The notes under the pieces were generated by a model. That model saw only the letters and a program-made list of their open reading frames with translations. It made no database searches and had not been told where the DNA came from. The translations under genes were made by a program, and so were the position numbers. Of a stretch of DNA of 64,000 bases, positions 1 through 64,000 are shown piece by piece. The first letter of the stretch is position 1; each line of letters starts with the position of its first letter. Origin of the DNA: Bacteroidota bacterium (GTDB lineage Bacteria > Bacteroidota > Ignavibacteria > Tepidaquicellales > Tepidaquicellaceae); NCBI GenBank assembly GCA_018266895.1, contig JAFDZQ010000043.1, positions 1-64,000 of the forward strand, in the 5' to 3' direction.

Positions 1-3000
1 TCAAGCGGAAAGATACAGAGAAGATCCTGTAAATCCGGAGTTGAAGAAGGAACTCTTGAAGTGGTAGCCGAGTGGAAGCACGGAGAAATATCCGACAAAC
101 GAAAAAAAGAAAGTGATAAAACTGGAAAATTAAAATTCACCGTTACAAAGAATAATCTTAAAGAATGGCTGGTCAACAGGATTTCCGAAATGATGCAGAT
201 AAAAAAAGAATCCATAGATACAGGCGAGCCCTTCGCTGTTTACGGAATGGATTCACTGAAAGCAGTTCAGCTTTCCGGAGACCTTGAGACGCTTCTCGAA
301 AAAGAACTCCCGTCAACATTAGTTTATGATTATCCTAACATTAATTCCCTGTCCGAATTTTTGAGCAGAGATACGGATGTAAAATTTAATATTGAAAAAG
401 AGAAAAAGATTTTAAAAACAAGTTCAGACAATAATGAACCGATCGCGATCACGGGAATTGGTTTGCGTTTTCCCGGTGCTAAGAATGTAAATGAATTCTG
501 GAATAATCTTAAAAACGGAATAGATTCCGTAAAGCAGATTCCTGAAGGAAGATGGAATAAAAATTCACTGAACAATACGACTGTAACATTCGGTGGTTTT
601 GCAGATGATACTGATAAATTCGATCCTGTGTTTTTTGGAATTTCCCCGCGAGAGGCGGTTCAGATAGATCCTCAGCAGAGATTCGCTCTTGAAGTTGCAT
701 GGGAAGCCATAGAAGACGCAGGTATAAATCCCGAATCACTTGCCGGAAAAGATGTAGGAGTATTCATGGGTATCTGCACTTATGACTATGCGAGATATTC
801 AGCGGGCAGAAAGGAATTATTTGATGTTTATACGGGGACGGGAACATCCCTCAGCATTGCCGCAAACCGGCTTTCATATTTTTTTGATTTCAGAGGACCC
901 AGTCTTGCAATAGATACGGCATGTTCATCTTCATTAGTAGCTCTTCACACGGCGTGTCAGAGCATAAGAAGCGGTCAGTCTTCGATGGCGTTGGCAGGCG
1001 GAGTGAATTTACTCCTTGCTCCTGACTGGAACATTGTCTTTACGGAGGCGGATATGCTTGCGCCTGACGGGAAGTGCAAGACATTTGATGCTGATGCAGA
1101 CGGTTATGTCAGAAGCGAAGGATGCGGGATTGTATTGTTAAAAAAATTATCCGATGCAGTAAAAGACGGTGACAGGATATATTCAGTCATCCTGGGTTCA
1201 GCTATTAATCAGGACGGCAGGAGCAACGGACTTACAGCACCTAACGGACCTTCGCAGGTTGCAGTCGTAAAAAGCGCACTGCTTAATGCGGATGTAAAAG
1301 CCGGTGAAGTAAGTTACGTTGAAACTCACGGAACAGGAACACCTCTCGGGGATCCTATAGAAGTGAATTCACTGAAGGAAGCTCTTTCATCAGAAAGAAA
1401 TAAAGATGAAGTCCTGTGGATCGGTTCTGTCAAAACCAACATAGGTCATCTTGAAGCAGCCGCAGGGATAGCCGGAGTCATAAAGACAAGTCTTGCTTTG
1501 CATAACCATGAAATTCCCCGGCATCTGAATTTCAGGAAACTAAACCCTGAGATTTTAATTGACGGAACACCTGTAAGAGTTGCAGACAAAAACATTGAAT
1601 GGAAAAGCAGGAATCGGATAGCAGGTGTAAGTTCATTCGGTTTCGGCGGAACTAATGCGCACGTAATTCTTGCTAACGCTCCTGAACCGGCACACAATGT
1701 TTTAAAATCAAAGCCGCATAACATTATTACAATAAGTGCTAAGAATAAGAACACACTGAATCAGCTTGTTTCGGATTATGAAAAATTCCTGAATGAAAAT
1801 AACGGTCTGAAATCTGAAGATGTCTGTTATTCAGCTAACAGAAGAGCATCTCATAATCACAGACTTGCAATCGTATGTTCTGACATAAATGATCTTAAAA
1901 AAGAGATCAGTAATTACAGAAATTCAAAAGAGTCATTTGACATAATTTACGGCGCTGCGAAACCAAATCATTCTCCTCAGATCGCTTTTCTGTTTCCCGG
2001 ACAGGGCGCTCAGTATATCGGAATGGGAAAAGAGCTGTATGACACTCATCCTTTGTTCAGAAAAACAATCAACAGATGTGATGAGATCCTGAGAAACTAT
2101 TTAGACAGGAGTCTGCTTGAAGTTCTGTTTTATGAAAAAGATGAAGCGCTGAATCCTATCAATGAGACTATGTACACACAGCCGGCATTGTTTGCCGTCG
2201 AATATGCACTTGCGCAGGTCTGGATGTCGTGGGGGGTAAAACCAGCGATTATGATGGGTCACAGCGCAGGAGAATATATTGCCTCTTGTCTTGCCGGAGT
2301 ATTCAGTCTTGAAGACGGTCTTAAATTGGTAACTGAAAGAGGCAGACTGATGGAAACTCTCACAAAAGACGGAGAGATGTACACTGTTTTTGCAGATGAG
2401 AAGACAACGGCTGAAGCAATTAAGGGTTATGAGGAAACAGTTTCAGTCGCATCAATTAACGGACCTTTAAAGACCGTTATCTCAGGCAATAAAGATTCCC
2501 TCGCAAAAATACTTCCGGCATTTGATAAAAGCCAGACTGAGTATAAGAAGATAACGGTTTCCATTGCTTCACATTCACCTCTGATGAAAACTATGATAGA
2601 GGAATTCAGGAAAGTCTGTAATACAGTTAAATATTCCCCTGCCCGGATTCCTGTAGTGTCAAATATCACGGGAGAGATTGTAACTGACAAAATCGCCAAT
2701 GCTGATTACTGGTGCGAGCATATTATGTCGGCTGTAAGATTTTCTGATTCAATTAAAGCCTGTGTTAATTTCGGATGCGATACTTTTATTGACCTGGGAC
2801 CAAAGCCGACTTCAATCGGAATGGGACAGGAGACAGTAATGGATCCAAAGCTTAACTGGCTGCCGAGTTTTAAAAAGAATTTCACAATCTGGGAAACTAT
2901 GCTTCAGGGACTCGGCAAATTATTTGTGAACGGACTTTCGCCTGACTGGATTAATTTTGACAAAGACTTTTCACATAAACTTGTATCACTTCCCTCTTAT

Positions 3001-6000
3001 CCTTTTCAGAAGCAGAGATACTGGATCGATGAAGCCAAAGGCGCAAGACCAGAATCATTTATTTCATCTGCTGCTGCTGTTCCGAAGGAAGACAAAATCA
3101 GTCCGGTTGTTGATTCAAGACTCTTAAGCGCATCTGAGAATGAGTTTATTTTTAATTCTTTTATCTCCGTCGAAGATATTACTTATCTTAAAGATCATTG
3201 TGTTTTTGACAAAGTAGTAATACCCGGATCTTTATACATTGACATTGCGCTGACCGCAGGAGCTGAAATTATAAAAAATAATTCTCTTAAATTAAGCGAA
3301 CTGGTTTTTCATCAGGCGCTTATACTCTCAGACAGCGGGTCAAAAAATTTACAGACAATATTTTCCAAAACTGAAAAAAATAAATACAAATTTGAAATAT
3401 TCAGTTTATCCGGCGGAGAAAACCGGCACTGGAAACTGCACGCTTCAGGCAACATCAGAGCGGATAAATCAGAGTTCCGTCAGAACGAAGACATCAGTAT
3501 TCTGAAAAAAGAGATCAGCAATAAGGTTTCCGTAAGTTCATTTTATAACCGCGCAAAGAATACTGGAATTGAATACAAAAATAATTTCCAGGCGCTAAAA
3601 GAAATACAAACAAATGATAAGTCAGCGCTCGGACTTATTCAGACAGATGTAAAACTTAATGACATAAGATACACAATAAATCCTGTAACTCTTGATACTG
3701 CATTTCAGACTGCTCTTGCATTATTCCTGAAAAATGAAAGCAGCCGGGCATTTATACCGATCGGAATTGACAAGTTAATTACATCCGGCAAATGTCCGGA
3801 TGAGATTTTCAGTCTTGTAAGAATTAATACTGAATCCGAAAAGAGTCCCAAGAAAAACAAATCAAAGATTCATAAAGCTGACATAGAACTTCTGACTTCC
3901 GGCGGAGAAATATTTGCTGAGATAAAAGGACTTCAGCTTAAGGAAGTCAGCAGAGAAGAATTCTTATCCTCAAAAGATGAACTTAAAGACTGGTTTTATG
4001 AGATAAGCTGGATTGAACAGTCTAAAAATATATCTGCGGATGAAAGCGGAATTAATCCCGGTATAAAAAACCTGAAGACAGCTTCAGATAAATCCTTTTC
4101 GGAATCGGTAAAGGAAAATAATTTAATTCAGTATCGTAAAGGAATAGAAGAGCTTGATTCCCTGAGCCTGATGTATATAATTAAAGCTTTCGAAAAAGCC
4201 GGCATCAAAGCAGAAAAAGGGAATGTATTTTCTTTAAAAGATCTTAACTTATCCCGCCAGCATATAAAACTTGCCGGAAGACTGACGGAGATTCTTTCAG
4301 AAAAAGGTCTTATCAAAATTAAGGGAGATAAAACAGAGTATACAGTTTCAACAGATACAAGCGTTATTGAAAAGACAATTGAATCAATAAAAAATAATTA
4401 TCCTGAAGTTAAAGCTGAGCTGAACCTTCTGACTAAATGCGGAGATAAATTATCGGAAGTAATTCAGGGAAAAACCGATCCGCTTCAGCTGCTGTTCCCT
4501 GACGGGGATTTAACTCAGACCACGGAGCTTTACCGCGATTCTCCCGGATTCAGAACTATGAACACCGCAGTCAAAGACATCGTAAAAAAAATCACCGACG
4601 GATTGCCTTCCCGCAGGAAGATTGAGATTCTTGAACTCGGAGCCGGCACAGGCAGCACTTCATCATTCCTGTTCGAAATGCTCCCGAAAGACAGAACTCA
4701 TTATTCATTCACTGATATCTCTCCGGCGTTTTTTGTAAAAGCAAAGGATAAATTCCGGAATTATGATTTTATTGAATACCGGATTCTGAATATTGAGAAG
4801 GATGTCGTTTCGCAGGAATTTGATGAGAACGGTTTTGATATAGTTATCGCTTCAAATGTTATTCACGCTACTAAGGATCTGAAAATAACTACGGATAATA
4901 TACTGAAACTGCTGGCTCCGGGAGGAGTGCTTATTTTAAATGAAGTTACGGAAAAAAAATACTGGATAGATCTGACATTCGGAATGATAGAAGGATGGTG
5001 GAGATTTGAGGATAAAAAATTAAGAAGTTCTTATCCCCTTCTGAATAATGATTCATGGAAGTCATTCCTTGAACAGTCGGGATTTGAATCTTCTGAGATC
5101 TCAGCTCCTTTAAATAAAAAGAACATTTCACTTTCAGGACAGTCGCTTATAACAGCGCTTAAGCCTGCATCATTGAAGCCGGTCAGACCTGAGAAGCATA
5201 TAATATTTTTTGCCGACGGCAAATCTGTAAAAAATATTTCTAAACATATTAAGTCTTCGGACAAGGGATTTACATTAGCAGGTCACAGCAGTTCTGATGA
5301 CTTCAGAAAAATTTCAGAATCGGTGTATGAAGCGGATTTCACAAAGAAAGAAAACATTGCTAAAGTCTTTAAAGAATTATCTTTAGAGCACAAAGACAAT
5401 ATTTCCATTGTATTTATGAACTCTCATTCCGGGAATATTAAAAATGAAGATCTTGAGAAATTATCAGAAGCATGCTGTTTAAGTCTGCTGAATATAATTC
5501 AGTCCGTTCCTTCGGCAGGATTTAAATCGGCTCCTTCTTTAGAAATAGTTACTCATGATTCACAGTTTGTCCGGGAAGATGATAATATGAAAGGGATTCT
5601 CTATTCATCACTATGGGGACTGGGAAAGGTTATCTTGATGGAGCATCCTGAATTTAAATGCCGGCTGACTGATATAGATTCAATGAATGACATAAAAGCG
5701 CTGATCGAGGAGATAAAATCGGATCCGGAAGAAAGATATGTCGCTTTCAGGGACGGCAGGAGATATGTTTCAAGACTTGAAAGAAGTAAAAATTTCCTTA
5801 CGGGTAATGACACTCAGTTCAGGACTGATGAAAACGGTTCATATCTGATAACCGGAGGATTAAGCGGTCTTGGAATTTTAACGGCTAAATTCCTTGCGTC
5901 CAAAGGAGCGAAACATCTTGTGCTTACAGGAAGAAGCGGTATTTCGGAAGATTCGAAAGAGATACTGAATGAGATACTTTCAATGGATGCAGATGTAAAG

Positions 6001-7626
6001 ATTCTGAAAGCCGATGTTACTGTTAAAGAGGATCTGGAAAAGATTTTTAAAGAGATAAAGAAAAGCGGTTTTCCTTTAAAAGGTATAATTCACTCAGCCG
6101 GAGTGCTTGATGATTCTATCATAATGAATCAGACAAAGAATAAATTTGACAAAGTAATGGCTCCGAAAGTTCTCGGAGCATGGAATCTGCATGAACTTTC
6201 GAAGAAATACGAGCTCGATTTCTTTGTAATGTATTCTTCCGTAGCTTCCCTGCTTGGTTCAGCCGGACAATCAAATCATTCATCGGCAAATTCATTCCTT
6301 GATGCTCTTGCGCATTACAGAAAATCAAAGGGACTTCCTGCGCTCAGCATTAACTGGGGAGTATGGTCGGAGATAGGATCCGCAGCAGCTAAAGGGGCAG
6401 ACAAACAGGAAAAGATAGCGGGATTAAAAAACATTAAACCTGCTCAGGGAATAAAAGCCCTTGAAAAAGCACTGAATCTCAGCACTGCCCAGGCAGGAAT
6501 TTTACCGATGGACTGGAACAAATTCTCGGCAGGAAATAATAATTATTTTATTTCTGATCTGATCAAAAGAGATTTGCAGAAAGAAGGCATGCAGTTTACT
6601 GCAGCTGAATCAGGAAAAGATTTTATCTCGCAGCTGAGAGCAGCTCCTGAAGAGATGCATCAGGAACTTCTGACTGATTATTTCAGAAAAGTCATATCAG
6701 GTATTATGGGTCTGGAACCGGCTGAGCTTTTGCCTGAACAGCCGCTGAATTCAATTGGTCTGGATTCGCTTATGGCGATCGAACTTAAGAATAAAGTGAA
6801 TATTGAACTCGGAGTCGACCTGAATCTTGTCAGATACATGGAAGAGACTAATATTATTCAGCTTGCCAATGAACTTAAAGAACAGCTTTCAGGAATTCTT
6901 CATAAGAGTGAAACTTTTACCGACAAACTAAGAAATTCTCCTCCGGAAAGACACAACGAGATGCTGACAGACTATTTCAAAAATCTTATTTCCGGTATAA
7001 TGGGACTTGATCCGGATGAACTTGAACCGGAACAGCCGCTTAATACTTTCGGTCTTGATTCTCTTATGGCGATTGAACTTAAAAATAAAGTTAATATTGA
7101 ACTCGGCGTAGATCTGAATCTTGTAAGATATATGGAAGGAACTAATATTCTTCAGCTTGCCGGTGAACTCAAAGAACAGCTTTCGAATGTTCTCATTCAA
7201 AAAGAAAGCTTTGTAAACAGACTGAAGAATTCCCCGGCTGAGAAACACAGACAAATGCTTATAGATTATTTCCGGAATCTGATATCTGGAATAATGGGTC
7301 TTGAGCCGGAAGAACTTGATGAAGATCAGCCGCTTAACTCTGTCGGACTTGATTCGCTTATGGCAATTGAGCTGAAAAATAAAGTGAACCTGGAACTCGG
7401 AGTCGATCTTAATCTTGTCAGATACATGGAAGAGACAAATATTTTAAGACTTGCTGAAGAGCTTAATGAACAGCTTTCGAAAATTCTATCTGCTGATGAT
7501 CAGACAGGCAGATCATTAAATGCGAAGAAAAATATTTCGGAAGAAGACAAAGCGAGAGATCTTCTTGCAAATCTGGATAACCTGACGGAAGAGGAACTTG
7601 AACAGCTTCTTAAAGAAATGAATTAA
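1..7626 (+). CDS. FAAL-type hybrid polyketide synthase (5' partial)
   Basis: Type I modular PKS. The frame is open to base 1, where SSGKIQRRS matches the last (A10-like) motif of a fatty-acyl-AMP ligase, so a start at 61 would be an artefact and the loading domain lies off the edge. Order by nucleotide: ACP (148-370, GMDSL serine at 253); ketosynthase (436-1690; DTACSSS Cys at 922, HGTGT and NIGH histidines); acyltransferase (1981-2950, GHSAGEY serine at 2263); dehydratase (3130-3960; His at 3196, LDTAFQ Asp at 3694; the motif glycine is Asp); C-methyltransferase (4420-5160, LELGAGTG at 4630); ketoreductase (5836-6400); three ACPs (6634-7515). No enoylreductase is visible. One extension is expected: an activated fatty acid elongated by one ketide and alpha-methylated, with beta-reduction and dehydration possible. 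The C-terminus (LLANLDNLTEEELEQLLK) resembles a helical docking tail. The NRPS genes follow directly. Confidence 0.93.
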   Translation, partial: SSGKIQRRSCKSGVEEGTLEVVAEWKHGEISDKRKKESDKTGKLKFTVTKNNLKEWLVNRISEMMQIKKESIDTGEPFAVYGMDSLKAVQLSGDLETLLEKELPSTLVYDYPNINSLSEFLSRDTDVKFNIEKEKKILKTSSDNNEPIAITGIGLRFPGAKNVNEFWNNLKNGIDSVKQIPEGRWNKNSLNNTTVTFGGFADDTDKFDPVFFGISPREAVQIDPQQRFALEVAWEAIEDAGINPESLAGKDVGVFMGICTYDYARYSAGRKELFDVYTGTGTSLSIAANRLSYFFDFRGPSLAIDTACSSSLVALHTACQSIRSGQSSMALAGGVNLLLAPDWNIVFTEADMLAPDGKCKTFDADADGYVRSEGCGIVLLKKLSDAVKDGDRIYSVILGSAINQDGRSNGLTAPNGPSQVAVVKSALLNADVKAGEVSYVETHGTGTPLGDPIEVNSLKEALSSERNKDEVLWIGSVKTNIGHLEAAAGIAGVIKTSLALHNHEIPRHLNFRKLNPEILIDGTPVRVADKNIEWKSRNRIAGVSSFGFGGTNAHVILANAPEPAHNVLKSKPHNIITISAKNKNTLNQLVSDYEKFLNENNGLKSEDVCYSANRRASHNHRLAIVCSDINDLKKEISNYRNSKESFDIIYGAAKPNHSPQIAFLFPGQGAQYIGMGKELYDTHPLFRKTINRCDEILRNYLDRSLLEVLFYEKDEALNPINETMYTQPALFAVEYALAQVWMSWGVKPAIMMGHSAGEYIASCLAGVFSLEDGLKLVTERGRLMETLTKDGEMYTVFADEKTTAEAIKGYEETVSVASINGPLKTVISGNKDSLAKILPAFDKSQTEYKKITVSIASHSPLMKTMIEEFRKVCNTVKYSPARIPVVSNITGEIVTDKIANADYWCEHIMSAVRFSDSIKACVNFGCDTFIDLGPKPTSIGMGQETVMDPKLNWLPSFKKNFTIWETMLQGLGKLFVNGLSPDWINFDKDFSHKLVSLPSYPFQKQRYWIDEAKGARPESFISSAAAVPKEDKISPVVDSRLLSASENEFIFNSFISVEDITYLKDHCVFDKVVIPGSLYIDIALTAGAEIIKNNSLKLSELVFHQALILSDSGSKNLQTIFSKTEKNKYKFEIFSLSGGENRHWKLHASGNIRADKSEFRQNEDISILKKEISNKVSVSSFYNRAKNTGIEYKNNFQALKEIQTNDKSALGLIQTDVKLNDIRYTINPVTLDTAFQTALALFLKNESSRAFIPIGIDKLITSGKCPDEIFSLVRINTESEKSPKKNKSKIHKADIELLTSGGEIFAEIKGLQLKEVSREEFLSSKDELKDWFYEISWIEQSKNISADESGINPGIKNLKTASDKSFSESVKENNLIQYRKGIEELDSLSLMYIIKAFEKAGIKAEKGNVFSLKDLNLSRQHIKLAGRLTEILSEKGLIKIKGDKTEYTVSTDTSVIEKTIESIKNNYPEVKAELNLLTKCGDKLSEVIQGKTDPLQLLFPDGDLTQTTELYRDSPGFRTMNTAVKDIVKKITDGLPSRRKIEILELGAGTGSTSSFLFEMLPKDRTHYSFTDISPAFFVKAKDKFRNYDFIEYRILNIEKDVVSQEFDENGFDIVIASNVIHATKDLKITTDNILKLLAPGGVLILNEVTEKKYWIDLTFGMIEGWWRFEDKKLRSSYPLLNNDSWKSFLEQSGFESSEISAPLNKKNISLSGQSLITALKPASLKPVRPEKHIIFFADGKSVKNISKHIKSSDKGFTLAGHSSSDDFRKISESVYEADFTKKENIAKVFKELSLEHKDNISIVFMNSHSGNIKNEDLEKLSEACCLSLLNIIQSVPSAGFKSAPSLEIVTHDSQFVREDDNMKGILYSSLWGLGKVILMEHPEFKCRLTDIDSMNDIKALIEEIKSDPEERYVAFRDGRRYVSRLERSKNFLTGNDTQFRTDENGSYLITGGLSGLGILTAKFLASKGAKHLVLTGRSGISEDSKEILNEILSMDADVKILKADVTVKEDLEKIFKEIKKSGFPLKGIIHSAGVLDDSIIMNQTKNKFDKVMAPKVLGAWNLHELSKKYELDFFVMYSSVASLLGSAGQSNHSSANSFLDALAHYRKSKGLPALSINWGVWSEIGSAAAKGADKQEKIAGLKNIKPAQGIKALEKALNLSTAQAGILPMDWNKFSAGNNNYFISDLIKRDLQKEGMQFTAAESGKDFISQLRAAPEEMHQELLTDYFRKVISGIMGLEPAELLPEQPLNSIGLDSLMAIELKNKVNIELGVDLNLVRYMEETNIIQLANELKEQLSGILHKSETFTDKLRNSPPERHNEMLTDYFKNLISGIMGLDPDELEPEQPLNTFGLDSLMAIELKNKVNIELGVDLNLVRYMEGTNILQLAGELKEQLSNVLIQKESFVNRLKNSPAEKHRQMLIDYFRNLISGIMGLEPEELDEDQPLNSVGLDSLMAIELKNKVNLELGVDLNLVRYMEETNILRLAEELNEQLSKILSADDQTGRSLNAKKNISEEDKARDLLANLDNLTEEELEQLLKEMN
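6634..7515 (+). repeat. Three tandem ACP repeats of 294 bp
   Basis: Three consecutive, in-frame 98-codon units (6634-6927, 6928-7221, 7222-7515) each encode a full acyl carrier domain. The shared core is GLDSLMAIELKNK, with the phosphopantetheine serines at 6766, 7060 and 7354. The units are so alike at the protein level (GVDLNLVRYMEE in nearly all) that recent duplication or gene conversion is likely. Tandem ACPs are known from PUFA synthases and some modular PKSs, where they raise flux. Here they probably hand the ketide to the condensation domain of the next protein. Confidence 0.93.
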
Positions 7627-7670
7627 TCAAACGGAGTATTTAACTGAAAGAAGAAAATAAAATATCATCT

Positions 7671-10600
7671 TTGTCCGCAAAAGAGAAACTCTCTTTGCTG
7701 AAGAAACAGCTTCAGGAAAAAGCAAATCAGGAGAACCGTATTTTTCCGCTGTCATTCGGGCAGCAGTCATTGTTTTTTCTGTATCTGAATTCTCCCGAAA
7801 GTTTTGCTTATAATGTCGCCTTCAACATGAGGATAAAATCCTCCGCTGATATTCCTTCACTCAGGAAGTCTTTTCAGATACTTCTGAACCGCTATGAGTC
7901 ATTAAGGACGACTTACTACATTAAGGATGGAAAACCGGTTCAGGAAATTCACGGTTATCGGGAAATATCTTTTGAGGAGATCAGCGCCGGCGGATTTAAT
8001 GAACAGGAGCTCTTTGCAATTGTCAGAAAAATTTATGAGATACCTTTCGATCTTGAGAACGGACCGGTATTCAGGGTTTATCTTTTCAGAGTCAGCGAAA
8101 ATGATTTTATACTGATGATCAAAATGCATCACATCTGCAATGACGGCTGGTCAATCGGATTGATGCTTAACGATCTCAAAAAGATCTATGAATCGGAAAC
8201 CGAAGGTATAAAAGCTGATCTTCCGATGCTTGATAAACATTACACTGACTATATAAAATACCAGCAAGAGCTTGTTAATTCAGATGAAGGTGAAAAACTC
8301 TGGAAATACTGGGAAAAAGAATTAAGCGGAGAACTTCCGGTATTAAATTTACCTGCTGACAAGCCGCGTCCTGCAGTTCAGTCTTTTAAAGGAAAGACAG
8401 AATATTTTACTCTTGATGATGATCTTGTTGTCAGAATCAAAGAACTTTCTAAAAAAGAAGGCGTTACTTTATTTGTAATGCTTCAGGCTTTTTATCAGAT
8501 CTTTTTACACAGATACACCGGTCAGGATGAAATTATAGTCGGCTCTCCTACTGCCGGAAGAAACCGGACTGAATTCGAAAACATTGTCGGATATTTCATA
8601 AACCCGGTCGCTGTCAAAGGCACATTCAGTGAAAATATTTCCTTCAGGGAATTTCTTCAGCAGATAAAGAAGAAAGTGATCGGAGCAGTATCACATCAGG
8701 ATTTTCCTTTCTCAATAATTGTTGACAGACTTCTGCACAGGCGTGATCCTTCAAGGACTCCCGTGTTTCAGACATTTTTCGGATTACAGAAGGTTCAGAA
8801 AAATGATGACATTCAGGAAATGCTCGTTCCGGGAAACAAAGGGAATCAGGTCAGCTGGGGTAAACTTTTAATCGAATCATTCGAACTTCCTCAGCAGGAA
8901 GGTCAGTTTGATCTTACTGTTGAATTCGTTGAAGGACAGAAAATTTTTGCCGGCGCTTTTAAATACAATACTGATCTTTTCGAAGAAGAAAATGTAAAAC
9001 GGATGGTTTCCAGTTTTAAAAACCTTCTGAATGATATTGTTTCATCTCCGGGAAAGAAAATATCCGAATTTTCACTCATCACAGAAGAAGAAAAAGAACT
9101 GATCACAGTAAAATGGAATGATACTGATTTTACTTTTGATAATTTTGACTGTGTGCATAAATTAATTTCCGTACAGTCAAAAAAATCACCCGATTCAATT
9201 GCCGTTACTTACGGAAACGAAAGTATTTCTTATAAGGAACTGGAAAGAAGATCAAACCGTCTTGCACGATTTCTGATTAATAACGGAGTTACAGGAAATT
9301 CACTTACCGGACTGTGTATCGAGAGATCTATTGAAATGGTAGTAGGCATACTGGGAATACTTAAAGCAGGCAGCGCTTATGTTCCGATAGATCCTTCATA
9401 CCCTTCTGGAAGAGTTGAATTCATGATTAAGGATTCCGGCGCTCAGTATATTATTACACAAAAAGATCTTATAGATGATCTTCCTGAATGTGATTGTATT
9501 TATTTAGAGATTGACGGCAATGATGAAATTTTAAACGAATCTCCTGAAGACATAGAATCAAATTCCGGTCTTGATGATACAGCTTATGTGATTTATACAT
9601 CCGGCTCTACGGGTCTTCCGAAAGGCGTGATGATAAGTCACCGTTCACTTGCCAATCACATGCTATGGATGATCAGAGAATTCAATACTGATGAATCAGA
9701 TTCAGTCCTTCAGAAAACTCCGTTCAGCTTTGATGCATCAGTGTGGGAATTTTACCTTCCACTGATGACCGGCGGAAGATTAGTAATGGCTAAGCCGGAC
9801 GGTCATATGGATACTGCATATCTCGTCAGTACTATATTAAAGGAAAAAGTAACAATTCTTCAGCTTGTGCCTTCACTTCTGAGGATGCTGCTTGATGAGA
9901 GAGGAATTGAAGAGTGTACCTCTCTGAAAAAAGTTTTCAGCGGAGGCGAAGCCCTGACTAAAGATCTGAAGGATAAATTGTTTGATAAACTGAATGTTGA
10001 TTTCTATAATCTTTACGGACCAACTGAAGCAACTATAGATGCAACTTTCTGTAAATGCAGAAAGGATTCATCCGAAAATTATATTTCAATCGGCAAGCCG
10101 GTCAGCAATACACGGATTTATATACTTGACAAATATCTTAATCCTTTGCCTCAGGGAATTCCCGGTGAAATTTATATAGGCGGTGTTGATGTTGCTAAAG
10201 GTTATCTTAATAATCCTGAACTTACAGATTCTAAATTCATTCCGGATATTTTCAGCAAAATACCAGGAGCTAAATTATATAAAACAGGTGACGCTGCTAA
10301 ATTCGGACCTGACGGTAATATCGTATTTCTCGGACGGGTTGACAATCAGGTAAAGCTCAGAGGTTTTAGAATCGAACCCGGTGAGATAGAATCAAAGCTT
10401 GATAAGTATCCGGCTGTCAGAGAATCAGCGGTAATTGTCAGGGAAGATAAACCTGGAATTCAGAGACTTGCGGCATATATTGTATGCAGGGAAAATAATA
10501 TTATTGATTCAGCAGATCTTAAAAATTTTCTGCGTGAATCCCTTCCCGAATATATGATACCTGCGGTATTTGTCTTTCTTGAGGAATTACCTCTGACACC

Positions 10601-12332
10601 GAACGGAAAGTTAGACAGGCTTTCTTTGCCTGTTCCTGAAATTTCCAAAACAGAATCTGAATCTTACATTGCTCCGAGACTTCCTGTCGAAGAAATTCTT
10701 GCAGGTATCTGGGAAAAGGTGCTGGGCAGAGAAAAGATAGGCGTACATGATAATTTTTTTGAACTCGGAGGCGATTCTATAATCAGCATTCAGATATTGT
10801 CTCTTGCAAATCAGGCAGGAATAAAAATCACTCCTAAGCAGATATTTCAGTTTCAGACAATTGCAGAACTTTCAAATGTAGCCGTCTTCTCTGCACCTGC
10901 CTTTAATCAGCAGGATGAAGTCTCCGGTACCGTAAACCTTACACCGGTTCAGAAATGGTTTTTTGATCAGAATATACCCGACCCTCATTTTTACAATCAT
11001 TCCGTCCTGCTTAAAGTACCTGCAGGGCTGAATGAAATATTTCTTGAAGCTTCTGCAAATGAACTTGTAAGGCATCACGATGCATTGAGATTAAGATTTG
11101 ATTTCTCCGGAAATCAATGGCATCAGATCAATGCTGAAACGGAAAACGGAAAAATTTTCAGCACATTTGGAATTGATTTTTCTGACAAAGACAAAGGCAA
11201 AAATATTTTAAAAGAGAATATTGACAATTTACAGAAAAGCCTGAACTTATCACAAGGTCCTCTTATCAGGATAAGACTCTACAAAACAGGACTTACTGAA
11301 GACAGGCTTCTGATAATTATACACCACCTCTGCGTTGACGGTATTTCCTGGAGAATTATTCTTGAAGATCTTTACAAGTGTTACTCTGATTTAAATGTGT
11401 ATAATGAAATCAAGCTCCCGCCCAAAACGGCTTCTTTCAGAGACTGGAGCAGTAAACTTTCAGAATACGCGGATTCACAAAAGATCGCTTCGGAAAAGGA
11501 TTACTGGATATCCGTTTCAGATTCAAAAGTAAAAGGCATACCTGAAGACTTTTTATCCGGAACAAATACGGTCGAATCATCTGACGAAGAAGTAATATTT
11601 TTTGATGAACAGATCACTGAAGCATTGTTACATGAAATTCCGAAAGTTTATAACACAAAAATAAATGATATTCTTCTCACTGCTCTGCTGATCGCATATA
11701 CAAACTGGTCAGATGAAACCCGTCTTGTCATAAATCTTGAAGGACACGGGAGAGAAGATATTTTTGACAATACTGATATTTCCCGGACTGTCGGATGGTT
11801 CACTTCGATATATCCGGTATTATTAGATTCAGGAGGCAGTAAAGACACAGGTGATATCATTAAAAAAATAAAAGAAGACCTGAGGAAGATACCTGAAAAC
11901 GGAATCGGATACGGAATTCTCCGTTACCTTTCTTCCGATAAAAAGTTTTCAGCTCAGCTTGACAATGCTGAAAAAGCCGGAATCATATTCAATTATCTCG
12001 GACAGATGAATGACACAGTTTCAAAAGATTCGTACTGGAAGACAGGAAGCAGTTCGATCATACTCAACAGAAATGTTTCCGGTTTAAGAACTCATGCGAT
12101 TGAACTGAACAGCATCACATCAAACGGCAGGCTCCGGATGAATTTCATTTACAGCAGAAATATTCATAAAAAGGAAACAATGGAAAAGTTTGCTGAATTT
12201 TACCGGTCAGCTTTGTTATCTGTAATTGATCATTGCAGAAATCCTGAAGCCGGAGGATATACTGTATCTGATTTCAGCGAATCAGGTCTTGATCAGCAGG
12301 AGCTTGATAATTTACTGGCTAACTTAAATTAA
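7671..12332 (+). CDS. NRPS module C-A-T-E, predicted D-Gln
   Basis: Nonribosomal peptide synthetase, about 1553 residues. Condensation domain (about 24-460) with HHICNDG at 153-159, expected to couple the polyketide acyl chain to the first amino acid. Adenylation domain (about 505-990) with YTSGSTGLPKG, YGPTE and NGKLDR. Aligning to GrsA by eye gives specificity residues D-A-W-Q-F-G-L-I-D-K, which I recall as a glutamine code. Thiolation domain with GGDS serine at codon 1036. Epimerization domain (about 1090-1540) with HHLCVDGISWR, EGHGRE and RTVGWFTSIYPV, so the residue should be delivered as the D form. The TTG at 7671 has no convincing ribosome site. A CTG at 7644, in frame and 7 nt after GGAG (7633-7636), is a plausible true start that adds 9 residues. 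The next gene begins 3 nt after the stop. Confidence 0.93.
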   Translation: MSAKEKLSLLKKQLQEKANQENRIFPLSFGQQSLFFLYLNSPESFAYNVAFNMRIKSSADIPSLRKSFQILLNRYESLRTTYYIKDGKPVQEIHGYREISFEEISAGGFNEQELFAIVRKIYEIPFDLENGPVFRVYLFRVSENDFILMIKMHHICNDGWSIGLMLNDLKKIYESETEGIKADLPMLDKHYTDYIKYQQELVNSDEGEKLWKYWEKELSGELPVLNLPADKPRPAVQSFKGKTEYFTLDDDLVVRIKELSKKEGVTLFVMLQAFYQIFLHRYTGQDEIIVGSPTAGRNRTEFENIVGYFINPVAVKGTFSENISFREFLQQIKKKVIGAVSHQDFPFSIIVDRLLHRRDPSRTPVFQTFFGLQKVQKNDDIQEMLVPGNKGNQVSWGKLLIESFELPQQEGQFDLTVEFVEGQKIFAGAFKYNTDLFEEENVKRMVSSFKNLLNDIVSSPGKKISEFSLITEEEKELITVKWNDTDFTFDNFDCVHKLISVQSKKSPDSIAVTYGNESISYKELERRSNRLARFLINNGVTGNSLTGLCIERSIEMVVGILGILKAGSAYVPIDPSYPSGRVEFMIKDSGAQYIITQKDLIDDLPECDCIYLEIDGNDEILNESPEDIESNSGLDDTAYVIYTSGSTGLPKGVMISHRSLANHMLWMIREFNTDESDSVLQKTPFSFDASVWEFYLPLMTGGRLVMAKPDGHMDTAYLVSTILKEKVTILQLVPSLLRMLLDERGIEECTSLKKVFSGGEALTKDLKDKLFDKLNVDFYNLYGPTEATIDATFCKCRKDSSENYISIGKPVSNTRIYILDKYLNPLPQGIPGEIYIGGVDVAKGYLNNPELTDSKFIPDIFSKIPGAKLYKTGDAAKFGPDGNIVFLGRVDNQVKLRGFRIEPGEIESKLDKYPAVRESAVIVREDKPGIQRLAAYIVCRENNIIDSADLKNFLRESLPEYMIPAVFVFLEELPLTPNGKLDRLSLPVPEISKTESESYIAPRLPVEEILAGIWEKVLGREKIGVHDNFFELGGDSIISIQILSLANQAGIKITPKQIFQFQTIAELSNVAVFSAPAFNQQDEVSGTVNLTPVQKWFFDQNIPDPHFYNHSVLLKVPAGLNEIFLEASANELVRHHDALRLRFDFSGNQWHQINAETENGKIFSTFGIDFSDKDKGKNILKENIDNLQKSLNLSQGPLIRIRLYKTGLTEDRLLIIIHHLCVDGISWRIILEDLYKCYSDLNVYNEIKLPPKTASFRDWSSKLSEYADSQKIASEKDYWISVSDSKVKGIPEDFLSGTNTVESSDEEVIFFDEQITEALLHEIPKVYNTKINDILLTALLIAYTNWSDETRLVINLEGHGREDIFDNTDISRTVGWFTSIYPVLLDSGGSKDTGDIIKKIKEDLRKIPENGIGYGILRYLSSDKKFSAQLDNAEKAGIIFNYLGQMNDTVSKDSYWKTGSSSIILNRNVSGLRTHAIELNSITSNGRLRMNFIYSRNIHKKETMEKFAEFYRSALLSVIDHCRNPEAGGYTVSDFSESGLDQQELDNLLANLN

Positions 12333-12335
12333 AAA

Positions 12336-15300
12336 ATGCAGCAGAATAAAAAAACAAATATTGAAGACATTTATGAACTTTCCTCAATGCAGCAGGGAAT
12401 GCTTTTCCATACGCTGTATACCGAAGGTTCTGATGCATACATAGAACAGTTTTGCTATGATCTCTCGGGTGAGATTGATATTGAATATTTCAGAAAAGCA
12501 TGGCAGGAAACAGTTAACAGACATTCTGTTCTAAGGACTTCTTTTCAATGGAAGGGAATTTCCAAACCTGTTCAGCTTGTCAGCAGGGAAACTGAGTTAC
12601 CCTGGGAATTTCTTGACTGGAGCGGTCTGACACAGTCCGAAAAAGATACTGAGTATAATAATTTTATCAGAAAAGACAGGAACAAGGGATTTTCAATGGA
12701 ACAGACTCCTCTGATGAGATGCACTCTTATAAAATATGAAAAGGAGTTTTATAAATTCGTATGGACTTTTCATCATATTTTAATGGACGGCTGGAGTTAC
12801 CCGATCATTCAGAAAGAAGTCTTTACATTCTATGAAGCTTTTAAGAACGGCACTGATATTACTCTTCCGAAGCCGCTTCCTTATAAACATTTTATTCAAT
12901 GGGCAAATCAGCAGGACAGACAGGCGGCTGAAATTTTCTGGAAAAAAGAATTAAAAGGATTTTCGGCGGCAACTCCTCTCAGGGATTTTTCAGAACATTC
13001 TAAGTCTTCTGAAAAAGTTTCTGCCGGAACGGAAGAAGCAGGAATAACAATTTCCGCAGACATAACTTCAGGTTTATCCTCCTTTGCAAAAAAAAATCAG
13101 CTGACATTAAATACAATCATTCAGGGCGTTTGGTCAGTAATATTAAGCACTTACAGAGGAGAAAGCGATGTGCTTTTCGGCGGTGTCATATCGGGAAGAA
13201 ATCCGGCACTCAGGGGAATTGAGTCAATGGTCGGTCTGTTTATTAACACTCTGCCCGTAAGAGTGAACGTCGATCCGGTCAGAAATCTCGTTTCATGGTT
13301 TAAGGAAATTCAGTCAGAACATCTGGAAAGAGATCAGTACTCCTATACTCCCCTCGTTGACATTCAGGAATGGAGCGGCATTCAGAGAGGGACTCAGCTG
13401 TTTGAAAATATAATCGTTTTTGAAAATTATCCTCTTGATAAATCACTTGAAAACGGAATTGCAGGGATAAAGATCGGTAATTTAAAAGCTGTTGAAAGGA
13501 CGAACTTTCCGCTTGTAATTCTTATTGCTCCGGGTGACGGACTTACAATTAAGATTGTTTACGAGACGGATAAATTCGAAAGATCTTTTATTGATCAGAT
13601 ACTGAAAAATTTTGAAACCCTTCTGAAGGGAATAAGCAGTGATACTGTTTCGAATATTTCAGATCTTTCATTGCTGACTGAAGACGAAAAGAAAATGATC
13701 CTTCTTGACTGGAATGACACAAAGAAAGATTTCCCTTCAGAAAAATGCGTTCATAATTTATTCGAAGAGCAGGCAAATAAACATCCGGAAAATATTGCTC
13801 TGGAATTCGGGGATAAAAAGATTACATACAGAGAACTGAACGAAAGAGCTAATCAGGTGGCTAACCGCCTTATCAGAATGGGAGCAGGTCCGGATGTGGT
13901 AGTCGGAATCAGCGTTGAAAGATCTGTCGAAATGATTATTGCTTTGTTGGGTATTTTAAAATCAGGTTCTGCTTATCTGCCTCTTGATTCTACTTATCCC
14001 GCTGAAAGAATATCCTATATGATCAGTGATACGGGAATTCCCGTTTTGATCACAAGCAGAAAAATTCATTCAAAACTTCCTGAGACTTCTGCAAAAGTAC
14101 TTCTTATTGATGAGAACCGTGATGAAATTGAAAAAGAAATTAAATCTGATCCTGTTACAAAGGTAACTTCCTCTGACCTTGCTTATGTGATTTATACATC
14201 CGGCTCTACAGGAAAGCCAAAAGGCGTACTTATGATGCATAAAGCATTGACAAATCTCCTTTACTGGCAGCTTAACGGACAGAAGTTTGAAAAAAACCTC
14301 AGAGTCCTTCAATTCACTACTCTCAGTTTTGATGTATCGTTTCAGGAAATTTTTTCAACTTTTTATTCCGGCGGAACCCTTGTAGTGATCACTGAAGAAG
14401 AAAGACAGGATCTGTCAGAAGTTTTAAAAATTGTGAGGAATAAAAAAATTCAGAGAATGTTTCTTCCGTTTATTGCTTTGCAGGAAATAGCTGAATCTTA
14501 TAATTCTTCGAAAGAAAGATCGCTTGATCTGAAAGAAGTTATCACTGCCGGTGAGCAGTTGCAGACAACCCCTTCAATTGTAAATTTTTTCAAAAGTATA
14601 AAGAATTTTACTTTTTCAAATCATTACGGTCCGTCCGAAGCTCATGTGGTAACAAGTTATGAACTCGGGAATGATCCTGATAAATGGGTAAAGCATACTC
14701 CGATTGGCAAGCCTGTTTTTAATACTCAGATGTTTGTATTGAATTCAGCTCTTAAGCCGGTTCCGAACGGAGTTACCGGTGATCTTTACATCGGAGGAAT
14801 TCAGCTTGTAAGAGGATATAATAAAAGTCCATCGCTTACTGCAGAAAAGTTTATTGATAATCCTTTTAAAAATCTAAATGATAATTTCAGCGAAAAGCTG
14901 TACAAGACAGGAGATATTGCAAGATATTTATCAGACGGGAATCTTGAGTATCTTGGAAGAGATGATAATCAGATTAAGTTAAGAGGTTTCAGGATTGAAC
15001 TCGGAGAAATCGAATCAGAGCTTTCAGGATATCCCGGATTTAAAAATGTTGTTGTGATAGCAAGAGAGTTCAGTCCCGGAGACAAGAGACTAATTGCATA
15101 TATTGTTAACTCTAATAATGCTCAGCCGTTGTCATCGGACATAAGGAGTTATTTAAAGGCTAAAATACCGGATTTTATGATACCTTCTGAATATATTTTT
15201 CTGAAGGAAATTCCGCTTACTCCTTCAGGCAAAACGGATAAAAAATCCCTGCCTGAACCGGAGTACATCAGAGCCAATGAAAGCGCTGATTATGAAGAAC

Positions 15301-16403
15301 CTGCGGACGAGCTTGAGCTTCAGCTGGTAAAAATCTGGGAAAAAGTGATCGGAGTAAAACCTGTGGGAGTTAATGATAATTTTTTTGAAATAGGCGGTCA
15401 TTCGCTTCTGGCTTTAAGAGTTTTCGGATACATAGAAAAGCTGACGGGAAAAAAGTTAGCTCTTTCAACACTTTTCAATTATCCGACAGTACGGCAGATA
15501 GCTGATGTATTAAAGAACGAAGGATGGACAAGACCATGGAAATCGCTTGTTGCAGTCAAACCGGGAGGTTCGAAAATTCCGTTTTTCTGTGTACCTCCTG
15601 CAGCAGGAACAGCGTTGCATTTTCAGGCAATGGTAAAATATATTTCTAAAGATCAGCCTTTTTATGTGCTTGAATCTGTAGGACTTGACGGAAAGGAAGA
15701 ACCTCATAATGACCTTGTCGTAATGGCGGCACATTATGTAAACGAGATCAGAACACTTCAGCCCGAAGGACCATATCTGCTCGGAGGAAGATGTTTCGGC
15801 GGAAGAGTAGTTTTTGAAATGGCTCAGCAGCTTGAAAAGCTCGGACAGAAAGTAGCGCTTCTGGCAATATTCGATACCTGGCCTCCGTTTATTGCTCCGC
15901 CTCCAAGCTATGTTCCTCCTAAAAGAGACGCTAAGCATTTTATAAAAAGCAGTCTTCAGCATTTGAAAACAGGAGATCTGTGGAATGTGGTTGTCAATTA
16001 CAGTTCAAACAGATTCAGTAAGTTAAAATGGAAAATTCAGAACAAACTTGAATATGCTTTCAGCAGTAAACGTAAAAAATTATTTAAAAGAATAATGCTT
16101 ATGCATTTCAATGCACAGGACAGATATGTCGCTTCAAAGTATCCTGGTAAGATAACTCTCATAGAATGCGCAACATTTAAAAAGGAATACAGGGAGGGCT
16201 GGAAAAATCTTGCCGGAGGAGGATTTGAATTCTATGTCGTACCGGATACAAATCACAAGACAATTGTGAGAGAACCCAAGCTGAAAGACTTTTCAGAAAA
16301 ACTGAATTTTGTTCTTGAGAAGACTCATAAAGAATTAGAAAAAGGGACAGTAAGAAACGGAAAATCCGAATCAGCTCTTATTGATGAAAAAGTTAATGTA
16401 TAA
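12336..16403 (+). CDS. Terminal NRPS module C-A-T-TE, predicted Pro
   Basis: Nonribosomal peptide synthetase, 1355 residues, beginning 3 nt after the previous stop. Condensation domain (about 10-445) with LSSMQQGMLFH and HHILMDGWS; the DCL subtype is expected because the upstream module ends in an epimerase. Adenylation domain (about 470-965) with YTSGSTGKPKG, YGPSE and SGKTDK. Specificity residues read by eye are D-V-Q-F-I-A-H-V-V-K, a proline-type code. Thiolation domain with IGGHS serine at codon 1023. Thioesterase (about 1075-1325) whose nucleophile motif reads GGRCFGG, so Cys (codon 1153, bases 15792-15794) replaces Ser. A downstream Asp (FDTWPP) and His (NHKTIVREP, base 16254) complete the triad. 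It should release the chain by hydrolysis or cyclization. About 20 charged residues follow the TE. Confidence 0.93.
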   Translation: MQQNKKTNIEDIYELSSMQQGMLFHTLYTEGSDAYIEQFCYDLSGEIDIEYFRKAWQETVNRHSVLRTSFQWKGISKPVQLVSRETELPWEFLDWSGLTQSEKDTEYNNFIRKDRNKGFSMEQTPLMRCTLIKYEKEFYKFVWTFHHILMDGWSYPIIQKEVFTFYEAFKNGTDITLPKPLPYKHFIQWANQQDRQAAEIFWKKELKGFSAATPLRDFSEHSKSSEKVSAGTEEAGITISADITSGLSSFAKKNQLTLNTIIQGVWSVILSTYRGESDVLFGGVISGRNPALRGIESMVGLFINTLPVRVNVDPVRNLVSWFKEIQSEHLERDQYSYTPLVDIQEWSGIQRGTQLFENIIVFENYPLDKSLENGIAGIKIGNLKAVERTNFPLVILIAPGDGLTIKIVYETDKFERSFIDQILKNFETLLKGISSDTVSNISDLSLLTEDEKKMILLDWNDTKKDFPSEKCVHNLFEEQANKHPENIALEFGDKKITYRELNERANQVANRLIRMGAGPDVVVGISVERSVEMIIALLGILKSGSAYLPLDSTYPAERISYMISDTGIPVLITSRKIHSKLPETSAKVLLIDENRDEIEKEIKSDPVTKVTSSDLAYVIYTSGSTGKPKGVLMMHKALTNLLYWQLNGQKFEKNLRVLQFTTLSFDVSFQEIFSTFYSGGTLVVITEEERQDLSEVLKIVRNKKIQRMFLPFIALQEIAESYNSSKERSLDLKEVITAGEQLQTTPSIVNFFKSIKNFTFSNHYGPSEAHVVTSYELGNDPDKWVKHTPIGKPVFNTQMFVLNSALKPVPNGVTGDLYIGGIQLVRGYNKSPSLTAEKFIDNPFKNLNDNFSEKLYKTGDIARYLSDGNLEYLGRDDNQIKLRGFRIELGEIESELSGYPGFKNVVVIAREFSPGDKRLIAYIVNSNNAQPLSSDIRSYLKAKIPDFMIPSEYIFLKEIPLTPSGKTDKKSLPEPEYIRANESADYEEPADELELQLVKIWEKVIGVKPVGVNDNFFEIGGHSLLALRVFGYIEKLTGKKLALSTLFNYPTVRQIADVLKNEGWTRPWKSLVAVKPGGSKIPFFCVPPAAGTALHFQAMVKYISKDQPFYVLESVGLDGKEEPHNDLVVMAAHYVNEIRTLQPEGPYLLGGRCFGGRVVFEMAQQLEKLGQKVALLAIFDTWPPFIAPPPSYVPPKRDAKHFIKSSLQHLKTGDLWNVVVNYSSNRFSKLKWKIQNKLEYAFSSKRKKLFKRIMLMHFNAQDRYVASKYPGKITLIECATFKKEYREGWKNLAGGGFEFYVVPDTNHKTIVREPKLKDFSEKLNFVLEKTHKELEKGTVRNGKSESALIDEKVNV

Positions 16404-16411
16404 CTGGTTCT

Positions 16412-17098
16412 TTGAAAATAAATAAAAATGAAATACATATTTACAGGACAAGGACTGATCTGACGTTAAATGAGTTATCCGTTTATGAGAAATACTTATC
16501 CGCAGATGAAAGAATCAAAGCTGGCAGATATAAATTTGATCATCTGAAAAACAATTATACTGCATGCAGGGGATTTCTCAGAGAAATCATCAGCGGGTAT
16601 ACGGGAATGAGACCCGGTGAGATTGAATTTTCATATTCGGAATTCGGGAAACCATTTCTGAACGGAAGCAATATCAGATTCAATGTTTCACATTCAGGAA
16701 AGGCGGGAATAATAGCTGTAAATTCGGATGATGAACTGGGAATTGATATTGAGTTGATAAGAGAAGTTCCGGATTTGCTCACTTTATCCCGGAGATTCTT
16801 TTCAAAAACAGAAATTGCCGAACTGAATAAATCTGACAGCAGTAAAATTACAAATTCTTTTTTTTACTGCTGGACGAGGAAGGAGGCGTTTATAAAAGCT
16901 TTAGGAACAGGTCTGCAGCATCCATTGAACAGCTTTTCCGTGACTACAGGTGAAAATAGTGAACCGCGGATTATTGAGACGGATAATGATGTAAATGAAG
17001 CGGGTAAGTGGAAAATATATGACTTAAAAGCTTTCAGAGATTATATTTCATCTCTTGCCATAAGGGCATTGAATAAAAATATTGTATTTAAAAATTAA
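16412..17098 (+). CDS. Sfp-type 4'-phosphopantetheinyl transferase
   Basis: Transfers phosphopantetheine from CoA to the carrier-domain serines, here most likely of the adjacent PKS and NRPS proteins. It has 228 residues, typical for Sfp enzymes, with NVSHSG, the metal-binding GIDIE, and the WTRKEAFIKALG signature. The start is TTG at 16412, only 8 nt after the NRPS stop; the nearby ATG at 16428 is out of frame. Its position as the last enzyme of the run supports a single transcript with the assembly line. The cluster therefore brings its own activating enzyme. Confidence 0.94.
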   Translation: MKINKNEIHIYRTRTDLTLNELSVYEKYLSADERIKAGRYKFDHLKNNYTACRGFLREIISGYTGMRPGEIEFSYSEFGKPFLNGSNIRFNVSHSGKAGIIAVNSDDELGIDIELIREVPDLLTLSRRFFSKTEIAELNKSDSSKITNSFFYCWTRKEAFIKALGTGLQHPLNSFSVTTGENSEPRIIETDNDVNEAGKWKIYDLKAFRDYISSLAIRALNKNIVFKN

Positions 17099-17168
17099 GA
17101 AACGTAAATTATTGAAGATCAAAATCATCAAATTTATATTTCTATAAACAATCAGAAAAGGAGTAAAA

Positions 17169-17576
17169 ATGAAATTGTCCGGTAATTTTTCAAAACTTAA
17201 CATCTCCATTTTTGCTTTTCTTATTTTAATTGCCGGAGTTCTGGGTTACTTGTTTTATAATGCAGATAAGACAAATACTGAGAACTCTGAGCTCATTAAA
17301 CAGACAAAAGCAGAAAACCTGGATCTTTCACAGGACCTTGAAATTATAAAAGATAAGTACGAAAAGTTAAAATCAGAAGTAGGCACTTTAAAATCAAAAG
17401 TAGCAAAAGTTACTTTCAAAAAGAAATCTCCCTTAAAAAAGAGCATTATTTCTTCGGCAGGAAAGAGCAGCAAAAACAAGCATAACTACAAGAAAAGCAG
17501 AGTAAACTATAAGAAATTATATTTTAAGCTTTTAAAACAATGCAACAAGCAAAATCACAGAATTAAAAGAAGATAA
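17169..17576 (+). CDS. Small single-pass membrane protein, basic C-terminus
   Basis: I do not recognise a family. It has 135 residues: an N-terminal transmembrane segment (about 12-30), then a heptad-like charged stretch (about 35-85) likely to form a coiled coil, then a strongly basic Lys/Asn/Arg tail. The layout resembles small inner-membrane proteins with a cytoplasmic or periplasmic coil. A good ribosome site (AGGAG, 8 nt before the ATG) makes it a real gene, and an intrinsic terminator lies 40 nt after the stop. It sits 70 nt after the phosphopantetheinyl transferase on the same strand, so co-transcription with the lipopeptide genes is possible, but a role there is only a guess. Confidence 0.75.
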   Translation: MKLSGNFSKLNISIFAFLILIAGVLGYLFYNADKTNTENSELIKQTKAENLDLSQDLEIIKDKYEKLKSEVGTLKSKVAKVTFKKKSPLKKSIISSAGKSSKNKHNYKKSRVNYKKLYFKLLKQCNKQNHRIKRR

Positions 17577-17615
17577 TTTCAGAATCCCTCTCAGGTTTTA
17601 AAGATATTTTTCAAT

Positions 17616-17650
17616 AACTCCGCTTGGATTTAATCCAAACGGAGTTTTAA
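17616..17650 (+). terminator. Intrinsic terminator after the lipopeptide genes
   Basis: Stem AACTCCG (17616-17622) pairs with CGGAGTT (17640-17646), extended inside by TTGGATT/AATCCAA, followed by TTTTAATTTTAAT. It closes the rightward run that starts with the PKS gene. Confidence 0.8.
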
Positions 17651-17716
17651 TTTTAATCACGTAAAAGGCTAATCACACAGGTGATCAGTTCCGGGAATAA
17701 AATAAAGAATCAGAAA

Positions 17717-17941
17717 TTATCCCTTAGAAATATCCTTGAAGTTAAACGCAGGAATCAGTTCCCTGTCAATCCTGTCCCAATCTTCATTCCTTCTCTGAGC
17801 AGACGGATATTCAAAGTAAAATTCCTTATCGTCAATAGTGGTGAATACGCCGATAAAAAATTTACCGTCCCTGCCGTCCACTTTCATTATATACTTAACA
17901 AAACTCATGTTGAAAATCTGATTCTGTATTTTTACTACCAT
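17717..17941 (-). CDS. Small conserved-looking protein, unknown function
   Basis: No family recognised. It has 74 residues, mixed beta-like hydrophobic/charged composition and a KVDGRDGKFFIGVFTT segment; there is no signal or membrane helix. On the minus strand the ATG is preceded by AGGAAAGGA about 8 nt upstream, one of the best ribosome sites in the window, which is why I prefer it over the overlapping plus-strand frame. It is convergent with the lipopeptide run and separated from it by that run's terminator. Confidence 0.65.
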   Translation of the reverse strand: MVVKIQNQIFNMSFVKYIMKVDGRDGKFFIGVFTTIDDKEFYFEYPSAQRRNEDWDRIDRELIPAFNFKDISKG

Positions 17942-18075
17942 AATATTTTTCCTTTCCTGTTTATTAATTATCCTTAAACTCTTTAACAGGAATTCAAGAG
18001 CAAGGAATAAAAAAAATTTTTAGTTATTCAATAAATAGAGTAAATCCGTGTAATGTACCGGACTTATTTTGGGGG

Positions 18076-18106
18076 ATCAGAGTGATAAATTAATTATCAT
18101 TCTGAT
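18076..18106. other. Imperfect 31-bp palindrome in a gene-free stretch
   Basis: The arms ATCAGAGTGATAA and TTATCATTCTGAT pair over 13 positions with one G-T, around a 5-nt loop. No U-tract follows on either strand, so it is not a standard terminator; an operator or RNA hairpin is possible. It lies in the interval 17942-18185, between the 74-residue gene and the MITE-like element, where I see nothing else. Confidence 0.4.
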
Positions 18107-18185
18107 GTGTTCGTTAAATTTATATTTCAAATATATATAAAATTAGAAATCTATGTAAGAGATTTTTTTTTCTGTTGTTAATTTT

Positions 18186-18493
18186 CTTTGTATACGACAA
18201 AACTTATGTGTATATGATTCAGTTAATATCTGTCATTCCCGCGCATGCGGGAATCTATAAAGTTATGTACCCTAAACAGATTTAATTTTTATGAATCTTG
18301 TAAACCAAAATATATTTAAGTTTCAAACTGAAAAAAACAATAAGTTTAATATTATCTGAAATATGTTTTTTGCATTATAGATTAGATTCCCGCCCGCCTT
18401 GCCCGCATTCAGCGAGATAAACCGCGAGGCATGCATGCGCGGGAATGACTTAGTTTGTGTAAATTGAAAAAATAAAATTTGTCGTTTACATAG
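18186..18493 (+). mobile_element. MITE-like element, copy A (308 bp)
   Basis: A non-coding element matching, in inverted orientation, bases 23766-24032. Outer ends are inverted repeats of the form CTNTGTANACGACAAA, with the motif GACAAAACTTAT near the left end and ATAAAATTTGTC near the right. Inside are two GC-rich palindromes built on TCATTCCCGC...GCGGGAATGA, with an AT-rich centre. Copy A carries about 41 extra bases inside the right palindrome (around 18395-18440) compared with copy B. No transposase is encoded, so mobilisation would need one in trans. It ends 20 bp from the ubiE stop. Confidence 0.75.
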
Positions 18494-18513
18494 GTTAATT
18501 TTTAAAAATAAAT

Positions 18514-19218
18514 TCAAATATTTTTTTTGATCAGATATAAAGTATTAACAATTCCGAGAAAATTATTCTTTATGCTCTCAGATTTAAATCCGCATATTTC
18601 ACATAGCTCCGTAAACTCTTTTATGCTTAAAAAAGTATTCACGGAATTGAAAAGATAACTGTAAGCGCTGCTGTTTGATATTTTATTTCCCGCATAAGGC
18701 ATAATTTTTCCGAAATACAGATTAAACAAACTTGTCTTTAATCCTTCCGCCTTAAACATTTCAAGTATGATAAGCTTTCCTTCCGGCCTGAGAACTCTTT
18801 TTATTTCTTTCAGCGATTCTCTCAGATTAAAAAAATTTCTTACACCGAAGCCTATTGTCACTATATCAAAATATTCATCTTCAAAAGGCAAAGTCTGAGC
18901 TTCGGTTTGTATCAGTTTTAAATTTTCATACTTGATTTTATTTCTCTGTATATCAAGCATCTTCGATGAAATGTCTGCTGCGTATATATTCCCGGGATTC
19001 AGAGTTATCAATTCTTTCGTAAGATCACCTGTGCCTGATGCGAGATCCAGTATGTTATCCGACTTTATTTTATTAACGGAAATATATCTGATGATCTGTT
19101 TTCTCCATCTTTTATCAATGTTTAATGTAAACAGATGATTAAGCCGGTCATAAGCCGGAGCAATTTCATCAAACATAGATTCAATTTTTTCTTTGGATTT
19201 ATCCGGCGGATTTTTCAT
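18514..19218 (-). CDS. ubiE: Demethylmenaquinone methyltransferase (UbiE/MenG)
   Basis: SAM-dependent C-methyltransferase for the last step of menaquinone (or ubiquinone) synthesis. It has 234 residues, normal length. Visible are the UbiE start region FDEIAPAYDRLNHL, the SAM motif LDLASGTGDLT, and the second UbiE signature (VTIGFGVRNF). The start lies 1 nt after the stop of the LolC/E-type permease gene, so the two are very likely co-transcribed with prfB. Given the inferred lineage, menaquinone is the likelier substrate. Confidence 0.92.
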   Translation of the reverse strand: MKNPPDKSKEKIESMFDEIAPAYDRLNHLFTLNIDKRWRKQIIRYISVNKIKSDNILDLASGTGDLTKELITLNPGNIYAADISSKMLDIQRNKIKYENLKLIQTEAQTLPFEDEYFDIVTIGFGVRNFFNLRESLKEIKRVLRPEGKLIILEMFKAEGLKTSLFNLYFGKIMPYAGNKISNSSAYSYLFNSVNTFLSIKEFTELCEICGFKSESIKNNFLGIVNTLYLIKKNI

Positions 19219-19219
19219 A

Positions 19220-20437
19220 TCAGCTGAATCTGAGGGATTTAACAGGATCTAATCTGGATGCAAGATATGACGGAATAAGAGTAGCGATGAATGTGAGAAT
19301 TAAAGTTATAAGCGAAACCAGAATTACGTATTCAGGCTGAATCAGTATAGGAACACTTTTCAGATAGTAGATCTCAGGAAGTGAAAACAGTTTATATTTC
19401 AGTTCAATAAAGCACAGTCCCAGACCTAAAATATTTCCGAGAATAATTCCGGTTATGCCGATTATTAAACCGTCATAAAGAAAAATTTTCATAATTTGTC
19501 CGTTACCGGCTCCGAGAGATTTCAGAGTTCCAATTGACTGTGTTTTTTCCAGAACAAGCATAAGCAAAGTGCCGACAATATTGAACGTAGCGACAATAAT
19601 TATCAAACCTAATATAATCGGGGTAGGAGCTTTTTGAAGTTCAACCCATGTGAAAATCGGTCGGAAAATTTTAAAAAGCGATTTGGGATAATAAGGATAT
19701 CCGATATCCTTTTTGATTTTTGCGACAACGCTTTCAACCCTGTCGATGCTGTCAAGTGTCATTTCAATTCCCGTAACATTATCATTCAGTTCAAACAGTC
19801 TCTGCGCAGTCTTCAGATTTGTATAAATGATAAGATCATCAAATTCCCTCAGTCCCGTTTCATAAATTCCTGAAACGATAAACTGCTTTATTTTAGGAGG
19901 ATTCACAGGACTGGGTATTCCGTTCAAACCGAATACTATAAGTTTTGTCCCGGTATCTATATTCATTTTTTTAGCAAGCTTATCCCCTATCAGCAGTCTT
20001 GAATAAGTGGAATCAATATCCGACAAATTAAATTCACCTTTTACAATTCTGTTTCTTGCCGTGGATAAATCAGTTTCGGTTATAATTCCTTTTAACAGTA
20101 TGCCTTCAACATTTGATTTGAATCTGATCACGGCTTCTTTCTGAATTATCGGTGAAATTCCCGTGACGCCCCTGATACTGTCCTTTATTGTTTCGATTGC
20201 ATTTTTGTAATCGCTGAGTCCATCGGGAGTAAATGAACTTATCTGAATATGAGATACCAGTCCTGAAACTTTGTCCCTGATCTCTTTTTCAAAGCCGTTT
20301 AAAATTGAAATGGTTATTATCAGAGCTGACACGCCTAATGTCACACCGAGAATTGAAATATAAGTAATAAAAGAAATGAATTTGGAATCACTTCCGGAAA
20401 ACAGATATCTTTTTGCTATAAATAATTTAAAATTCAA
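19220..20437 (-). CDS. LolC/LolE-family ABC transporter permease
   Basis: Inner-membrane permease of the MacB/FtsX superfamily, similar to the LolC/E proteins that release lipoproteins to LolA. It has 405 residues: an N-terminal transmembrane helix (about 22-48), a large periplasmic MacB-like domain (about 50-265), and three C-terminal helices (about 270-305, 320-350, 370-395) with the FtsX region. The start FIAKRYLFSGSDSKFISFI is typical of the family. No ATPase (LolD) is adjacent. It starts 10 nt after prfB and ends 1 nt before ubiE, indicating one operon. Confidence 0.87.
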   Translation of the reverse strand: MNFKLFIAKRYLFSGSDSKFISFITYISILGVTLGVSALIITISILNGFEKEIRDKVSGLVSHIQISSFTPDGLSDYKNAIETIKDSIRGVTGISPIIQKEAVIRFKSNVEGILLKGIITETDLSTARNRIVKGEFNLSDIDSTYSRLLIGDKLAKKMNIDTGTKLIVFGLNGIPSPVNPPKIKQFIVSGIYETGLREFDDLIIYTNLKTAQRLFELNDNVTGIEMTLDSIDRVESVVAKIKKDIGYPYYPKSLFKIFRPIFTWVELQKAPTPIILGLIIIVATFNIVGTLLMLVLEKTQSIGTLKSLGAGNGQIMKIFLYDGLIIGITGIILGNILGLGLCFIELKYKLFSLPEIYYLKSVPILIQPEYVILVSLITLILTFIATLIPSYLASRLDPVKSLRFS

Positions 20438-20447
20438 AAGGATAAAT

Positions 20448-21537
20448 TTAATTCAGTAAATACGCTTTGATAAAGCCTTCAAGCTCACCGTTCATCACGC
20501 CCTGTGTGTCGCTGGTTTCAAAATCAGTTCTGTGATCTTTTACCATATTATAAGGGTGAAACACATAACTTCTGATCTGACTTCCCCATTCGATTTTTTT
20601 CTTTGAATTTTCAATTGTCTGCAGTCTGGCTTTCTCTTTTTCTTTTTCAATCATATACAGTTTCGACTTAAGCATTTTCATCGCATTCAGTTTATTCTGT
20701 ATCTGGGATCTTTCATTCTGACACTGCACGATGATCCCCGAAGGCATGTGGGTGATTCTGATTGCGGTTTCCACCTTATTGACGTTTTGTCCACCTGCTC
20801 CACCTGCTCTGAATGTATCGACTTTAATATCACCCGGGTTTATTTCAATTTCAATATTATCATCTAAGACAGGACTCACATAAACAGCGGCAAAAGAAGT
20901 ATGCCTTTTTTTATTTGAATCAAAAGGTGAAATCCTTACCAGTCTGTGGACGCCGTTCTCGGCTTTAAGATAACCATATGCATATTCCCCTTTTACTTCG
21001 ATAGTTGCGCTTTTAATTCCTGCTCCGTCACCGTCAAGCCTGTCAGCGAGAGTTGTTTTAAATCCTTTTTTCTCACAGTATCGAAGATACATTCTTAACA
21101 GCATTTCAGCCCAGTCCTGAGATTCAGTTCCTCCTGCTCCTGAGTTGATCGTAATTATTGCATCCCTCACATCGTCTTCATCAGAAAGCATATTCCTGAA
21201 TTCCATTTCATCAAGCTCTTTCTCGAATTTTGCTATGTCTGTATCAATTTCCGAAGCGAGCGATTCATCATTATCCGCTTCAGCCATTTCTATCAGTCCT
21301 GATATTTCGTTAAAATGTTTTTCAACCGAATTATATTCTTCCACCCATTTTTTCAGGTTTGATATTTCCTGAAATATTTTCTGAGCGTTTTTGTTGTCAT
21401 CCCAGAAATTGTCTTTCTGAGATACTTCTTCCAGTTCTTTTATCTTTAATATCTTGTTATCGACATCAAAGAAACCTCCGTAAAGATCTTAATTTTTCTG
21501 CAGAACTCTTCAAACCGTATTTTTGCTGGTCAAACAT
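20448..21537 (-). CDS. prfB: Peptide chain release factor 2, programmed +1 frameshift
   Basis: Release factor 2 terminates translation at UGA and UAA. The main frame (up to 21344 from its first ATG) contains RISPFDS (stop-codon recognition) and [14 protein letters not shown] (GGQ loop), but lacks the N-terminus. That lies in the other frame: ATG at 21537 opens 23 codons ending in CTT TGA (TGA at 21466-21468). A +1 slip gives GAT GTC GAT, continuing as [14 protein letters not shown] and then FWDD, exactly as RF2 proteins start. The joined product is about 362 residues, normal for RF2. Low RF2 favours the frameshift, giving autoregulation. The gene heads an operon with the permease and ubiE; upstream genes in the same direction may feed into it. 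Confidence 0.93.
21466..21479 (-). promoter_or_regulatory. RF2 programmed frameshift site
   Basis: On the minus strand this reads GGAGG (21475-21479), then TTT CTT TGA T. It is the RF2 recoding site: an internal Shine-Dalgarno-like sequence, a slippery CTT and an in-frame UGA. The ribosome pauses at UGA when RF2 is scarce and slips +1. Confidence 0.9.
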
Positions 21538-21584
21538 GTATTATGATTTTTTATTTTAAAATTTTCTTTTTGATTTACAGCGGA

Positions 21585-21896
21585 TTATTTTTCAATCTCC
21601 ATTTTTAAAAGAGCAGATGCAAGTGTCTTCCCCTGAGCATCAAGCTTCAGAGATACCGTTCCGCCGCCGCCAAGCGTATTGTTCAGTATGAAATTCAAAG
21701 CGTTTATATTTGGCATCTCATACCTTGTAACATCTCCCAGGCATATTTCACTGAAAAACAATTTAACTTTTTCAGCGGTTACTTCTTTTTTAATTAATTC
21801 ATAATCTTCCTTTTTGTATGCAATTAATCCTATATTTGCAGCGTCCCCTTTATCCCCGCTTCTGCCGTGACATATTTCTTTCAGTTTAATTTTCAT
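21585..21896 (-). CDS. AtuA-like C-terminal-domain protein
   Basis: It has 103 residues, with CHGRSGDKGDAANIGLIAY near the N-terminus and NALNFILNNTLGGGGTVS towards the end, both typical of the small domain found fused to or encoded beside AtuA proteins (acyclic terpene utilization). AtuA itself is not in the window. The domain's biochemical role is not established as far as I know. It lies between the methyltransferase gene (15 nt away) and prfB on the same strand. Confidence 0.75.
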   Translation of the reverse strand: MKIKLKEICHGRSGDKGDAANIGLIAYKKEDYELIKKEVTAEKVKLFFSEICLGDVTRYEMPNINALNFILNNTLGGGGTVSLKLDAQGKTLASALLKMEIEK

Positions 21897-21910
21897 AGAC
21901 TAAAATAAAT

Positions 21911-22414
21911 TTAATTTTTTAAAGCGATATTTTCTGTTTTAATTCTTATTGTTAGCATTACTGCATTCAATACTGTGAAAATTACTGCCGTGTAATATAG
22001 ATTGAATATCAACGGTATTGCAATGAGTTCGAGCGAAACAATTATATAATTAGGATGCTTTATATATTTGTATAAACCCGTCCTGATCAGTCCGGAACCC
22101 CTGATCCTGAATATTTTTGTGTTCCAGTACTTTCCCAAAGACCTGATCACGGATATTCTTCCGAACTGCAGTAAAATAAATAATACCAAAAACAAATAAT
22201 TAATAATATTTAAATCATAATGACCTGTCTGAATAGTATATTCTGCTATCAGTGATATAAAAAAAAGAATATGCATAAGAACAATAAACTTATAATGTTC
22301 TTTGCCAAATTCTTCAGCACCGTTGTCCAGCAGCCATTTTTCGTTTCTGCGGGATATTGTGAGTTCGGTTAGTCTCTGAATTATAATAAAAACTATCAGG
22401 AAATAAAAAAACAA
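21911..22414 (-). CDS. ICMT-family membrane methyltransferase
   Basis: Isoprenylcysteine carboxyl methyltransferase-family integral membrane protein, 167 residues with about four or five hydrophobic helices. Key features are the RNEKW segment after helix 1, YWNTKIFRIRGSGLIRTGLYKYIKHPNY near the middle (the RHPxY-type SAM/substrate motif) and a conserved N-terminal arginine pair. In bacteria such proteins are often encoded next to type III PKSs (for example BpsB beside BpsA in Bacillus) and O-methylate alkylpyrones. The type III PKS gene ends 28 nt upstream, so that role is likely here. Confidence 0.83.
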   Translation of the reverse strand: MFFYFLIVFIIIQRLTELTISRRNEKWLLDNGAEEFGKEHYKFIVLMHILFFISLIAEYTIQTGHYDLNIINYLFLVLFILLQFGRISVIRSLGKYWNTKIFRIRGSGLIRTGLYKYIKHPNYIIVSLELIAIPLIFNLYYTAVIFTVLNAVMLTIRIKTENIALKN

Positions 22415-22442
22415 TTTATCGTAAATAATTTTAATGAATTTG

Positions 22443-23528
22443 TTAATTCTTCATATCAAGCAGCAATAGTTCACTTGAGAATCCCGGTCCCAGTGAAATC
22501 ATAAGTCCCGGACCGGCTTCATAACCTTTTCTAATGAACTCATTTAATACGTAAAGCACTGAAGCACTCGACATATTGCCGTAATTTTTCAGAATCTTTT
22601 TGGATTTATTTAACATCTCCGGTTTAATGCCAAAAGCTGATACATAGGCTTCAATTATTTTCTTTCCACCGGGATGAACTATAAAATTACGGATGTCCGT
22701 AATTCTCAGGGAATTCATTTCCAGAAAATCCATGACTTCATCTCTTACATTATTGTTAACAATTGCAGGAATATCTTTTGAGAATATGACTTTAAACCCC
22801 GTTTCCAGCACTTCCCATCCCATCACATCCAGTGAATCATAATAAAGCCTGCTTCTGTAGTTTTTAATCCGGATGCCTTTCATTATTTCTGTATTGGCTT
22901 CGTCACCGGTCATCATTACTGCGGCAATACCGTCAGAAAATAATCCGGTGGCAATTAAATTACTTTTTGAATTATCCTCTTTCAGAAATGTAAGAGAGCA
23001 AAGTTCCGCTGCAACTACAAGGACTTTTGCATTCGGATTGGCAGTTGCTATAACTGAAGCTTTGGCAAGACCTGACACTCCTCCCGCACAGCCGAGACCC
23101 CAGACCGGAGTACGGTTGATATTCGGATTTAATTTCATTTTATTGATTATCAAAGCATCAATGCTCGGAGTAGAAATCCCTGTGGATGATATAAAAATGA
23201 AATCCGTGATCTCAGATCTTTTTATTCCCGCTTCATTTATACATTTTTCAATTGCTTCTTCTGCATATTTAAGACAGATGTCAACATAAAGTTCATTTCT
23301 TTCTTTGAATGTTCTTTGTTCTGAAAAATAAATTATGGGAACACACAGATTCCTGTATTCAATCATTGTATTATCAAAAGATGCGAGTATTCTGTCTATA
23401 TCTTCAAAATCATTCCCGAACGTTTTTCTGGAAAATTCCTTCAAATCCTTTTGTTTGGCTTTATATGGAAAGTCTGTAACTGATACTGATTTTATTGCTG
23501 ACAATTTACCTGAATTTAATTTTATCAA
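22443..23528 (-). CDS. Type III polyketide synthase (chalcone/stilbene synthase family)
   Basis: Condenses an acyl-CoA starter with malonyl-CoA and cyclizes the chain; bacterial members commonly make alkylpyrones or alkylresorcinols. It has 361 residues, slightly short but complete. Catalytic residues: Cys in WGLGCAGGVSGLA (about 160), His in FIVHPGGKKI (about 290), Asn in NYGNMSSASVL (about 322). The start is TTG at 23528; a nearby upstream ATG runs into a stop, and no ribosome site is seen. Followed directly by the methyltransferase gene, it forms a two-gene cassette for a methylated pyrone- or resorcinol-like lipid. A MITE copy lies about 240 bp upstream. Confidence 0.9.
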   Translation of the reverse strand: MIKLNSGKLSAIKSVSVTDFPYKAKQKDLKEFSRKTFGNDFEDIDRILASFDNTMIEYRNLCVPIIYFSEQRTFKERNELYVDICLKYAEEAIEKCINEAGIKRSEITDFIFISSTGISTPSIDALIINKMKLNPNINRTPVWGLGCAGGVSGLAKASVIATANPNAKVLVVAAELCSLTFLKEDNSKSNLIATGLFSDGIAAVMMTGDEANTEIMKGIRIKNYRSRLYYDSLDVMGWEVLETGFKVIFSKDIPAIVNNNVRDEVMDFLEMNSLRITDIRNFIVHPGGKKIIEAYVSAFGIKPEMLNKSKKILKNYGNMSSASVLYVLNEFIRKGYEAGPGLMISLGPGFSSELLLLDMKN

Positions 23529-23765
23529 TTTAAACAGTTCAATTATTAATATTAATGCATAAATTTGTTTTTGTAATTGTAACTATTTAATGAAATAATT
23601 TTCAACTCCGGCAACAGGAATCAATTTTGTTTACTTTAATCATACTGTCATTAAATTTCACATCAATTCAATTCTAAAATTTTTAATGATTATTATGTTC
23701 GTGTTTATTTGTGAAATACGCGGCAAAGCTTTTTTATTATTTTGTGGATTCGTCAATTAGCGTAA

Positions 23766-24032
23766 CTAAGTACACGACAAATTTTATTTTTTTCAATTTA
23801 CTCAAACTAAGTCATTCCCGCGAATGCGGGAATCTAATCTAAAATGCAAAACACATATTTTAGATAATATAAAACTTATTGTTTTTTCAGTTTGAAACTT
23901 AAATATAGTTTGGATTACAAAATTCATAAAAATTAAATCTATTTACGGTACATAACTTTATAGATTCCCGCATGCGCGGGAATGACAGATATTAACTGAA
24001 TCATATACACATAAGTTTTGTAGTGTACATAG
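23766..24032 (-). mobile_element. MITE-like element, copy B (267 bp, inverted)
   Basis: Reverse complement of copy A at 18186-18493, differing by scattered substitutions and lacking the 41-bp insert. Terminal inverted repeats read CTAAGTACACGACAAA (left) and CTATGTACACTACAAA (right, minus strand). Two GCGGGAAT palindromes lie at about 23812-23832 and 23964-23984. No open frame is present. It occupies part of the gene-free interval 23529-24427, with the riboswitch to its right; 23563-23765 and 24033-24164 show nothing else I can name. Confidence 0.75.
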
Positions 24033-24164
24033 TAAGCGTTAAACTGAAAAACTTTATAATTTCAATTTACTTGTTGATTTTTTATCTTCTGCTCAGAAAA
24101 CAGATTTCGGATAGATTAATCATTTATATTTTGATTTATAAAACTAATTTAGTATTTCTTTAAA

Positions 24165-24250
24165 GGTGATGGAGTTCACCAAAATTGTCCGGTTGTCCGA
24201 TAATCACAGACTGATGACTCCTGTTAATTATTTAATTGGCAGGAGTTATT
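24165..24250 (+). promoter_or_regulatory. Candidate fluoride (crcB-motif) riboswitch with terminator
   Basis: The first stem GGTGA/TCACC (24165-24169 with 24176-24180) has loop TGGAGT. After an intervening stem region comes CTGATG followed by ACTCC (24217-24221), which pairs with GGAGT of the loop to form the pseudoknot. GATGGxGTTC and CTGATG before the pseudoknot strand match my memory of the fluoride aptamer. ACTCCTG (24217-24223) can alternatively pair with CAGGAGT (24240-24246) before a T-rich run, making a terminator. The two pairings exclude each other, so ligand binding should turn transcription on. The MFS gene starts about 178 nt downstream. Confidence 0.7.
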
Positions 24251-24427
24251 TATTTTATAAACATTTTTAATTTTAATGTTAATTCTAAATTCATGATTAT
24301 GTGTCTTAAATAATTATCTCACTTTACAAATTACTTATCCGGGTTTTAGAAAATAGGAAATTCGGATGATTGAATTCTCAAACTATATTAATCACAATTT
24401 TTACTCAAACTTAAACAAAAGATTATT

Positions 24428-25621
24428 TTGAAATACATTTCCCGAACTGTCTGGATTCTTTCCATTGTCAGCATGGTTGCTGATGTTGCAAGTGAAATGC
24501 TGTATCCGATTATTCCTGTATATTTGAAAAATATCGGATTTTCTGTATTCCTGATCGGTTTACTCGAAGGAGTAGCTGAAGCCACTGCCGGTCTCAGTAA
24601 AGGTTACTTCGGAAGCTGGTCAGACAGGATCGGAAGAAGAATGCCGTTTGTAAGATTAGGGTATCTGCTAAGCGCTTTCTCCAAACCTATGATGGCAATT
24701 ATAATCAATCCGTTATGGATATTTTTCGCACGTACAACTGACCGTATCGGTAAAGGACTTCGTACAGCACCGCGTGATGCGCTGCTGTCAGCCGAAGCAA
24801 CTCCCGAAACCAAAGCCCGCGTTTTTAGTTTTCACCGGGGTTGGGACACTTTAGGCGCTGTAGTCGGTCCGGTCTTTGCATTGTTGTTTTTGTATTTTTA
24901 TCCGGGCGAAATTTCAACACTCTTCTATATTGCTTTCATCCCCGGAATCATTGCCGTGCTTGTCACTTTTTTTATTAAGGAAAAAACATTTATTCCCAAA
25001 GAGAAAAAAAGCACTCCGGGATTTTTTACATTTCTGAAATACTGGAAAGTCGCCCCTGCCGGATATCGAAAGCTTTTGATTCCGTTAATATTGTTTGCAT
25101 TGTTTAACAGTTCGGATATGCTTCTGCTTCTTAAAATTAAAGAATCTACCGGAAGTGAAAACACAACACTGATGGTTTATATTTTTTACAATATTGTATA
25201 TGCATTAGCTTCTCTGCCTTTAGGAATTCTGGCAGACAGGTTCAATATGAAAAGCGTTTACTTATTCGGGCTGTTACTTTTCGCCGCAACATATTTTGGA
25301 ATGGCAAAAGCCGAAGCAGGTCTTGCATTTTACATCATATTCGGAATTTACGGAATTTATATGGCTGCAACGGAAGGTATTTCAAAAGCATGGATCACAA
25401 ATATGGTAAAGAAGGAAGAAACCGGAACAGCAGTTGGTTTGTACGTTGCTTTGCAGAGTATCTCGTTAATGATTGCAAGCGCATTCGCAGGTTTAATCTG
25501 GAATTTCTACGGAGCTTCCGTAACATTTTTTCTGACTGCATGCATATGCGTGATAGTTATCTTATTCATATTGTTTGTTACTCCAAAACCTGTAATAGCT
25601 TCTGAAAAGCCGGCAGTATAA
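24428..25621 (+). CDS. MFS transporter downstream of riboswitch
   Basis: Major facilitator, 397 residues, about 11-12 transmembrane helices. Motif A is seen as GSWSDRIGRRMPF in the loop between helices 2 and 3, and the conserved family segment DRIGKGLRTAPRDAL between helices 4 and 5. A long central loop (about 188-215) separates the halves. The substrate cannot be read from sequence; efflux is likely from the motif pattern. If the upstream element is a fluoride riboswitch, export of fluoride or a fluoride-linked stress role follows by inference. The start is TTG at 24428; no ribosome site is clear. No crcB or CLC-F gene is in the window. Confidence 0.88.
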   Translation: MKYISRTVWILSIVSMVADVASEMLYPIIPVYLKNIGFSVFLIGLLEGVAEATAGLSKGYFGSWSDRIGRRMPFVRLGYLLSAFSKPMMAIIINPLWIFFARTTDRIGKGLRTAPRDALLSAEATPETKARVFSFHRGWDTLGAVVGPVFALLFLYFYPGEISTLFYIAFIPGIIAVLVTFFIKEKTFIPKEKKSTPGFFTFLKYWKVAPAGYRKLLIPLILFALFNSSDMLLLLKIKESTGSENTTLMVYIFYNIVYALASLPLGILADRFNMKSVYLFGLLLFAATYFGMAKAEAGLAFYIIFGIYGIYMAATEGISKAWITNMVKKEETGTAVGLYVALQSISLMIASAFAGLIWNFYGASVTFFLTACICVIVILFILFVTPKPVIASEKPAV

Positions 25622-25740
25622 GATATGTCAAATTTTCAAAGTTTATACCTGAAATATTTTAAAGAACTACCGGGGAATTTTCAGGAATGACAATCATTAT
25701 TTTTTATTTGTTATGAACGAATCTGTATTAGTTTCAGAAT

Positions 25741-25818
25741 GTGACGGAGTTTAACTTAACATTCCTGAGTAATGGGACTATTCACTCCTGCTAAAGATTT
25801 TCTTGGCAGGAGTTTTTC
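25741..25818 (+). promoter_or_regulatory. Degenerate riboswitch-like element with terminator
   Basis: GTGACGGAGTTTAAC (25741-25755) followed by GACTATTCACTCCTG (25776-25790) parallels the fluoride-type element upstream (GTGATGGAGTTCACC and GACTGATGACTCCTG). GGAGT can pair with ACTCC, but the first stem is weak. A strong terminator is clear: ACTCCTGC (25784-25791) with GCAGGAGT (25806-25813), then TTTTT. It lies 120 nt after the MFS stop and about 170 nt before the amine oxidase, in a 366-bp gene-free stretch. The terminator is secure; ligand sensing is uncertain. Confidence 0.45.
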
Positions 25819-25987
25819 ATATAAATTTTCCTTCTTTGATTTTTTCAAAATCTGATGTGAATTTTCCGCAGCTGTATATGAAAAAAACGGATAAATAAAA
25901 TTCAGCTCTACATGATTTCAGCTTAATGAGGTTTGTATTTAATAATTTAACTCAATTACCTATTTTGAGTGAAATTAATTCTACAAA

Positions 25988-27349
25988 ATGACTACAAGAA
26001 GAGAATTCATTAAACAGTCTTCACTAATTGCAGCCGGAGCTGTATTAGCTTCCGGTACTACCGGATTTAATTTTCTTAAAAAACCATCAGTTATCGTACT
26101 CGGCGCAGGATTATCCGGACTTGCAGCGGCTGATTTTCTTTCAGCAAACAATGTGGATGTGACTGTACTGGAAGCAAGGGAAAGGATCGGAGGAAGAGTT
26201 TTTTCCCATAAGATAGACGATGAAGAGAATATTGTGATAGAGCTCGGAGCTGAATGGATCGGAGGTTCTCATTCCAGGTTACTGCAGCTTTGCAGTGAAT
26301 TTAATCTTGAACTCCTGAATAATCAGTTCAATGACAGTCTGATTTACGACAAGGTTTATTATAAACCCGATGACTGGGATTTCTCAGAAGAATGGCGGAT
26401 GAAGTTTAAAAAAATTATCGGTGATTATAAGACATTTTCAGAAAAAGAAAAAATTCAGCTTGATAAAATGGACTGGTGGAGATTTCTTATGAATCATGAC
26501 ATTCCGGCAAAAGATCTCGATATAAGGGAATACGCTGACAGCACTGATTTCGGCGAATCTATCAGATTCGTATCTGCTTATGCAGCGCTTGCCGAATACG
26601 CGGAATCAAATTCAACAAACGAAATGGATTATAAAGTATCCGGAGGCAATCATAAAATCGCTGAATCTCTCGCCTCCAGATTAGGCAATGAGAAAATAAA
26701 ACTCAGCCATAAAGTCGTTTCGGTTGTTCAAGGTACTAATATAACCGTTAACTGCGAAAACGGTGAAAGGTTTGTATGTGACAAACTTATCTGCGCATTG
26801 CCTACATTTTCCTTAAGCAAGATAAAATGGAATCCTTCTCTTCCTGCTGAAAAAATAAATGCCGTCAATGAACTTCAGTATGCAAGAATAAATAAGTCAG
26901 CGACCCTGTTCAGGGAAAAATTCTGGAAAGAAGACGCCTTCAGTATTCTCACAGATTCTTTTTCACATTATTTTTATCACGCAACCAAATATCAGAATCC
27001 CAGAAAAGGAGTACTGATCTCTTATGCAGTCGGTGATAAAGCAGATATTATATCCAGACTGAATAAAGAAGACAGAGAAAAATTAGTTGCAGATTCTCTG
27101 AAGATACCGTTCGGAGACGTGAGCGGTATGATAGAAAATAACGTTAACTATTACTGGGGACTTGATAAATATTCAATGGGTGCCTATGCCCTTTACGGCA
27201 GCGGACAGTGGTTCAGCGTTATGCCGGTGCTAAAGGAAAAATTCAATAACATTTATTTTTCCGGAGAGCACGTTGCAGACTGGCAGGGATTTATGGAAGG
27301 TGCTATTGTATCAGGAGAGGAAGCTGCGCAGGAATTGCTTGGTTCATGA
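25988..27349 (+). CDS. Tat-exported flavin amine oxidoreductase
   Basis: FAD-dependent amine oxidase family, 453 residues. The N-terminus TTRREFIKQSS followed by a hydrophobic stretch ending near residue 25 is a twin-arginine signal, so the enzyme should be periplasmic. FAD-binding motifs: VLGAGLSGLAAADFL (about 35-50) with the EARERIGGRV second motif, and a C-terminal FAD contact region YFSGEHVADWQGFMEGAIVSG. The substrate amine is unknown. It stands alone between the riboswitch-like element and lpxB; the 60 bp before lpxB contain no terminator I can see. Confidence 0.88.
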   Translation: MTTRREFIKQSSLIAAGAVLASGTTGFNFLKKPSVIVLGAGLSGLAAADFLSANNVDVTVLEARERIGGRVFSHKIDDEENIVIELGAEWIGGSHSRLLQLCSEFNLELLNNQFNDSLIYDKVYYKPDDWDFSEEWRMKFKKIIGDYKTFSEKEKIQLDKMDWWRFLMNHDIPAKDLDIREYADSTDFGESIRFVSAYAALAEYAESNSTNEMDYKVSGGNHKIAESLASRLGNEKIKLSHKVVSVVQGTNITVNCENGERFVCDKLICALPTFSLSKIKWNPSLPAEKINAVNELQYARINKSATLFREKFWKEDAFSILTDSFSHYFYHATKYQNPRKGVLISYAVGDKADIISRLNKEDREKLVADSLKIPFGDVSGMIENNVNYYWGLDKYSMGAYALYGSGQWFSVMPVLKEKFNNIYFSGEHVADWQGFMEGAIVSGEEAAQELLGS

Positions 27350-27409
27350 ATTTTTATTACTGACATTGATTTATATTTCCAATTCGTTAATCAATCTGAA
27401 TGAAGTTAA

Positions 27410-28546
27410 TTGCCGGATAAAATAAAAAATATTTTCATTGTCTCCGGCGAAGCATCAGGAGATATGCATGCTTCTTCACTTATAAAAGAGCTGAAAAAAC
27501 TCAATGCAAATATTGCCTTTGAAGGCATCGGAGGACCCGAATCGGAAAAAGCCGGAACTGAACTTTTATACGGCATCAAAGATGTAAACTTCATCGGATT
27601 TTCTTCTGTAATTTTAAACATAAAGAAAATTAAATCGATTCTCCGTGAATGCGAGGAAAAGATCAGATCCGTAATGCCTGATGCCGTAATTCTTGTCGAT
27701 TATCCTGGATTCAATTTAAAACTCATTTCTAACATAAGAAAATTCTACGACGGAAAAATTATTTATTACATTTCTCCGCAGCTCTGGGCGTGGCATAAAA
27801 ACAGGGTAAAGATCATTAAAAAATATGTAGATCTGATGATTGTGGTTTTTCCTTTTGAAGTCGACTTTTATGACCGTGAAGGCGTGAAAGCTGAGTTCGT
27901 CGGGCATCCTCTTGTAAAAAAAATTGATGATTTTTTAAAAAGAAACAGGAAAACCGATTCTGATAAAATCAGAATCAGCATTCTTCCTGGCAGCAGAAAA
28001 GATGAAATTGACAGAATGCTTCCTGTACTTCTTGAAACCGGGAATAAATTTCTCGAAGAATTTGACTGTGAAATTAACATACTCTGCTCACCGAATTTTA
28101 AAGAATCCTATTACAGGGGATTGCTGAAGGATTATAGTTTTAATCTGATTTATGACAGAAATAATTCTGAAATGAATTACAAGACAATCCTTAATTCCGA
28201 TCTTGTGATCACAAAATCCGGCACTTCTACCATTGAATGCGCGCTTATCGGAACTCCTTTCTGTGTAGTTTACAAAACAGGCAAGATTAATTACTCGATA
28301 GGAAAAAGACTCATCAGAATAGACAATATTGCAATGGTCAATATTTTGTCAGGAAAGAAAATCGTAAAGGAATTCCTGCAGGAAGAAGTAAATCCCGGAA
28401 ATTTGTTTAAGGAAGGAAAAGATATTTTAACACGGAAAGAATACCGTGAGAATATGATCAGTGATTTCAGAAATCTCCGCAGGATACTTACTGAAAAAGA
28501 TGCTTCTGCTAACGCTGCTAAGTTAATTTCAAACTTATTGGACTGA
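27410..28546 (+). CDS. lpxB: Lipid-A-disaccharide synthase
   Basis: GT19 glycosyltransferase that condenses UDP-2,3-diacylglucosamine with lipid X to form the lipid A disaccharide at the inner membrane. It has 378 residues, normal length. Motifs: VSGEASGDMHA at the start, FEGIGGPESEKAG, YYISPQLWAWHKNRVK, EFVGHPLV, LPGSRKDEI and TKSGTSTIECAL. The start is TTG at 27410; the ATG at 27400 is out of frame and stops at once. It begins a tight rightward string with an acyltransferase and lpxK. Confidence 0.94.
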   Translation: MPDKIKNIFIVSGEASGDMHASSLIKELKKLNANIAFEGIGGPESEKAGTELLYGIKDVNFIGFSSVILNIKKIKSILRECEEKIRSVMPDAVILVDYPGFNLKLISNIRKFYDGKIIYYISPQLWAWHKNRVKIIKKYVDLMIVVFPFEVDFYDREGVKAEFVGHPLVKKIDDFLKRNRKTDSDKIRISILPGSRKDEIDRMLPVLLETGNKFLEEFDCEINILCSPNFKESYYRGLLKDYSFNLIYDRNNSEMNYKTILNSDLVITKSGTSTIECALIGTPFCVVYKTGKINYSIGKRLIRIDNIAMVNILSGKKIVKEFLQEEVNPGNLFKEGKDILTRKEYRENMISDFRNLRRILTEKDASANAAKLISNLLD

Positions 28547-28553
28547 ATCCGTA

Positions 28554-29150
28554 TTGAAAAAATTTCTCAACTTTGCCGGACTTAAATTTCTGCCGATAAT
28601 AATAAATCTTTATATGAGATCATTAAGGATAAAAACTTTCAACGCTCCTGATGAAGATAAAAAAGCAGTTTATATTTTCTGGCATTCCGCAATGCTTGCC
28701 GGCTGGTGGATTTTAAGGAATAGAAACCCGTCGGCTATGGTTTCACAAAGCAGGGACGGAGAAATTCTGAGCAACATTCTGAAGAGATGGGGATATGAAG
28801 TGATAAGGGGATCAAGTTCAAAGGGAAATAAAGAAGCTTTGTATAAAATCATTGATTCAGCAAAACAAAACAGATCAATAGTCATAACTCCAGACGGACC
28901 CCGCGGTCCGGCAAACGTAATAAAAAACGGAGCGCTGATAGTTTCCAAAGAAGCAGGCATTCCGGTAATACCCGTTAAGATCATTTACAGGAATAAATAT
29001 GTGCTTTCAGGAAGCTGGGATAAGTTTGAAATACCTTTACCTTTTTCAATATGTGAAATCACTTTCGGAAACGAGCATTATTACAAGGTTTTTCTGAATG
29101 AACCGGAACTTGCGGCTTTTAAAAATGTACTTAATGCGGAAATGTCATAA
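28554..29150 (+). CDS. DUF374-type lysophospholipid acyltransferase-like protein
   Basis: It has 198 residues with FWHSAMLAGWW, SQSRDGEIL, RGSSSKGNKEAL and ITPDGPRGPANVIKNGAL, the conserved blocks of the DUF374 branch of the LPLAT superfamily. The HxxxxD signature is replaced by the His/Asp pattern of this branch. It probably acts on lipid A precursors, judging from its place between lpxB and lpxK, 7 nt after the former and 8 nt before the latter. The start is TTG. The precise acyl transfer is not known. Confidence 0.83.
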   Translation: MKKFLNFAGLKFLPIIINLYMRSLRIKTFNAPDEDKKAVYIFWHSAMLAGWWILRNRNPSAMVSQSRDGEILSNILKRWGYEVIRGSSSKGNKEALYKIIDSAKQNRSIVITPDGPRGPANVIKNGALIVSKEAGIPVIPVKIIYRNKYVLSGSWDKFEIPLPFSICEITFGNEHYYKVFLNEPELAAFKNVLNAEMS

Positions 29151-29158
29151 AAAATTTA

Positions 29159-30214
29159 TTGAAGAAATTGATTTTTATCAGAATAATATTGCTTCCGTTA
29201 ACTCTGTTGTATTCATTCATTATTTTTTTGAGAAATGTATTCTATGATCTCAGTTTATTTAAGTCATATAAAATTTCTGTTCCGGTAATTTCAGTCGGCA
29301 ATATTTCTACAGGAGGGACAGGCAAAACACCCATGACTGTCTTTATTGCCGGGCATTACCTTTCTAACGGACTGAAAGTCGGGATCGTTTCTAGAGGATA
29401 CAAAAGAAAATCAAAAGACCTGTTAATTGTATGTGACGGTGTCTCCGTAAATCAGGATATTACATTATCAGGAGATGAACCGGTGATGATTTCGAATTCT
29501 TTGCTCAGCGGACATAAAAATAATTTTTTCGCAGTTGCCGGATCTGACAGAGTGAAGGCATCGGAATTTCTTATCAGTAAATTTCATCCGGATGTCATAA
29601 TACTTGATGACGGTTTTCAGCACAGAAGAATAGAAAGAGATATTGATGTTGTGCTTGTTGACGCACAGGACTTCAAAAGCAATGTTTACAGGAATTTATT
29701 TACGATTCCTTCAGGTAATCTGAGAGAGAGTATTACGAATTTAAAAAGAGCCGGCATTGTAATTCAAAACAATAAATCGGATGATTATGATATTATTCCG
29801 TTTATTTCCGGATATGCTTCTGAAATTATTTCCATGAGATACAATTCGGAATATATTATGGATTCTAAAAACAGTATTTTAGATAAAGAAAACTTAAAGG
29901 GAATTAATGCCTTTGTGTTCTCCGGACTCGCTGATAACTTTTCATTCGTAAAGCAGATACAGAGTTTGGGATTAACTTCCACAGGTCACAGATTTTTCCC
30001 TGATCATCATGATTATACTGATAAAGATATTGAATCATTGGAAAAGGTTTACAGAAAAGGACTGATATACATTACGACAGAAAAAGATTTTGTTAAGATT
30101 AAAAAGTTTAAGAAGTTTGTCTCTCAATACCCTGTTTATTTTTTAAAAATCGGAATACAGCTCAATGACAGCAAAAATATATTAATTAAAATGCTTGACG
30201 AAGCAGTAAAATGA
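29159..30214 (+). CDS. lpxK: Tetraacyldisaccharide 4'-kinase
   Basis: Phosphorylates the 4' position of the lipid A disaccharide at the cytoplasmic face of the inner membrane. It has 351 residues. N-terminal membrane helix (about 5-25), then VISVGNISTGGTGKTP (Walker A at about 53-60), SRGYKRK, SGDEP, and the Walker B-like ILDDGFQHRR. The start is TTG. The stop overlaps the ATG of the next gene (ATGA), pointing to translational coupling. Confidence 0.94.
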   Translation: MKKLIFIRIILLPLTLLYSFIIFLRNVFYDLSLFKSYKISVPVISVGNISTGGTGKTPMTVFIAGHYLSNGLKVGIVSRGYKRKSKDLLIVCDGVSVNQDITLSGDEPVMISNSLLSGHKNNFFAVAGSDRVKASEFLISKFHPDVIILDDGFQHRRIERDIDVVLVDAQDFKSNVYRNLFTIPSGNLRESITNLKRAGIVIQNNKSDDYDIIPFISGYASEIISMRYNSEYIMDSKNSILDKENLKGINAFVFSGLADNFSFVKQIQSLGLTSTGHRFFPDHHDYTDKDIESLEKVYRKGLIYITTEKDFVKIKKFKKFVSQYPVYFLKIGIQLNDSKNILIKMLDEAVK

Positions 30215-30906
30215 AAATAGGTTTATCGAAAACAGAATCCAAATTTGCCCGATACACTGAATGGCTTGATAAGTTCAATGTAAATTATGAAATACTTGAT
30301 TACGAAAATCATGAAACTGATTTACAGAAACTTGGCGACTGTTCGGGATTAATACTCTCCGGCGGTGTTGATATATATCCCGAACTCTATTGCGACTGGG
30401 ATACAAAAGAAACCAAGGGCACATATAATCCGTCCAGAGACGGTTTTGAACTTAAACTTCTTGAGAAAGCACTTGAGATGAAGATTCCCGTATTTGCAAT
30501 CTGCAGAGGTCTGCAGATTGTGAATGTATATTTCAGAGGCAGTCTGATATTTGATATCAGGGATACAAGAAATGTAGATCATACTAAAATTTCCTCAACA
30601 GAAGACAGAATACATAAAGTCAGAATTTTCAGAGATACTTTACTCGGTAAAATCACCGGAACGGAAGAAGCTGAAGTTACAAGTTCACATCATCAGTCAG
30701 TGGACAGATTGGGTGAAGGTCTTATGATTAATGCAAAATCTGATGACGGAATTGTCGAAGGGATTGAATTTGCTGATAAAACCGGTAAGCCGTTTTTGAT
30801 TGGACTTCAATGGCATCCGGAGAGATTTCTGAATCCGGAAGAACCCGCCTCAGGTAATATTCTGAAATATTTTATTAATGAATGTGAAAAGAAAAACATT
30901 GGTTAA
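30211..30906 (+). CDS. Gamma-glutamyl (C26/PuuD-type) hydrolase
   Basis: Class I glutamine amidotransferase-like hydrolase, 231 residues. The catalytic Cys is in FAICRGLQIVN (about 97), with His/Glu in LQWHPERF near the C-terminus; SGGVDIYPELY and SSHHQSVD are typical of gamma-glutamyl-gamma-aminobutyrate hydrolase relatives. The physiological substrate is not evident. It is embedded in the lipid A gene string and overlaps lpxK by 4 nt, an odd partner. The next gene's ATG lies inside its last codons. Confidence 0.88.
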   Translation: MKIGLSKTESKFARYTEWLDKFNVNYEILDYENHETDLQKLGDCSGLILSGGVDIYPELYCDWDTKETKGTYNPSRDGFELKLLEKALEMKIPVFAICRGLQIVNVYFRGSLIFDIRDTRNVDHTKISSTEDRIHKVRIFRDTLLGKITGTEEAEVTSSHHQSVDRLGEGLMINAKSDDGIVEGIEFADKTGKPFLIGLQWHPERFLNPEEPASGNILKYFINECEKKNIG

Positions 30907-31681
30907 AAAAAAGAACATCGGACTCAGATCAGTTTTTTTACTGGCAGCATTGATTTTTTATTCCTGCTCCGCATCCGACAGCAGTAAAAACTCTGATATG
31001 TCATTTGAGGATATTAAAGTCCGTGTTAACGAAAGTTCAGAACGGCTTCTTTCCCTTGACGCTGAAGGAGAAATTTCAATTGATTCCCCTGAGCTCAGTA
31101 ACACGGGTTCAATCACTGTAAGCATTAACAAGCCGGACAGCATTTTTACTAAACTCGAAGGTCCTTTCGGCATTGACGTAGCTGACCTGCTCATAACAAG
31201 AAAGGATTTCATATACTATAATGTGAGAGACAATAAAGTTATAAGAGGAGTTTCTTCGCCTTCCAATCTCAGATATATTATGAAAGTCAATGTAAGTTTT
31301 GATGAGCTCATTAATGCTTTTTCCGGTAAATATACTTTCACCGATGATGATTATGAAGATGCTAAGGTTTCAACTGATGGGAATGATTATGTTGTCTCAT
31401 TAAAATCAGGAAAAGAATCAAGAATATTTCGGATTGATAAGAAAAGTTTTTTTGTAACAAAGATCGGTACATACGATGAAAAAGGAAATACAAAGATTGA
31501 AATAATTTATGAAAATTTTTATGAAAAGGACGGGATTTATTTCCCGAAAAATATTTCCATCAGCCGTCCTGCCGAAAGTCAGAATATCTGGCTTACTTAT
31601 TACAGTGAGCAATTCAATAAAAACAAGCTGACCTACAAACTTAAAATTCCCAAAAGCGCGAAAACTATTCTCTGGAAATGA
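30878..31681 (+). CDS. DUF4292 outer-membrane-type lipoprotein
   Basis: It has 267 residues. A signal sequence with a basic N-terminus and FLLAALIFYSC gives a relaxed lipobox at about residue 29. The body (SLDAEGEISIDSP, SVSINKPDSIFTKLEGPFGIDVADLLI) matches DUF4292, a LolA/LolB-like fold common in Bacteroidota; the molecular role is unproven. The assigned ATG overlaps the previous gene by 29 nt; a TTG at 30899 is an alternative start. The stop overlaps the next gene's ATG by 4 nt. Confidence 0.8.
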   Translation: MNVKRKTLVKKKNIGLRSVFLLAALIFYSCSASDSSKNSDMSFEDIKVRVNESSERLLSLDAEGEISIDSPELSNTGSITVSINKPDSIFTKLEGPFGIDVADLLITRKDFIYYNVRDNKVIRGVSSPSNLRYIMKVNVSFDELINAFSGKYTFTDDDYEDAKVSTDGNDYVVSLKSGKESRIFRIDKKSFFVTKIGTYDEKGNTKIEIIYENFYEKDGIYFPKNISISRPAESQNIWLTYYSEQFNKNKLTYKLKIPKSAKTILWK

Positions 31682-32340
31682 TATTAGACGGAAATGGATA
31701 TAATGTTTCGGTAATAATTACAGTTTTTAACAGCAGAAAATATTTCAGAAGAGCAGTTGATTCTGTCTTAAATCAAAACTGCAGGGATTATGAAGTCATT
31801 ATTGTAGATGACGGAAGCACTGACGGAATTGAATCGGAGATTTTTCCGCTTTTAAAAAACTACGGTAATTTCAAATACATACGGCATTCAAACAGGAAAC
31901 ATCCATTGTCATTGAATACGGGCATTTGCTGTTCATCCGGAAAGTATATCACGTTTTTAGATTCAGACGATGAATACCTTCCGGGTCATCTTGAACAGAG
32001 AATTTCTTATTTCGAACAGAATCCCGAAACAGATCTTATACACTCTCCTGCTTTGCTTATAGGCGGCGAAGAGGATTTTTATGTTCCGGATGCAGACAAT
32101 ATTACAAAAACAATTCATCTGAATGACTGCATTATAGGCGGTACGATATTCGCTAAACGGAAAGTGTTTGAATATCTTGAAGGATTCAGGAATATTTATT
32201 CCCATGATTATGATTTTCTTAAAAGAGCTGAGCAGAGCGGCAAATTCGTTATATCGAAATTTGATTCACGGACTTACAGGTATTACAGAAACAATGCTGA
32301 AAGTGTCATAAGTAAAATGAAAAGAGAAAAGCATGACTAA
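31678..32340 (+). CDS. Family 2 glycosyltransferase
   Basis: GT-A-fold glycosyltransferase, 220 residues. SVIITVFNSRKYFRRAVDSVLNQ, EVIIVDDGSTDG and FLDSDDEYLPGHLE (the DxD-type metal site) define GT2. It has no transmembrane helix, so it is probably a peripheral enzyme of cell-envelope sugar synthesis. It overlaps the lipoprotein gene by 4 nt and ribD by 8 nt. The sugar donor cannot be told. Confidence 0.87.
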   Translation: MILDGNGYNVSVIITVFNSRKYFRRAVDSVLNQNCRDYEVIIVDDGSTDGIESEIFPLLKNYGNFKYIRHSNRKHPLSLNTGICCSSGKYITFLDSDDEYLPGHLEQRISYFEQNPETDLIHSPALLIGGEEDFYVPDADNITKTIHLNDCIIGGTIFAKRKVFEYLEGFRNIYSHDYDFLKRAEQSGKFVISKFDSRTYRYYRNNAESVISKMKREKHD

Positions 32341-33460
32341 GGATGAAAATATCATGCATAAGTGCATTCAGCTATCTTTAAAAGGAAAGGGCAATGTATC
32401 GCCTAATCCTCTGGTTGGCTGCATTATCGTTAAAGACGGAAAGATCATCGGAAAAGGTTTTCATAAGAAATTCGGAGAAGAACACGCTGAAGCAAATGCA
32501 GTAGCCGACGCTAAGAATAATGGTTTTGATTTGACCGGTTCAGATGTCTATGTCAATCTCGAACCCTGTTCGCATACAGGAAAAACGCTGCCTTGTTCCG
32601 ATCTGCTGATCAGGGAAAAAGTAAGAAAAGTTTATGTCGGAATGAAAGATCCTTTTGAGAAAGTAAACGGAAGAGGAATAAAAAAACTCAGAAATGCAGG
32701 GATTGATGTTGAAACAGGAATTCTTGAAACCGAATGCAGAGATCTGAATAAGTTCTTCATTAAATTCGTAAAAGAACACCTGCCGTATGTTACATTAAAG
32801 ATAGCGCAGAGCATTGACGGCAAGATAGCTTTGAATAATTATAAGTCGCAGTGGATAACCGGAAAAGAATCCAGGATATTTGTACATCAGCTGAGAAGCG
32901 AATACGATGTTGTGCTTATAGGGAAAAATACTGCTAAGTACGACAATCCTTCACTTACAGTAAGGGAAGTTCACGGAAGGACTCCGTACAGGATCGTAAT
33001 TGACCGCGATTCTACTTTACCGGAAAATCTGAAACTCTTCACAGATTCCGACAAAGAAAAAACTTTCGTCATAACCGGCACATCAAAGAAAGCAGTCACT
33101 GAGATCTATTCAAGGAATATCATAAAAGTAAAAGAAAAAGATCAGAAGCTGGTTATCAGGGACATTCTGAAAAAGCTTTATGCAATGAACGTATCGAGCG
33201 TGCTTGTTGAAGGAGGAGCGAATCTTTATTCGCAGTTTGTTAAGTCAGATTTATTTGATGATATGTACGTATTCATTGCACCGAAGATAATCGGAAAGGG
33301 AATTTCCTGTTTCAGTGATTATGAAATAACTAAATTGAACAATGCTAAAAACTTAAAATATATTTATTCAAAATCATTCAATAAAGATCTGTTAATTTAT
33401 TACAAAAATGTTCACAGGAATCGTACAGGATCTGGGAAAGATCATAAGCAGGAAAGTTAA
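32333..33460 (+). CDS. ribD: Bifunctional riboflavin deaminase/reductase RibD
   Basis: Carries out the second and third steps of riboflavin synthesis. It has 375 residues. N-terminal deaminase domain with zinc site HAEANAV and PCSHTGKTLPCSDLL; C-terminal reductase domain (from about 148) with TLKIAQSIDGKIAL and LVEGGANLYSQF. The last 53 nt overlap ribE in another frame, an unusually long overlap that should couple their translation. No FMN riboswitch is visible upstream. Confidence 0.94.
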   Translation: MTKDENIMHKCIQLSLKGKGNVSPNPLVGCIIVKDGKIIGKGFHKKFGEEHAEANAVADAKNNGFDLTGSDVYVNLEPCSHTGKTLPCSDLLIREKVRKVYVGMKDPFEKVNGRGIKKLRNAGIDVETGILETECRDLNKFFIKFVKEHLPYVTLKIAQSIDGKIALNNYKSQWITGKESRIFVHQLRSEYDVVLIGKNTAKYDNPSLTVREVHGRTPYRIVIDRDSTLPENLKLFTDSDKEKTFVITGTSKKAVTEIYSRNIIKVKEKDQKLVIRDILKKLYAMNVSSVLVEGGANLYSQFVKSDLFDDMYVFIAPKIIGKGISCFSDYEITKLNNAKNLKYIYSKSFNKDLLIYYKNVHRNRTGSGKDHKQES

Positions 33461-34016
33461 GGGAGACAGCATAAAATTCACCGTAAGTCCGACTATAAAC
33501 GGATATCTGAAAGATGTTAAGGCAGGTGAAAGCATTTCGGTAAACGGCGCTTGTATGACGGCTGAGACTGTTCATAAAAACCGTTTTGAGTTTACAACTA
33601 TCAATGAATCCCTTTCTAAAACAAATCTCAGTCTTCTTTCGGAAAATGACTTCATTAATCTTGAGAAGGCAATGAAGATGGATTCAAAATTAGACGGTCA
33701 TATAGTTCAGGGTCATGTTGATACTACGGGAATTGTTAAAAAGATTATCAAGCTTAAAGACAGTTATGAATTTTTCATAGAATTTACGTCCCGTTTCAGG
33801 AACAACATTATCTATGTCGGATCAATAGCGGTAAACGGTGTCAGTCTTACAATAGCTGATATTGTGAAGGAAACTAAAAGAAGCATTCTGATAAAAGTCG
33901 CCATTATTCCTCATACAATGGAAGTAACTAATTTCCGGTACTTGAAAGCCGGCGATAAAGTTAACATTGAATTTGACTTAATGGGAAAGTACGTACAGAG
34001 AATATTAAAAAAATAA
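33408..34016 (+). CDS. ribE: Riboflavin synthase alpha chain
   Basis: Dismutates 6,7-dimethyl-8-ribityllumazine to riboflavin. It has 202 residues in two lumazine-binding repeats; MFTGIVQDLGKI and SVNGACMTA mark the first, and GHIVQGHVDTTG and SIAVNGVSLTIA the second. It starts inside the end of ribD. The other riboflavin genes (ribBA, ribH) are not in the window. Confidence 0.94.
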   Translation: MFTGIVQDLGKIISRKVKGDSIKFTVSPTINGYLKDVKAGESISVNGACMTAETVHKNRFEFTTINESLSKTNLSLLSENDFINLEKAMKMDSKLDGHIVQGHVDTTGIVKKIIKLKDSYEFFIEFTSRFRNNIIYVGSIAVNGVSLTIADIVKETKRSILIKVAIIPHTMEVTNFRYLKAGDKVNIEFDLMGKYVQRILKK

Positions 34017-34089
34017 TCTTCACCGCTTTCAATTTTTCTTTAAACCTTGTGATAGCATCTGCAGAATCACAGAAAACAAAAATTTTAAA

Positions 34090-34371
34090 ATGGCATTCGA
34101 ATCGGATAAAACAATGTTTGAAATTTACAGAGAGAAAGATTTCAATAAAAAATTCAAAGTTGTTTACTATACGGAATTAACCGAACACAATAAAGAGTTT
34201 GAAATTAACGCTGCTCTTAACGGTGAAACGGTCTTCAGCGGATTTTTAAAAGATCTCAGGAAAGAAGACGGTAAAGCGGTTATCAGAATTCTTTTGAAGG
34301 ATATGAACTCTTCCGAAAGAGCTCTTAGCAGAGATGAAATAAAAAATAAACTTGATGAATATTTAGCTTAA
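34090..34371 (+). CDS. Small protein of unknown function
   Basis: No family recognised. It has 93 residues, rich in charged residues, with an alternating pattern suggesting a small beta sheet (about 8-55) and a C-terminal helix SRDEIKNKLDEYLA. No signal or membrane segment. It lies 73 nt after ribE and its 3' end overlaps the convergent heptosyltransferase gene by 9 nt, which supports a real but compact gene. No clear ribosome site. Confidence 0.6.
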   Translation: MAFESDKTMFEIYREKDFNKKFKVVYYTELTEHNKEFEINAALNGETVFSGFLKDLRKEDGKAVIRILLKDMNSSERALSRDEIKNKLDEYLA

Positions 34372-35385
34372 CAGTCTAATTACTGATTCTGCTATATCTT
34401 TCTCTTTAATTTTCTTCATACAATCAAATGTTCCTACCGGACATTTATTTCCACCGTGTATACTGCATGGACGGCAGCTTAATCCGTCAGTCTCTATGAT
34501 AATATCATTTTTCCCGTAAGGATAAAATCCGAAAGCAGGGACAGTAGCCCCGAACAGGGCAATCACATCCGTATTCATGGAATTTGCAATATGAAGCGGG
34601 GCAGAGTCATTTGATACTAAAAGCCCTGCTCTGTTTATCAGTTCTGCTGATTCTAATATCGTCAGGTTTCCCGTAACACTTATAATGTTTCTGTTGCCTG
34701 AATTGTTTACTATGAAGTCAGAAATTTTTTTGTCATTCTTACTCCCTGTTAAGAATATTTTCACTCCGGTCTTTTCCAGCAGATTGCACAAATTTACAAA
34801 TTTTTCTTCAGGAAATCTTTTGGTAAACCAGACTGATCCGGGGGCGATGACAATAAATGTTTCATTGTTCTTTATCCTGTGCTCATAGAAGAGCGAATCA
34901 ATTTTTCTTTTATCTTCCGGAGAAATAAATATTTCCGGCCTGATAATTCCGTTTTCCTTAATGCCTGCCGGCTCGAGAAGTTTCAGGTTTCTCCTGATTT
35001 CATGCAAACTGTTATCATATCTGATCCTGATATCGTACAAAAAACCAAACGACGAAGTATCGAAGGATATGGTTTTCACGGCGTTTGAAAGATAACTTAT
35101 AAACGAACTCCTGAAAGATCTGTGAGGTGAAATTATCAGATCATATTTCTTTTTTCTTAATTTGGCAACAAGATCAGTAAATCCTTTTATTCCGGAATTC
35201 CTTTTGTCATAAGTAATGATTTCATTTACATAAATATTATTTTTCAGTAATTCTGATGTCTCAGGAATGCACAGCACATCTGTTTCAGATTTTAAATGAC
35301 TGTTGATCTGCTGAATAACGGGCAGGGTAAGGATCATATCTCCGAGAAAAGCAGTCTGAATGATTAATGTTTTTTCAGGATTCAT
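34363..35385 (-). CDS. GT9 family heptosyltransferase
   Basis: ADP-heptose:LPS heptosyltransferase family (WaaF-like), 340 residues, for the lipopolysaccharide core. N-terminus LIIQTAFLGDMILTLPV and the acceptor/donor region IAPGSVWFTKRFPEEKF, SNDSAPLHIANSM and ALFGATVPAFGFYPYG are typical. A Cys-containing segment CRPCSIHGGNKCP near the end is common in GT9. The start overlaps the preceding acyltransferase gene by 11 nt. The exact sugar added cannot be assigned. Confidence 0.88.
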   Translation of the reverse strand: MNPEKTLIIQTAFLGDMILTLPVIQQINSHLKSETDVLCIPETSELLKNNIYVNEIITYDKRNSGIKGFTDLVAKLRKKKYDLIISPHRSFRSSFISYLSNAVKTISFDTSSFGFLYDIRIRYDNSLHEIRRNLKLLEPAGIKENGIIRPEIFISPEDKRKIDSLFYEHRIKNNETFIVIAPGSVWFTKRFPEEKFVNLCNLLEKTGVKIFLTGSKNDKKISDFIVNNSGNRNIISVTGNLTILESAELINRAGLLVSNDSAPLHIANSMNTDVIALFGATVPAFGFYPYGKNDIIIETDGLSCRPCSIHGGNKCPVGTFDCMKKIKEKDIAESVIRLLS

Positions 35386-36264
35386 TTTTTCTGATATGTT
35401 TAAATCTTTTATGAAGCCACAGCCACTGACCGGGATTCTTTCTGATTATATCCTCAAAATTACTCTGTATCCTTTGTGTAAGATCTTTCACATTCTTTTC
35501 GTTATACCCGGTTATATCATCATAGTCTATTTTTTTTAATGTGATTTTATAACTGTAATCAGCATTTCGTTTAGCTGATCCCATTACAAGAGCAGGTCTT
35601 TTTTTCAATGCAATTTTTGCCGGTCCGGAGAATGTAGCGGTGAGCTGATTGAAAAACCTTACATAAACGGAGTTATCCGGATTTGCCGACTGATCGATAA
35701 GAAAACAGATGATTTCCTTCAGCTCTATCTTTTCGTAAACCGTCCTTAAAGAAAAACCGGTCTGTATTATTTCATTACCGCTTAACTCCCTGTAACTGTT
35801 TATCTTCGTGTTTAAATTCTTGTTCGCCTGCTGCTTTGCAATGATTTTAAGACTTCTGCTGAATACGATCGAATATGCGAATGCGGTTAATTCCCAGTTT
35901 GCTATGTGACCGCTCAGAAAAAATACACTCCTTCCCTCTTTAAAACAGTTCTCGGCAACTTCAGGATTTTCAAATTCCACAAATTTATTTATCAGCTGCT
36001 TGTCAAGTTTCGGGAAATACAAAAACTCAAGCATATCAATTCCGAGATTAATATAGCATTCTTTTAAAATATTATGTTTATCCGCAGTGTTTATTTCCGG
36101 AAAGCATATGGTAAGATTATCAGATGCAACTTTCTTTCTTATAGGAAGAAGATAAAAAAAAACAGTCCTGTCAGTTTCCCGAGTCTTTGTACTGTTTTCA
36201 GTGGAAGTAACCTGATAAAAAATCCGGCAGTTTCAAAAAATATTAGACTTAATCTGTCTGTCAA
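35375..36264 (-). CDS. LpxL/HtrB-like acyltransferase, frameshifted at A9 tract
   Basis: Lipid A late acyltransferase family. From ATG 36034 one reads 219 residues with GHIANWELTAFAY (HxxxxE-type site), DQSANPDNSVYVRFF and FSGPAKIALKKRPA, but the family N-terminus is missing. The same frame extends upstream without a start as FYLLPIRKKVASDNLTICFPEI, a textbook LpxL segment. The start is in another frame: TTG at 36264 gives SLIFFETAGFFIRLLPLKTVQRLGKLTGLFF before stopping. The frames meet at nine T on the coding strand (36154-36162); a change of +1 or -2 restores about 296 residues, the family norm. Sequencing error, a recent pseudogene, phase variation or transcriptional slippage all fit. Confidence 0.82.
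36154..36162. repeat. A9 homopolymer in the LpxL-like gene
   Basis: Nine consecutive A on the plus strand (T on the coding strand), exactly where the two reading frames of the LpxL-like acyltransferase meet. Tracts of this length are prone to replication and polymerase slippage. Confidence 0.9.
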
Positions 36265-36307
36265 TAAAATTTATTTAGGTAGTTTAATTTTTCTTTTACG
36301 CGGCAGT

Positions 36308-37729
36308 TTACAGAACCGGCACACCGAAAAGCGTAGCTGAATTTACTTTAATAATTTCAATGTTTACAAAATCTCCAATGCTGAAACTCTTTTTATGAGT
36401 AAGTTCACCTGAATCATTTACATAGGAATGTTCTTTTGGAATAATCACGGATTTATTACAGTCCGTCCTTCCCATGAAATACTCATCGGATTTTTTACTC
36501 AGGGATTCTATAAGAACCGGCATGATTTTTCCGATCAGATTCTGATTGATTTCTACCGATATCTTTCTCTGTAAAGTAATTATCTCGTCAAGTCTTCTTT
36601 TCTTTGTTTCTTCATCAATTATATCTTCCAGATAATAAGCTTTGGTATTTTCTCTGCGGGAATAAGCGAAGGTGTATGCTCCGTCATATCTTACTTCCCT
36701 TATGACATCAAGAGTCATCCTGTGATCATCTTCGGTTTCTGAAGGGAAACATGAAATAATGTCGGTAGAGAGGCCTACGGAAGGCATCATCTCACGGGAT
36801 TTCTTCATTACCTGCATATATTGTTCAACGGAATAAAGCCTGTTCATCTCTTTAAGTATTCTGTCAGAACCTGACTGTATGGGAAGATGTATGTAATTGC
36901 AGATGTTTGAATGTTTAGCCATTACTTCAAGAAGTTTCATTGAAAGATCATACGGATGAGATGTTGTGTATCTTATCCTCACGTCCGGCACGGCAACTGC
37001 AACATCATTTAAAAGATCTGCAAAATCCTTTTCCGCGAATCTGTATGAATTTACATTTTGTCCCAGAAGCCATATATCCCTGACGCCTTCATCCGATAAT
37101 CTTACCGCTTCATCTATTATATTTTTAAAATTCCGGCTTCTCTCTCTTCCTCTTGTAAAAGGCACCACGCAAAATGTACAGAATTTATCGCAGCCGCGCA
37201 TTATTGAAATCCATGCAGTTACTCCTTTTTTTCTAACCGGCGTAATGTCATCGTAAGTTTCTACCCTTGACAGCTTTACGGCAATTCCTTTTTCACCTGT
37301 TTCGATAAGATTGTCAATCAGATGCGGAACTTTCCTGTATTCATCGGGACCCACAATTAGATCAACCATCTTTTTTTTAATCAATAGTTCATTCCTCAGT
37401 CTTTCCGCCATACAGCCTAATACTCCTAAAATAATATTCGGATTAAGCTTTTTGTATTTTTTCAGTTCGTCAAGTCTTTTAAATACCTTATTCTCTGCAT
37501 TTTCCCTTATGCTGCAGGTGTTCAGCAGTATTACATCCGAGCTTTTTACATCATCGGTTTCATTATATCCAAAGTCGCTCAGCACGCTTAACACAATTTC
37601 CGTATCGGAATAATTCATCTGGCATCCGAATGTCTCTATATAAACTTTTTTATCATTCGTATTCTTATTGAAATTATTCTGCTTTGTTTCGAAAGAATTG
37701 TTATCTAATATTAAGTGTGTTAATTCCAT
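36308..37729 (-). CDS. miaB: tRNA-2-methylthio-N6-dimethylallyladenosine synthase
   Basis: Radical SAM methylthiotransferase acting on i6A37 of tRNA. It has 473 residues: N-terminal UPF0004 domain with the cluster cysteines in ETFGCQMNYSDTE, LLNTCSIRE and GVLGCMAER; radical SAM motif RGCDKFCTFCVVP (CxxxCxxC); C-terminal TRAM domain (about 395-465). The start extends about 25 residues before the conserved KVYIETFGCQ. It lies 3 nt from the lipoprotein gene stop. Confidence 0.94.
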   Translation of the reverse strand: MELTHLILDNNSFETKQNNFNKNTNDKKVYIETFGCQMNYSDTEIVLSVLSDFGYNETDDVKSSDVILLNTCSIRENAENKVFKRLDELKKYKKLNPNIILGVLGCMAERLRNELLIKKKMVDLIVGPDEYRKVPHLIDNLIETGEKGIAVKLSRVETYDDITPVRKKGVTAWISIMRGCDKFCTFCVVPFTRGRERSRNFKNIIDEAVRLSDEGVRDIWLLGQNVNSYRFAEKDFADLLNDVAVAVPDVRIRYTTSHPYDLSMKLLEVMAKHSNICNYIHLPIQSGSDRILKEMNRLYSVEQYMQVMKKSREMMPSVGLSTDIISCFPSETEDDHRMTLDVIREVRYDGAYTFAYSRRENTKAYYLEDIIDEETKKRRLDEIITLQRKISVEINQNLIGKIMPVLIESLSKKSDEYFMGRTDCNKSVIIPKEHSYVNDSGELTHKKSFSIGDFVNIEIIKVNSATLFGVPVL

Positions 37730-37732
37730 CTG

Positions 37733-38194
37733 TCAGTTAATTGTGAAAATTTTAAGATCTCGCAGTTCTATCCGGAAAATCTGACCTGTACAGACTGAAG
37801 ATTTAAGAGTAAGTCTCAGAAAAAATTCGCCTGAATATTCCGGAGTGTCTGTTTCAATATATCTTGTGTTGTTGATCTGATCACGGTGAGGAAGATTTAA
37901 CACATTTATCTGTTCCCCGTTACTGTTAAGATAATAAACCGTTATGCTTGATAGATCAGCGTCCGAATAGCCGTTAAGTAGGAACTTTACTTTCTGAATA
38001 CCTGTGAGATTCAGACTGCCTAACGAACTTGTTCTTATCTGCACTGCAGAACAGTCTCCGCCGAAATTTTCAATAACTCCTTCCCTACTGTACACTAATG
38101 TTTCTGTTCTGTTACTTACAGGAGAATTTTCTTTACCGCATCCTGAAACTAAAAGTGTAAAAAGAAAAATAATATTTAAGATTTTCTTAAACAT
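37733..38194 (-). CDS. Putative lipoprotein, unknown function
   Basis: About 153 residues from the ATG at 38194, which places the signal MFKKILNIIFLFTLLVSGC at the N-terminus with a good lipobox (LVSGC). A longer start at 38227 would overlap dxs by 41 nt and bury the signal, so I prefer 38194. The rest is beta-rich with no family I recognise. It sits between dxs and miaB on the same strand and is probably co-transcribed. Confidence 0.72.
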   Translation of the reverse strand: MFKKILNIIFLFTLLVSGCGKENSPVSNRTETLVYSREGVIENFGGDCSAVQIRTSSLGSLNLTGIQKVKFLLNGYSDADLSSITVYYLNSNGEQINVLNLPHRDQINNTRYIETDTPEYSGEFFLRLTLKSSVCTGQIFRIELRDLKIFTIN

Positions 38195-40097
38195 AAATTT
38201 TCTGTTTATTGAAAAATTCTTCGGCAACTCCGGCTATTCCGGTTGCGTCGATTTTCAGATCTGCGTGAAGCTCTTCCGGTTTTCCGTGTTCAATGAATCT
38301 GTCAGGAATTCCGTGAATCAGTATATCGTTCTTAAAATTATTCTGCACTGCGAACTCCGCTACAGCGCTGCCGAATCCTCCTGCAATTGTATTGTCTTCT
38401 ACAGTAATTATTTTTTTGAATCTTCCGAAAACATCAGTTAGCAGTTCAATATCAAGCGGCTTTACGAATCTTGCGTTTATTATCTCAGCATCAATGTTTT
38501 TGTCTTTCAGCAATTCTGCGGCATCCAGGGAATGTTTAACCATATTACCTATTGCTACGATGGCTATGTCTTTCCCTTCTTTTACCGTTTCACCTTTCCC
38601 GATTTCCATTTTCTGAAATTGTCCTGTTTGTACACCAAGCGCATTTCCTCTGGGATATCTCATTGCAATAGGTCCCCTTTTGTAAAGAGTAGCAGTGTAA
38701 AGCATATTCCTCAGTTCATTCTCATCCTTAGGTGACATGATCACCATATTTGGAATCAGTCTCAGATAAGACAGATCAAAAGCTCCGTGATGAGTCGGAC
38801 CGTCCGCACCTACAAGTCCGCCTCTGTCTAAGACGAATACTACAGGCAGTTTCTGAATCGCAACATCATGAATTATCTGATCGAATGCTCTCTGAAGAAA
38901 TGTAGAGTATATTGCAGCTACAGGAGTAAATCCTTCAGCGGCAAGCCCTGCACAAAATGTGACAGCATGCTGTTCTGCAATTCCTACATCAAAATATCTT
39001 TCCGGAATTTCTTTCTGTATGTAATTTAAACCCGTGCCGTCAGGCATAGCAGCATTAACGGCTACGATTTTCTCATCACGTTTTGCAAGTTCAACCAATG
39101 CCGTTCCGAATACTTTTGTGTATGCAGTAACAGGGGATTTCTTGTATTCAATACCGGTTGTTTTATCAAACGGATTCAGCGCATGAATTTTCTGGGGATG
39201 ATCTGTTGCGTAAGAAGGGCCTTTTCCTTTTTCAGTAATAATGTGAAGTAGGATAGGTCCGGACATCTTATATATCTCTTCCATTATTTTCACAAGATTA
39301 ACCACATTATGTCCGTTTATAGGTCCGAAATATCTGAATCCAAGCGCTTCAAAGAGCATACCCGGAGTTATAACTCCTTTTAATCCTCCTTCAATCTTTG
39401 CTGCAGCTTTTCTTAGTCTGTTGCTCATTTTTTTATCCAGAGCTCCTGTCATATCCCATACCTTGCTTCTCAGTCTGTTATAAGTATCATTGGTCATAAG
39501 CTCGTTAAAATAATTCTGCAGTGACCAGACATTCGGGGCAATTGACATTTTATTGTCATTCAGCACGACTATTATGTCCTTTTTCAAAAGTCCGATATTG
39601 TTCATTGCTTCATACGCCATTCCTCCTGTCATAGAGCCGTCTCCAATTACCGCCACAACTTTATTTTTTTTATTAAGAAAATCTCTTGCTGTTGCAATGC
39701 CAAGTGCTGCTGAGATTGAAGTGGTAGCGTGACCTGCTCCGAACACGTCATATTCGCTTTCGTCTCTTTTAAGAAAACCGCTGATTCCGTCTTTCTGTCT
39801 AATGCTTTTTAAAGCTTCTTTCCTTCCTGTGAGTATCTTGTGAATATAAGCCTGATGTCCGACATCCCAGACAATCTTGTCATCAGGTGTGTTGAAGACA
39901 TAATGCAGTGCAAGAGTCAACTCGCACACTCCGAGTGATGCGCCGAGATGCCCCCCGATTTTCGATATTGTATCTATAAGATATTCCCTGACTTCATCAG
40001 CCAGAGTCCTGAGATCCATCAGATTCAGTTTCTTCAGATCATTCGGATAGTTTATATTTTTCAGAAATTCAGATTTGCTTATATCGTAATCAATCAT
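38187..40097 (-). CDS. dxs: 1-deoxy-D-xylulose-5-phosphate synthase
   Basis: First enzyme of the MEP isoprenoid pathway, thiamine-diphosphate dependent, 636 residues. HIGASLGVCELT-like start region (GGHLGASLGVCELTLALHY), ThDP/Mg motif GDGSMTGGMAYEAMNN, DRGGLVGADGPTHHG, and the transketolase C-terminal domain (VEDNTIAGGFGSAV). The matching dxr is at 45765-46928, so the pathway is the likely isoprenoid route. Confidence 0.95.
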   Translation of the reverse strand: MIDYDISKSEFLKNINYPNDLKKLNLMDLRTLADEVREYLIDTISKIGGHLGASLGVCELTLALHYVFNTPDDKIVWDVGHQAYIHKILTGRKEALKSIRQKDGISGFLKRDESEYDVFGAGHATTSISAALGIATARDFLNKKNKVVAVIGDGSMTGGMAYEAMNNIGLLKKDIIVVLNDNKMSIAPNVWSLQNYFNELMTNDTYNRLRSKVWDMTGALDKKMSNRLRKAAAKIEGGLKGVITPGMLFEALGFRYFGPINGHNVVNLVKIMEEIYKMSGPILLHIITEKGKGPSYATDHPQKIHALNPFDKTTGIEYKKSPVTAYTKVFGTALVELAKRDEKIVAVNAAMPDGTGLNYIQKEIPERYFDVGIAEQHAVTFCAGLAAEGFTPVAAIYSTFLQRAFDQIIHDVAIQKLPVVFVLDRGGLVGADGPTHHGAFDLSYLRLIPNMVIMSPKDENELRNMLYTATLYKRGPIAMRYPRGNALGVQTGQFQKMEIGKGETVKEGKDIAIVAIGNMVKHSLDAAELLKDKNIDAEIINARFVKPLDIELLTDVFGRFKKIITVEDNTIAGGFGSAVAEFAVQNNFKNDILIHGIPDRFIEHGKPEELHADLKIDATGIAGVAEEFFNKQKIYV

Positions 40098-40139
40098 TTT
40101 TTGTATTATAAAATTAAAATATCTGTAAATATACAGTAT

Positions 40140-40364
40140 TTAAACATTTTCTTCAGTGCTTATTTTTTCGATCTTCAGCTCCGCTTCAGAAAGTTTGTCC
40201 CTGCATTCTTTTAGAAGTTTCAGTCCTTCCTGATAGTATTTTATGATTTCTTCTAGAGATGAATCTTCAACTTCATTTTCGAGCTTTTCCAGAATTTCTT
40301 CCAGCCTTTTAAATGAATCCTGAAATCCTGTAGTTTTTTTTGCAGCTGTTTTTTTCTTTTCCAA
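40140..40364 (-). CDS. xseB: Exodeoxyribonuclease VII small subunit
   Basis: It has 74 residues, mainly two helices, with SFKRLEEILEKLENE and SLEEIIKYYQEGLKLLKEC typical of XseB. It lies 32 nt after xseA and 42 nt before dxs on the same strand, an arrangement seen in many bacteria. A Lys-rich N-terminal extension of about 15 residues precedes the conserved part. Confidence 0.92.
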   Translation of the reverse strand: MEKKKTAAKKTTGFQDSFKRLEEILEKLENEVEDSSLEEIIKYYQEGLKLLKECRDKLSEAELKIEKISTEENV

Positions 40365-40396
40365 ATTTTCTAATTATTAGGTTATGAGATTTTTAA

Positions 40397-41581
40397 TTAT
40401 AATATTTCAGAGTCAGTTTCACCGTCAAAAAAACGAATCTGAACTTTATCTCCTGTTCTGAGTCCGGCTTTTCTTGAAATTATCTTATCTTCTTTTTCAA
40501 TTATGGCAAACCCCCTCTTTAAAGTTTTATCAGGTCCGATAGTATTAATTATTCGTTCACTCGAATGCAGGAATAGTCTGAGATTTGATAATTTTTCTTT
40601 AATTATTGTGTTAAGCTTTTTGCTGAGTTCGTCTGTTTTTATTTTATTTTCATTTAAAAGGTCAGCTGGTCTTTTGAAATAATAATTACCCGATATATTG
40701 TCTAAAGCGATTTTAATATTCCGAAGTTTGTACTTTACGGTTTTCTCTAATTCGGAAGCTGAATCATCAAGATATCTGAAAATTTCATTTATATCAGGAA
40801 AAATAATTTCAGCGGCGTTTGATGGAGTAGCCGCTCTTCTGTCTGCTACAAAATCGCTTATTGTAAAATCTACTTCGTGTCCGACTGCCGTTATAACCGG
40901 CAAAGCGGAATTAAAAATTTCCCTTGCAAGATTTTCATCATTAAAACTCCAGAGATCTTCCATAGAACCTCCTCCTCTTGTAATCACTATTTCATCAAGA
41001 TTATAAGCGGGATTATTGGCAATTCTTACGGCTTTGCAGATACTCTCAGCTGAACCTGAACCCTGCATCAAAGCATTGATCAGAAATAACTTTACATAAG
41101 GATATCTTTTTTTTGTAACTTTGACAAAATCCTGCCATGCAGCGCCGCTTTCAGATGTAATAACACAGACTCTTTCGGGAAATATAGGGAGTTCTTTTTT
41201 GTGTTCTTCTCTAAATAAACCTTCAGCAAACAGTTTATTCTTTAATTCTTCATACGCAGCCTGTAAATCGCCTGAACCGCTCTTTTTTAATTCAAATACA
41301 TCAATCTGATAAGTCCCCCGTGTTTCATACAGTGTAACTTTTCCTTTTACAAGTACTTTCATACCGTTTTCAGGAATAAATGTAAGTTCTTTATTTCTTG
41401 AACCCCACATTATCGCATTTATCTGCGCCTTGTCGTCTTTGAGTGAGAAATAATAATGACCTGATGCAATGTGATTCTTAAAATTTGATATTTCCCCTTC
41501 GATATTCACAAACTGAAAATTATTTTCAATTATGTACTTAATTTGTCTGTTTAAATCAGAGACGGTGAGAATTGAATTCAT
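40397..41581 (-). CDS. xseA: Exodeoxyribonuclease VII large subunit
   Basis: Single-strand exonuclease subunit, 394 residues. OB-fold at the N-terminus (FVNIEGEISNFKNHIASGHYYFSLKD), catalytic region with CVITSESGAAWQDF, VITRGGGSMEDLWSFNDE and VGHEVDFTISDFVADRRAATPSNAAE, then a helical region and C-terminal strand (KRGFAIIEKEDK). The length is at the lower end of the family, with a shortened coiled region. Confidence 0.94.
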   Translation of the reverse strand: MNSILTVSDLNRQIKYIIENNFQFVNIEGEISNFKNHIASGHYYFSLKDDKAQINAIMWGSRNKELTFIPENGMKVLVKGKVTLYETRGTYQIDVFELKKSGSGDLQAAYEELKNKLFAEGLFREEHKKELPIFPERVCVITSESGAAWQDFVKVTKKRYPYVKLFLINALMQGSGSAESICKAVRIANNPAYNLDEIVITRGGGSMEDLWSFNDENLAREIFNSALPVITAVGHEVDFTISDFVADRRAATPSNAAEIIFPDINEIFRYLDDSASELEKTVKYKLRNIKIALDNISGNYYFKRPADLLNENKIKTDELSKKLNTIIKEKLSNLRLFLHSSERIINTIGPDKTLKRGFAIIEKEDKIISRKAGLRTGDKVQIRFFDGETDSEIL

Positions 41582-41905
41582 TAATTATTCAAGATTAATT
41601 AATCAAGAATAATATTACTGTACTTAAATAACAATCTAAATTTCACTTATGTGATCATACTTTTAAAATCCGTCAAAAACAATAAATAGTTATTCTCGAA
41701 ACTAAAACTTAATTTTTAAATCAAAAAGCCTGACTCTCACAAATGACACAGATCAGACTCTGTATTTTTCTTTCAATTTTTGCTCACTCCGTTAAGAGTA
41801 TAAGTGTGAATCTGTGGAAATCTGTATCACCTGTAAGAGAAAAGCTTTGATTTTAAATATTAAATTATTGAAATCCGGGATAGTTTCAGAATGAAGAAAT
41901 GCTAT
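41582..41905. other. Gene-free stretch upstream of xseA
   Basis: No open frame or RNA gene that I can support. A weak hairpin ACAGA/TCTGT followed by ATTTTTC lies near 41739-41766; its role is unclear. It should contain the xseA promoter on the minus strand, which I cannot place. Confidence 0.4.
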
Positions 41906-41942
41906 AAAAAAAAATCCTGATCGTAATGAACAATCAGGATTT
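41906..41942 (-). terminator. Intrinsic terminator of tRNA-Asn
   Basis: On the minus strand, AATCCTGATT and ATCAGGATT form a stem (41913-41942) followed by a run of eight to nine T. It begins 7 nt after the tRNA 3' end. Confidence 0.85.
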
Positions 41943-41948
41943 CATCAG

Positions 41949-42020
41949 CTCGACAGACAGGACTTGAACCTGTAACCCTTCGGTTAACAGCCGAATGCTC
42001 CACCATTGAGCTACTGTCGA
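41949..42020 (-). tRNA. tRNA-Asn (GTT)
   Basis: 72 nt on the minus strand. Acceptor TCGACAG pairs with CTGTCGA, D arm GCTCAATGGTGGAGC, anticodon arm TTCGG CTGTTAA CCGAA with anticodon GTT, T arm ACAGG TTCAAGT CCTGT, discriminator G. CCA is not encoded. Confidence 0.95.
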
Positions 42021-42241
42021 ATTATGCAATATAAATTTATTTGAATTTTTAATCAATGAGTAAAAAAATGTTTTTGGATTTTTTTTCCTTATTTGTCAAT
42101 AAGACTAAAAAATTTTACTGAGAATATCAATAATAATAACTGCTTTTTAAAATACATGTCTGCAGTATTTTAAATGTAAAAGTATTACTTAGATTTTAAT
42201 TTTATGACGGATTTTGCATTAAAATTCATACTAAGCAAAAA

Positions 42242-42739
42242 CTAAACCATTGAAATACCCTTTGCTTTTAAAATCCAGCTTAATTGCCCTATATGCATCG
42301 GTTCATGTCTTATAGCATGAATTATCACAGACCTTTTTGAATCTTTTCCTCCAAAATTTGCATTAATTAAATTCTTTTCATCCAGTTTTTCATCACTTAA
42401 ATTCAGAATATGCTCCATAGCTCTTTTGTGAATCTTATCCAGAGTTTCTATAACTTCATCATATTCTACTTCCGATTTAATCTCTTCCGGTTTTGATCCG
42501 AAGCCAAACTCATCTAACCAGGAAATCTGAAACGGTTTGCCACCGGTAGCTATAAGCAGCAGAAAATTTTCTGTCCAGGCAAGATGAGCAGCGATCCAGA
42601 ATGGAGAATTGAATTTCACATCTCCGATAGTCAGATTTGAATTTACATCTTCAGGTTTTACTTTCGAAAAATAAAATTTGGTGAGGTTTCTTACAGATTC
42701 TAAGCTTTCTGCAAGTACTTCCGACTCCCTTCTGCTCAT
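42242..42739 (-). CDS. DinB-family putative metalloenzyme
   Basis: It has 165 residues forming the four-helix bundle expected of DinB/YfiT proteins. Likely metal ligands are the His in IAAHLAW and the pair in RHEPMHIGQLSWI. The family includes bacillithiol and mycothiol transferases, but the substrate here is unknown. It stands alone between two tRNA genes. Confidence 0.82.
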   Translation of the reverse strand: MSRRESEVLAESLESVRNLTKFYFSKVKPEDVNSNLTIGDVKFNSPFWIAAHLAWTENFLLLIATGGKPFQISWLDEFGFGSKPEEIKSEVEYDEVIETLDKIHKRAMEHILNLSDEKLDEKNLINANFGGKDSKRSVIIHAIRHEPMHIGQLSWILKAKGISMV

Positions 42740-43083
42740 GTATTTTTTGTTTAATTTTGAATTTTTAACAATATAATTATTTCAATGACTGATGTAAATC
42801 AAAAAGCGATAATTCAACTTTATTTAATAATTCTGTTCCAATTAACCGGTAATGTAAGTCTGTAACCGGGAGTGTAAATATATAAATTAAAACCATTTTA
42901 TCACAGTCAGCCTTGACAAAGCGGGCGGGTTTGTTTTAATAATGTAAAAATAAATCTGAATTAATTTAGTAAATAATAAAAATTTCACATTATTTATTAT
43001 TTTGGACTGTAATGGATTGAAGACAATACAAAACAAAAAATTTTCATTGAAACAGTTTAAGGAATTTCATAAATTATACAAAC
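42740..43083. other. Gene-free stretch before tRNA-His
   Basis: No coding frame is convincing. The only sign of function is a promoter-like TTGACA at 42913; the rest is AT-rich with no further structure noted. Confidence 0.4.
42913..42943 (+). promoter_or_regulatory. Possible sigma70-type promoter
   Basis: TTGACA (42913-42918), 18 nt, TAATAA (42937-42942), about 140 nt before tRNA-His. The spacer is unusually GC-rich for this region. The -10 box is imperfect. Confidence 0.3.
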
Positions 43084-43157
43084 GGCGAGTATAGCTCAGT
43101 AGGTAGAGCGTCAGATTGTGGTTCTGAATGTCACGGGTTCGAGACCCGTTACTCGCC
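43084..43157 (+). tRNA. tRNA-His (GTG)
   Basis: The sequence starts with the extra G at position -1, which faces C73, a tRNA-His hallmark. Acceptor GCGAGTA pairs with TACTCGC, D arm GCTCAGTAGGTAGAGC, anticodon loop TTGTGGT with GTG, T arm ACGGG TTCGAGA CCCGT. No encoded CCA. Confidence 0.95.
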
Positions 43158-43265
43158 CATATATAAAAAACATTCTATTATTAGTCTATTAATCCATTCT
43201 ACTTTTTCATTTCTGTCAATGCTGTACTAACTTTTAAAATTTAGTTAATATTCTTATCTTATTGC

Positions 43266-43985
43266 ATGAGTTCAGCTTCTGAAAATATTAAGAAGAAAGA
43301 AAATAATTCACCTTTGAGTAATTCCGTCGATGAGGAGATTTCCGAGGAAAACGAATTCGAATTTGATTCGGACGAAGAATCTGCCGAAGAACAGCAAAAT
43401 TTTTCTGAGGAAGAATTAAAGCAAAGAAAAATCGATTTCGATCTTGAAGCAATGCCGCATATGAATCTGCTTCATAACTATGCTTATAAGATGACCTTTA
43501 ATCAGCTTGATGCTGATGATCTTTTACAGGAAACTTATCTCAGAGCTTTCAGGTTTTTTCATAAATTTGAGAAAGGAACTAACTGCAAAGCGTGGTTGTT
43601 CAGAATAATGAAAAATTTGTTCATAAACAGATACAGGAAGAACCAAAAAGAGCCCGGTAAAGTTGATTACGGTGATATAGAAAATTTTTTTGATATAATA
43701 AGATCGGAGAAAATGGAAAGTTCCGATCTCCAGCAAAAAGTTTTTTCAAACCTCCTCGATGATGATGTGACAAAAGCATTAAATTCATTGCAAGATGATT
43801 TTAAAACTGTTGTGATCCTATGTGATCTTGAAGGTTTAAGTTACGAGGAAATTGCTGATTTTGTGCAATGCCCTATCGGTACTGTAAGAAGCCGGCTTCA
43901 CAGAGGGAGAAAAATGTTACAGGAAAAGCTTTATGAATACGCCAGGGTAAGAGGTTATGACGTAGAAAAAAATCTTATAAAGTAA
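43266..43985 (+). CDS. ECF sigma factor, sigma70 family
   Basis: RNA polymerase sigma factor, 239 residues. Region 2 reads NYAYKMTFNQLDADDLLQETYLRAFRFFHKFEKGTNCKAWLFRIMKNLFINRYRK, shown here only for its DDLLQETYLRAF and AWLFRIMKN motifs. Region 4 contains LEGLSYEEIADFVQCPIGTV and SRLHRGRKML. The first 60 residues are an acidic, low-complexity extension unusual for ECF factors. The anti-sigma gene follows 56 nt later. Confidence 0.9.
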   Translation: MSSASENIKKKENNSPLSNSVDEEISEENEFEFDSDEESAEEQQNFSEEELKQRKIDFDLEAMPHMNLLHNYAYKMTFNQLDADDLLQETYLRAFRFFHKFEKGTNCKAWLFRIMKNLFINRYRKNQKEPGKVDYGDIENFFDIIRSEKMESSDLQQKVFSNLLDDDVTKALNSLQDDFKTVVILCDLEGLSYEEIADFVQCPIGTVRSRLHRGRKMLQEKLYEYARVRGYDVEKNLIK

Positions 43986-44041
43986 CTGTTTCATAAAATA
44001 AATTAAAATATTATTCATTATTTTTTATTAATTTAGTTCAG

Positions 44042-45004
44042 ATGTCTGCTACAACTCCTAACAATTCCGGTCCTATTCCGGAAAATAAATCAGAGTATGA
44101 TAAAATTCCCTCTGATAAATTCGAATATCTATCGGCTTACTTAGACAATGAAATTAAATCTGCTGAAGAAAATGAAAAAATCCGGAAGCAGATTGATTCC
44201 GATCCTGAGATTTACAACAGGTTCACATTTGAAAAATTAACAAAGGAATGTATTCAGAAAAGGATTAAACGCATCGAAACCCCTGTATACGTTTACAAAA
44301 ATATAGGTCAGAGAATTGATGATTTCATTAAAAGTAACGCCACCCCAGAAACAGTAATTCCCGAATATAAAATAACCGCAGGCATTAATCAAATTTCGGC
44401 GAATAATTTTCAAAGTGAAAGAACAAACCTTAAAAGATATCTGATTTACGGAAGTTACGTTCTTGCAGTCCTTGTTGTAATGTCTTTTGCAATAAGTTAT
44501 TATATACAGAACAATTCCGCGATGCTGGATACACCTACGCTATCAGAAAATGACATTGTAGCTGTTTCCAGAAATATTTTTCATAAAGTCGAATCAGGTC
44601 AGGTAGTAACTCAGTTCAATTCAAATTGCGCTAAAGTTCTTGAAGATTCTATGAATAAATATGTTGATTTCAAAGTATTCGTTCCTGAAGTCAAAGATGC
44701 TGAACTTGTCGGAGGCGTATGCAACGAGATAAACGGAGAAAAACTAGCTCATTTCATTCATAAGAAAGGAAATATTATCATTTATACTTTACAGGCAAAT
44801 CTAAAGGATATTATGAATAATCAGGACAAAATAATAATGTGCAAGGACTTTAAGGACAATGTCAGAAACGGTAAAAACTGGTTCCAGTGTGATAAAGATA
44901 AGTATAATACAGCAGTAGTCTGGTATAAAGACAATGTTATCTGTTCTTCAGTTGCTCATATGGAATCAAATGATATTTCCGCTACACTTACAAATTACAA
45001 ATAA
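44042..45004 (+). CDS. Putative transmembrane anti-sigma factor
   Basis: It has 320 residues. The cytoplasmic N-terminus (YLSAYLDNEIKSAEENEKI, then RKQIDSDPEIYNRF) has the helical pattern of anti-sigma domains but no zinc-binding HxxxCxxC. A transmembrane segment spans about 138-160. The periplasmic C-terminus carries several Cys, which could sense redox state. The role is inferred from position between the ECF gene and a TlpA-like thioredoxin gene. Confidence 0.72.
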   Translation: MSATTPNNSGPIPENKSEYDKIPSDKFEYLSAYLDNEIKSAEENEKIRKQIDSDPEIYNRFTFEKLTKECIQKRIKRIETPVYVYKNIGQRIDDFIKSNATPETVIPEYKITAGINQISANNFQSERTNLKRYLIYGSYVLAVLVVMSFAISYYIQNNSAMLDTPTLSENDIVAVSRNIFHKVESGQVVTQFNSNCAKVLEDSMNKYVDFKVFVPEVKDAELVGGVCNEINGEKLAHFIHKKGNIIIYTLQANLKDIMNNQDKIIMCKDFKDNVRNGKNWFQCDKDKYNTAVVWYKDNVICSSVAHMESNDISATLTNYK

Positions 45005-45017
45005 TTAACAAATCAAA

Positions 45018-45668
45018 TTGAATATGAAAAAACTCAGTTACCTTCTGATAATGATTTCAGTCATGTCAGTGTTTTCTTCCTGCAATAAAGAGTCCGTTGA
45101 TAAACAATCATCCACAAAAACCAATGAAAAGAAAGAAGCTTTGAATCAGGAGAAGAATAATTCCGGAAAAGATGTCGCTACTACTAATTCCTTAAACAGT
45201 AATTTGTTCAAACTTGACAAAGTTGAAAAATCTGCCGGGAGTAAATCTGCGCCGAATTTTTTCTGGACTGAAAAAGGTTCACAGGTATCCCTGAAAGATC
45301 TTAAAGGCAAAGTCATTCTAGTAAACCTTTGGGCGACCTGGTGCGGTCCGTGTGTAAGGGAAATGCCGGATCTGTCAAAAATATCCGAAGAATTAAAGGA
45401 AAAGAATTTCAGAATGTTAGGTGTAAATGTTTTTCAGCAGGCAAATTCCAAAAAAGTTGAAGATTTTCTTAAATCAAACCCTGTTTCGTATACGATAATT
45501 GACGGATCACAAGAGATAGTGGATGCGTTCAGTGAAGCAGACGGAAAACCTATTGAAGCTGTTCCCACAACTTTCATAATTGACAAATCGGGAAAAATTG
45601 CCGAAACTATTATCGGAGGTAGAGATAAGGAAACATTCTTGAAATTAATTAATAAATACCTTAACTGA
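45018..45668 (+). CDS. TlpA-like thioredoxin lipoprotein
   Basis: Membrane-anchored thiol-disulfide reductase, 216 residues. Signal MKKLSYLLIMISVMSVFSSC has a relaxed lipobox at about residue 22, followed by a Ser/Lys/Asn-rich linker, then the thioredoxin domain with WATWCGPCVREMPDL (WCGPC) and the cis-Pro loop VPTTFIID. It ends the sigma/anti-sigma run, 14 nt after the anti-sigma gene. A partner redox role with the Cys-rich anti-sigma domain is possible. Confidence 0.88.
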   Translation: MNMKKLSYLLIMISVMSVFSSCNKESVDKQSSTKTNEKKEALNQEKNNSGKDVATTNSLNSNLFKLDKVEKSAGSKSAPNFFWTEKGSQVSLKDLKGKVILVNLWATWCGPCVREMPDLSKISEELKEKNFRMLGVNVFQQANSKKVEDFLKSNPVSYTIIDGSQEIVDAFSEADGKPIEAVPTTFIIDKSGKIAETIIGGRDKETFLKLINKYLN

Positions 45669-45693
45669 TATTAAAAGGTTCTGATTTTATTTA

Positions 45694-45726
45694 AAACTCA
45701 GGAAAATTTATCTTCCTGGGTTTTTT
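45694..45726 (+). terminator. Intrinsic terminator after the TlpA gene
   Basis: AAACTCAGGAA (45694-45704) pairs with TTCCTGGGTTT (45713-45723), 11 pairs with one G-T, followed by TTTATTT. It closes the sigma/anti-sigma/TlpA run before dxr. Confidence 0.85.
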
Positions 45727-45764
45727 ATTTAAGTTGAGCAAAAGCATCTGATAATACATTATTC

Positions 45765-46928
45765 ATGATAAAAAAAGTAAGTATCCTCGGATCGACCGGC
45801 TCTATCGGATGTAATGCTCTTGAAGTAATTGACAGTCTTAATCACAACGGATATGACATTAAAGTAATAAGTCTTTCCACAAATTCCAGCATATCTCTTC
45901 TTTCGGAACAAATAAAAAAATATTCTCCGGAAACCGCTATTATAGCTGATAAATCAGCTTACAAAGAATTCAAATCGTATTTCAGTTTTCCTGAAACTGA
46001 AATACTTTACGGCGAAGATTCTTTGTCTGAAGCTGCAGGAAGAGATAACTATGATCTTCTGATTACAGCGCTTGTTGGTTTTTCCGGACTGAAACCTACT
46101 ATAAATGCAATAAATTCAGGAAAGGATATTGCACTTGCTAACAAGGAAACTTTAGTTGTTGCAGGGAAATTAATAAATCAGTTAATTGATAAGAATAAGT
46201 TAAAACTCATTCCAATAGACAGCGAGCATTCTGCCCTGCTTCAGTGTCTTACCGGTGAGGATATAAATTCCGTCTCTAAAATTATACTTACGGCTTCAGG
46301 AGGACCATTCAGGACAAAATCATTGGAAGAAATGAAAAGCATCACAGTAAGTGATGCACTTTCTCATCCTAACTGGAAAATGGGAAAGAAGATTACCGTT
46401 GATTCTGCAACTATGATGAACAAGGGTTTAGAGGTTATAGAAGCTAAATGGCTTTTCAGGACTGATGTAAATAAGATAGATGTCCTTATTCATCCACAGT
46501 CAGTAATACATTCTATGGTCGAATTTGTAGACGGATCAGTAAAAGCGCAGCTTGGAATTCCGGATATGAAAATTCCAATTCAATATGCTATTACTTATCC
46601 TGAAAGAATAAAATCCGGTCACAGCAAAATGGATTTTAATCTTTTTAATTCTCTTACTTTTGAAGCAGTGGATTATGAAAGATTCCGTTGCCTGAAAATT
46701 GCTTATGACGTTACAAGGGATGATTCCACCAGTTCAGTTGTGATGAATGCAGCAAATGAAATCGCAGTGGAACTGTTTTTAAACGGAAGGATTGATTTTC
46801 TTTCAATACCGGGCTTAATAGAAAAAGAACTTGACAGACATTCGGCATCATCGGATACAGATCTGGAAAACATAATAAATATTGATAAAGAAACAAGGGC
46901 ATATCTGAAGGAAAAATATTCTAAGTAA
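45765..46928 (+). CDS. dxr: 1-deoxy-D-xylulose 5-phosphate reductoisomerase
   Basis: Second enzyme of the MEP pathway, NADPH and metal dependent, 387 residues. NADPH motif ILGSTGSIGCNALEVI; LANKETLVVAG; metal/substrate residues in PIDSEHSALLQCL and ASGGPFR; HPNWKMGKKITVDSATMMNKGLE. It ends 228 bp before rseP, an order frequent in bacteria. It follows a terminator and so probably has its own promoter. Confidence 0.95.
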   Translation: MIKKVSILGSTGSIGCNALEVIDSLNHNGYDIKVISLSTNSSISLLSEQIKKYSPETAIIADKSAYKEFKSYFSFPETEILYGEDSLSEAAGRDNYDLLITALVGFSGLKPTINAINSGKDIALANKETLVVAGKLINQLIDKNKLKLIPIDSEHSALLQCLTGEDINSVSKIILTASGGPFRTKSLEEMKSITVSDALSHPNWKMGKKITVDSATMMNKGLEVIEAKWLFRTDVNKIDVLIHPQSVIHSMVEFVDGSVKAQLGIPDMKIPIQYAITYPERIKSGHSKMDFNLFNSLTFEAVDYERFRCLKIAYDVTRDDSTSSVVMNAANEIAVELFLNGRIDFLSIPGLIEKELDRHSASSDTDLENIINIDKETRAYLKEKYSK

Positions 46929-47156
46929 GCTTAGCATACGACAATTTTAATCTCACAGATATTCTCAGATTTTATACTCAAATATTGCGGAAAAAATAAA
47001 TTTACGGCATATTTATTTGTATCAATGGCTTTTTAAGTATATCTGCGAGAAATATTTTTAAACTAAACAAAGATGTGCAGAAGGGATATTATTTTTAACT
47101 TCTTAATTATTTTTTTTAACTATAAATTGAAAATTAAGCAATAAATAAAAATTCAA

Positions 47157-48527
47157 ATGGAATTATTTAATTCAATATTTTACTTTTTAATTGTAATCGG
47201 AGTTCTTGTCTTCATTCACGAGTTCGGGCATTTCATTGCTGCCAGACTCACGGGAATGAGGGCGGAGATTTTTGCTCTCGGAATCGGATACAGGTTATTC
47301 GGATACAATAATATTAATGGCTTTACTTTCGGTAAATTAAGCAATGAAGTCGAACTCGGAGATAATACAGATTACAGGATCTGCGCATTTCCTATAGGCG
47401 GTTATGTAAAAGTTGCCGGTATGATTGACGAAAGCATGGATAAGGAGTTTCTTAATAAAGAACCGATGCCTTACGAATACAGGGCAAAATCAGTCTGGAA
47501 AAGAATGATCGTTATTACTGCCGGCGTTATAATGAATTTTCTTCTGGCATTCCTTATATTTTACTTTCTCACACTCATAAAAGGTAAAACCGTTACGGAC
47601 ACGACAAAAGTCGGTTACATAGCCCAGGTCTCCCCTGCCAGAAATACTGACTTAAAAGCCGGTGATAAAATCATATCAATAAATAATCATCCGGTAAATA
47701 ACTGGGATGATGTTCAGGCAAAACTGTATTTTGAAACCCTCGGAGAAGCTCTTACTATTGCAGTCGACCGCAACGGTGAGAACAAGGTAATCAGCATTCC
47801 GAAAGATAAAGTAGGAGATCTTACTGAAAAGAGTTTTGGAATATTTCCTGAAGGCATGATTCCTGAACTGAATGATGTGATTTCTGATAAGCCCGCATAT
47901 ATGTGCGGACTTCAGAAAGGTGATGTAATAACTGAATTCAACGGCAATAAAATCATCAATTCACAGCAGCTTACTGACCTTATCAGGGAAAATGCTGGTA
48001 AACCTTCTAATATAAAATGGTTAAGAAACTCAAATGAAATGGATTGTAGCATAACACCTTCTGCAGATTCAACAATAGGGGTAATGCTATCCGCAAAATA
48101 TACGGGACCGACAAAAGAAATTAAGTATAACATTGTATCCGCATTTCCTAAAGCAGGAAACGATATGTATTATTTCGGCATTGAGTTGTTTTTTAAAACC
48201 ATTTCCAAAATAATTAAGGGAGATGTTGCATTTAAAAAAGCAATCGGAGGGCCAATAAAAATTGCTCAGGCATCTGCCCAGTCTGCAGAAGGAGGAGTTT
48301 ATACTTTCCTTGGATTTATTGCGCTTTTGTCAATTTCGCTGGCTGTAATAAATATTCTGCCTTTTCCGGCGCTCGATGGAGGACATCTGATGATGCTTAT
48401 CTATGAAGGAATTGTAAGAAAGCCTGTTCCGTATAAAGTACAGGTTGTCCTGCAGAATGTGGGATTCGCTTTACTTCTTGCGTTTATGATATTTGTGGTT
48501 TACAATGATATTATATCCATAAAGTAA
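47157..48527 (+). CDS. rseP: RseP-type site-2 metalloprotease
   Basis: Intramembrane zinc protease, 456 residues. HEFGH (about 22-26) in the first membrane helix provides zinc ligands, and a later NILPFPALDGGH the third. Between them lie two PDZ domains (about 160-215 and 235-290). Family members cut anti-sigma factors, and a membrane anti-sigma candidate lies at 44042-45004. The link is suggestive only, since rseP is widely found after dxr. Confidence 0.92.
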   Translation: MELFNSIFYFLIVIGVLVFIHEFGHFIAARLTGMRAEIFALGIGYRLFGYNNINGFTFGKLSNEVELGDNTDYRICAFPIGGYVKVAGMIDESMDKEFLNKEPMPYEYRAKSVWKRMIVITAGVIMNFLLAFLIFYFLTLIKGKTVTDTTKVGYIAQVSPARNTDLKAGDKIISINNHPVNNWDDVQAKLYFETLGEALTIAVDRNGENKVISIPKDKVGDLTEKSFGIFPEGMIPELNDVISDKPAYMCGLQKGDVITEFNGNKIINSQQLTDLIRENAGKPSNIKWLRNSNEMDCSITPSADSTIGVMLSAKYTGPTKEIKYNIVSAFPKAGNDMYYFGIELFFKTISKIIKGDVAFKKAIGGPIKIAQASAQSAEGGVYTFLGFIALLSISLAVINILPFPALDGGHLMMLIYEGIVRKPVPYKVQVVLQNVGFALLLAFMIFVVYNDIISIK

Positions 48528-48694
48528 TTTATTCTTATCTTGAAACAGGAATAATAAAGTAATATATTTAATAAGAATTTTATCTTTAACGGAAATGTGA
48601 GCGGATTAAGTAAATATCTGTCTGTAGGAATTAAAAAAGATAAAAGTTTCATATTAAATATTCATTGTAAAGTATTTTAAGCCGTAATAATCCA

Positions 48695-48783
48695 GGAAGG
48701 GTGGGTGAGTGGCTTAAACCAACGGTTTGCTAAACCGTCGTACGGGTTAAACTGTACCGAGAGTTCGAATCTCTCCTCTTCCG
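48695..48783 (+). tRNA. tRNA-Ser (GCT)
   Basis: 89 nt with a long variable arm (TACGGGTTAAACTGTA). Acceptor GGAAGGG pairs with CTCTTCC allowing one G-T; anticodon arm ACGGTTTGCTAAACCGT with GCT; T arm GAGAG TTCGAAT CTCTC; discriminator G. CCA is not encoded. Confidence 0.95.
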
Positions 48784-48787
48784 CATC

Positions 48788-48826
48788 AAGAAGTTTTAAA
48801 GTTTGTATTTAAAACTTCTTTTTTTT
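48788..48826 (+). terminator. Intrinsic terminator of tRNA-Ser
   Basis: A 13-bp stem AAGAAGTTTTAAA (48788-48800) with TTTAAAACTTCTT (48808-48820) followed by T6. Confidence 0.88.
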
Positions 48827-48851
48827 ATCCATTATATTGTGTAATAAAATA

Positions 48852-48882
48852 AAAAGAGCCGTTCGACTGAACGGCTCTTTTT
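48852..48882. terminator. Bidirectional terminator
   Basis: AAAAGAGCCGTTC pairs with GAACGGCTCTTTT around GACT, with A- and T-rich flanks on both sides. It can stop the leftward sorting-domain gene and back up the tRNA-Ser terminator. Confidence 0.85.
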
Positions 48883-48925
48883 TTATAAAAAATATTTACT
48901 GTCTCTGAGTAAAACTGTACGAAAT

Positions 48926-49963
48926 TTATTTAAGCAGAATTAATTTTTTAGTTTCTGTCGAAATATTTCCGTCATTTCCGGAAAATGTCAGTCTGTAAAA
49001 ATAGACACCGGAGTTCAGACTGCTTCCGTTAAAATTGTAATCGTAAGAACCGGCGTTAAGATTCTCATTTATTAAATTTCCGACTTCTTCTCCGATTGAA
49101 TTGTAAACTGTCAGGCTAACAAATCCGTTTTTCGGAATTGAGAAATTTATCTTAGTATTCGGATTAAAAGGATTGGGATAATTTTGTGACAAAGCAAAAT
49201 CCTGAGCTAATGAATTAATGTTTCTTACTGACACAATATTATTCCACGTTTTTGAGATTCTTAAACCGTCAATTGTAAGACTGGGAGCGTTAGCTGCTGT
49301 CCCCTGTCTCAGAGCAATTCTGCCTAATGCGCTTTCTGTTGCCGTTCCTGTAACAGGTCCGATTGCAGGTGTTGACGGCTCTGTTCCCGGCAATCCTGAT
49401 GAGAATATATAAACATTCATTACATCATCCGTAGTACCCGGATTAAATGTATATTTTATGACAATGACATAGGTTGTACCTAGTACATAATTACCGCCTG
49501 TATAGAAAATTCCTCCCGCGGCTGCAGTAGATTTACTCAAACCGAAAGCCAGACCGCCTAAGCTGTCTTTTGCATAGAATCTGGCGGTATATAAAGTTGT
49601 GCTGGTAGGAGGCAGGAGCGCAGTAAAGTAATCACCTGCAGTTCTGATAGAATCAACTTTTACCATAAAAGAATAATATATACTTCCTGTGGAATCCGGA
49701 GTAAACGGTTTATAAGCGTCATTGCCATTGTTTCTTAAACGGCAGGAATTTCCGATTCCGGAAAGCGGATAGCCGGAATAAGTCAGACCGGGTGAAGTAA
49801 CAAGTATAGTATTTGTTGTTCCGGTGTTCCAGTTCCATCCGTGAGCTCCGATAGAATCTCCGGCGGGATAATCAAAATTTTCATCAAATATTACCTGTGA
49901 AAAAGAAGATCTTGCTCCAAAACTGATAAATAAAAATAAAACAATTATGTAAAATGTTTTCAT
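48926..49963 (-). CDS. Secreted protein with type A T9SS sorting domain
   Basis: It has 345 residues. Sec signal about 1-22 (IIVLFLFISFGARSSFSQ). The middle is a beta-rich region with Gly/Thr/Asn-rich strands, possibly a carbohydrate-binding or adhesion-type jelly roll; no enzyme motif is visible. The last 80 residues (ALSQNYPNPFNPNTKINFSIP, with VYNSIGEEV and SGVYFYRL) form the sorting domain recognised by the type IX secretion system in Bacteroidota and Ignavibacteria. It is therefore expected at the cell surface or secreted. Confidence 0.88.
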   Translation of the reverse strand: MKTFYIIVLFLFISFGARSSFSQVIFDENFDYPAGDSIGAHGWNWNTGTTNTILVTSPGLTYSGYPLSGIGNSCRLRNNGNDAYKPFTPDSTGSIYYSFMVKVDSIRTAGDYFTALLPPTSTTLYTARFYAKDSLGGLAFGLSKSTAAAGGIFYTGGNYVLGTTYVIVIKYTFNPGTTDDVMNVYIFSSGLPGTEPSTPAIGPVTGTATESALGRIALRQGTAANAPSLTIDGLRISKTWNNIVSVRNINSLAQDFALSQNYPNPFNPNTKINFSIPKNGFVSLTVYNSIGEEVGNLINENLNAGSYDYNFNGSSLNSGVYFYRLTFSGNDGNISTETKKLILLK

Positions 49964-50110
49964 TGGTTTGTAATTTTTAAAATAATTAAATAAACTTACA
50001 GCATATTAAGAAAAATATAGGTAATTACCAATTCAAAATTTTTATATCCTTGCCGTTCAAGATATTATAATTCGCTGTACTCAGATATATACCGGGTACA
50101 AATGACAAGT

Positions 50111-52273
50111 TCAGCTTTTTTCAAGATATTTAGAAAGAAATACTTCTGCAAGAAGAAATATCAAAGCTCCGAATAACATGTATTTCCATAATCCGAAACC
50201 GGTTCTGGATTCAGATACAATTTTCGTGATATCATCCGTTGTCCGGATATACTTTACATTTGTAATTCCTGACTCCCTGAAATATTTTTCGGTTTCTTCT
50301 TCAGACATTTTCAAAGTATTACTCTCATAAGGACTGCAGTTTAAAGGGAAACTGAATTTCATGCCTGCGGAATCCAGTAAATTGTATTCACCAGGTAAAG
50401 CGGTAATTTCCGAATAGGGCAGATAAAAAATATTTTCATCACTTTCAAAGTAAGTTCCGGTAATTTTTAAATTTTCCGTTTTTTTATCCGGCAGAATAAT
50501 TGCAGAAACATTATGAATTCCTTTTACGGAAATGAGATTACTTTTGCCGATAATATTTTCATTACGGAACCCGGAATTATTTCCCAGGTAGTAAATGCTT
50601 CTGATAATAAGAGGAAGAAAAATTGTTTTTAAGGGAAAATCCGAAAAATCATTTCCAGCCGATACTGACGAAAATAAAATTTTTCCGCCTGATAACTTTG
50701 ATTCTGCAATGAAAGGTCTGTTGTTATTCAGAGTGATTAATGCGGAGGCATTCCCTCCGGGTAAAAGTGTAAAGTATGAACTGATTGACGGAGATTCGAT
50801 AAAAAATTTCTGAGATGTAATATTGAGTGACTGATTTCTGAAAACACCCGACAGTACGGGATGTTCAAAATCTATTTTTTCAAATTTGAGATAAATATTT
50901 TCTTCTTTAGCGGAATTCAGATTTTCTAATATTAATGAATTAAGTTTACCGGAAAGAATTTTATTATAGCTGTAAATGTCAGCATTTTTTCCGGGGAAAA
51001 TAAATATTCCTCCTCCGTCTGAAACATATTTCCTGAGAATCTCTCCTTCAGAATCAGTAAAATTTTCTTTTCCGGAAATGAACACGGCATCGCTTTTATA
51101 AATATTTTCACTGACAGTTTTTTCTCTGGTTATGATAAACATCCTGTTCTTGCTTCCTGAAGAATCTGACAATAAATCATTTGCAGAGTTAATTGCTGTT
51201 TCGAGAAAACTGACCGGAGAATTATTTTCTTCTATCAGCGAGACATTGAATTTTTCCGGAATGTAAACGCTGAAATAATATTTATTATCCTGAATCAGTT
51301 CATCTTCAGAAAAAACATTCTGTGTCAGTTCAAAATAACCGTTAATATTACCTGATTTATTAATTTTGAATTTAAACTCAACTTCATTACTGCTGTAAGA
51401 GCCGGCATCAGCAGCGGCTGAAGAAACAAATTCATTTTCTATTACCAGATTTACAGTTTTGTTCTGAACATTATACTGCGAGAAATTATTTAAATTTATT
51501 TTTATTTTGATTTCCTTGTCTTTTTCAGGCAGTTCGGTAATTACCTTAAAGCTGTCAAGTGAAAGATTGTTTACTTCCCTGTTTCCAATGTTAAGAAGGT
51601 AAGTTTTTGCACTTACGGTATTCAGATTCTCAAATTGCAGACTTTCCGTTCCGGTAATACTGAAATTGCTTTTCTGAAAATCGGAAATCACATAGATCTC
51701 CTTGAGTTCGTTTTTCGAAGATGCACATATATCATCGGCTAAATCCAGAACAGCAGTCATTGAAGTAAATTTGAAGGATAATTTTAAACCGTTAAGTTCC
51801 TGTAAAACTTCATCCGGACTGTTTTTAAGAAAATCACTGTTTTTTAGACCTATCCGTGAAAAGGGTATGAAAAATATTTCTGATGATTCCTTATGTATTT
51901 CAAGAATTTTTCTGACTGATTCTTCAGCTTTTGTAAAATAAAGACCGCTGTTATCTCTTGCATTCATACTGAACGAATCATCCAGAAATATCAGAACTGT
52001 TGATTTTGAAGACATTGCGCTGTTTCCTGCGTATTCGTCAAAAACAGGTTTAGAAAAACTTAATACAAGTAAAATAATTGTCATGATTCGCAGCAAAAGC
52101 AGAAGAAGCTGTTTAAGTCTGATTCTTCGCATCTTGGACTTCTGAATTTCCCTGAGAAACATCAGAGTACTGAATTCCACTTTCTTGATCTTTCTTAAAT
52201 TCAGAAGATGAATCAGTACGGGAATAGAGACAGCTGCCAGAGCAATTAAAACGGACGGATTTAGAAAACTCAT
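50111..52273 (-). CDS. BatA-domain/VWA membrane protein
   Basis: It has 720 residues. The N-terminal BatA domain (SFLNPSVLIALAAVSIPVLIHLLN) contains a transmembrane helix, with a second at about 58-78. A von Willebrand A-type domain follows, with a MIDAS-like LIFLDDSFSMN (about 92-103). A large extracytoplasmic beta-rich part and a C-terminal helix (about 697-715) complete it. Close homologues are common in Bacteroidota but their function is unclear. It is divergent from the thiamine pyrophosphokinase gene. Confidence 0.85.
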   Translation of the reverse strand: MSFLNPSVLIALAAVSIPVLIHLLNLRKIKKVEFSTLMFLREIQKSKMRRIRLKQLLLLLLRIMTIILLVLSFSKPVFDEYAGNSAMSSKSTVLIFLDDSFSMNARDNSGLYFTKAEESVRKILEIHKESSEIFFIPFSRIGLKNSDFLKNSPDEVLQELNGLKLSFKFTSMTAVLDLADDICASSKNELKEIYVISDFQKSNFSITGTESLQFENLNTVSAKTYLLNIGNREVNNLSLDSFKVITELPEKDKEIKIKINLNNFSQYNVQNKTVNLVIENEFVSSAAADAGSYSSNEVEFKFKINKSGNINGYFELTQNVFSEDELIQDNKYYFSVYIPEKFNVSLIEENNSPVSFLETAINSANDLLSDSSGSKNRMFIITREKTVSENIYKSDAVFISGKENFTDSEGEILRKYVSDGGGIFIFPGKNADIYSYNKILSGKLNSLILENLNSAKEENIYLKFEKIDFEHPVLSGVFRNQSLNITSQKFFIESPSISSYFTLLPGGNASALITLNNNRPFIAESKLSGGKILFSSVSAGNDFSDFPLKTIFLPLIIRSIYYLGNNSGFRNENIIGKSNLISVKGIHNVSAIILPDKKTENLKITGTYFESDENIFYLPYSEITALPGEYNLLDSAGMKFSFPLNCSPYESNTLKMSEEETEKYFRESGITNVKYIRTTDDITKIVSESRTGFGLWKYMLFGALIFLLAEVFLSKYLEKS

Positions 52274-52396
52274 TTAATAAAATCGTTTAAAAATATTTAT
52301 TTAAAATAAATTTAAATAATGATTATGAAAATGCATTTTGACTGCATTTAAAAATGTATCTATAATTTTAATTTTTTAATTCCAATATTGCTGTAA

Positions 52397-53035
52397 ATGA
52401 AAAAGACTGCAACAATTTTTCTGAACGGAAGTCATCCCGGGTACAGATTACTCAAAAAGTATATTGAATTATCAGACATAATTATTGCAGCTGACGGCGG
52501 AGGGAATTTTCTCAGGAGAAAAAAAATTTTACCGCATTTTATAATCGGGGATCTTGATTCTCTGAAAAATGAGAACTTTGACTTTTTCAAGAAAAAAAAT
52601 GTCAGAATCATAAAGATCAGGGAGCAGGAAACTACGGATTTTGAAAAATGCATTAACTTCTGCAGAAACAATAAAATCAGTGAAGTGTACGTTTTAGGAG
52701 CTTCAGGTCAGAGACCTGACCATACACTGAATAATATCAGTGTTATGAAGCGATATTACAAAGAAATTAGCATTAAGATTATATCGGAAGAATTTGAGAT
52801 TTTTTTTATAAAAAAAAGAATTGAATTTGATTATCCTGTTAATGAAACAGTCTCAATTCTTGCAATGCCTGTTGCCAAAAACATTTTTACTTCAGGATTA
52901 AAATACAGACTTTCCGGCGATACACTTGAATTCGGAGTCAGGGAAGGCACTTTGAATGTTTCAGCCGGCAAAAAAGTCTCCATAAGTTTTAAAAGCGGTA
53001 ATTTACTGTTATTCAAAAAACATTTCATAAAATAA
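52397..53035 (+). CDS. thiN: Thiamine pyrophosphokinase
   Basis: Converts thiamine to thiamine diphosphate using ATP. It has 212 residues with IIAADGGGNFL, FIIGDLDSLK (metal-binding Asp pair), ETTDFEKCI and GASGQRPDHTLNN, all typical of TPK. It is followed after 9 nt by a sodium:solute symporter gene, suggesting a salvage operon. No TPP riboswitch is seen in the 120 bp upstream. Confidence 0.92.
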   Translation: MKKTATIFLNGSHPGYRLLKKYIELSDIIIAADGGGNFLRRKKILPHFIIGDLDSLKNENFDFFKKKNVRIIKIREQETTDFEKCINFCRNNKISEVYVLGASGQRPDHTLNNISVMKRYYKEISIKIISEEFEIFFIKKRIEFDYPVNETVSILAMPVAKNIFTSGLKYRLSGDTLEFGVREGTLNVSAGKKVSISFKSGNLLLFKKHFIK

Positions 53036-53044
53036 TATATTTCT

Positions 53045-54460
53045 TTGAAAGTATATTTTACTGTAAATGATTATCTGATTATACTGGCTTATTTTGTTGC
53101 TATGCTGGTAGTCGGACTGCGGACAAAATCAACGGAAGATTCAGCTAAAGACTATCTGATAGCCGGCAGAACTATTACTCTTCCTGCTTTTGTCGCAACC
53201 CTTGTTTCCACATTTTACGGGGGAATTCTTGGCATAGGAGAATTTACATTTAATTTCGGCATTGCCGGCTGGTTTCTTTACGCATTCCCGTATTACATAT
53301 TTATTCTAATATTTGCCTTTTTTATTGCAGGAAAAATAAGGAAAACTCATTTATTCTCAATTCCTGATAAGTTAAACAGAACATACGGGAAAAAAGTAAG
53401 CCTCTTTGCGGCATTCCTGATATTTTTTCTTTCGACACCGGCTCCGTATTTATATATGATGGGAATCCTGATTAAGTTTATTTCCGGAATCCCGGTTACT
53501 TTAGCAATGCTGATTATTTTGATTTTATCCACTGTATTTCTTTTCAAAGGAGGACTAAGGGCAGATGTAAGAGTAAATATAATGGAATTTTTCCTGATGT
53601 TTATAGGAATCGGAATTATTTTGCCTTTCTGCTTCAATTCACTCGGAGGAATGGAATATCTGGAATCAAGATTACCGGAGAGATATCTGACAGTGACAGG
53701 AGGGAACAGCATTCAGTATATAATTGTATGGTTTTTCATAGGCGCATGGGTTCTTGTAGATCCTTCATTTCATCAAAGATGTTATGCGGCAAAAAGCAAA
53801 AAGACACCGAAGAGAGGAATAATAATTTCTCTGATTTTCTGGATTATATTTGATTTTATGACAACGACTGCCGGATTATATGCGAAAGCTTATTTCATGA
53901 ATGACCTTGCGGATCCGATTTATTCTTTTCCTGCTCTCGGGAATAAATTACTCCCGCCATTGGCTAAGGGTATTTTTTTTCTCGGGATGATGGCTACTAT
54001 TATGTCAACACTTCATTCTTATATTTTCATCTCCTCCAATACTTTCGGCAGGGATTTAATCGCCAGATACAGAAATGAAACAGACAGTAATATTATGTAC
54101 AACAGACTGGGAATTGTTGCAAGTTCATTATTTGCATTTTTTATTGCCAAATACATTCCATCTGTAGTAAATATATGGTATACCGTGGGTACGCTCATTA
54201 TACCGGCTCTTCTTATCAGCGTTATATCTTCATATTTTGAAAAACTGCAGGTACATTCAAAATTCATTCTTGCTTCAATGATCACATCTTTCTCCGTGTC
54301 ACTGATATTATTCATTCTCGGAGTTATATACAAAGTAAACGGAGTGTACGCTTTATTTCTTGGGCTTGAACCTATGTACCCCGGACTGATTACAGGTCTT
54401 ATCGTATACCTTTACGGATACAGTCAGAGAAAATATCTTCAAATCAAATCAGAATCATGA
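53045..54460 (+). CDS. Sodium:solute symporter (SSS) family transporter
   Basis: It has 471 residues with about 12-13 membrane helices; the N-terminus VNDYLIILAYFVAMLVVGLRTK, then DYLIAGRTITLPAFVATLVSTFYGG, is characteristic of SSS proteins. The start is TTG, 9 nt after the kinase stop. Thiamine or a precursor is a plausible substrate from operon context, and SSS proteins (ThiV) have been proposed as thiamine transporters elsewhere; this is inference. Confidence 0.88.
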   Translation: MKVYFTVNDYLIILAYFVAMLVVGLRTKSTEDSAKDYLIAGRTITLPAFVATLVSTFYGGILGIGEFTFNFGIAGWFLYAFPYYIFILIFAFFIAGKIRKTHLFSIPDKLNRTYGKKVSLFAAFLIFFLSTPAPYLYMMGILIKFISGIPVTLAMLIILILSTVFLFKGGLRADVRVNIMEFFLMFIGIGIILPFCFNSLGGMEYLESRLPERYLTVTGGNSIQYIIVWFFIGAWVLVDPSFHQRCYAAKSKKTPKRGIIISLIFWIIFDFMTTTAGLYAKAYFMNDLADPIYSFPALGNKLLPPLAKGIFFLGMMATIMSTLHSYIFISSNTFGRDLIARYRNETDSNIMYNRLGIVASSLFAFFIAKYIPSVVNIWYTVGTLIIPALLISVISSYFEKLQVHSKFILASMITSFSVSLILFILGVIYKVNGVYALFLGLEPMYPGLITGLIVYLYGYSQRKYLQIKSES

Positions 54461-54502
54461 AATCTTTTTATTTACCTCAGTTTTAATCATTTTAATTTTA
54501 TA

Positions 54503-57265
54503 ATGCCTGCACTAAAATTTTGCATATTGTTGTTGTCGATCTGTTTATTCCGGGTTAATGATTCTTTTTCCCAGGACACATCATCAGAGATTTTTAAGGA
54601 TACTCTTTTTCTTAAAATAAAGATGAGTGATAAAACTGATACAAACTCATTCAATATTTTTCCCGGATCATATTCAGATAAAAAAACAGCTCTTGTATTA
54701 AGCGGTGGAGGTGCAAGAGGAATTGCCCAGCTTGGAATAATTGAAGAACTTGAAAGGAATAACATACGGATTGATTTGATTGTCGGAACAAGCATTGGCA
54801 GTATACTGGGAGGTTTTTACTCCTCAGGATACAAAGCGGAAGAGATCAGGAGACTCCTGCATAATCTGAACTGGAAAAAAGCATTAAGCTTAACAAACAA
54901 ATACCAGAGAACATCTCTTTTCCCTGAACAAAAGAAGATACAGGACAGAAGTCTTCTCACTATACCTCTTGACGGATTAAAACCCGTTTTAATACCATCA
55001 TCTTTTTCAAACGGACAATATCTGAGTGAAAGAATCAACTCATATATTCTGAATTCAAGATATCATGCGAAAAATGATTTCAGGAATCTGAAAATTCCTT
55101 TCGCAGCAGTAGCCACTGATCTGAATTCAGGCAAGCGTGTTATTCTTGACAAGGGAAATCTGAGCGAATCAATAAAAGCATCATTTACTTTTCCGCTTCT
55201 TTATTCTCCTATAGTCATAAACGGAAAGGACCTTGTTGACGGAGGATTGACTGAAAATATACCCACGGGAGTAGCAAAGATACTTGGAGCGGATTTCATA
55301 ATTGCCGTAAATTCCACAAGTCCTTTAAAAGACAACAATGAACTTAAAGATCCCATCAATACTGCTGATCAGATACTGTCAATCAGCATGACACAGCTAA
55401 ATAAACTTCAGCTTAAAGACGCGAATATTATTTTAACTCCTGATTTAAAAAATTATTCAGCGACAGATTTTTCTAAAATTGATTATCTGATCTCAGAAGG
55501 AAGAAAGACAGCTATGGATATGATGGAAGTTATAAAATCCGGAATTGATTCTCTGGAAATGTCAGAGTCGCGGTATTTCAATAATTTTATTATAAATCCT
55601 TCGGTAACCGTGGTTTCCGATTATCTTGAGAATGAACTTTCTGACACTTTGGATAAACTTACGGATACCAGATTTGAAAAATACACATCCATTGAAAGAA
55701 ATCTGAGAATGATATACAATACCGGTTATTTCAGTAATGTTTCCGCGGAAATAAAACGAGAGCAAAACCTGGCACAGATCACTTATCTGCTTGAATCCAA
55801 TCCGGTTCTTTTGAATGTAAGTACAGTTAATTCTTACGATTTTCTGGACAGTCTGATTAATAATTTCAAACAGAGGAATATCAACAAACCGGCAAATTTA
55901 TTTGTTTACAAAAACTTCCATGACGAATTACTCGGTGTATTAAGAGATAAAGGGCTTTCTGTAGTCGATATTACAAAATTTTATTTTCATCATAATTCCG
56001 GAAACCTTGAAATCATTTTCAGTAACGGTAATATTTCAGGAATTGAAATTAAGGGAAACTATTCGACGAATGAAAATGTGATTGCAAGGGAGATTAAAGT
56101 CAGGCCGCTTGAAATAATAAGCAAAAAGGATATCAACGAAAGCATAAGGAATGTAATGAGCACTAATCTTTTCGGGCAGGTAAGCTTTGATTATAAATTC
56201 AGGAAATTGCAGACGGAACCTGTATTATCCGTCAGTGTAATTGAAAAAAACACTAAGGCTCTCAGATTTTCCGTCAAAGCTGATAATGAAAGGAATCTTC
56301 AGCTCTTACTTGATTTACGCGATGAAAATATATTCGGGACAGCAGTCGAAACAGGTTTGCTCGCGGCAGGTGGTTTAAGGAACAGAATATATCAGCTTGA
56401 AATAAAATCAAATCAGTTTTTCTCATTGCCTCTTACATTTAATATTAATACTTACTATGCTTTCCGAGACATAAACAGATACACTCAGAAGACGGATACC
56501 GCCGAAAATATTTTCACCGTTGAAAAGACCGGCGAATACAGAAATCTGCGTAACGGGGGTTTGAGTTTTCTTGTTGGCACACAGCTGAAACGGACAGGGA
56601 CGATATACGCTCAGGCTGTTTTTGAAAATCAGGAAATACTCAACAAGTCAAACAGCGTGTTTCTGACTGAAAAATTAAGGATAATAAAGCTTAAGTTCGG
56701 AGGATCGTTTGATACGGAAGATGTTTTACCGTTTCCGACTACCGGATCACTGTTAAATTTTTTTTATGAGACTTCTAACAATATTCTTGTCGGGAATCTC
56801 AGTTTTTCCAAATTTTATTTCAGCTATGAGCAGTACATCCCGGTTGCAAATTCGCATGTATTGAAACCAAAATTTATATTCGGTTTTGCGGATAAGACTA
56901 CTCCGTTAACCGAGCATTACTCAATTGGCGGTGACAAATCTTTTTTTGGAATGGCGGATGATGAGCTCAGAGGGAGACAGATTCTTGAAGCCTCATTGGA
57001 ATACAGATATCTGTTTCCGTACAGGATTTTCTTTGACACATATTTCAGTATCAGATATGATATCGGCAACGTGTGGCAGGTAACTGATGATATCAGATTT
57101 AAAGATCTCAGACACGGGATAGGACTGACGACTGCATTTGACACCCCTGTAGGAGAAGTAAGTTTTTCAGCAGGCAGAAGTTTCCTTGTTAAAAACGGAT
57201 TCAATAAAAATTCTCTAATATTCGGACCTTATAATTTTTATTTTTCAATAGGATATGACATTTAA
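54503..57265 (+). CDS. Patatin-like phospholipase with BamA-type barrel
   Basis: It has 920 residues with a signal peptide (about 1-24). The patatin domain (about 70-300) contains SGGGARGIAQLGII (oxyanion loop), GTSIGSILG (Ser nucleophile) and DGGLTENIPT (Asp). POTRA-like segments follow (about 400-560) and then a 16-strand-type barrel of the BamA/Omp85 family, ending in an aromatic strand FYFSIGYDI. The arrangement matches PlpD-type (type Vd) secreted lipases anchored in the outer membrane. The next gene is 208 bp downstream. Confidence 0.9.
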   Translation: MPALKFCILLLSICLFRVNDSFSQDTSSEIFKDTLFLKIKMSDKTDTNSFNIFPGSYSDKKTALVLSGGGARGIAQLGIIEELERNNIRIDLIVGTSIGSILGGFYSSGYKAEEIRRLLHNLNWKKALSLTNKYQRTSLFPEQKKIQDRSLLTIPLDGLKPVLIPSSFSNGQYLSERINSYILNSRYHAKNDFRNLKIPFAAVATDLNSGKRVILDKGNLSESIKASFTFPLLYSPIVINGKDLVDGGLTENIPTGVAKILGADFIIAVNSTSPLKDNNELKDPINTADQILSISMTQLNKLQLKDANIILTPDLKNYSATDFSKIDYLISEGRKTAMDMMEVIKSGIDSLEMSESRYFNNFIINPSVTVVSDYLENELSDTLDKLTDTRFEKYTSIERNLRMIYNTGYFSNVSAEIKREQNLAQITYLLESNPVLLNVSTVNSYDFLDSLINNFKQRNINKPANLFVYKNFHDELLGVLRDKGLSVVDITKFYFHHNSGNLEIIFSNGNISGIEIKGNYSTNENVIAREIKVRPLEIISKKDINESIRNVMSTNLFGQVSFDYKFRKLQTEPVLSVSVIEKNTKALRFSVKADNERNLQLLLDLRDENIFGTAVETGLLAAGGLRNRIYQLEIKSNQFFSLPLTFNINTYYAFRDINRYTQKTDTAENIFTVEKTGEYRNLRNGGLSFLVGTQLKRTGTIYAQAVFENQEILNKSNSVFLTEKLRIIKLKFGGSFDTEDVLPFPTTGSLLNFFYETSNNILVGNLSFSKFYFSYEQYIPVANSHVLKPKFIFGFADKTTPLTEHYSIGGDKSFFGMADDELRGRQILEASLEYRYLFPYRIFFDTYFSIRYDIGNVWQVTDDIRFKDLRHGIGLTTAFDTPVGEVSFSAGRSFLVKNGFNKNSLIFGPYNFYFSIGYDI

Positions 57266-57473
57266 GTATTTTAACTTCACATATAAGTTATATATTTTTT
57301 TATAAGAACGAATAAAATTTATCCCGGAAGTTTCATTGAAACAGTTTTCAGAATTAATTTTTTTATATCTCATAATTTTTACGAGTGTAAATTCATTTAT
57401 TGCAGATTTCGGATTAAGTCAGTAACATAAAAAACGTTTTAACGTAACAAAAATGTAAATTTAAACCGAGAAA

Positions 57474-59987
57474 GTGAAATTCCTAAATAAATTCAGCGAC
57501 GGGACACTCAGAGTATTGTTTACTTTCGTAGCGTTGTACTGCTTTGCATTTGCATCAATAAATTTGATCAGGACAATGTTTACCGAAAGAATGACCACTG
57601 ATGATTGTTTGTGGATCACGGAGTATCAGGGTCAAAGCATAAAGGAAGGAATTTTTATTGATCAGATAATTCCCGGAGGAGTTTCAGACAAGGCAGGGCT
57701 GAAAAACGGCGACATTCTTATTTCGATCGACGGAAAAAAATTTTCCAGTATATATGAAGCCCAAAAAATTCTCAACAATTTCAGCACTGACCAGACGGTT
57801 ATCTACACTGTATTAAGAGGAGATCAGATTCTGAATGTAGAGCTGACTGTTTATAAGTTGTTCAACATTCTTAATTTGATTTTCGCACTGCTTGGGTTCG
57901 GATTTCTTGTGATCGGACATCTGGTCGGATATTCAAAACCTAAAGAACTTACATCTCAGCTATTTTTCTTCCTTGGATGCTCGGCAGCGCTTGCTTTCAC
58001 TTCTTTTAATGTTATCGGTCAGATAACCTCCCAGAACTTAACAATGCTGAACAGAATAACAGGTCTGATTTTATTCTACCCCCTGTTTGTCCATTTTTTC
58101 ATGACTTATCCAGTCAGATATGAAATAAGAAACAGGAAATTTTTTATCATCGCTGTATATTTGATTTTTTTTATTTCAGTAATGCTTCAAATATATTTAT
58201 TTCCGAACTATTTTCTCAATGTTTATCTGACAGTCCTGTCTTCACTTTATACAATAACCGGAATATATTTCTTTGTAAGTACCTACCAGAGAATAAATGA
58301 TGAAAATTTAAGAAAACCCCTGAGAATAATAATATACGGTTTTATAATCGCCGGAATTGGAGTGCTTTATACATTTGTGATTCCGTTTATTGTAAACAAA
58401 CCTAATTTTCTTGTGACACCATGGATATATTCACCTTGTTCTCTGGTACTTGCAATTCCGATATCATTCGGTTATTCAATATTCAGATACAGGATACTGG
58501 ACACTGAATTTATCATTAAAAAAGGACTCGTCTTCGGAATAATAACGGCTTTTATAGTCGGTATGTATCTTCTGCTTGTACTGTTTCTCGATTCAATACT
58601 GAGTCAGATAATGCCTGAAAACAAACAGCTTCTGACTATTGCGCTTATAATTATCGTTACTTTCAGTTTTGATTTTGTAAATAAGAAAGCAAAAGAGTTC
58701 GTCGACAAGCAGTTTTACAGGGAGAGATACAATTACAGAAAATCACTTTTGCTGTTCTCGGAAGAGCTTCCGTATCTTGACAGCATGAAAAAAGTAATTG
58801 AACAGTTAGGCAGTTCAGTAAAAGAAACAATGGGAATAGATAAAATGAATGTATGGTTCAAGGATCCTGATTATTATAAGATACTTCAGGGAGAGTACGT
58901 TAAAACAAATAAAAATGAAGTGTTAACATACAAAGGGGAAATATTTGATGATGCATTTACTTCGGTTTTCAAAAACAACAGGGAACCGAAATTACTTAAT
59001 GATGTTTATCTTCAGGAATTAAATTTATCCCGTGAGGAAAAAGAAATAATAAAAAATGAAAAGTATGTGTTGTCCATTCCTATTTACATCAAAGACAATC
59101 TTATTGGAGCAATGAATTTCGGTGAAAAGCCGTCCGGCAAAGCTTATTCGGAAGAGGATATAGATCTTCTGAAAACACTTTCTTCGCAGGCTTCAATTTC
59201 ATTTGAAAATTCAAGACTTCAGCAGGAAAGAATTTCCAAACAAAAAATAGAAGAAGAGCTCCAGATTGCAAGAAAGATTCAGATGGGATTGCTTCCGCAA
59301 TCGATTAACAGTATTGACGGAATAGAAATATCCGGATTTTATAATCCTGCAACGGTCATAGGAGGCGATTTTTATGATGTGATAAAATTAAATGATAAAA
59401 AAATGCTCGTGGTAGTTGCTGATGTTTCCGGTAAAGGCATACCGGCTGCTCTTTATATGTCCAAAGTACAGGCTATGATTCAGTTTGCAGCAACAATTTT
59501 CGCCTCACCGAAAGAAATTCTTATCGAAGTGAACAAACTTATTCATCAGAAAATTGACAAAAAATCATTCATTACATCTGTCATAGCATTATTTGATCTT
59601 GAAAAAATGACTGTCAGAATTTGCAGAGCCGGACACAATCCTGTCATATATTCGACAAACGGAAAATTTCAGCTGTTAAAAAATAAAGGAATGGGTCTCG
59701 GACTCGAGAGCGATAAGTTCTTTGAATCCCATCTTGAAGAAACTGAAATCAAAATATCGGAAGACAATTTATTTATATTTTATTCTGACGGGCTGACCGA
59801 AGCTATGAACACGAATAAAGTGGAATTCGGCACTGACAAAGTGCTCGATATAATCAGTGAAAACAGGCAGCACTCATGTTCTTCAATACAAAAAGAAGTC
59901 ATAGATTCCGTCAATTCATTCAGAGGTAATGCAGAACAGAATGATGATATCACCCTCGTTATCACAAAGATCAAACCCAAATCCTGA
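57474..59987 (+). CDS. PDZ-GAF-SpoIIE membrane phosphatase
   Basis: It has 837 residues, GTG start with GAGAAA just before. The N-terminal helix (about 10-33) is followed by a PDZ domain (about 45-130: IDQIIPGGVSDKAGLKNGDILISIDG), then about seven hydrophobic helices (to about 385), a GAF domain (about 425-590) and a PP2C-type SpoIIE phosphatase (about 610-835) with IGGDFYDVIKL, VVVADVSGKGIPAALYMS and GQ-free DDITLVI (Asp metal ligands). A periplasmic or membrane signal probably controls dephosphorylation of an anti-anti-sigma type partner; none is encoded nearby. Confidence 0.87.
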   Translation: MKFLNKFSDGTLRVLFTFVALYCFAFASINLIRTMFTERMTTDDCLWITEYQGQSIKEGIFIDQIIPGGVSDKAGLKNGDILISIDGKKFSSIYEAQKILNNFSTDQTVIYTVLRGDQILNVELTVYKLFNILNLIFALLGFGFLVIGHLVGYSKPKELTSQLFFFLGCSAALAFTSFNVIGQITSQNLTMLNRITGLILFYPLFVHFFMTYPVRYEIRNRKFFIIAVYLIFFISVMLQIYLFPNYFLNVYLTVLSSLYTITGIYFFVSTYQRINDENLRKPLRIIIYGFIIAGIGVLYTFVIPFIVNKPNFLVTPWIYSPCSLVLAIPISFGYSIFRYRILDTEFIIKKGLVFGIITAFIVGMYLLLVLFLDSILSQIMPENKQLLTIALIIIVTFSFDFVNKKAKEFVDKQFYRERYNYRKSLLLFSEELPYLDSMKKVIEQLGSSVKETMGIDKMNVWFKDPDYYKILQGEYVKTNKNEVLTYKGEIFDDAFTSVFKNNREPKLLNDVYLQELNLSREEKEIIKNEKYVLSIPIYIKDNLIGAMNFGEKPSGKAYSEEDIDLLKTLSSQASISFENSRLQQERISKQKIEEELQIARKIQMGLLPQSINSIDGIEISGFYNPATVIGGDFYDVIKLNDKKMLVVVADVSGKGIPAALYMSKVQAMIQFAATIFASPKEILIEVNKLIHQKIDKKSFITSVIALFDLEKMTVRICRAGHNPVIYSTNGKFQLLKNKGMGLGLESDKFFESHLEETEIKISEDNLFIFYSDGLTEAMNTNKVEFGTDKVLDIISENRQHSCSSIQKEVIDSVNSFRGNAEQNDDITLVITKIKPKS

Positions 59988-60074
59988 TATTTACATTTCT
60001 ATATGAATCCGTTTTAAATATCTTAGGCTAACTTCGTTCACTTTGCAATTAATTCTTAAAAGTTATAAAATTTT

Positions 60075-61397
60075 ATGATAAACCGTTATTCCAGAAAAGA
60101 AATGGTATCAATTTGGTCTGAAGAAAATAAATTCAGAATATGGCTGCATATAGAAATTCTCGCATCAGAAGCACAATGCAGACTGGGATTGGTTCCTGTC
60201 AAATCCTTAAATATCATTAAAAGCAGAGCCCGCTTTGATGTAAAAAAAATAATGAAGATAGAAGAAAAAGTAAAACACGATGTTATTGCATTTCTGACAA
60301 ATGTGGGAGAATATGTTGGATTGGATTCAAGGTTCATTCATCTTGGAATGACAAGCTCGGACGTTATTGACACGGCGCTTTCAGTTCAGATGAAACAGGC
60401 AGGCGAAATAATTCATAATGATCTTGCAAGACTAAAGAAATTACTTTTCAAAAAAGCTTTAAAGTACAAATACCTGACAATGATCGGACGGACTCACGGA
60501 GTTCATGCCGAACCGATTACACTTGGATTGAAATTTGCTCTGTGGTATGATGAAATGAACAGGAATATTGACAGATGGAAAAGGGCTGTGGAAAATATTT
60601 CCATCGGACAAATATCAGGAGCAGTCGGCAGCTATGAACATATTTCTCCGTTTGTTGAAAAGTATGTCTGCGGAAAACTAGGATTAAAGACTACAAATAT
60701 TTCAACACAGATACTTCAGCGTGACAGGCATGCCGAATATATGTCAACACTTGCTATAATCGCATCTTCAGTTGAAAAATTCACTACGGAGATCAGGCAT
60801 CTTCAGAAAACCGAAACTCTTGAACTGGAAGAATATTTTTCAGAAGGACAGAAAGGATCATCCGCCATGCCTCACAAGAAAAACCCCATTACATCCGAAC
60901 GCTTATCGGGTCTTGCAAGAGTTTTGCGGGGAAATGCGCTGGCATCATTTGAGAACATACCTTTGTGGCATGAAAGAGACATCAGTCATTCTTCGGTAGA
61001 GAGGATTATTATTCCGGATTCGACTATCTTAATGGATTATATACTGAATCAGTTTACTTCTCTTATTGAAAAAATTGTAGTCAATGAAGACAACATCAAA
61101 AAAAATCTGGAATTAACGAACGGACTTCTGTTCTCCCAGACTGTTTTACTGAAGCTTATTGAAAAAAAGATGAGACGAGAAGAAGCCTATAAAATCGTTC
61201 AGACCGTCGCAATGAAATGCTGGAAAGAAAAAGTGAGTTTTTTAAATTTACTTAAGGAAGATAAAAATGTAATGAAATATCTTAATGATTCAGAACTAAA
61301 AGCAATCTTTAATTATGATAATTCAAAGAAAAATGTGGATTTTATTTTCAAAAGAACAGGACTTATCGGGAAAAAGCAGAAGCAGGAACGCAAGTGA
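60075..61397 (+). CDS. purB: Adenylosuccinate lyase
   Basis: Purine biosynthesis enzyme that releases fumarate from SAICAR and adenylosuccinate. It has 440 residues. Fumarase/aspartase superfamily signature GSSAMPHKKNPITSE (catalytic loop), HLGMTSSDVIDTA, MIGRTHGVHAEPIT. It ends 38 bp from the convergent lexA gene; no terminator is clear between them. Confidence 0.95.
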   Translation: MINRYSRKEMVSIWSEENKFRIWLHIEILASEAQCRLGLVPVKSLNIIKSRARFDVKKIMKIEEKVKHDVIAFLTNVGEYVGLDSRFIHLGMTSSDVIDTALSVQMKQAGEIIHNDLARLKKLLFKKALKYKYLTMIGRTHGVHAEPITLGLKFALWYDEMNRNIDRWKRAVENISIGQISGAVGSYEHISPFVEKYVCGKLGLKTTNISTQILQRDRHAEYMSTLAIIASSVEKFTTEIRHLQKTETLELEEYFSEGQKGSSAMPHKKNPITSERLSGLARVLRGNALASFENIPLWHERDISHSSVERIIIPDSTILMDYILNQFTSLIEKIVVNEDNIKKNLELTNGLLFSQTVLLKLIEKKMRREEAYKIVQTVAMKCWKEKVSFLNLLKEDKNVMKYLNDSELKAIFNYDNSKKNVDFIFKRTGLIGKKQKQERK

Positions 61398-61435
61398 TAA
61401 ATTTGCTTTCTTTTTATAAATATACAGACCTGAAA

Positions 61436-62062
61436 TCAGATTACATTATAATCTCTTCTAAGCTCTATGACCTTGCCAATTATCTGAAAAGGTTTATTAA
61501 TAATAGATTTGTATTTAGAATTAGATGCTTCTAAATATGCTTTAATGTTTTTATTACGCAATGTTTTTACCGTAGCTTCATCATCGAGCAGGGCAATTAC
61601 AATTTCACCGTCTTCTGCAGTATCCTGTTTTCTTACAATTACAATATCTCCGTCATAGATCCCCGAATCGATCATACTGTCTCCTTTTATCCTGAGCGCG
61701 AAACGGATATTATGTCCTTTTGAATTTTTTTCCATCGTGATATAACCCTGAATATTATCATTTGCAAAAATAGGTTCGCCTGCAGCTACATTTCCGTATA
61801 ATGGAATGAGTTCAGTGTCTGTTTTATTTTTATCGAAGAACTCTTCTTCCTGAGATTTGATTACACGGAATCCTCTTGCAATATCTTTTTTTCTTTCAAG
61901 ATGTCCTTTTTTTTGCAAAGCATATATATGGTCCTGAACGGTGCCGATGGTAATCCCGAAATTATCACCTATTTCTTTCAGTGTTGGAGGATAAGTATTT
62001 TCAACTCTGTGTTTTTCGATAAAATCAAGGATTCTTTTCTGTTTTAAAGTAAGTTTATCCAT
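61436..62062 (-). CDS. lexA: LexA SOS repressor
   Basis: SOS-response repressor, 208 residues. N-terminal winged helix LTLKQKRILDFIEKH, then YPPTLKEIGDNFGI. The cleavage site is Ala-Gly in GNVAAGEPIF (about 91-92), the catalytic Ser in KGDSMIDSGI and the Lys in EATVKTL. The promoter-like sequence just upstream suggests a leaderless message. Confidence 0.94.
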   Translation of the reverse strand: MDKLTLKQKRILDFIEKHRVENTYPPTLKEIGDNFGITIGTVQDHIYALQKKGHLERKKDIARGFRVIKSQEEEFFDKNKTDTELIPLYGNVAAGEPIFANDNIQGYITMEKNSKGHNIRFALRIKGDSMIDSGIYDGDIVIVRKQDTAEDGEIVIALLDDEATVKTLRNKNIKAYLEASNSKYKSIINKPFQIIGKVIELRRDYNVI

Positions 62063-62067
62063 AGATT

Positions 62068-62096
62068 AATATGGCATAATAATTTACAAGTGTCAA
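62068..62096 (-). promoter_or_regulatory. lexA promoter candidate
   Basis: On the minus strand TTGACA (62091-62096), 17 nt, CATATT (62068-62073). Transcription would begin at about 62061-62062, on the lexA ATG itself. A LexA operator may overlap it, but I cannot define one. Confidence 0.5.
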
Positions 62097-62152
62097 TATA
62101 AATTTGAATGAAAGTTCATAAGAGAAATATAGCCGGGATTAAAATGTTCAGA

Positions 62153-63601
62153 TCAGGATCCGATAAATTTTCTGAATACACTTCTGTTAATGATCTTAAA
62201 AGAAAATACCAGTATGATAAAAAACATTATAAGAAGAATTTTGTAATACCAGTATAAATGAATTGATGTATTAAAGAAGAAATAAACCGAAGTAACAAAT
62301 CCCAGTGAAATCAGGATAAGGAATATTTTTTTAAATTCGTATTCTATCCTGTAAAATTTTTGAGAAACCAAATATATTCCTGCCATCATGACAGCATAGC
62401 TTATCAGAGTAGACAATGCTGCTCCCATATAAGAGTATAGCGGTATAAGGATAAAATTAGAGATAACATTTGCAATTGCCCCTGCGCCGGTTATAAGAGG
62501 GAGATATTTGGTTTTCTTTTCAATGTAAATACCTGCCATAAAATTTATATAAATACCGTATAAAATATATGCGAACAGGATTACCGGTACTATCTCAAGA
62601 CCGTCCCAGTAAGCTTTGCCTATAAGATGAGAATTAAAAGGAAGATCTAATTTTACGATTTCTTCAATGAAAAAGCTTATGACAAGAAAGACAAATGAGC
62701 AAAACAGAATAAATATTGTCAGAACTTTCGAAAATATTTTTTTTGCATCCGGTTCTGAAGCATTATTCAGAAAAAATGGTCTCCATGCAAATTCAAACAT
62801 CGAAACAACCAGCATCATAAAAATGCCGAGTTTATAGTTGGCAGTGTACACTCCTACCACTTTATCATCAGTAAGATATTTAAGAATAGGTCTGTCAATT
62901 ATCTGGACCAAATTCGCCGCTATTCCGGCAGGAATCCACGGCAGAGAAAATTTAAGTAATTCTTTAAGCAGCTCTTTATGAACCGAGAAAGAAAAATTTT
63001 TCCTTAAAAGAGGAAGGAGCAGAATAAACGTAACTATAGATGCTATGAGATTACTGATAAAAACCGCTTCAATTCCCAATCCGAAAAAAGAGATCAGAAT
63101 TACATTAAGCAGTACGTTTAATACTATATTTGTAATCTTTATTCCTGCAAAGGACCTAGCTTTGTTTTTCAAACGCAGACAGGCGAATGGTATAAGGACT
63201 ATTGTATCAAAGAAAAGAATCACAGCGGAGTATTTTATCAGATAGCTATATTTAACATTAATCTGAAATACTGTTGTGAGCTCGGAGGAGAACAGAAAAA
63301 TTAACAAAGAAAGGAAGAATGAATTTAACAGAACTATAACATAAGGAGTAGAAAAATTTTGCTTTTCCGAACCTACTTCACGTGTAGATGCAAATTTCAT
63401 ATATCCTGACTCAAGCCCTATTGAGAAGAAGACATTCAGAATTGCAATGTAGGAATATATTATTGTAATGATCCCGTACTCTTCCGGAAGGAATTTATTT
63501 GTATAAAATGGAACCAGAAAGAATCCCAGAAATCTTCCGATAATAGTATTTGTACCGTATATAAGAGTATCTTTAGAAAGATTCTTTATTTTGTCAAACA
63601 T
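62153..63601 (-). CDS. Polysaccharide flippase (Wzx/MOP superfamily)
   Basis: It has 482 residues with about 14 transmembrane helices and short loops. The N-terminus KDTLIYGTNTIIGRFLGFFLVPFYT and following EEYGIITIIYSY are typical of RfbX/Wzx-like polysaccharide transporters that flip lipid-linked sugar units across the inner membrane. No sugar genes adjoin it in the window. It starts about 20 bp from a terminator that serves the neighbouring upstream gene. Confidence 0.88.
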   Translation of the reverse strand: MFDKIKNLSKDTLIYGTNTIIGRFLGFFLVPFYTNKFLPEEYGIITIIYSYIAILNVFFSIGLESGYMKFASTREVGSEKQNFSTPYVIVLLNSFFLSLLIFLFSSELTTVFQINVKYSYLIKYSAVILFFDTIVLIPFACLRLKNKARSFAGIKITNIVLNVLLNVILISFFGLGIEAVFISNLIASIVTFILLLPLLRKNFSFSVHKELLKELLKFSLPWIPAGIAANLVQIIDRPILKYLTDDKVVGVYTANYKLGIFMMLVVSMFEFAWRPFFLNNASEPDAKKIFSKVLTIFILFCSFVFLVISFFIEEIVKLDLPFNSHLIGKAYWDGLEIVPVILFAYILYGIYINFMAGIYIEKKTKYLPLITGAGAIANVISNFILIPLYSYMGAALSTLISYAVMMAGIYLVSQKFYRIEYEFKKIFLILISLGFVTSVYFFFNTSIHLYWYYKILLIMFFIILVFSFKIINRSVFRKFIGS

Positions 63602-63610
63602 TTGCAGGGA

Positions 63611-63649
63611 AAAATAAAAAGGTTATTCCGTTTATCCGGAATAACCTTT
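63611..63649 (-). terminator. Intrinsic terminator of the right-edge gene
   Basis: GGTTATTCCG (63621-63630) pairs with CGGAATAACC (63637-63646). On the minus strand it is followed by TTTTTATTTT, so it terminates transcription of the partial gene at 63672-64000. Confidence 0.8.
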
Positions 63650-63671
63650 AATTTTCAGAAGATATTATTAT

Positions 63672-64000
63672 TTAATAAAATTGAATACGGACTGTTTCTG
63701 AAGCAAGAAAATTTTTATCAGCATCGTACACATAAACATTGAAGCGTCCGGCACTGTAAAATGTTACTTCTTTCCAGAACCACGCCCAGCTTGGTTCGAC
63801 ATCCTGATAAATAGTATTGTCATAACTTTCGTATCCGTCTGCATCGACTTTGTAGATCTCATAACTGACGCTTCTTGTGCCTATTCTGTAAGGCAGATTT
63901 ACAAGAAATTTCAGATAACCTCCCTTGTCACTTATGTTGAATACAGAACTGGGAGATACAGGATTTCCGCTTGACGTAACATCTTCACAAAACTGTAAAG
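63672..64000 (-). CDS. C-terminal fragment of an unknown beta-rich protein
   Basis: An open frame without a start, 108 codons to the stop at 63672; the gene continues beyond the right edge. The visible part alternates hydrophobic, aromatic and polar residues (GGYLKFLVNLPYRIG, then VTFYSAGRFNVYVYD), which suggests an immunoglobulin-like or other beta-sandwich of a surface or secreted protein. I recognise no family. The terminator directly after the stop supports a real gene. Confidence 0.7.
   Translation of the reverse strand, partial: LQFCEDVTSSGNPVSPSSVFNISDKGGYLKFLVNLPYRIGTRSVSYEIYKVDADGYESYDNTIYQDVEPSWAWFWKEVTFYSAGRFNVYVYDADKNFLASETVRIQFY

Follow-up and report, generated by a model that had tools for sequence, protein, structure and literature searches.

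What does a fluoride riboswitch control when the gene behind it encodes neither of the known fluoride exporters? This question is raised by the window studied here, i.e. the whole 64,000-nt stretch of DNA that was analysed. A preliminary description had recognized a fluoride aptamer ahead of a gene for a major facilitator superfamily (MFS) transporter, and had put this MFS family forward as a new fluoride exporter or tolerance factor. The locus comprises the following elements.

24156–24230, forward strand: fluoride riboswitch aptamer RF01734 (cmscan: E 2.2e-8 for the whole 64 kb, with 42.4 bits where the gathering score is 34)
24165–24180, forward strand: P1 hairpin GGUGA/UCACC with GGAGU (24171–24175) in the loop (sequence, fold and P1 covariation across 23 aptamers)
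24187–24211, forward strand: P2 region, closing pairs GUC/GAC and inner hairpin CGG-UUGU-CCG (sequence by eye, place of P2 from alignments, pairing predicted)
24213–24221, forward strand: GAUG-ACUCC, forming the 3' core, the pseudoknot strand (partner GGAGU 24171–24175) and the 5' arm of the terminator (covariation, 23 sequences)
24213–24250, forward strand: intrinsic terminator hairpin serving as expression platform, with a U-rich tail that runs to about 24258 (fold and shuffles)
24428–25621, forward strand: MFS transporter, 397 aa, TTG start, DHA1-like fold (PF07690, E 1.1e-43; orthologue alignment; AlphaFold2)
25725–25825, forward strand: decayed duplicate of riboswitch and terminator, between the MFS gene and an amine-oxidase gene at 25988–27349 (alignment to 24151–24261)

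An intact fluoride riboswitch with an overlapping terminator

The Rfam search proposed along with the preliminary description bore out the aptamer: RF01734 aligned over its full length (model positions 1–64) with a score above the gathering score. A second covariance model (R1), derived from 23 aptamers of the phylum including that of the window, gave 51.2 bits. In the 3.4-Mb, 92% complete assembly, this was the sole fluoride riboswitch identified. The layout is present letter by letter as described, with P1 arms GGTGA (24165–24169) and TCACC (24176–24180), GGAGT between them, and CTGATG followed by ACTCC at 24217–24221. Also present are the core segments AUG (24169–24171) and GAUG (24213–24216), which we take from the crystal structure of the fluoride aptamer to be those that bind the Mg-fluoride cluster. 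Across the 23 phylum aptamers, the pseudoknot is paired in 100% of cells, with three of its pairs changed on both sides; such changes were found in 8 of 12 aptamer pairs overall, and pseudoknot and stems are thus backed by covariation. One deviation lies ahead of P2, where the window carries AAUUG and the RF01734 consensus AACCG. The AACCG form is common among aptamers, but this position is variable, and ACUG and CCGG forms occur too. Judged by its whole-family score, the window aptamer clears the RF01734 threshold comfortably despite this AACC to AAUU change, which could shift affinity. Altogether, the riboswitch belongs to a known class, has an intact design and represents the ordinary part of the locus.

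The terminator consists of 17 pairs (−20.1 kcal/mol, z −7.4), and none of 200 shuffled sequences was equally stable; the U-tract behind it, TATTTTATAA, is imperfect and interrupted. Because ACTCC falls within the 5' arm of this hairpin, pseudoknot and terminator are mutually exclusive, as had been claimed. The same overlapping layout was found in G180, a genome of the same family as that of the window. According to the mechanism that we propose, a transcriptional fluoride-ON riboswitch would govern a single MFS gene. When fluoride is absent, the leader would form the terminator at 24213–24250 and transcription would end ahead of the MFS gene. Mg2+-bound fluoride, the presumed ligand, would instead lock the aptamer through the GGAGU/ACUCC pseudoknot, so that ACUCC would no longer be available to the terminator and transcription would proceed into the MFS gene.

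A second, degenerate element follows the MFS gene. The duplicate at 25725–25825 aligned to 24151–24261 with a score of 35, which none of 2000 shuffled sequences reached. Its aptamer core looks decayed, and its terminator (25784–25813) alone still appears functional. This hairpin was rejected as a second fluoride riboswitch, as it matched neither Rfam nor the phylum aptamer model.

The gene behind the riboswitch encodes a DHA1-like transporter

The first gene downstream of the riboswitch is an MFS_1 gene, and its Pfam match (PF07690) agrees with the preliminary description that it is neither Fluc/CrcB (PF02537) nor CLC-F (PF00654). The TTG start at 24428 is in line with the N-termini of aligned orthologues. 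An AlphaFold2 model of the protein (mean pLDDT 91) lies nearest to the structures of VMAT1/2, YajR and NorA. VMAT, YajR and NorA are proton-coupled exporters. In the family alignment D19, E47 and D230 are invariant, with conserved acidic residues sitting in membrane helices, and TM5 carries DTxGAxxGP, a motif of the antiporter type. From this fold and these motifs we infer proton-coupled export. No NCBIfam transporter family scored above its cut-off (best 25 of 28 families). The top match was a phosphoglycerate transporter, and a PgtP-like identity was dropped since the score of 67 bits lies far under the cut-off of 408.

The genome also holds an ordinary crcB gene, located on a separate contig beside DUF190 and without a riboswitch. 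A profile search of the genome found no CLC gene (PF00654; the CLC-F signatures sought were GREGT/V and GNNLI or GMGLI). Therefore, the MFS gene is the only one here that lies directly behind a fluoride riboswitch. Elsewhere in the window, ORFs of 2521, 1553 and 1355 aa followed by one of 228 aa (61–17098) form a putative non-ribosomal peptide synthetase cluster. On the reverse strand, 21911–23528 encodes a type III polyketide synthase-like protein with chalcone/stilbene synthase domains, adjoining a putative isoprenylcysteine methyltransferase-like gene.

Relatives of the transporter recur in fluoride loci

In a first survey of 297 genomes of the phylum, the riboswitch was often located upstream of crcB, CLC-F-sized long transporters, enolase and other genes. 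Within the first flanks, the window alone had an MFS gene of this family; longer reads revealed others. For example, the riboswitch operon of G180 opens with a dynamin-like GTPase and two small proteins; enolase, a Na/H exchanger, UspA and an orthologue of the window MFS come after them. A genome search found no crcB in G180, and its single CLC carries GREGP, which is chloride-type and lacks the CLC-F signature. Candidate stand-ins for the known exporters there are, consequently, the MFS protein or the Na/H exchanger. G180 shares its genus with G318 and G320; all three contain fluoride riboswitches without crcB or CLC-F, and the latter two are without any CLC. In G318 a riboswitch stands directly ahead of a Na/H exchanger gene, another candidate for fluoride tolerance in that genome.

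Further arrangements vary in gene content. In G052, the riboswitch is followed by enolase, a dynamin-like GTPase, CLC-F (GREGT, GNNLI), DUF190 and MFS, and in an Odoribacter MAG (L125) by crcB, DUF190, a MazEF-like pair and MFS. An MFS gene of a diverged branch begins about 40 nt past the riboswitch in G495, followed by a small protein, an H+-pyrophosphatase and enolase. G492 shows the order riboswitch, crcB, DUF190 and second riboswitch, with PAP2 and MFS farther downstream, and the clusters of G483 and G156 contain even more diverged MFS proteins. The crcB and MFS genes overlap in G192. In L097, crcB-DUF190 precedes MFS, with a small toxin-antitoxin-like gene pair on the opposite strand in between. 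Such pairs between crcB-DUF190 and MFS thus occur in two unrelated genomes (L125:9408-9991, L097:1001-1643).

Two other features of the phylum's riboswitch clusters were observed. A dynamin-like GTPase repeatedly occupies the first or second place in the gene order, often beside small uncharacterised proteins (L078:7735-9492, L179:5949-7673, L185:2045-3745, L202, L203, L205-L208; assigned by PF00350 in L078, L179 and G156 and by BLAST matches elsewhere). Moreover, some fluoride islands are large and hold three to four riboswitches apiece (L206, L207, L208 and L199, in G397, G379 and G495); they carry crcB or DUF190, the dynamin-like GTPase and small proteins; by eye, those of G397 and G379 include an extra run of genes with NADH-dehydrogenase-like membrane subunits.

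The scan of genomes for the same pairing, suggested earlier, gave a divided result. An MFS gene of this family lies within 10 kb downstream of a fluoride riboswitch on the same strand in 5/41 genomes holding both, where 0.11 would be expected, counting 10-kb neighbourhoods and not proven transcripts. The corresponding P value is about 1e-7, and 5e-6 once the window is excluded; it is approximate because the test assumes uniform positions on genomes that share ancestry. In contrast, flanks of 1.5 kb around the MFS gene contained no riboswitch at any of 29 relatives' loci, including those of same-family siblings, which speaks against a role confined to fluoride. Among the 80 closest orthologues from elsewhere, only two have a crcB link, one of them with a riboswitch as well, and most relatives show no fluoride link. 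Plasmid-borne relatives have neighbourhoods that are mostly unrelated to fluoride, and a search of viral contigs found no relatives. Nevertheless, the pairing of riboswitch and MFS gene is unlikely to be an accident, and the candidacy of the MFS protein as a tolerance factor is strengthened because its relatives recur in riboswitch operons and beside crcB above chance.

A tree built from 114 MFS proteins places the fluoride-linked members in scattered positions, with 7 label changes against 9.8 for shuffled labels; it was made by a quick method without bootstrap, contains long branches and gives gains indistinguishable from losses. At least 5 of the 7 changes are forced by well-supported branches, and a single fluoride-specific clade was rejected on this tree. 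The simplest reading of these sequences may be a broad MFS family that was drawn into fluoride operons several times.

Function of the transporter and alternative explanations

We consider it rather likely, with a probability of about 0.7, that the locus is a functional fluoride-ON riboswitch driving an MFS protein for fluoride tolerance. The protein would be an efflux transporter of DHA1-like type, probably coupled to protons, that was recruited to the fluoride regulon and limits fluoride damage. Readings on its cargo are weighed separately, and the probabilities do not sum to one because the cargo rivals fit the regulatory part of this explanation.

Fluoride itself would be the likeliest single cargo, an assignment that we make tentatively. 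Going further, the family might represent a third, so far overlooked kind of fluoride exporter in bacteria: an MFS antiporter exchanging fluoride and protons that was repeatedly recruited into riboswitch operons and replaces CrcB/CLC-F in genomes such as G180; we regard this as doubtful. Of the preliminary description, the aptamer, the terminator and the MFS target are supported, whereas the "new fluoride exporter" stays a candidate: family members mostly lack a fluoride context, the linked members are scattered, some lie near metal efflux genes, and the genome of the window has an ordinary crcB. The scattered fluoride-linked members, the mostly non-fluoride relatives and the several near metal efflux genes lead us to read the MFS protein best as a recruited efflux protein.

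One possible explanation, nearly as likely as fluoride cargo, is metal-ion homeostasis: without transporting fluoride, the MFS protein may tune divalent metal ions, by export or uptake, when these are disturbed by fluoride complexing, and be induced for that reason. On a Hymenobacter plasmid, a family member is located directly behind a heavy-metal P-type ATPase, and in several Bacteroidota relatives adjoin putative P-type ATPases or CzcA/CusB-type RND metal pumps, as judged from sequence starts. According to a review, divalent-cation transporters are over-represented in fluoride operons (PMC11139923). However, at the window locus and in G495 the MFS gene has no adjoining metal genes.

It is improbable that the riboswitch is a relic, its original crcB or CLC-F gene having been lost, with the MFS gene downstream by chance and perhaps under a promoter of its own between terminator and start codon. 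The 198 nt that separate the aptamer end from the MFS start codon would leave room for this reading, which is also in keeping with the decayed copy behind the gene and with family members that have no riboswitch at that place. A relic does not, however, account for an aptamer core, pseudoknot and terminator that are all intact, nor for relatives in four other fluoride-riboswitch clusters of the co-location survey, the count behind the P of 5e-6. A weaker rival than metal-ion homeostasis, in our view quite unlikely, is a role in balancing phosphate or phospho-metabolites, e.g. the release of phosphoglycerate accumulated under fluoride-blocked enolase. PAP2 lies immediately ahead of MFS in G492 and a DedA/PAP2 gene ahead of a relative on a Massilia plasmid, several of the same operons carry enolase or pyrophosphatase, and the best NCBIfam match points the same way. 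That match falls far under its cut-off, however, and among the structural matches SLC37A4, an organophosphate transporter, comes well after VMAT, YajR and NorA.

Comparison with known fluoride systems

In the layout of the aptamer, the letters of its core, the pseudoknot and the overlap with a terminator, the window element matches the fluoride (crcB) riboswitch RF01734. Besides AAUUG in place of AACCG, it differs in its target, an MFS gene and not crcB, CLC-F, enolase or an antiporter gene. The 2010 paper on the crcB motif named mutS, K+ and Cl− transport and formate hydrogen lyase (PMC2864571), and a 2024 review named Fluc, CLC-F, Na/H antiporters, pyrophosphatase, enolase and others, with only two protein families, Fluc/CrcB and CLC-F, as bacterial fluoride exporters (PMC11139923). 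No MFS gene was described as a fluoride-riboswitch target in the literature searched, which comprised sources other than Baker et al. 2012 with its list of riboswitch-associated genes. The fluoride operon of Enterobacter cloacae FRM, ppaC-uspA-eno-gpmA-crcB-orf5249, resembles that of G180 in that several genes, those for enolase and UspA among them, stand under a fluoride riboswitch, but it has no MFS gene (PMC5533749).

With DHA1-type H+ antiporters (VMAT, YajR, NorA, LmrP), the window MFS shares the fold, the antiporter-type motif in TM5 and acidic residues in the membrane. Its identity to them is about 15–19%, a DRxGKGxRTxxRDA segment is distinctive of it, and this comparison turned up no family member with known cargo. 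To the exporters Fluc/CrcB and CLC-F it is alike in its position under a fluoride riboswitch, and its relatives share operons with them; its fold is unrelated (PF07690 versus PF02537 and PF00654). Going by the literature searched, the novelty of the locus is the MFS gene in a fluoride regulon, not the riboswitch. An MFS family that recurs in fluoride-riboswitch operons, even in the absence of either known exporter, represents a testable candidate for a third route to tolerance next to Fluc/CrcB and CLC-F, and the pairing offers a handle on ion management in cells under fluoride stress.
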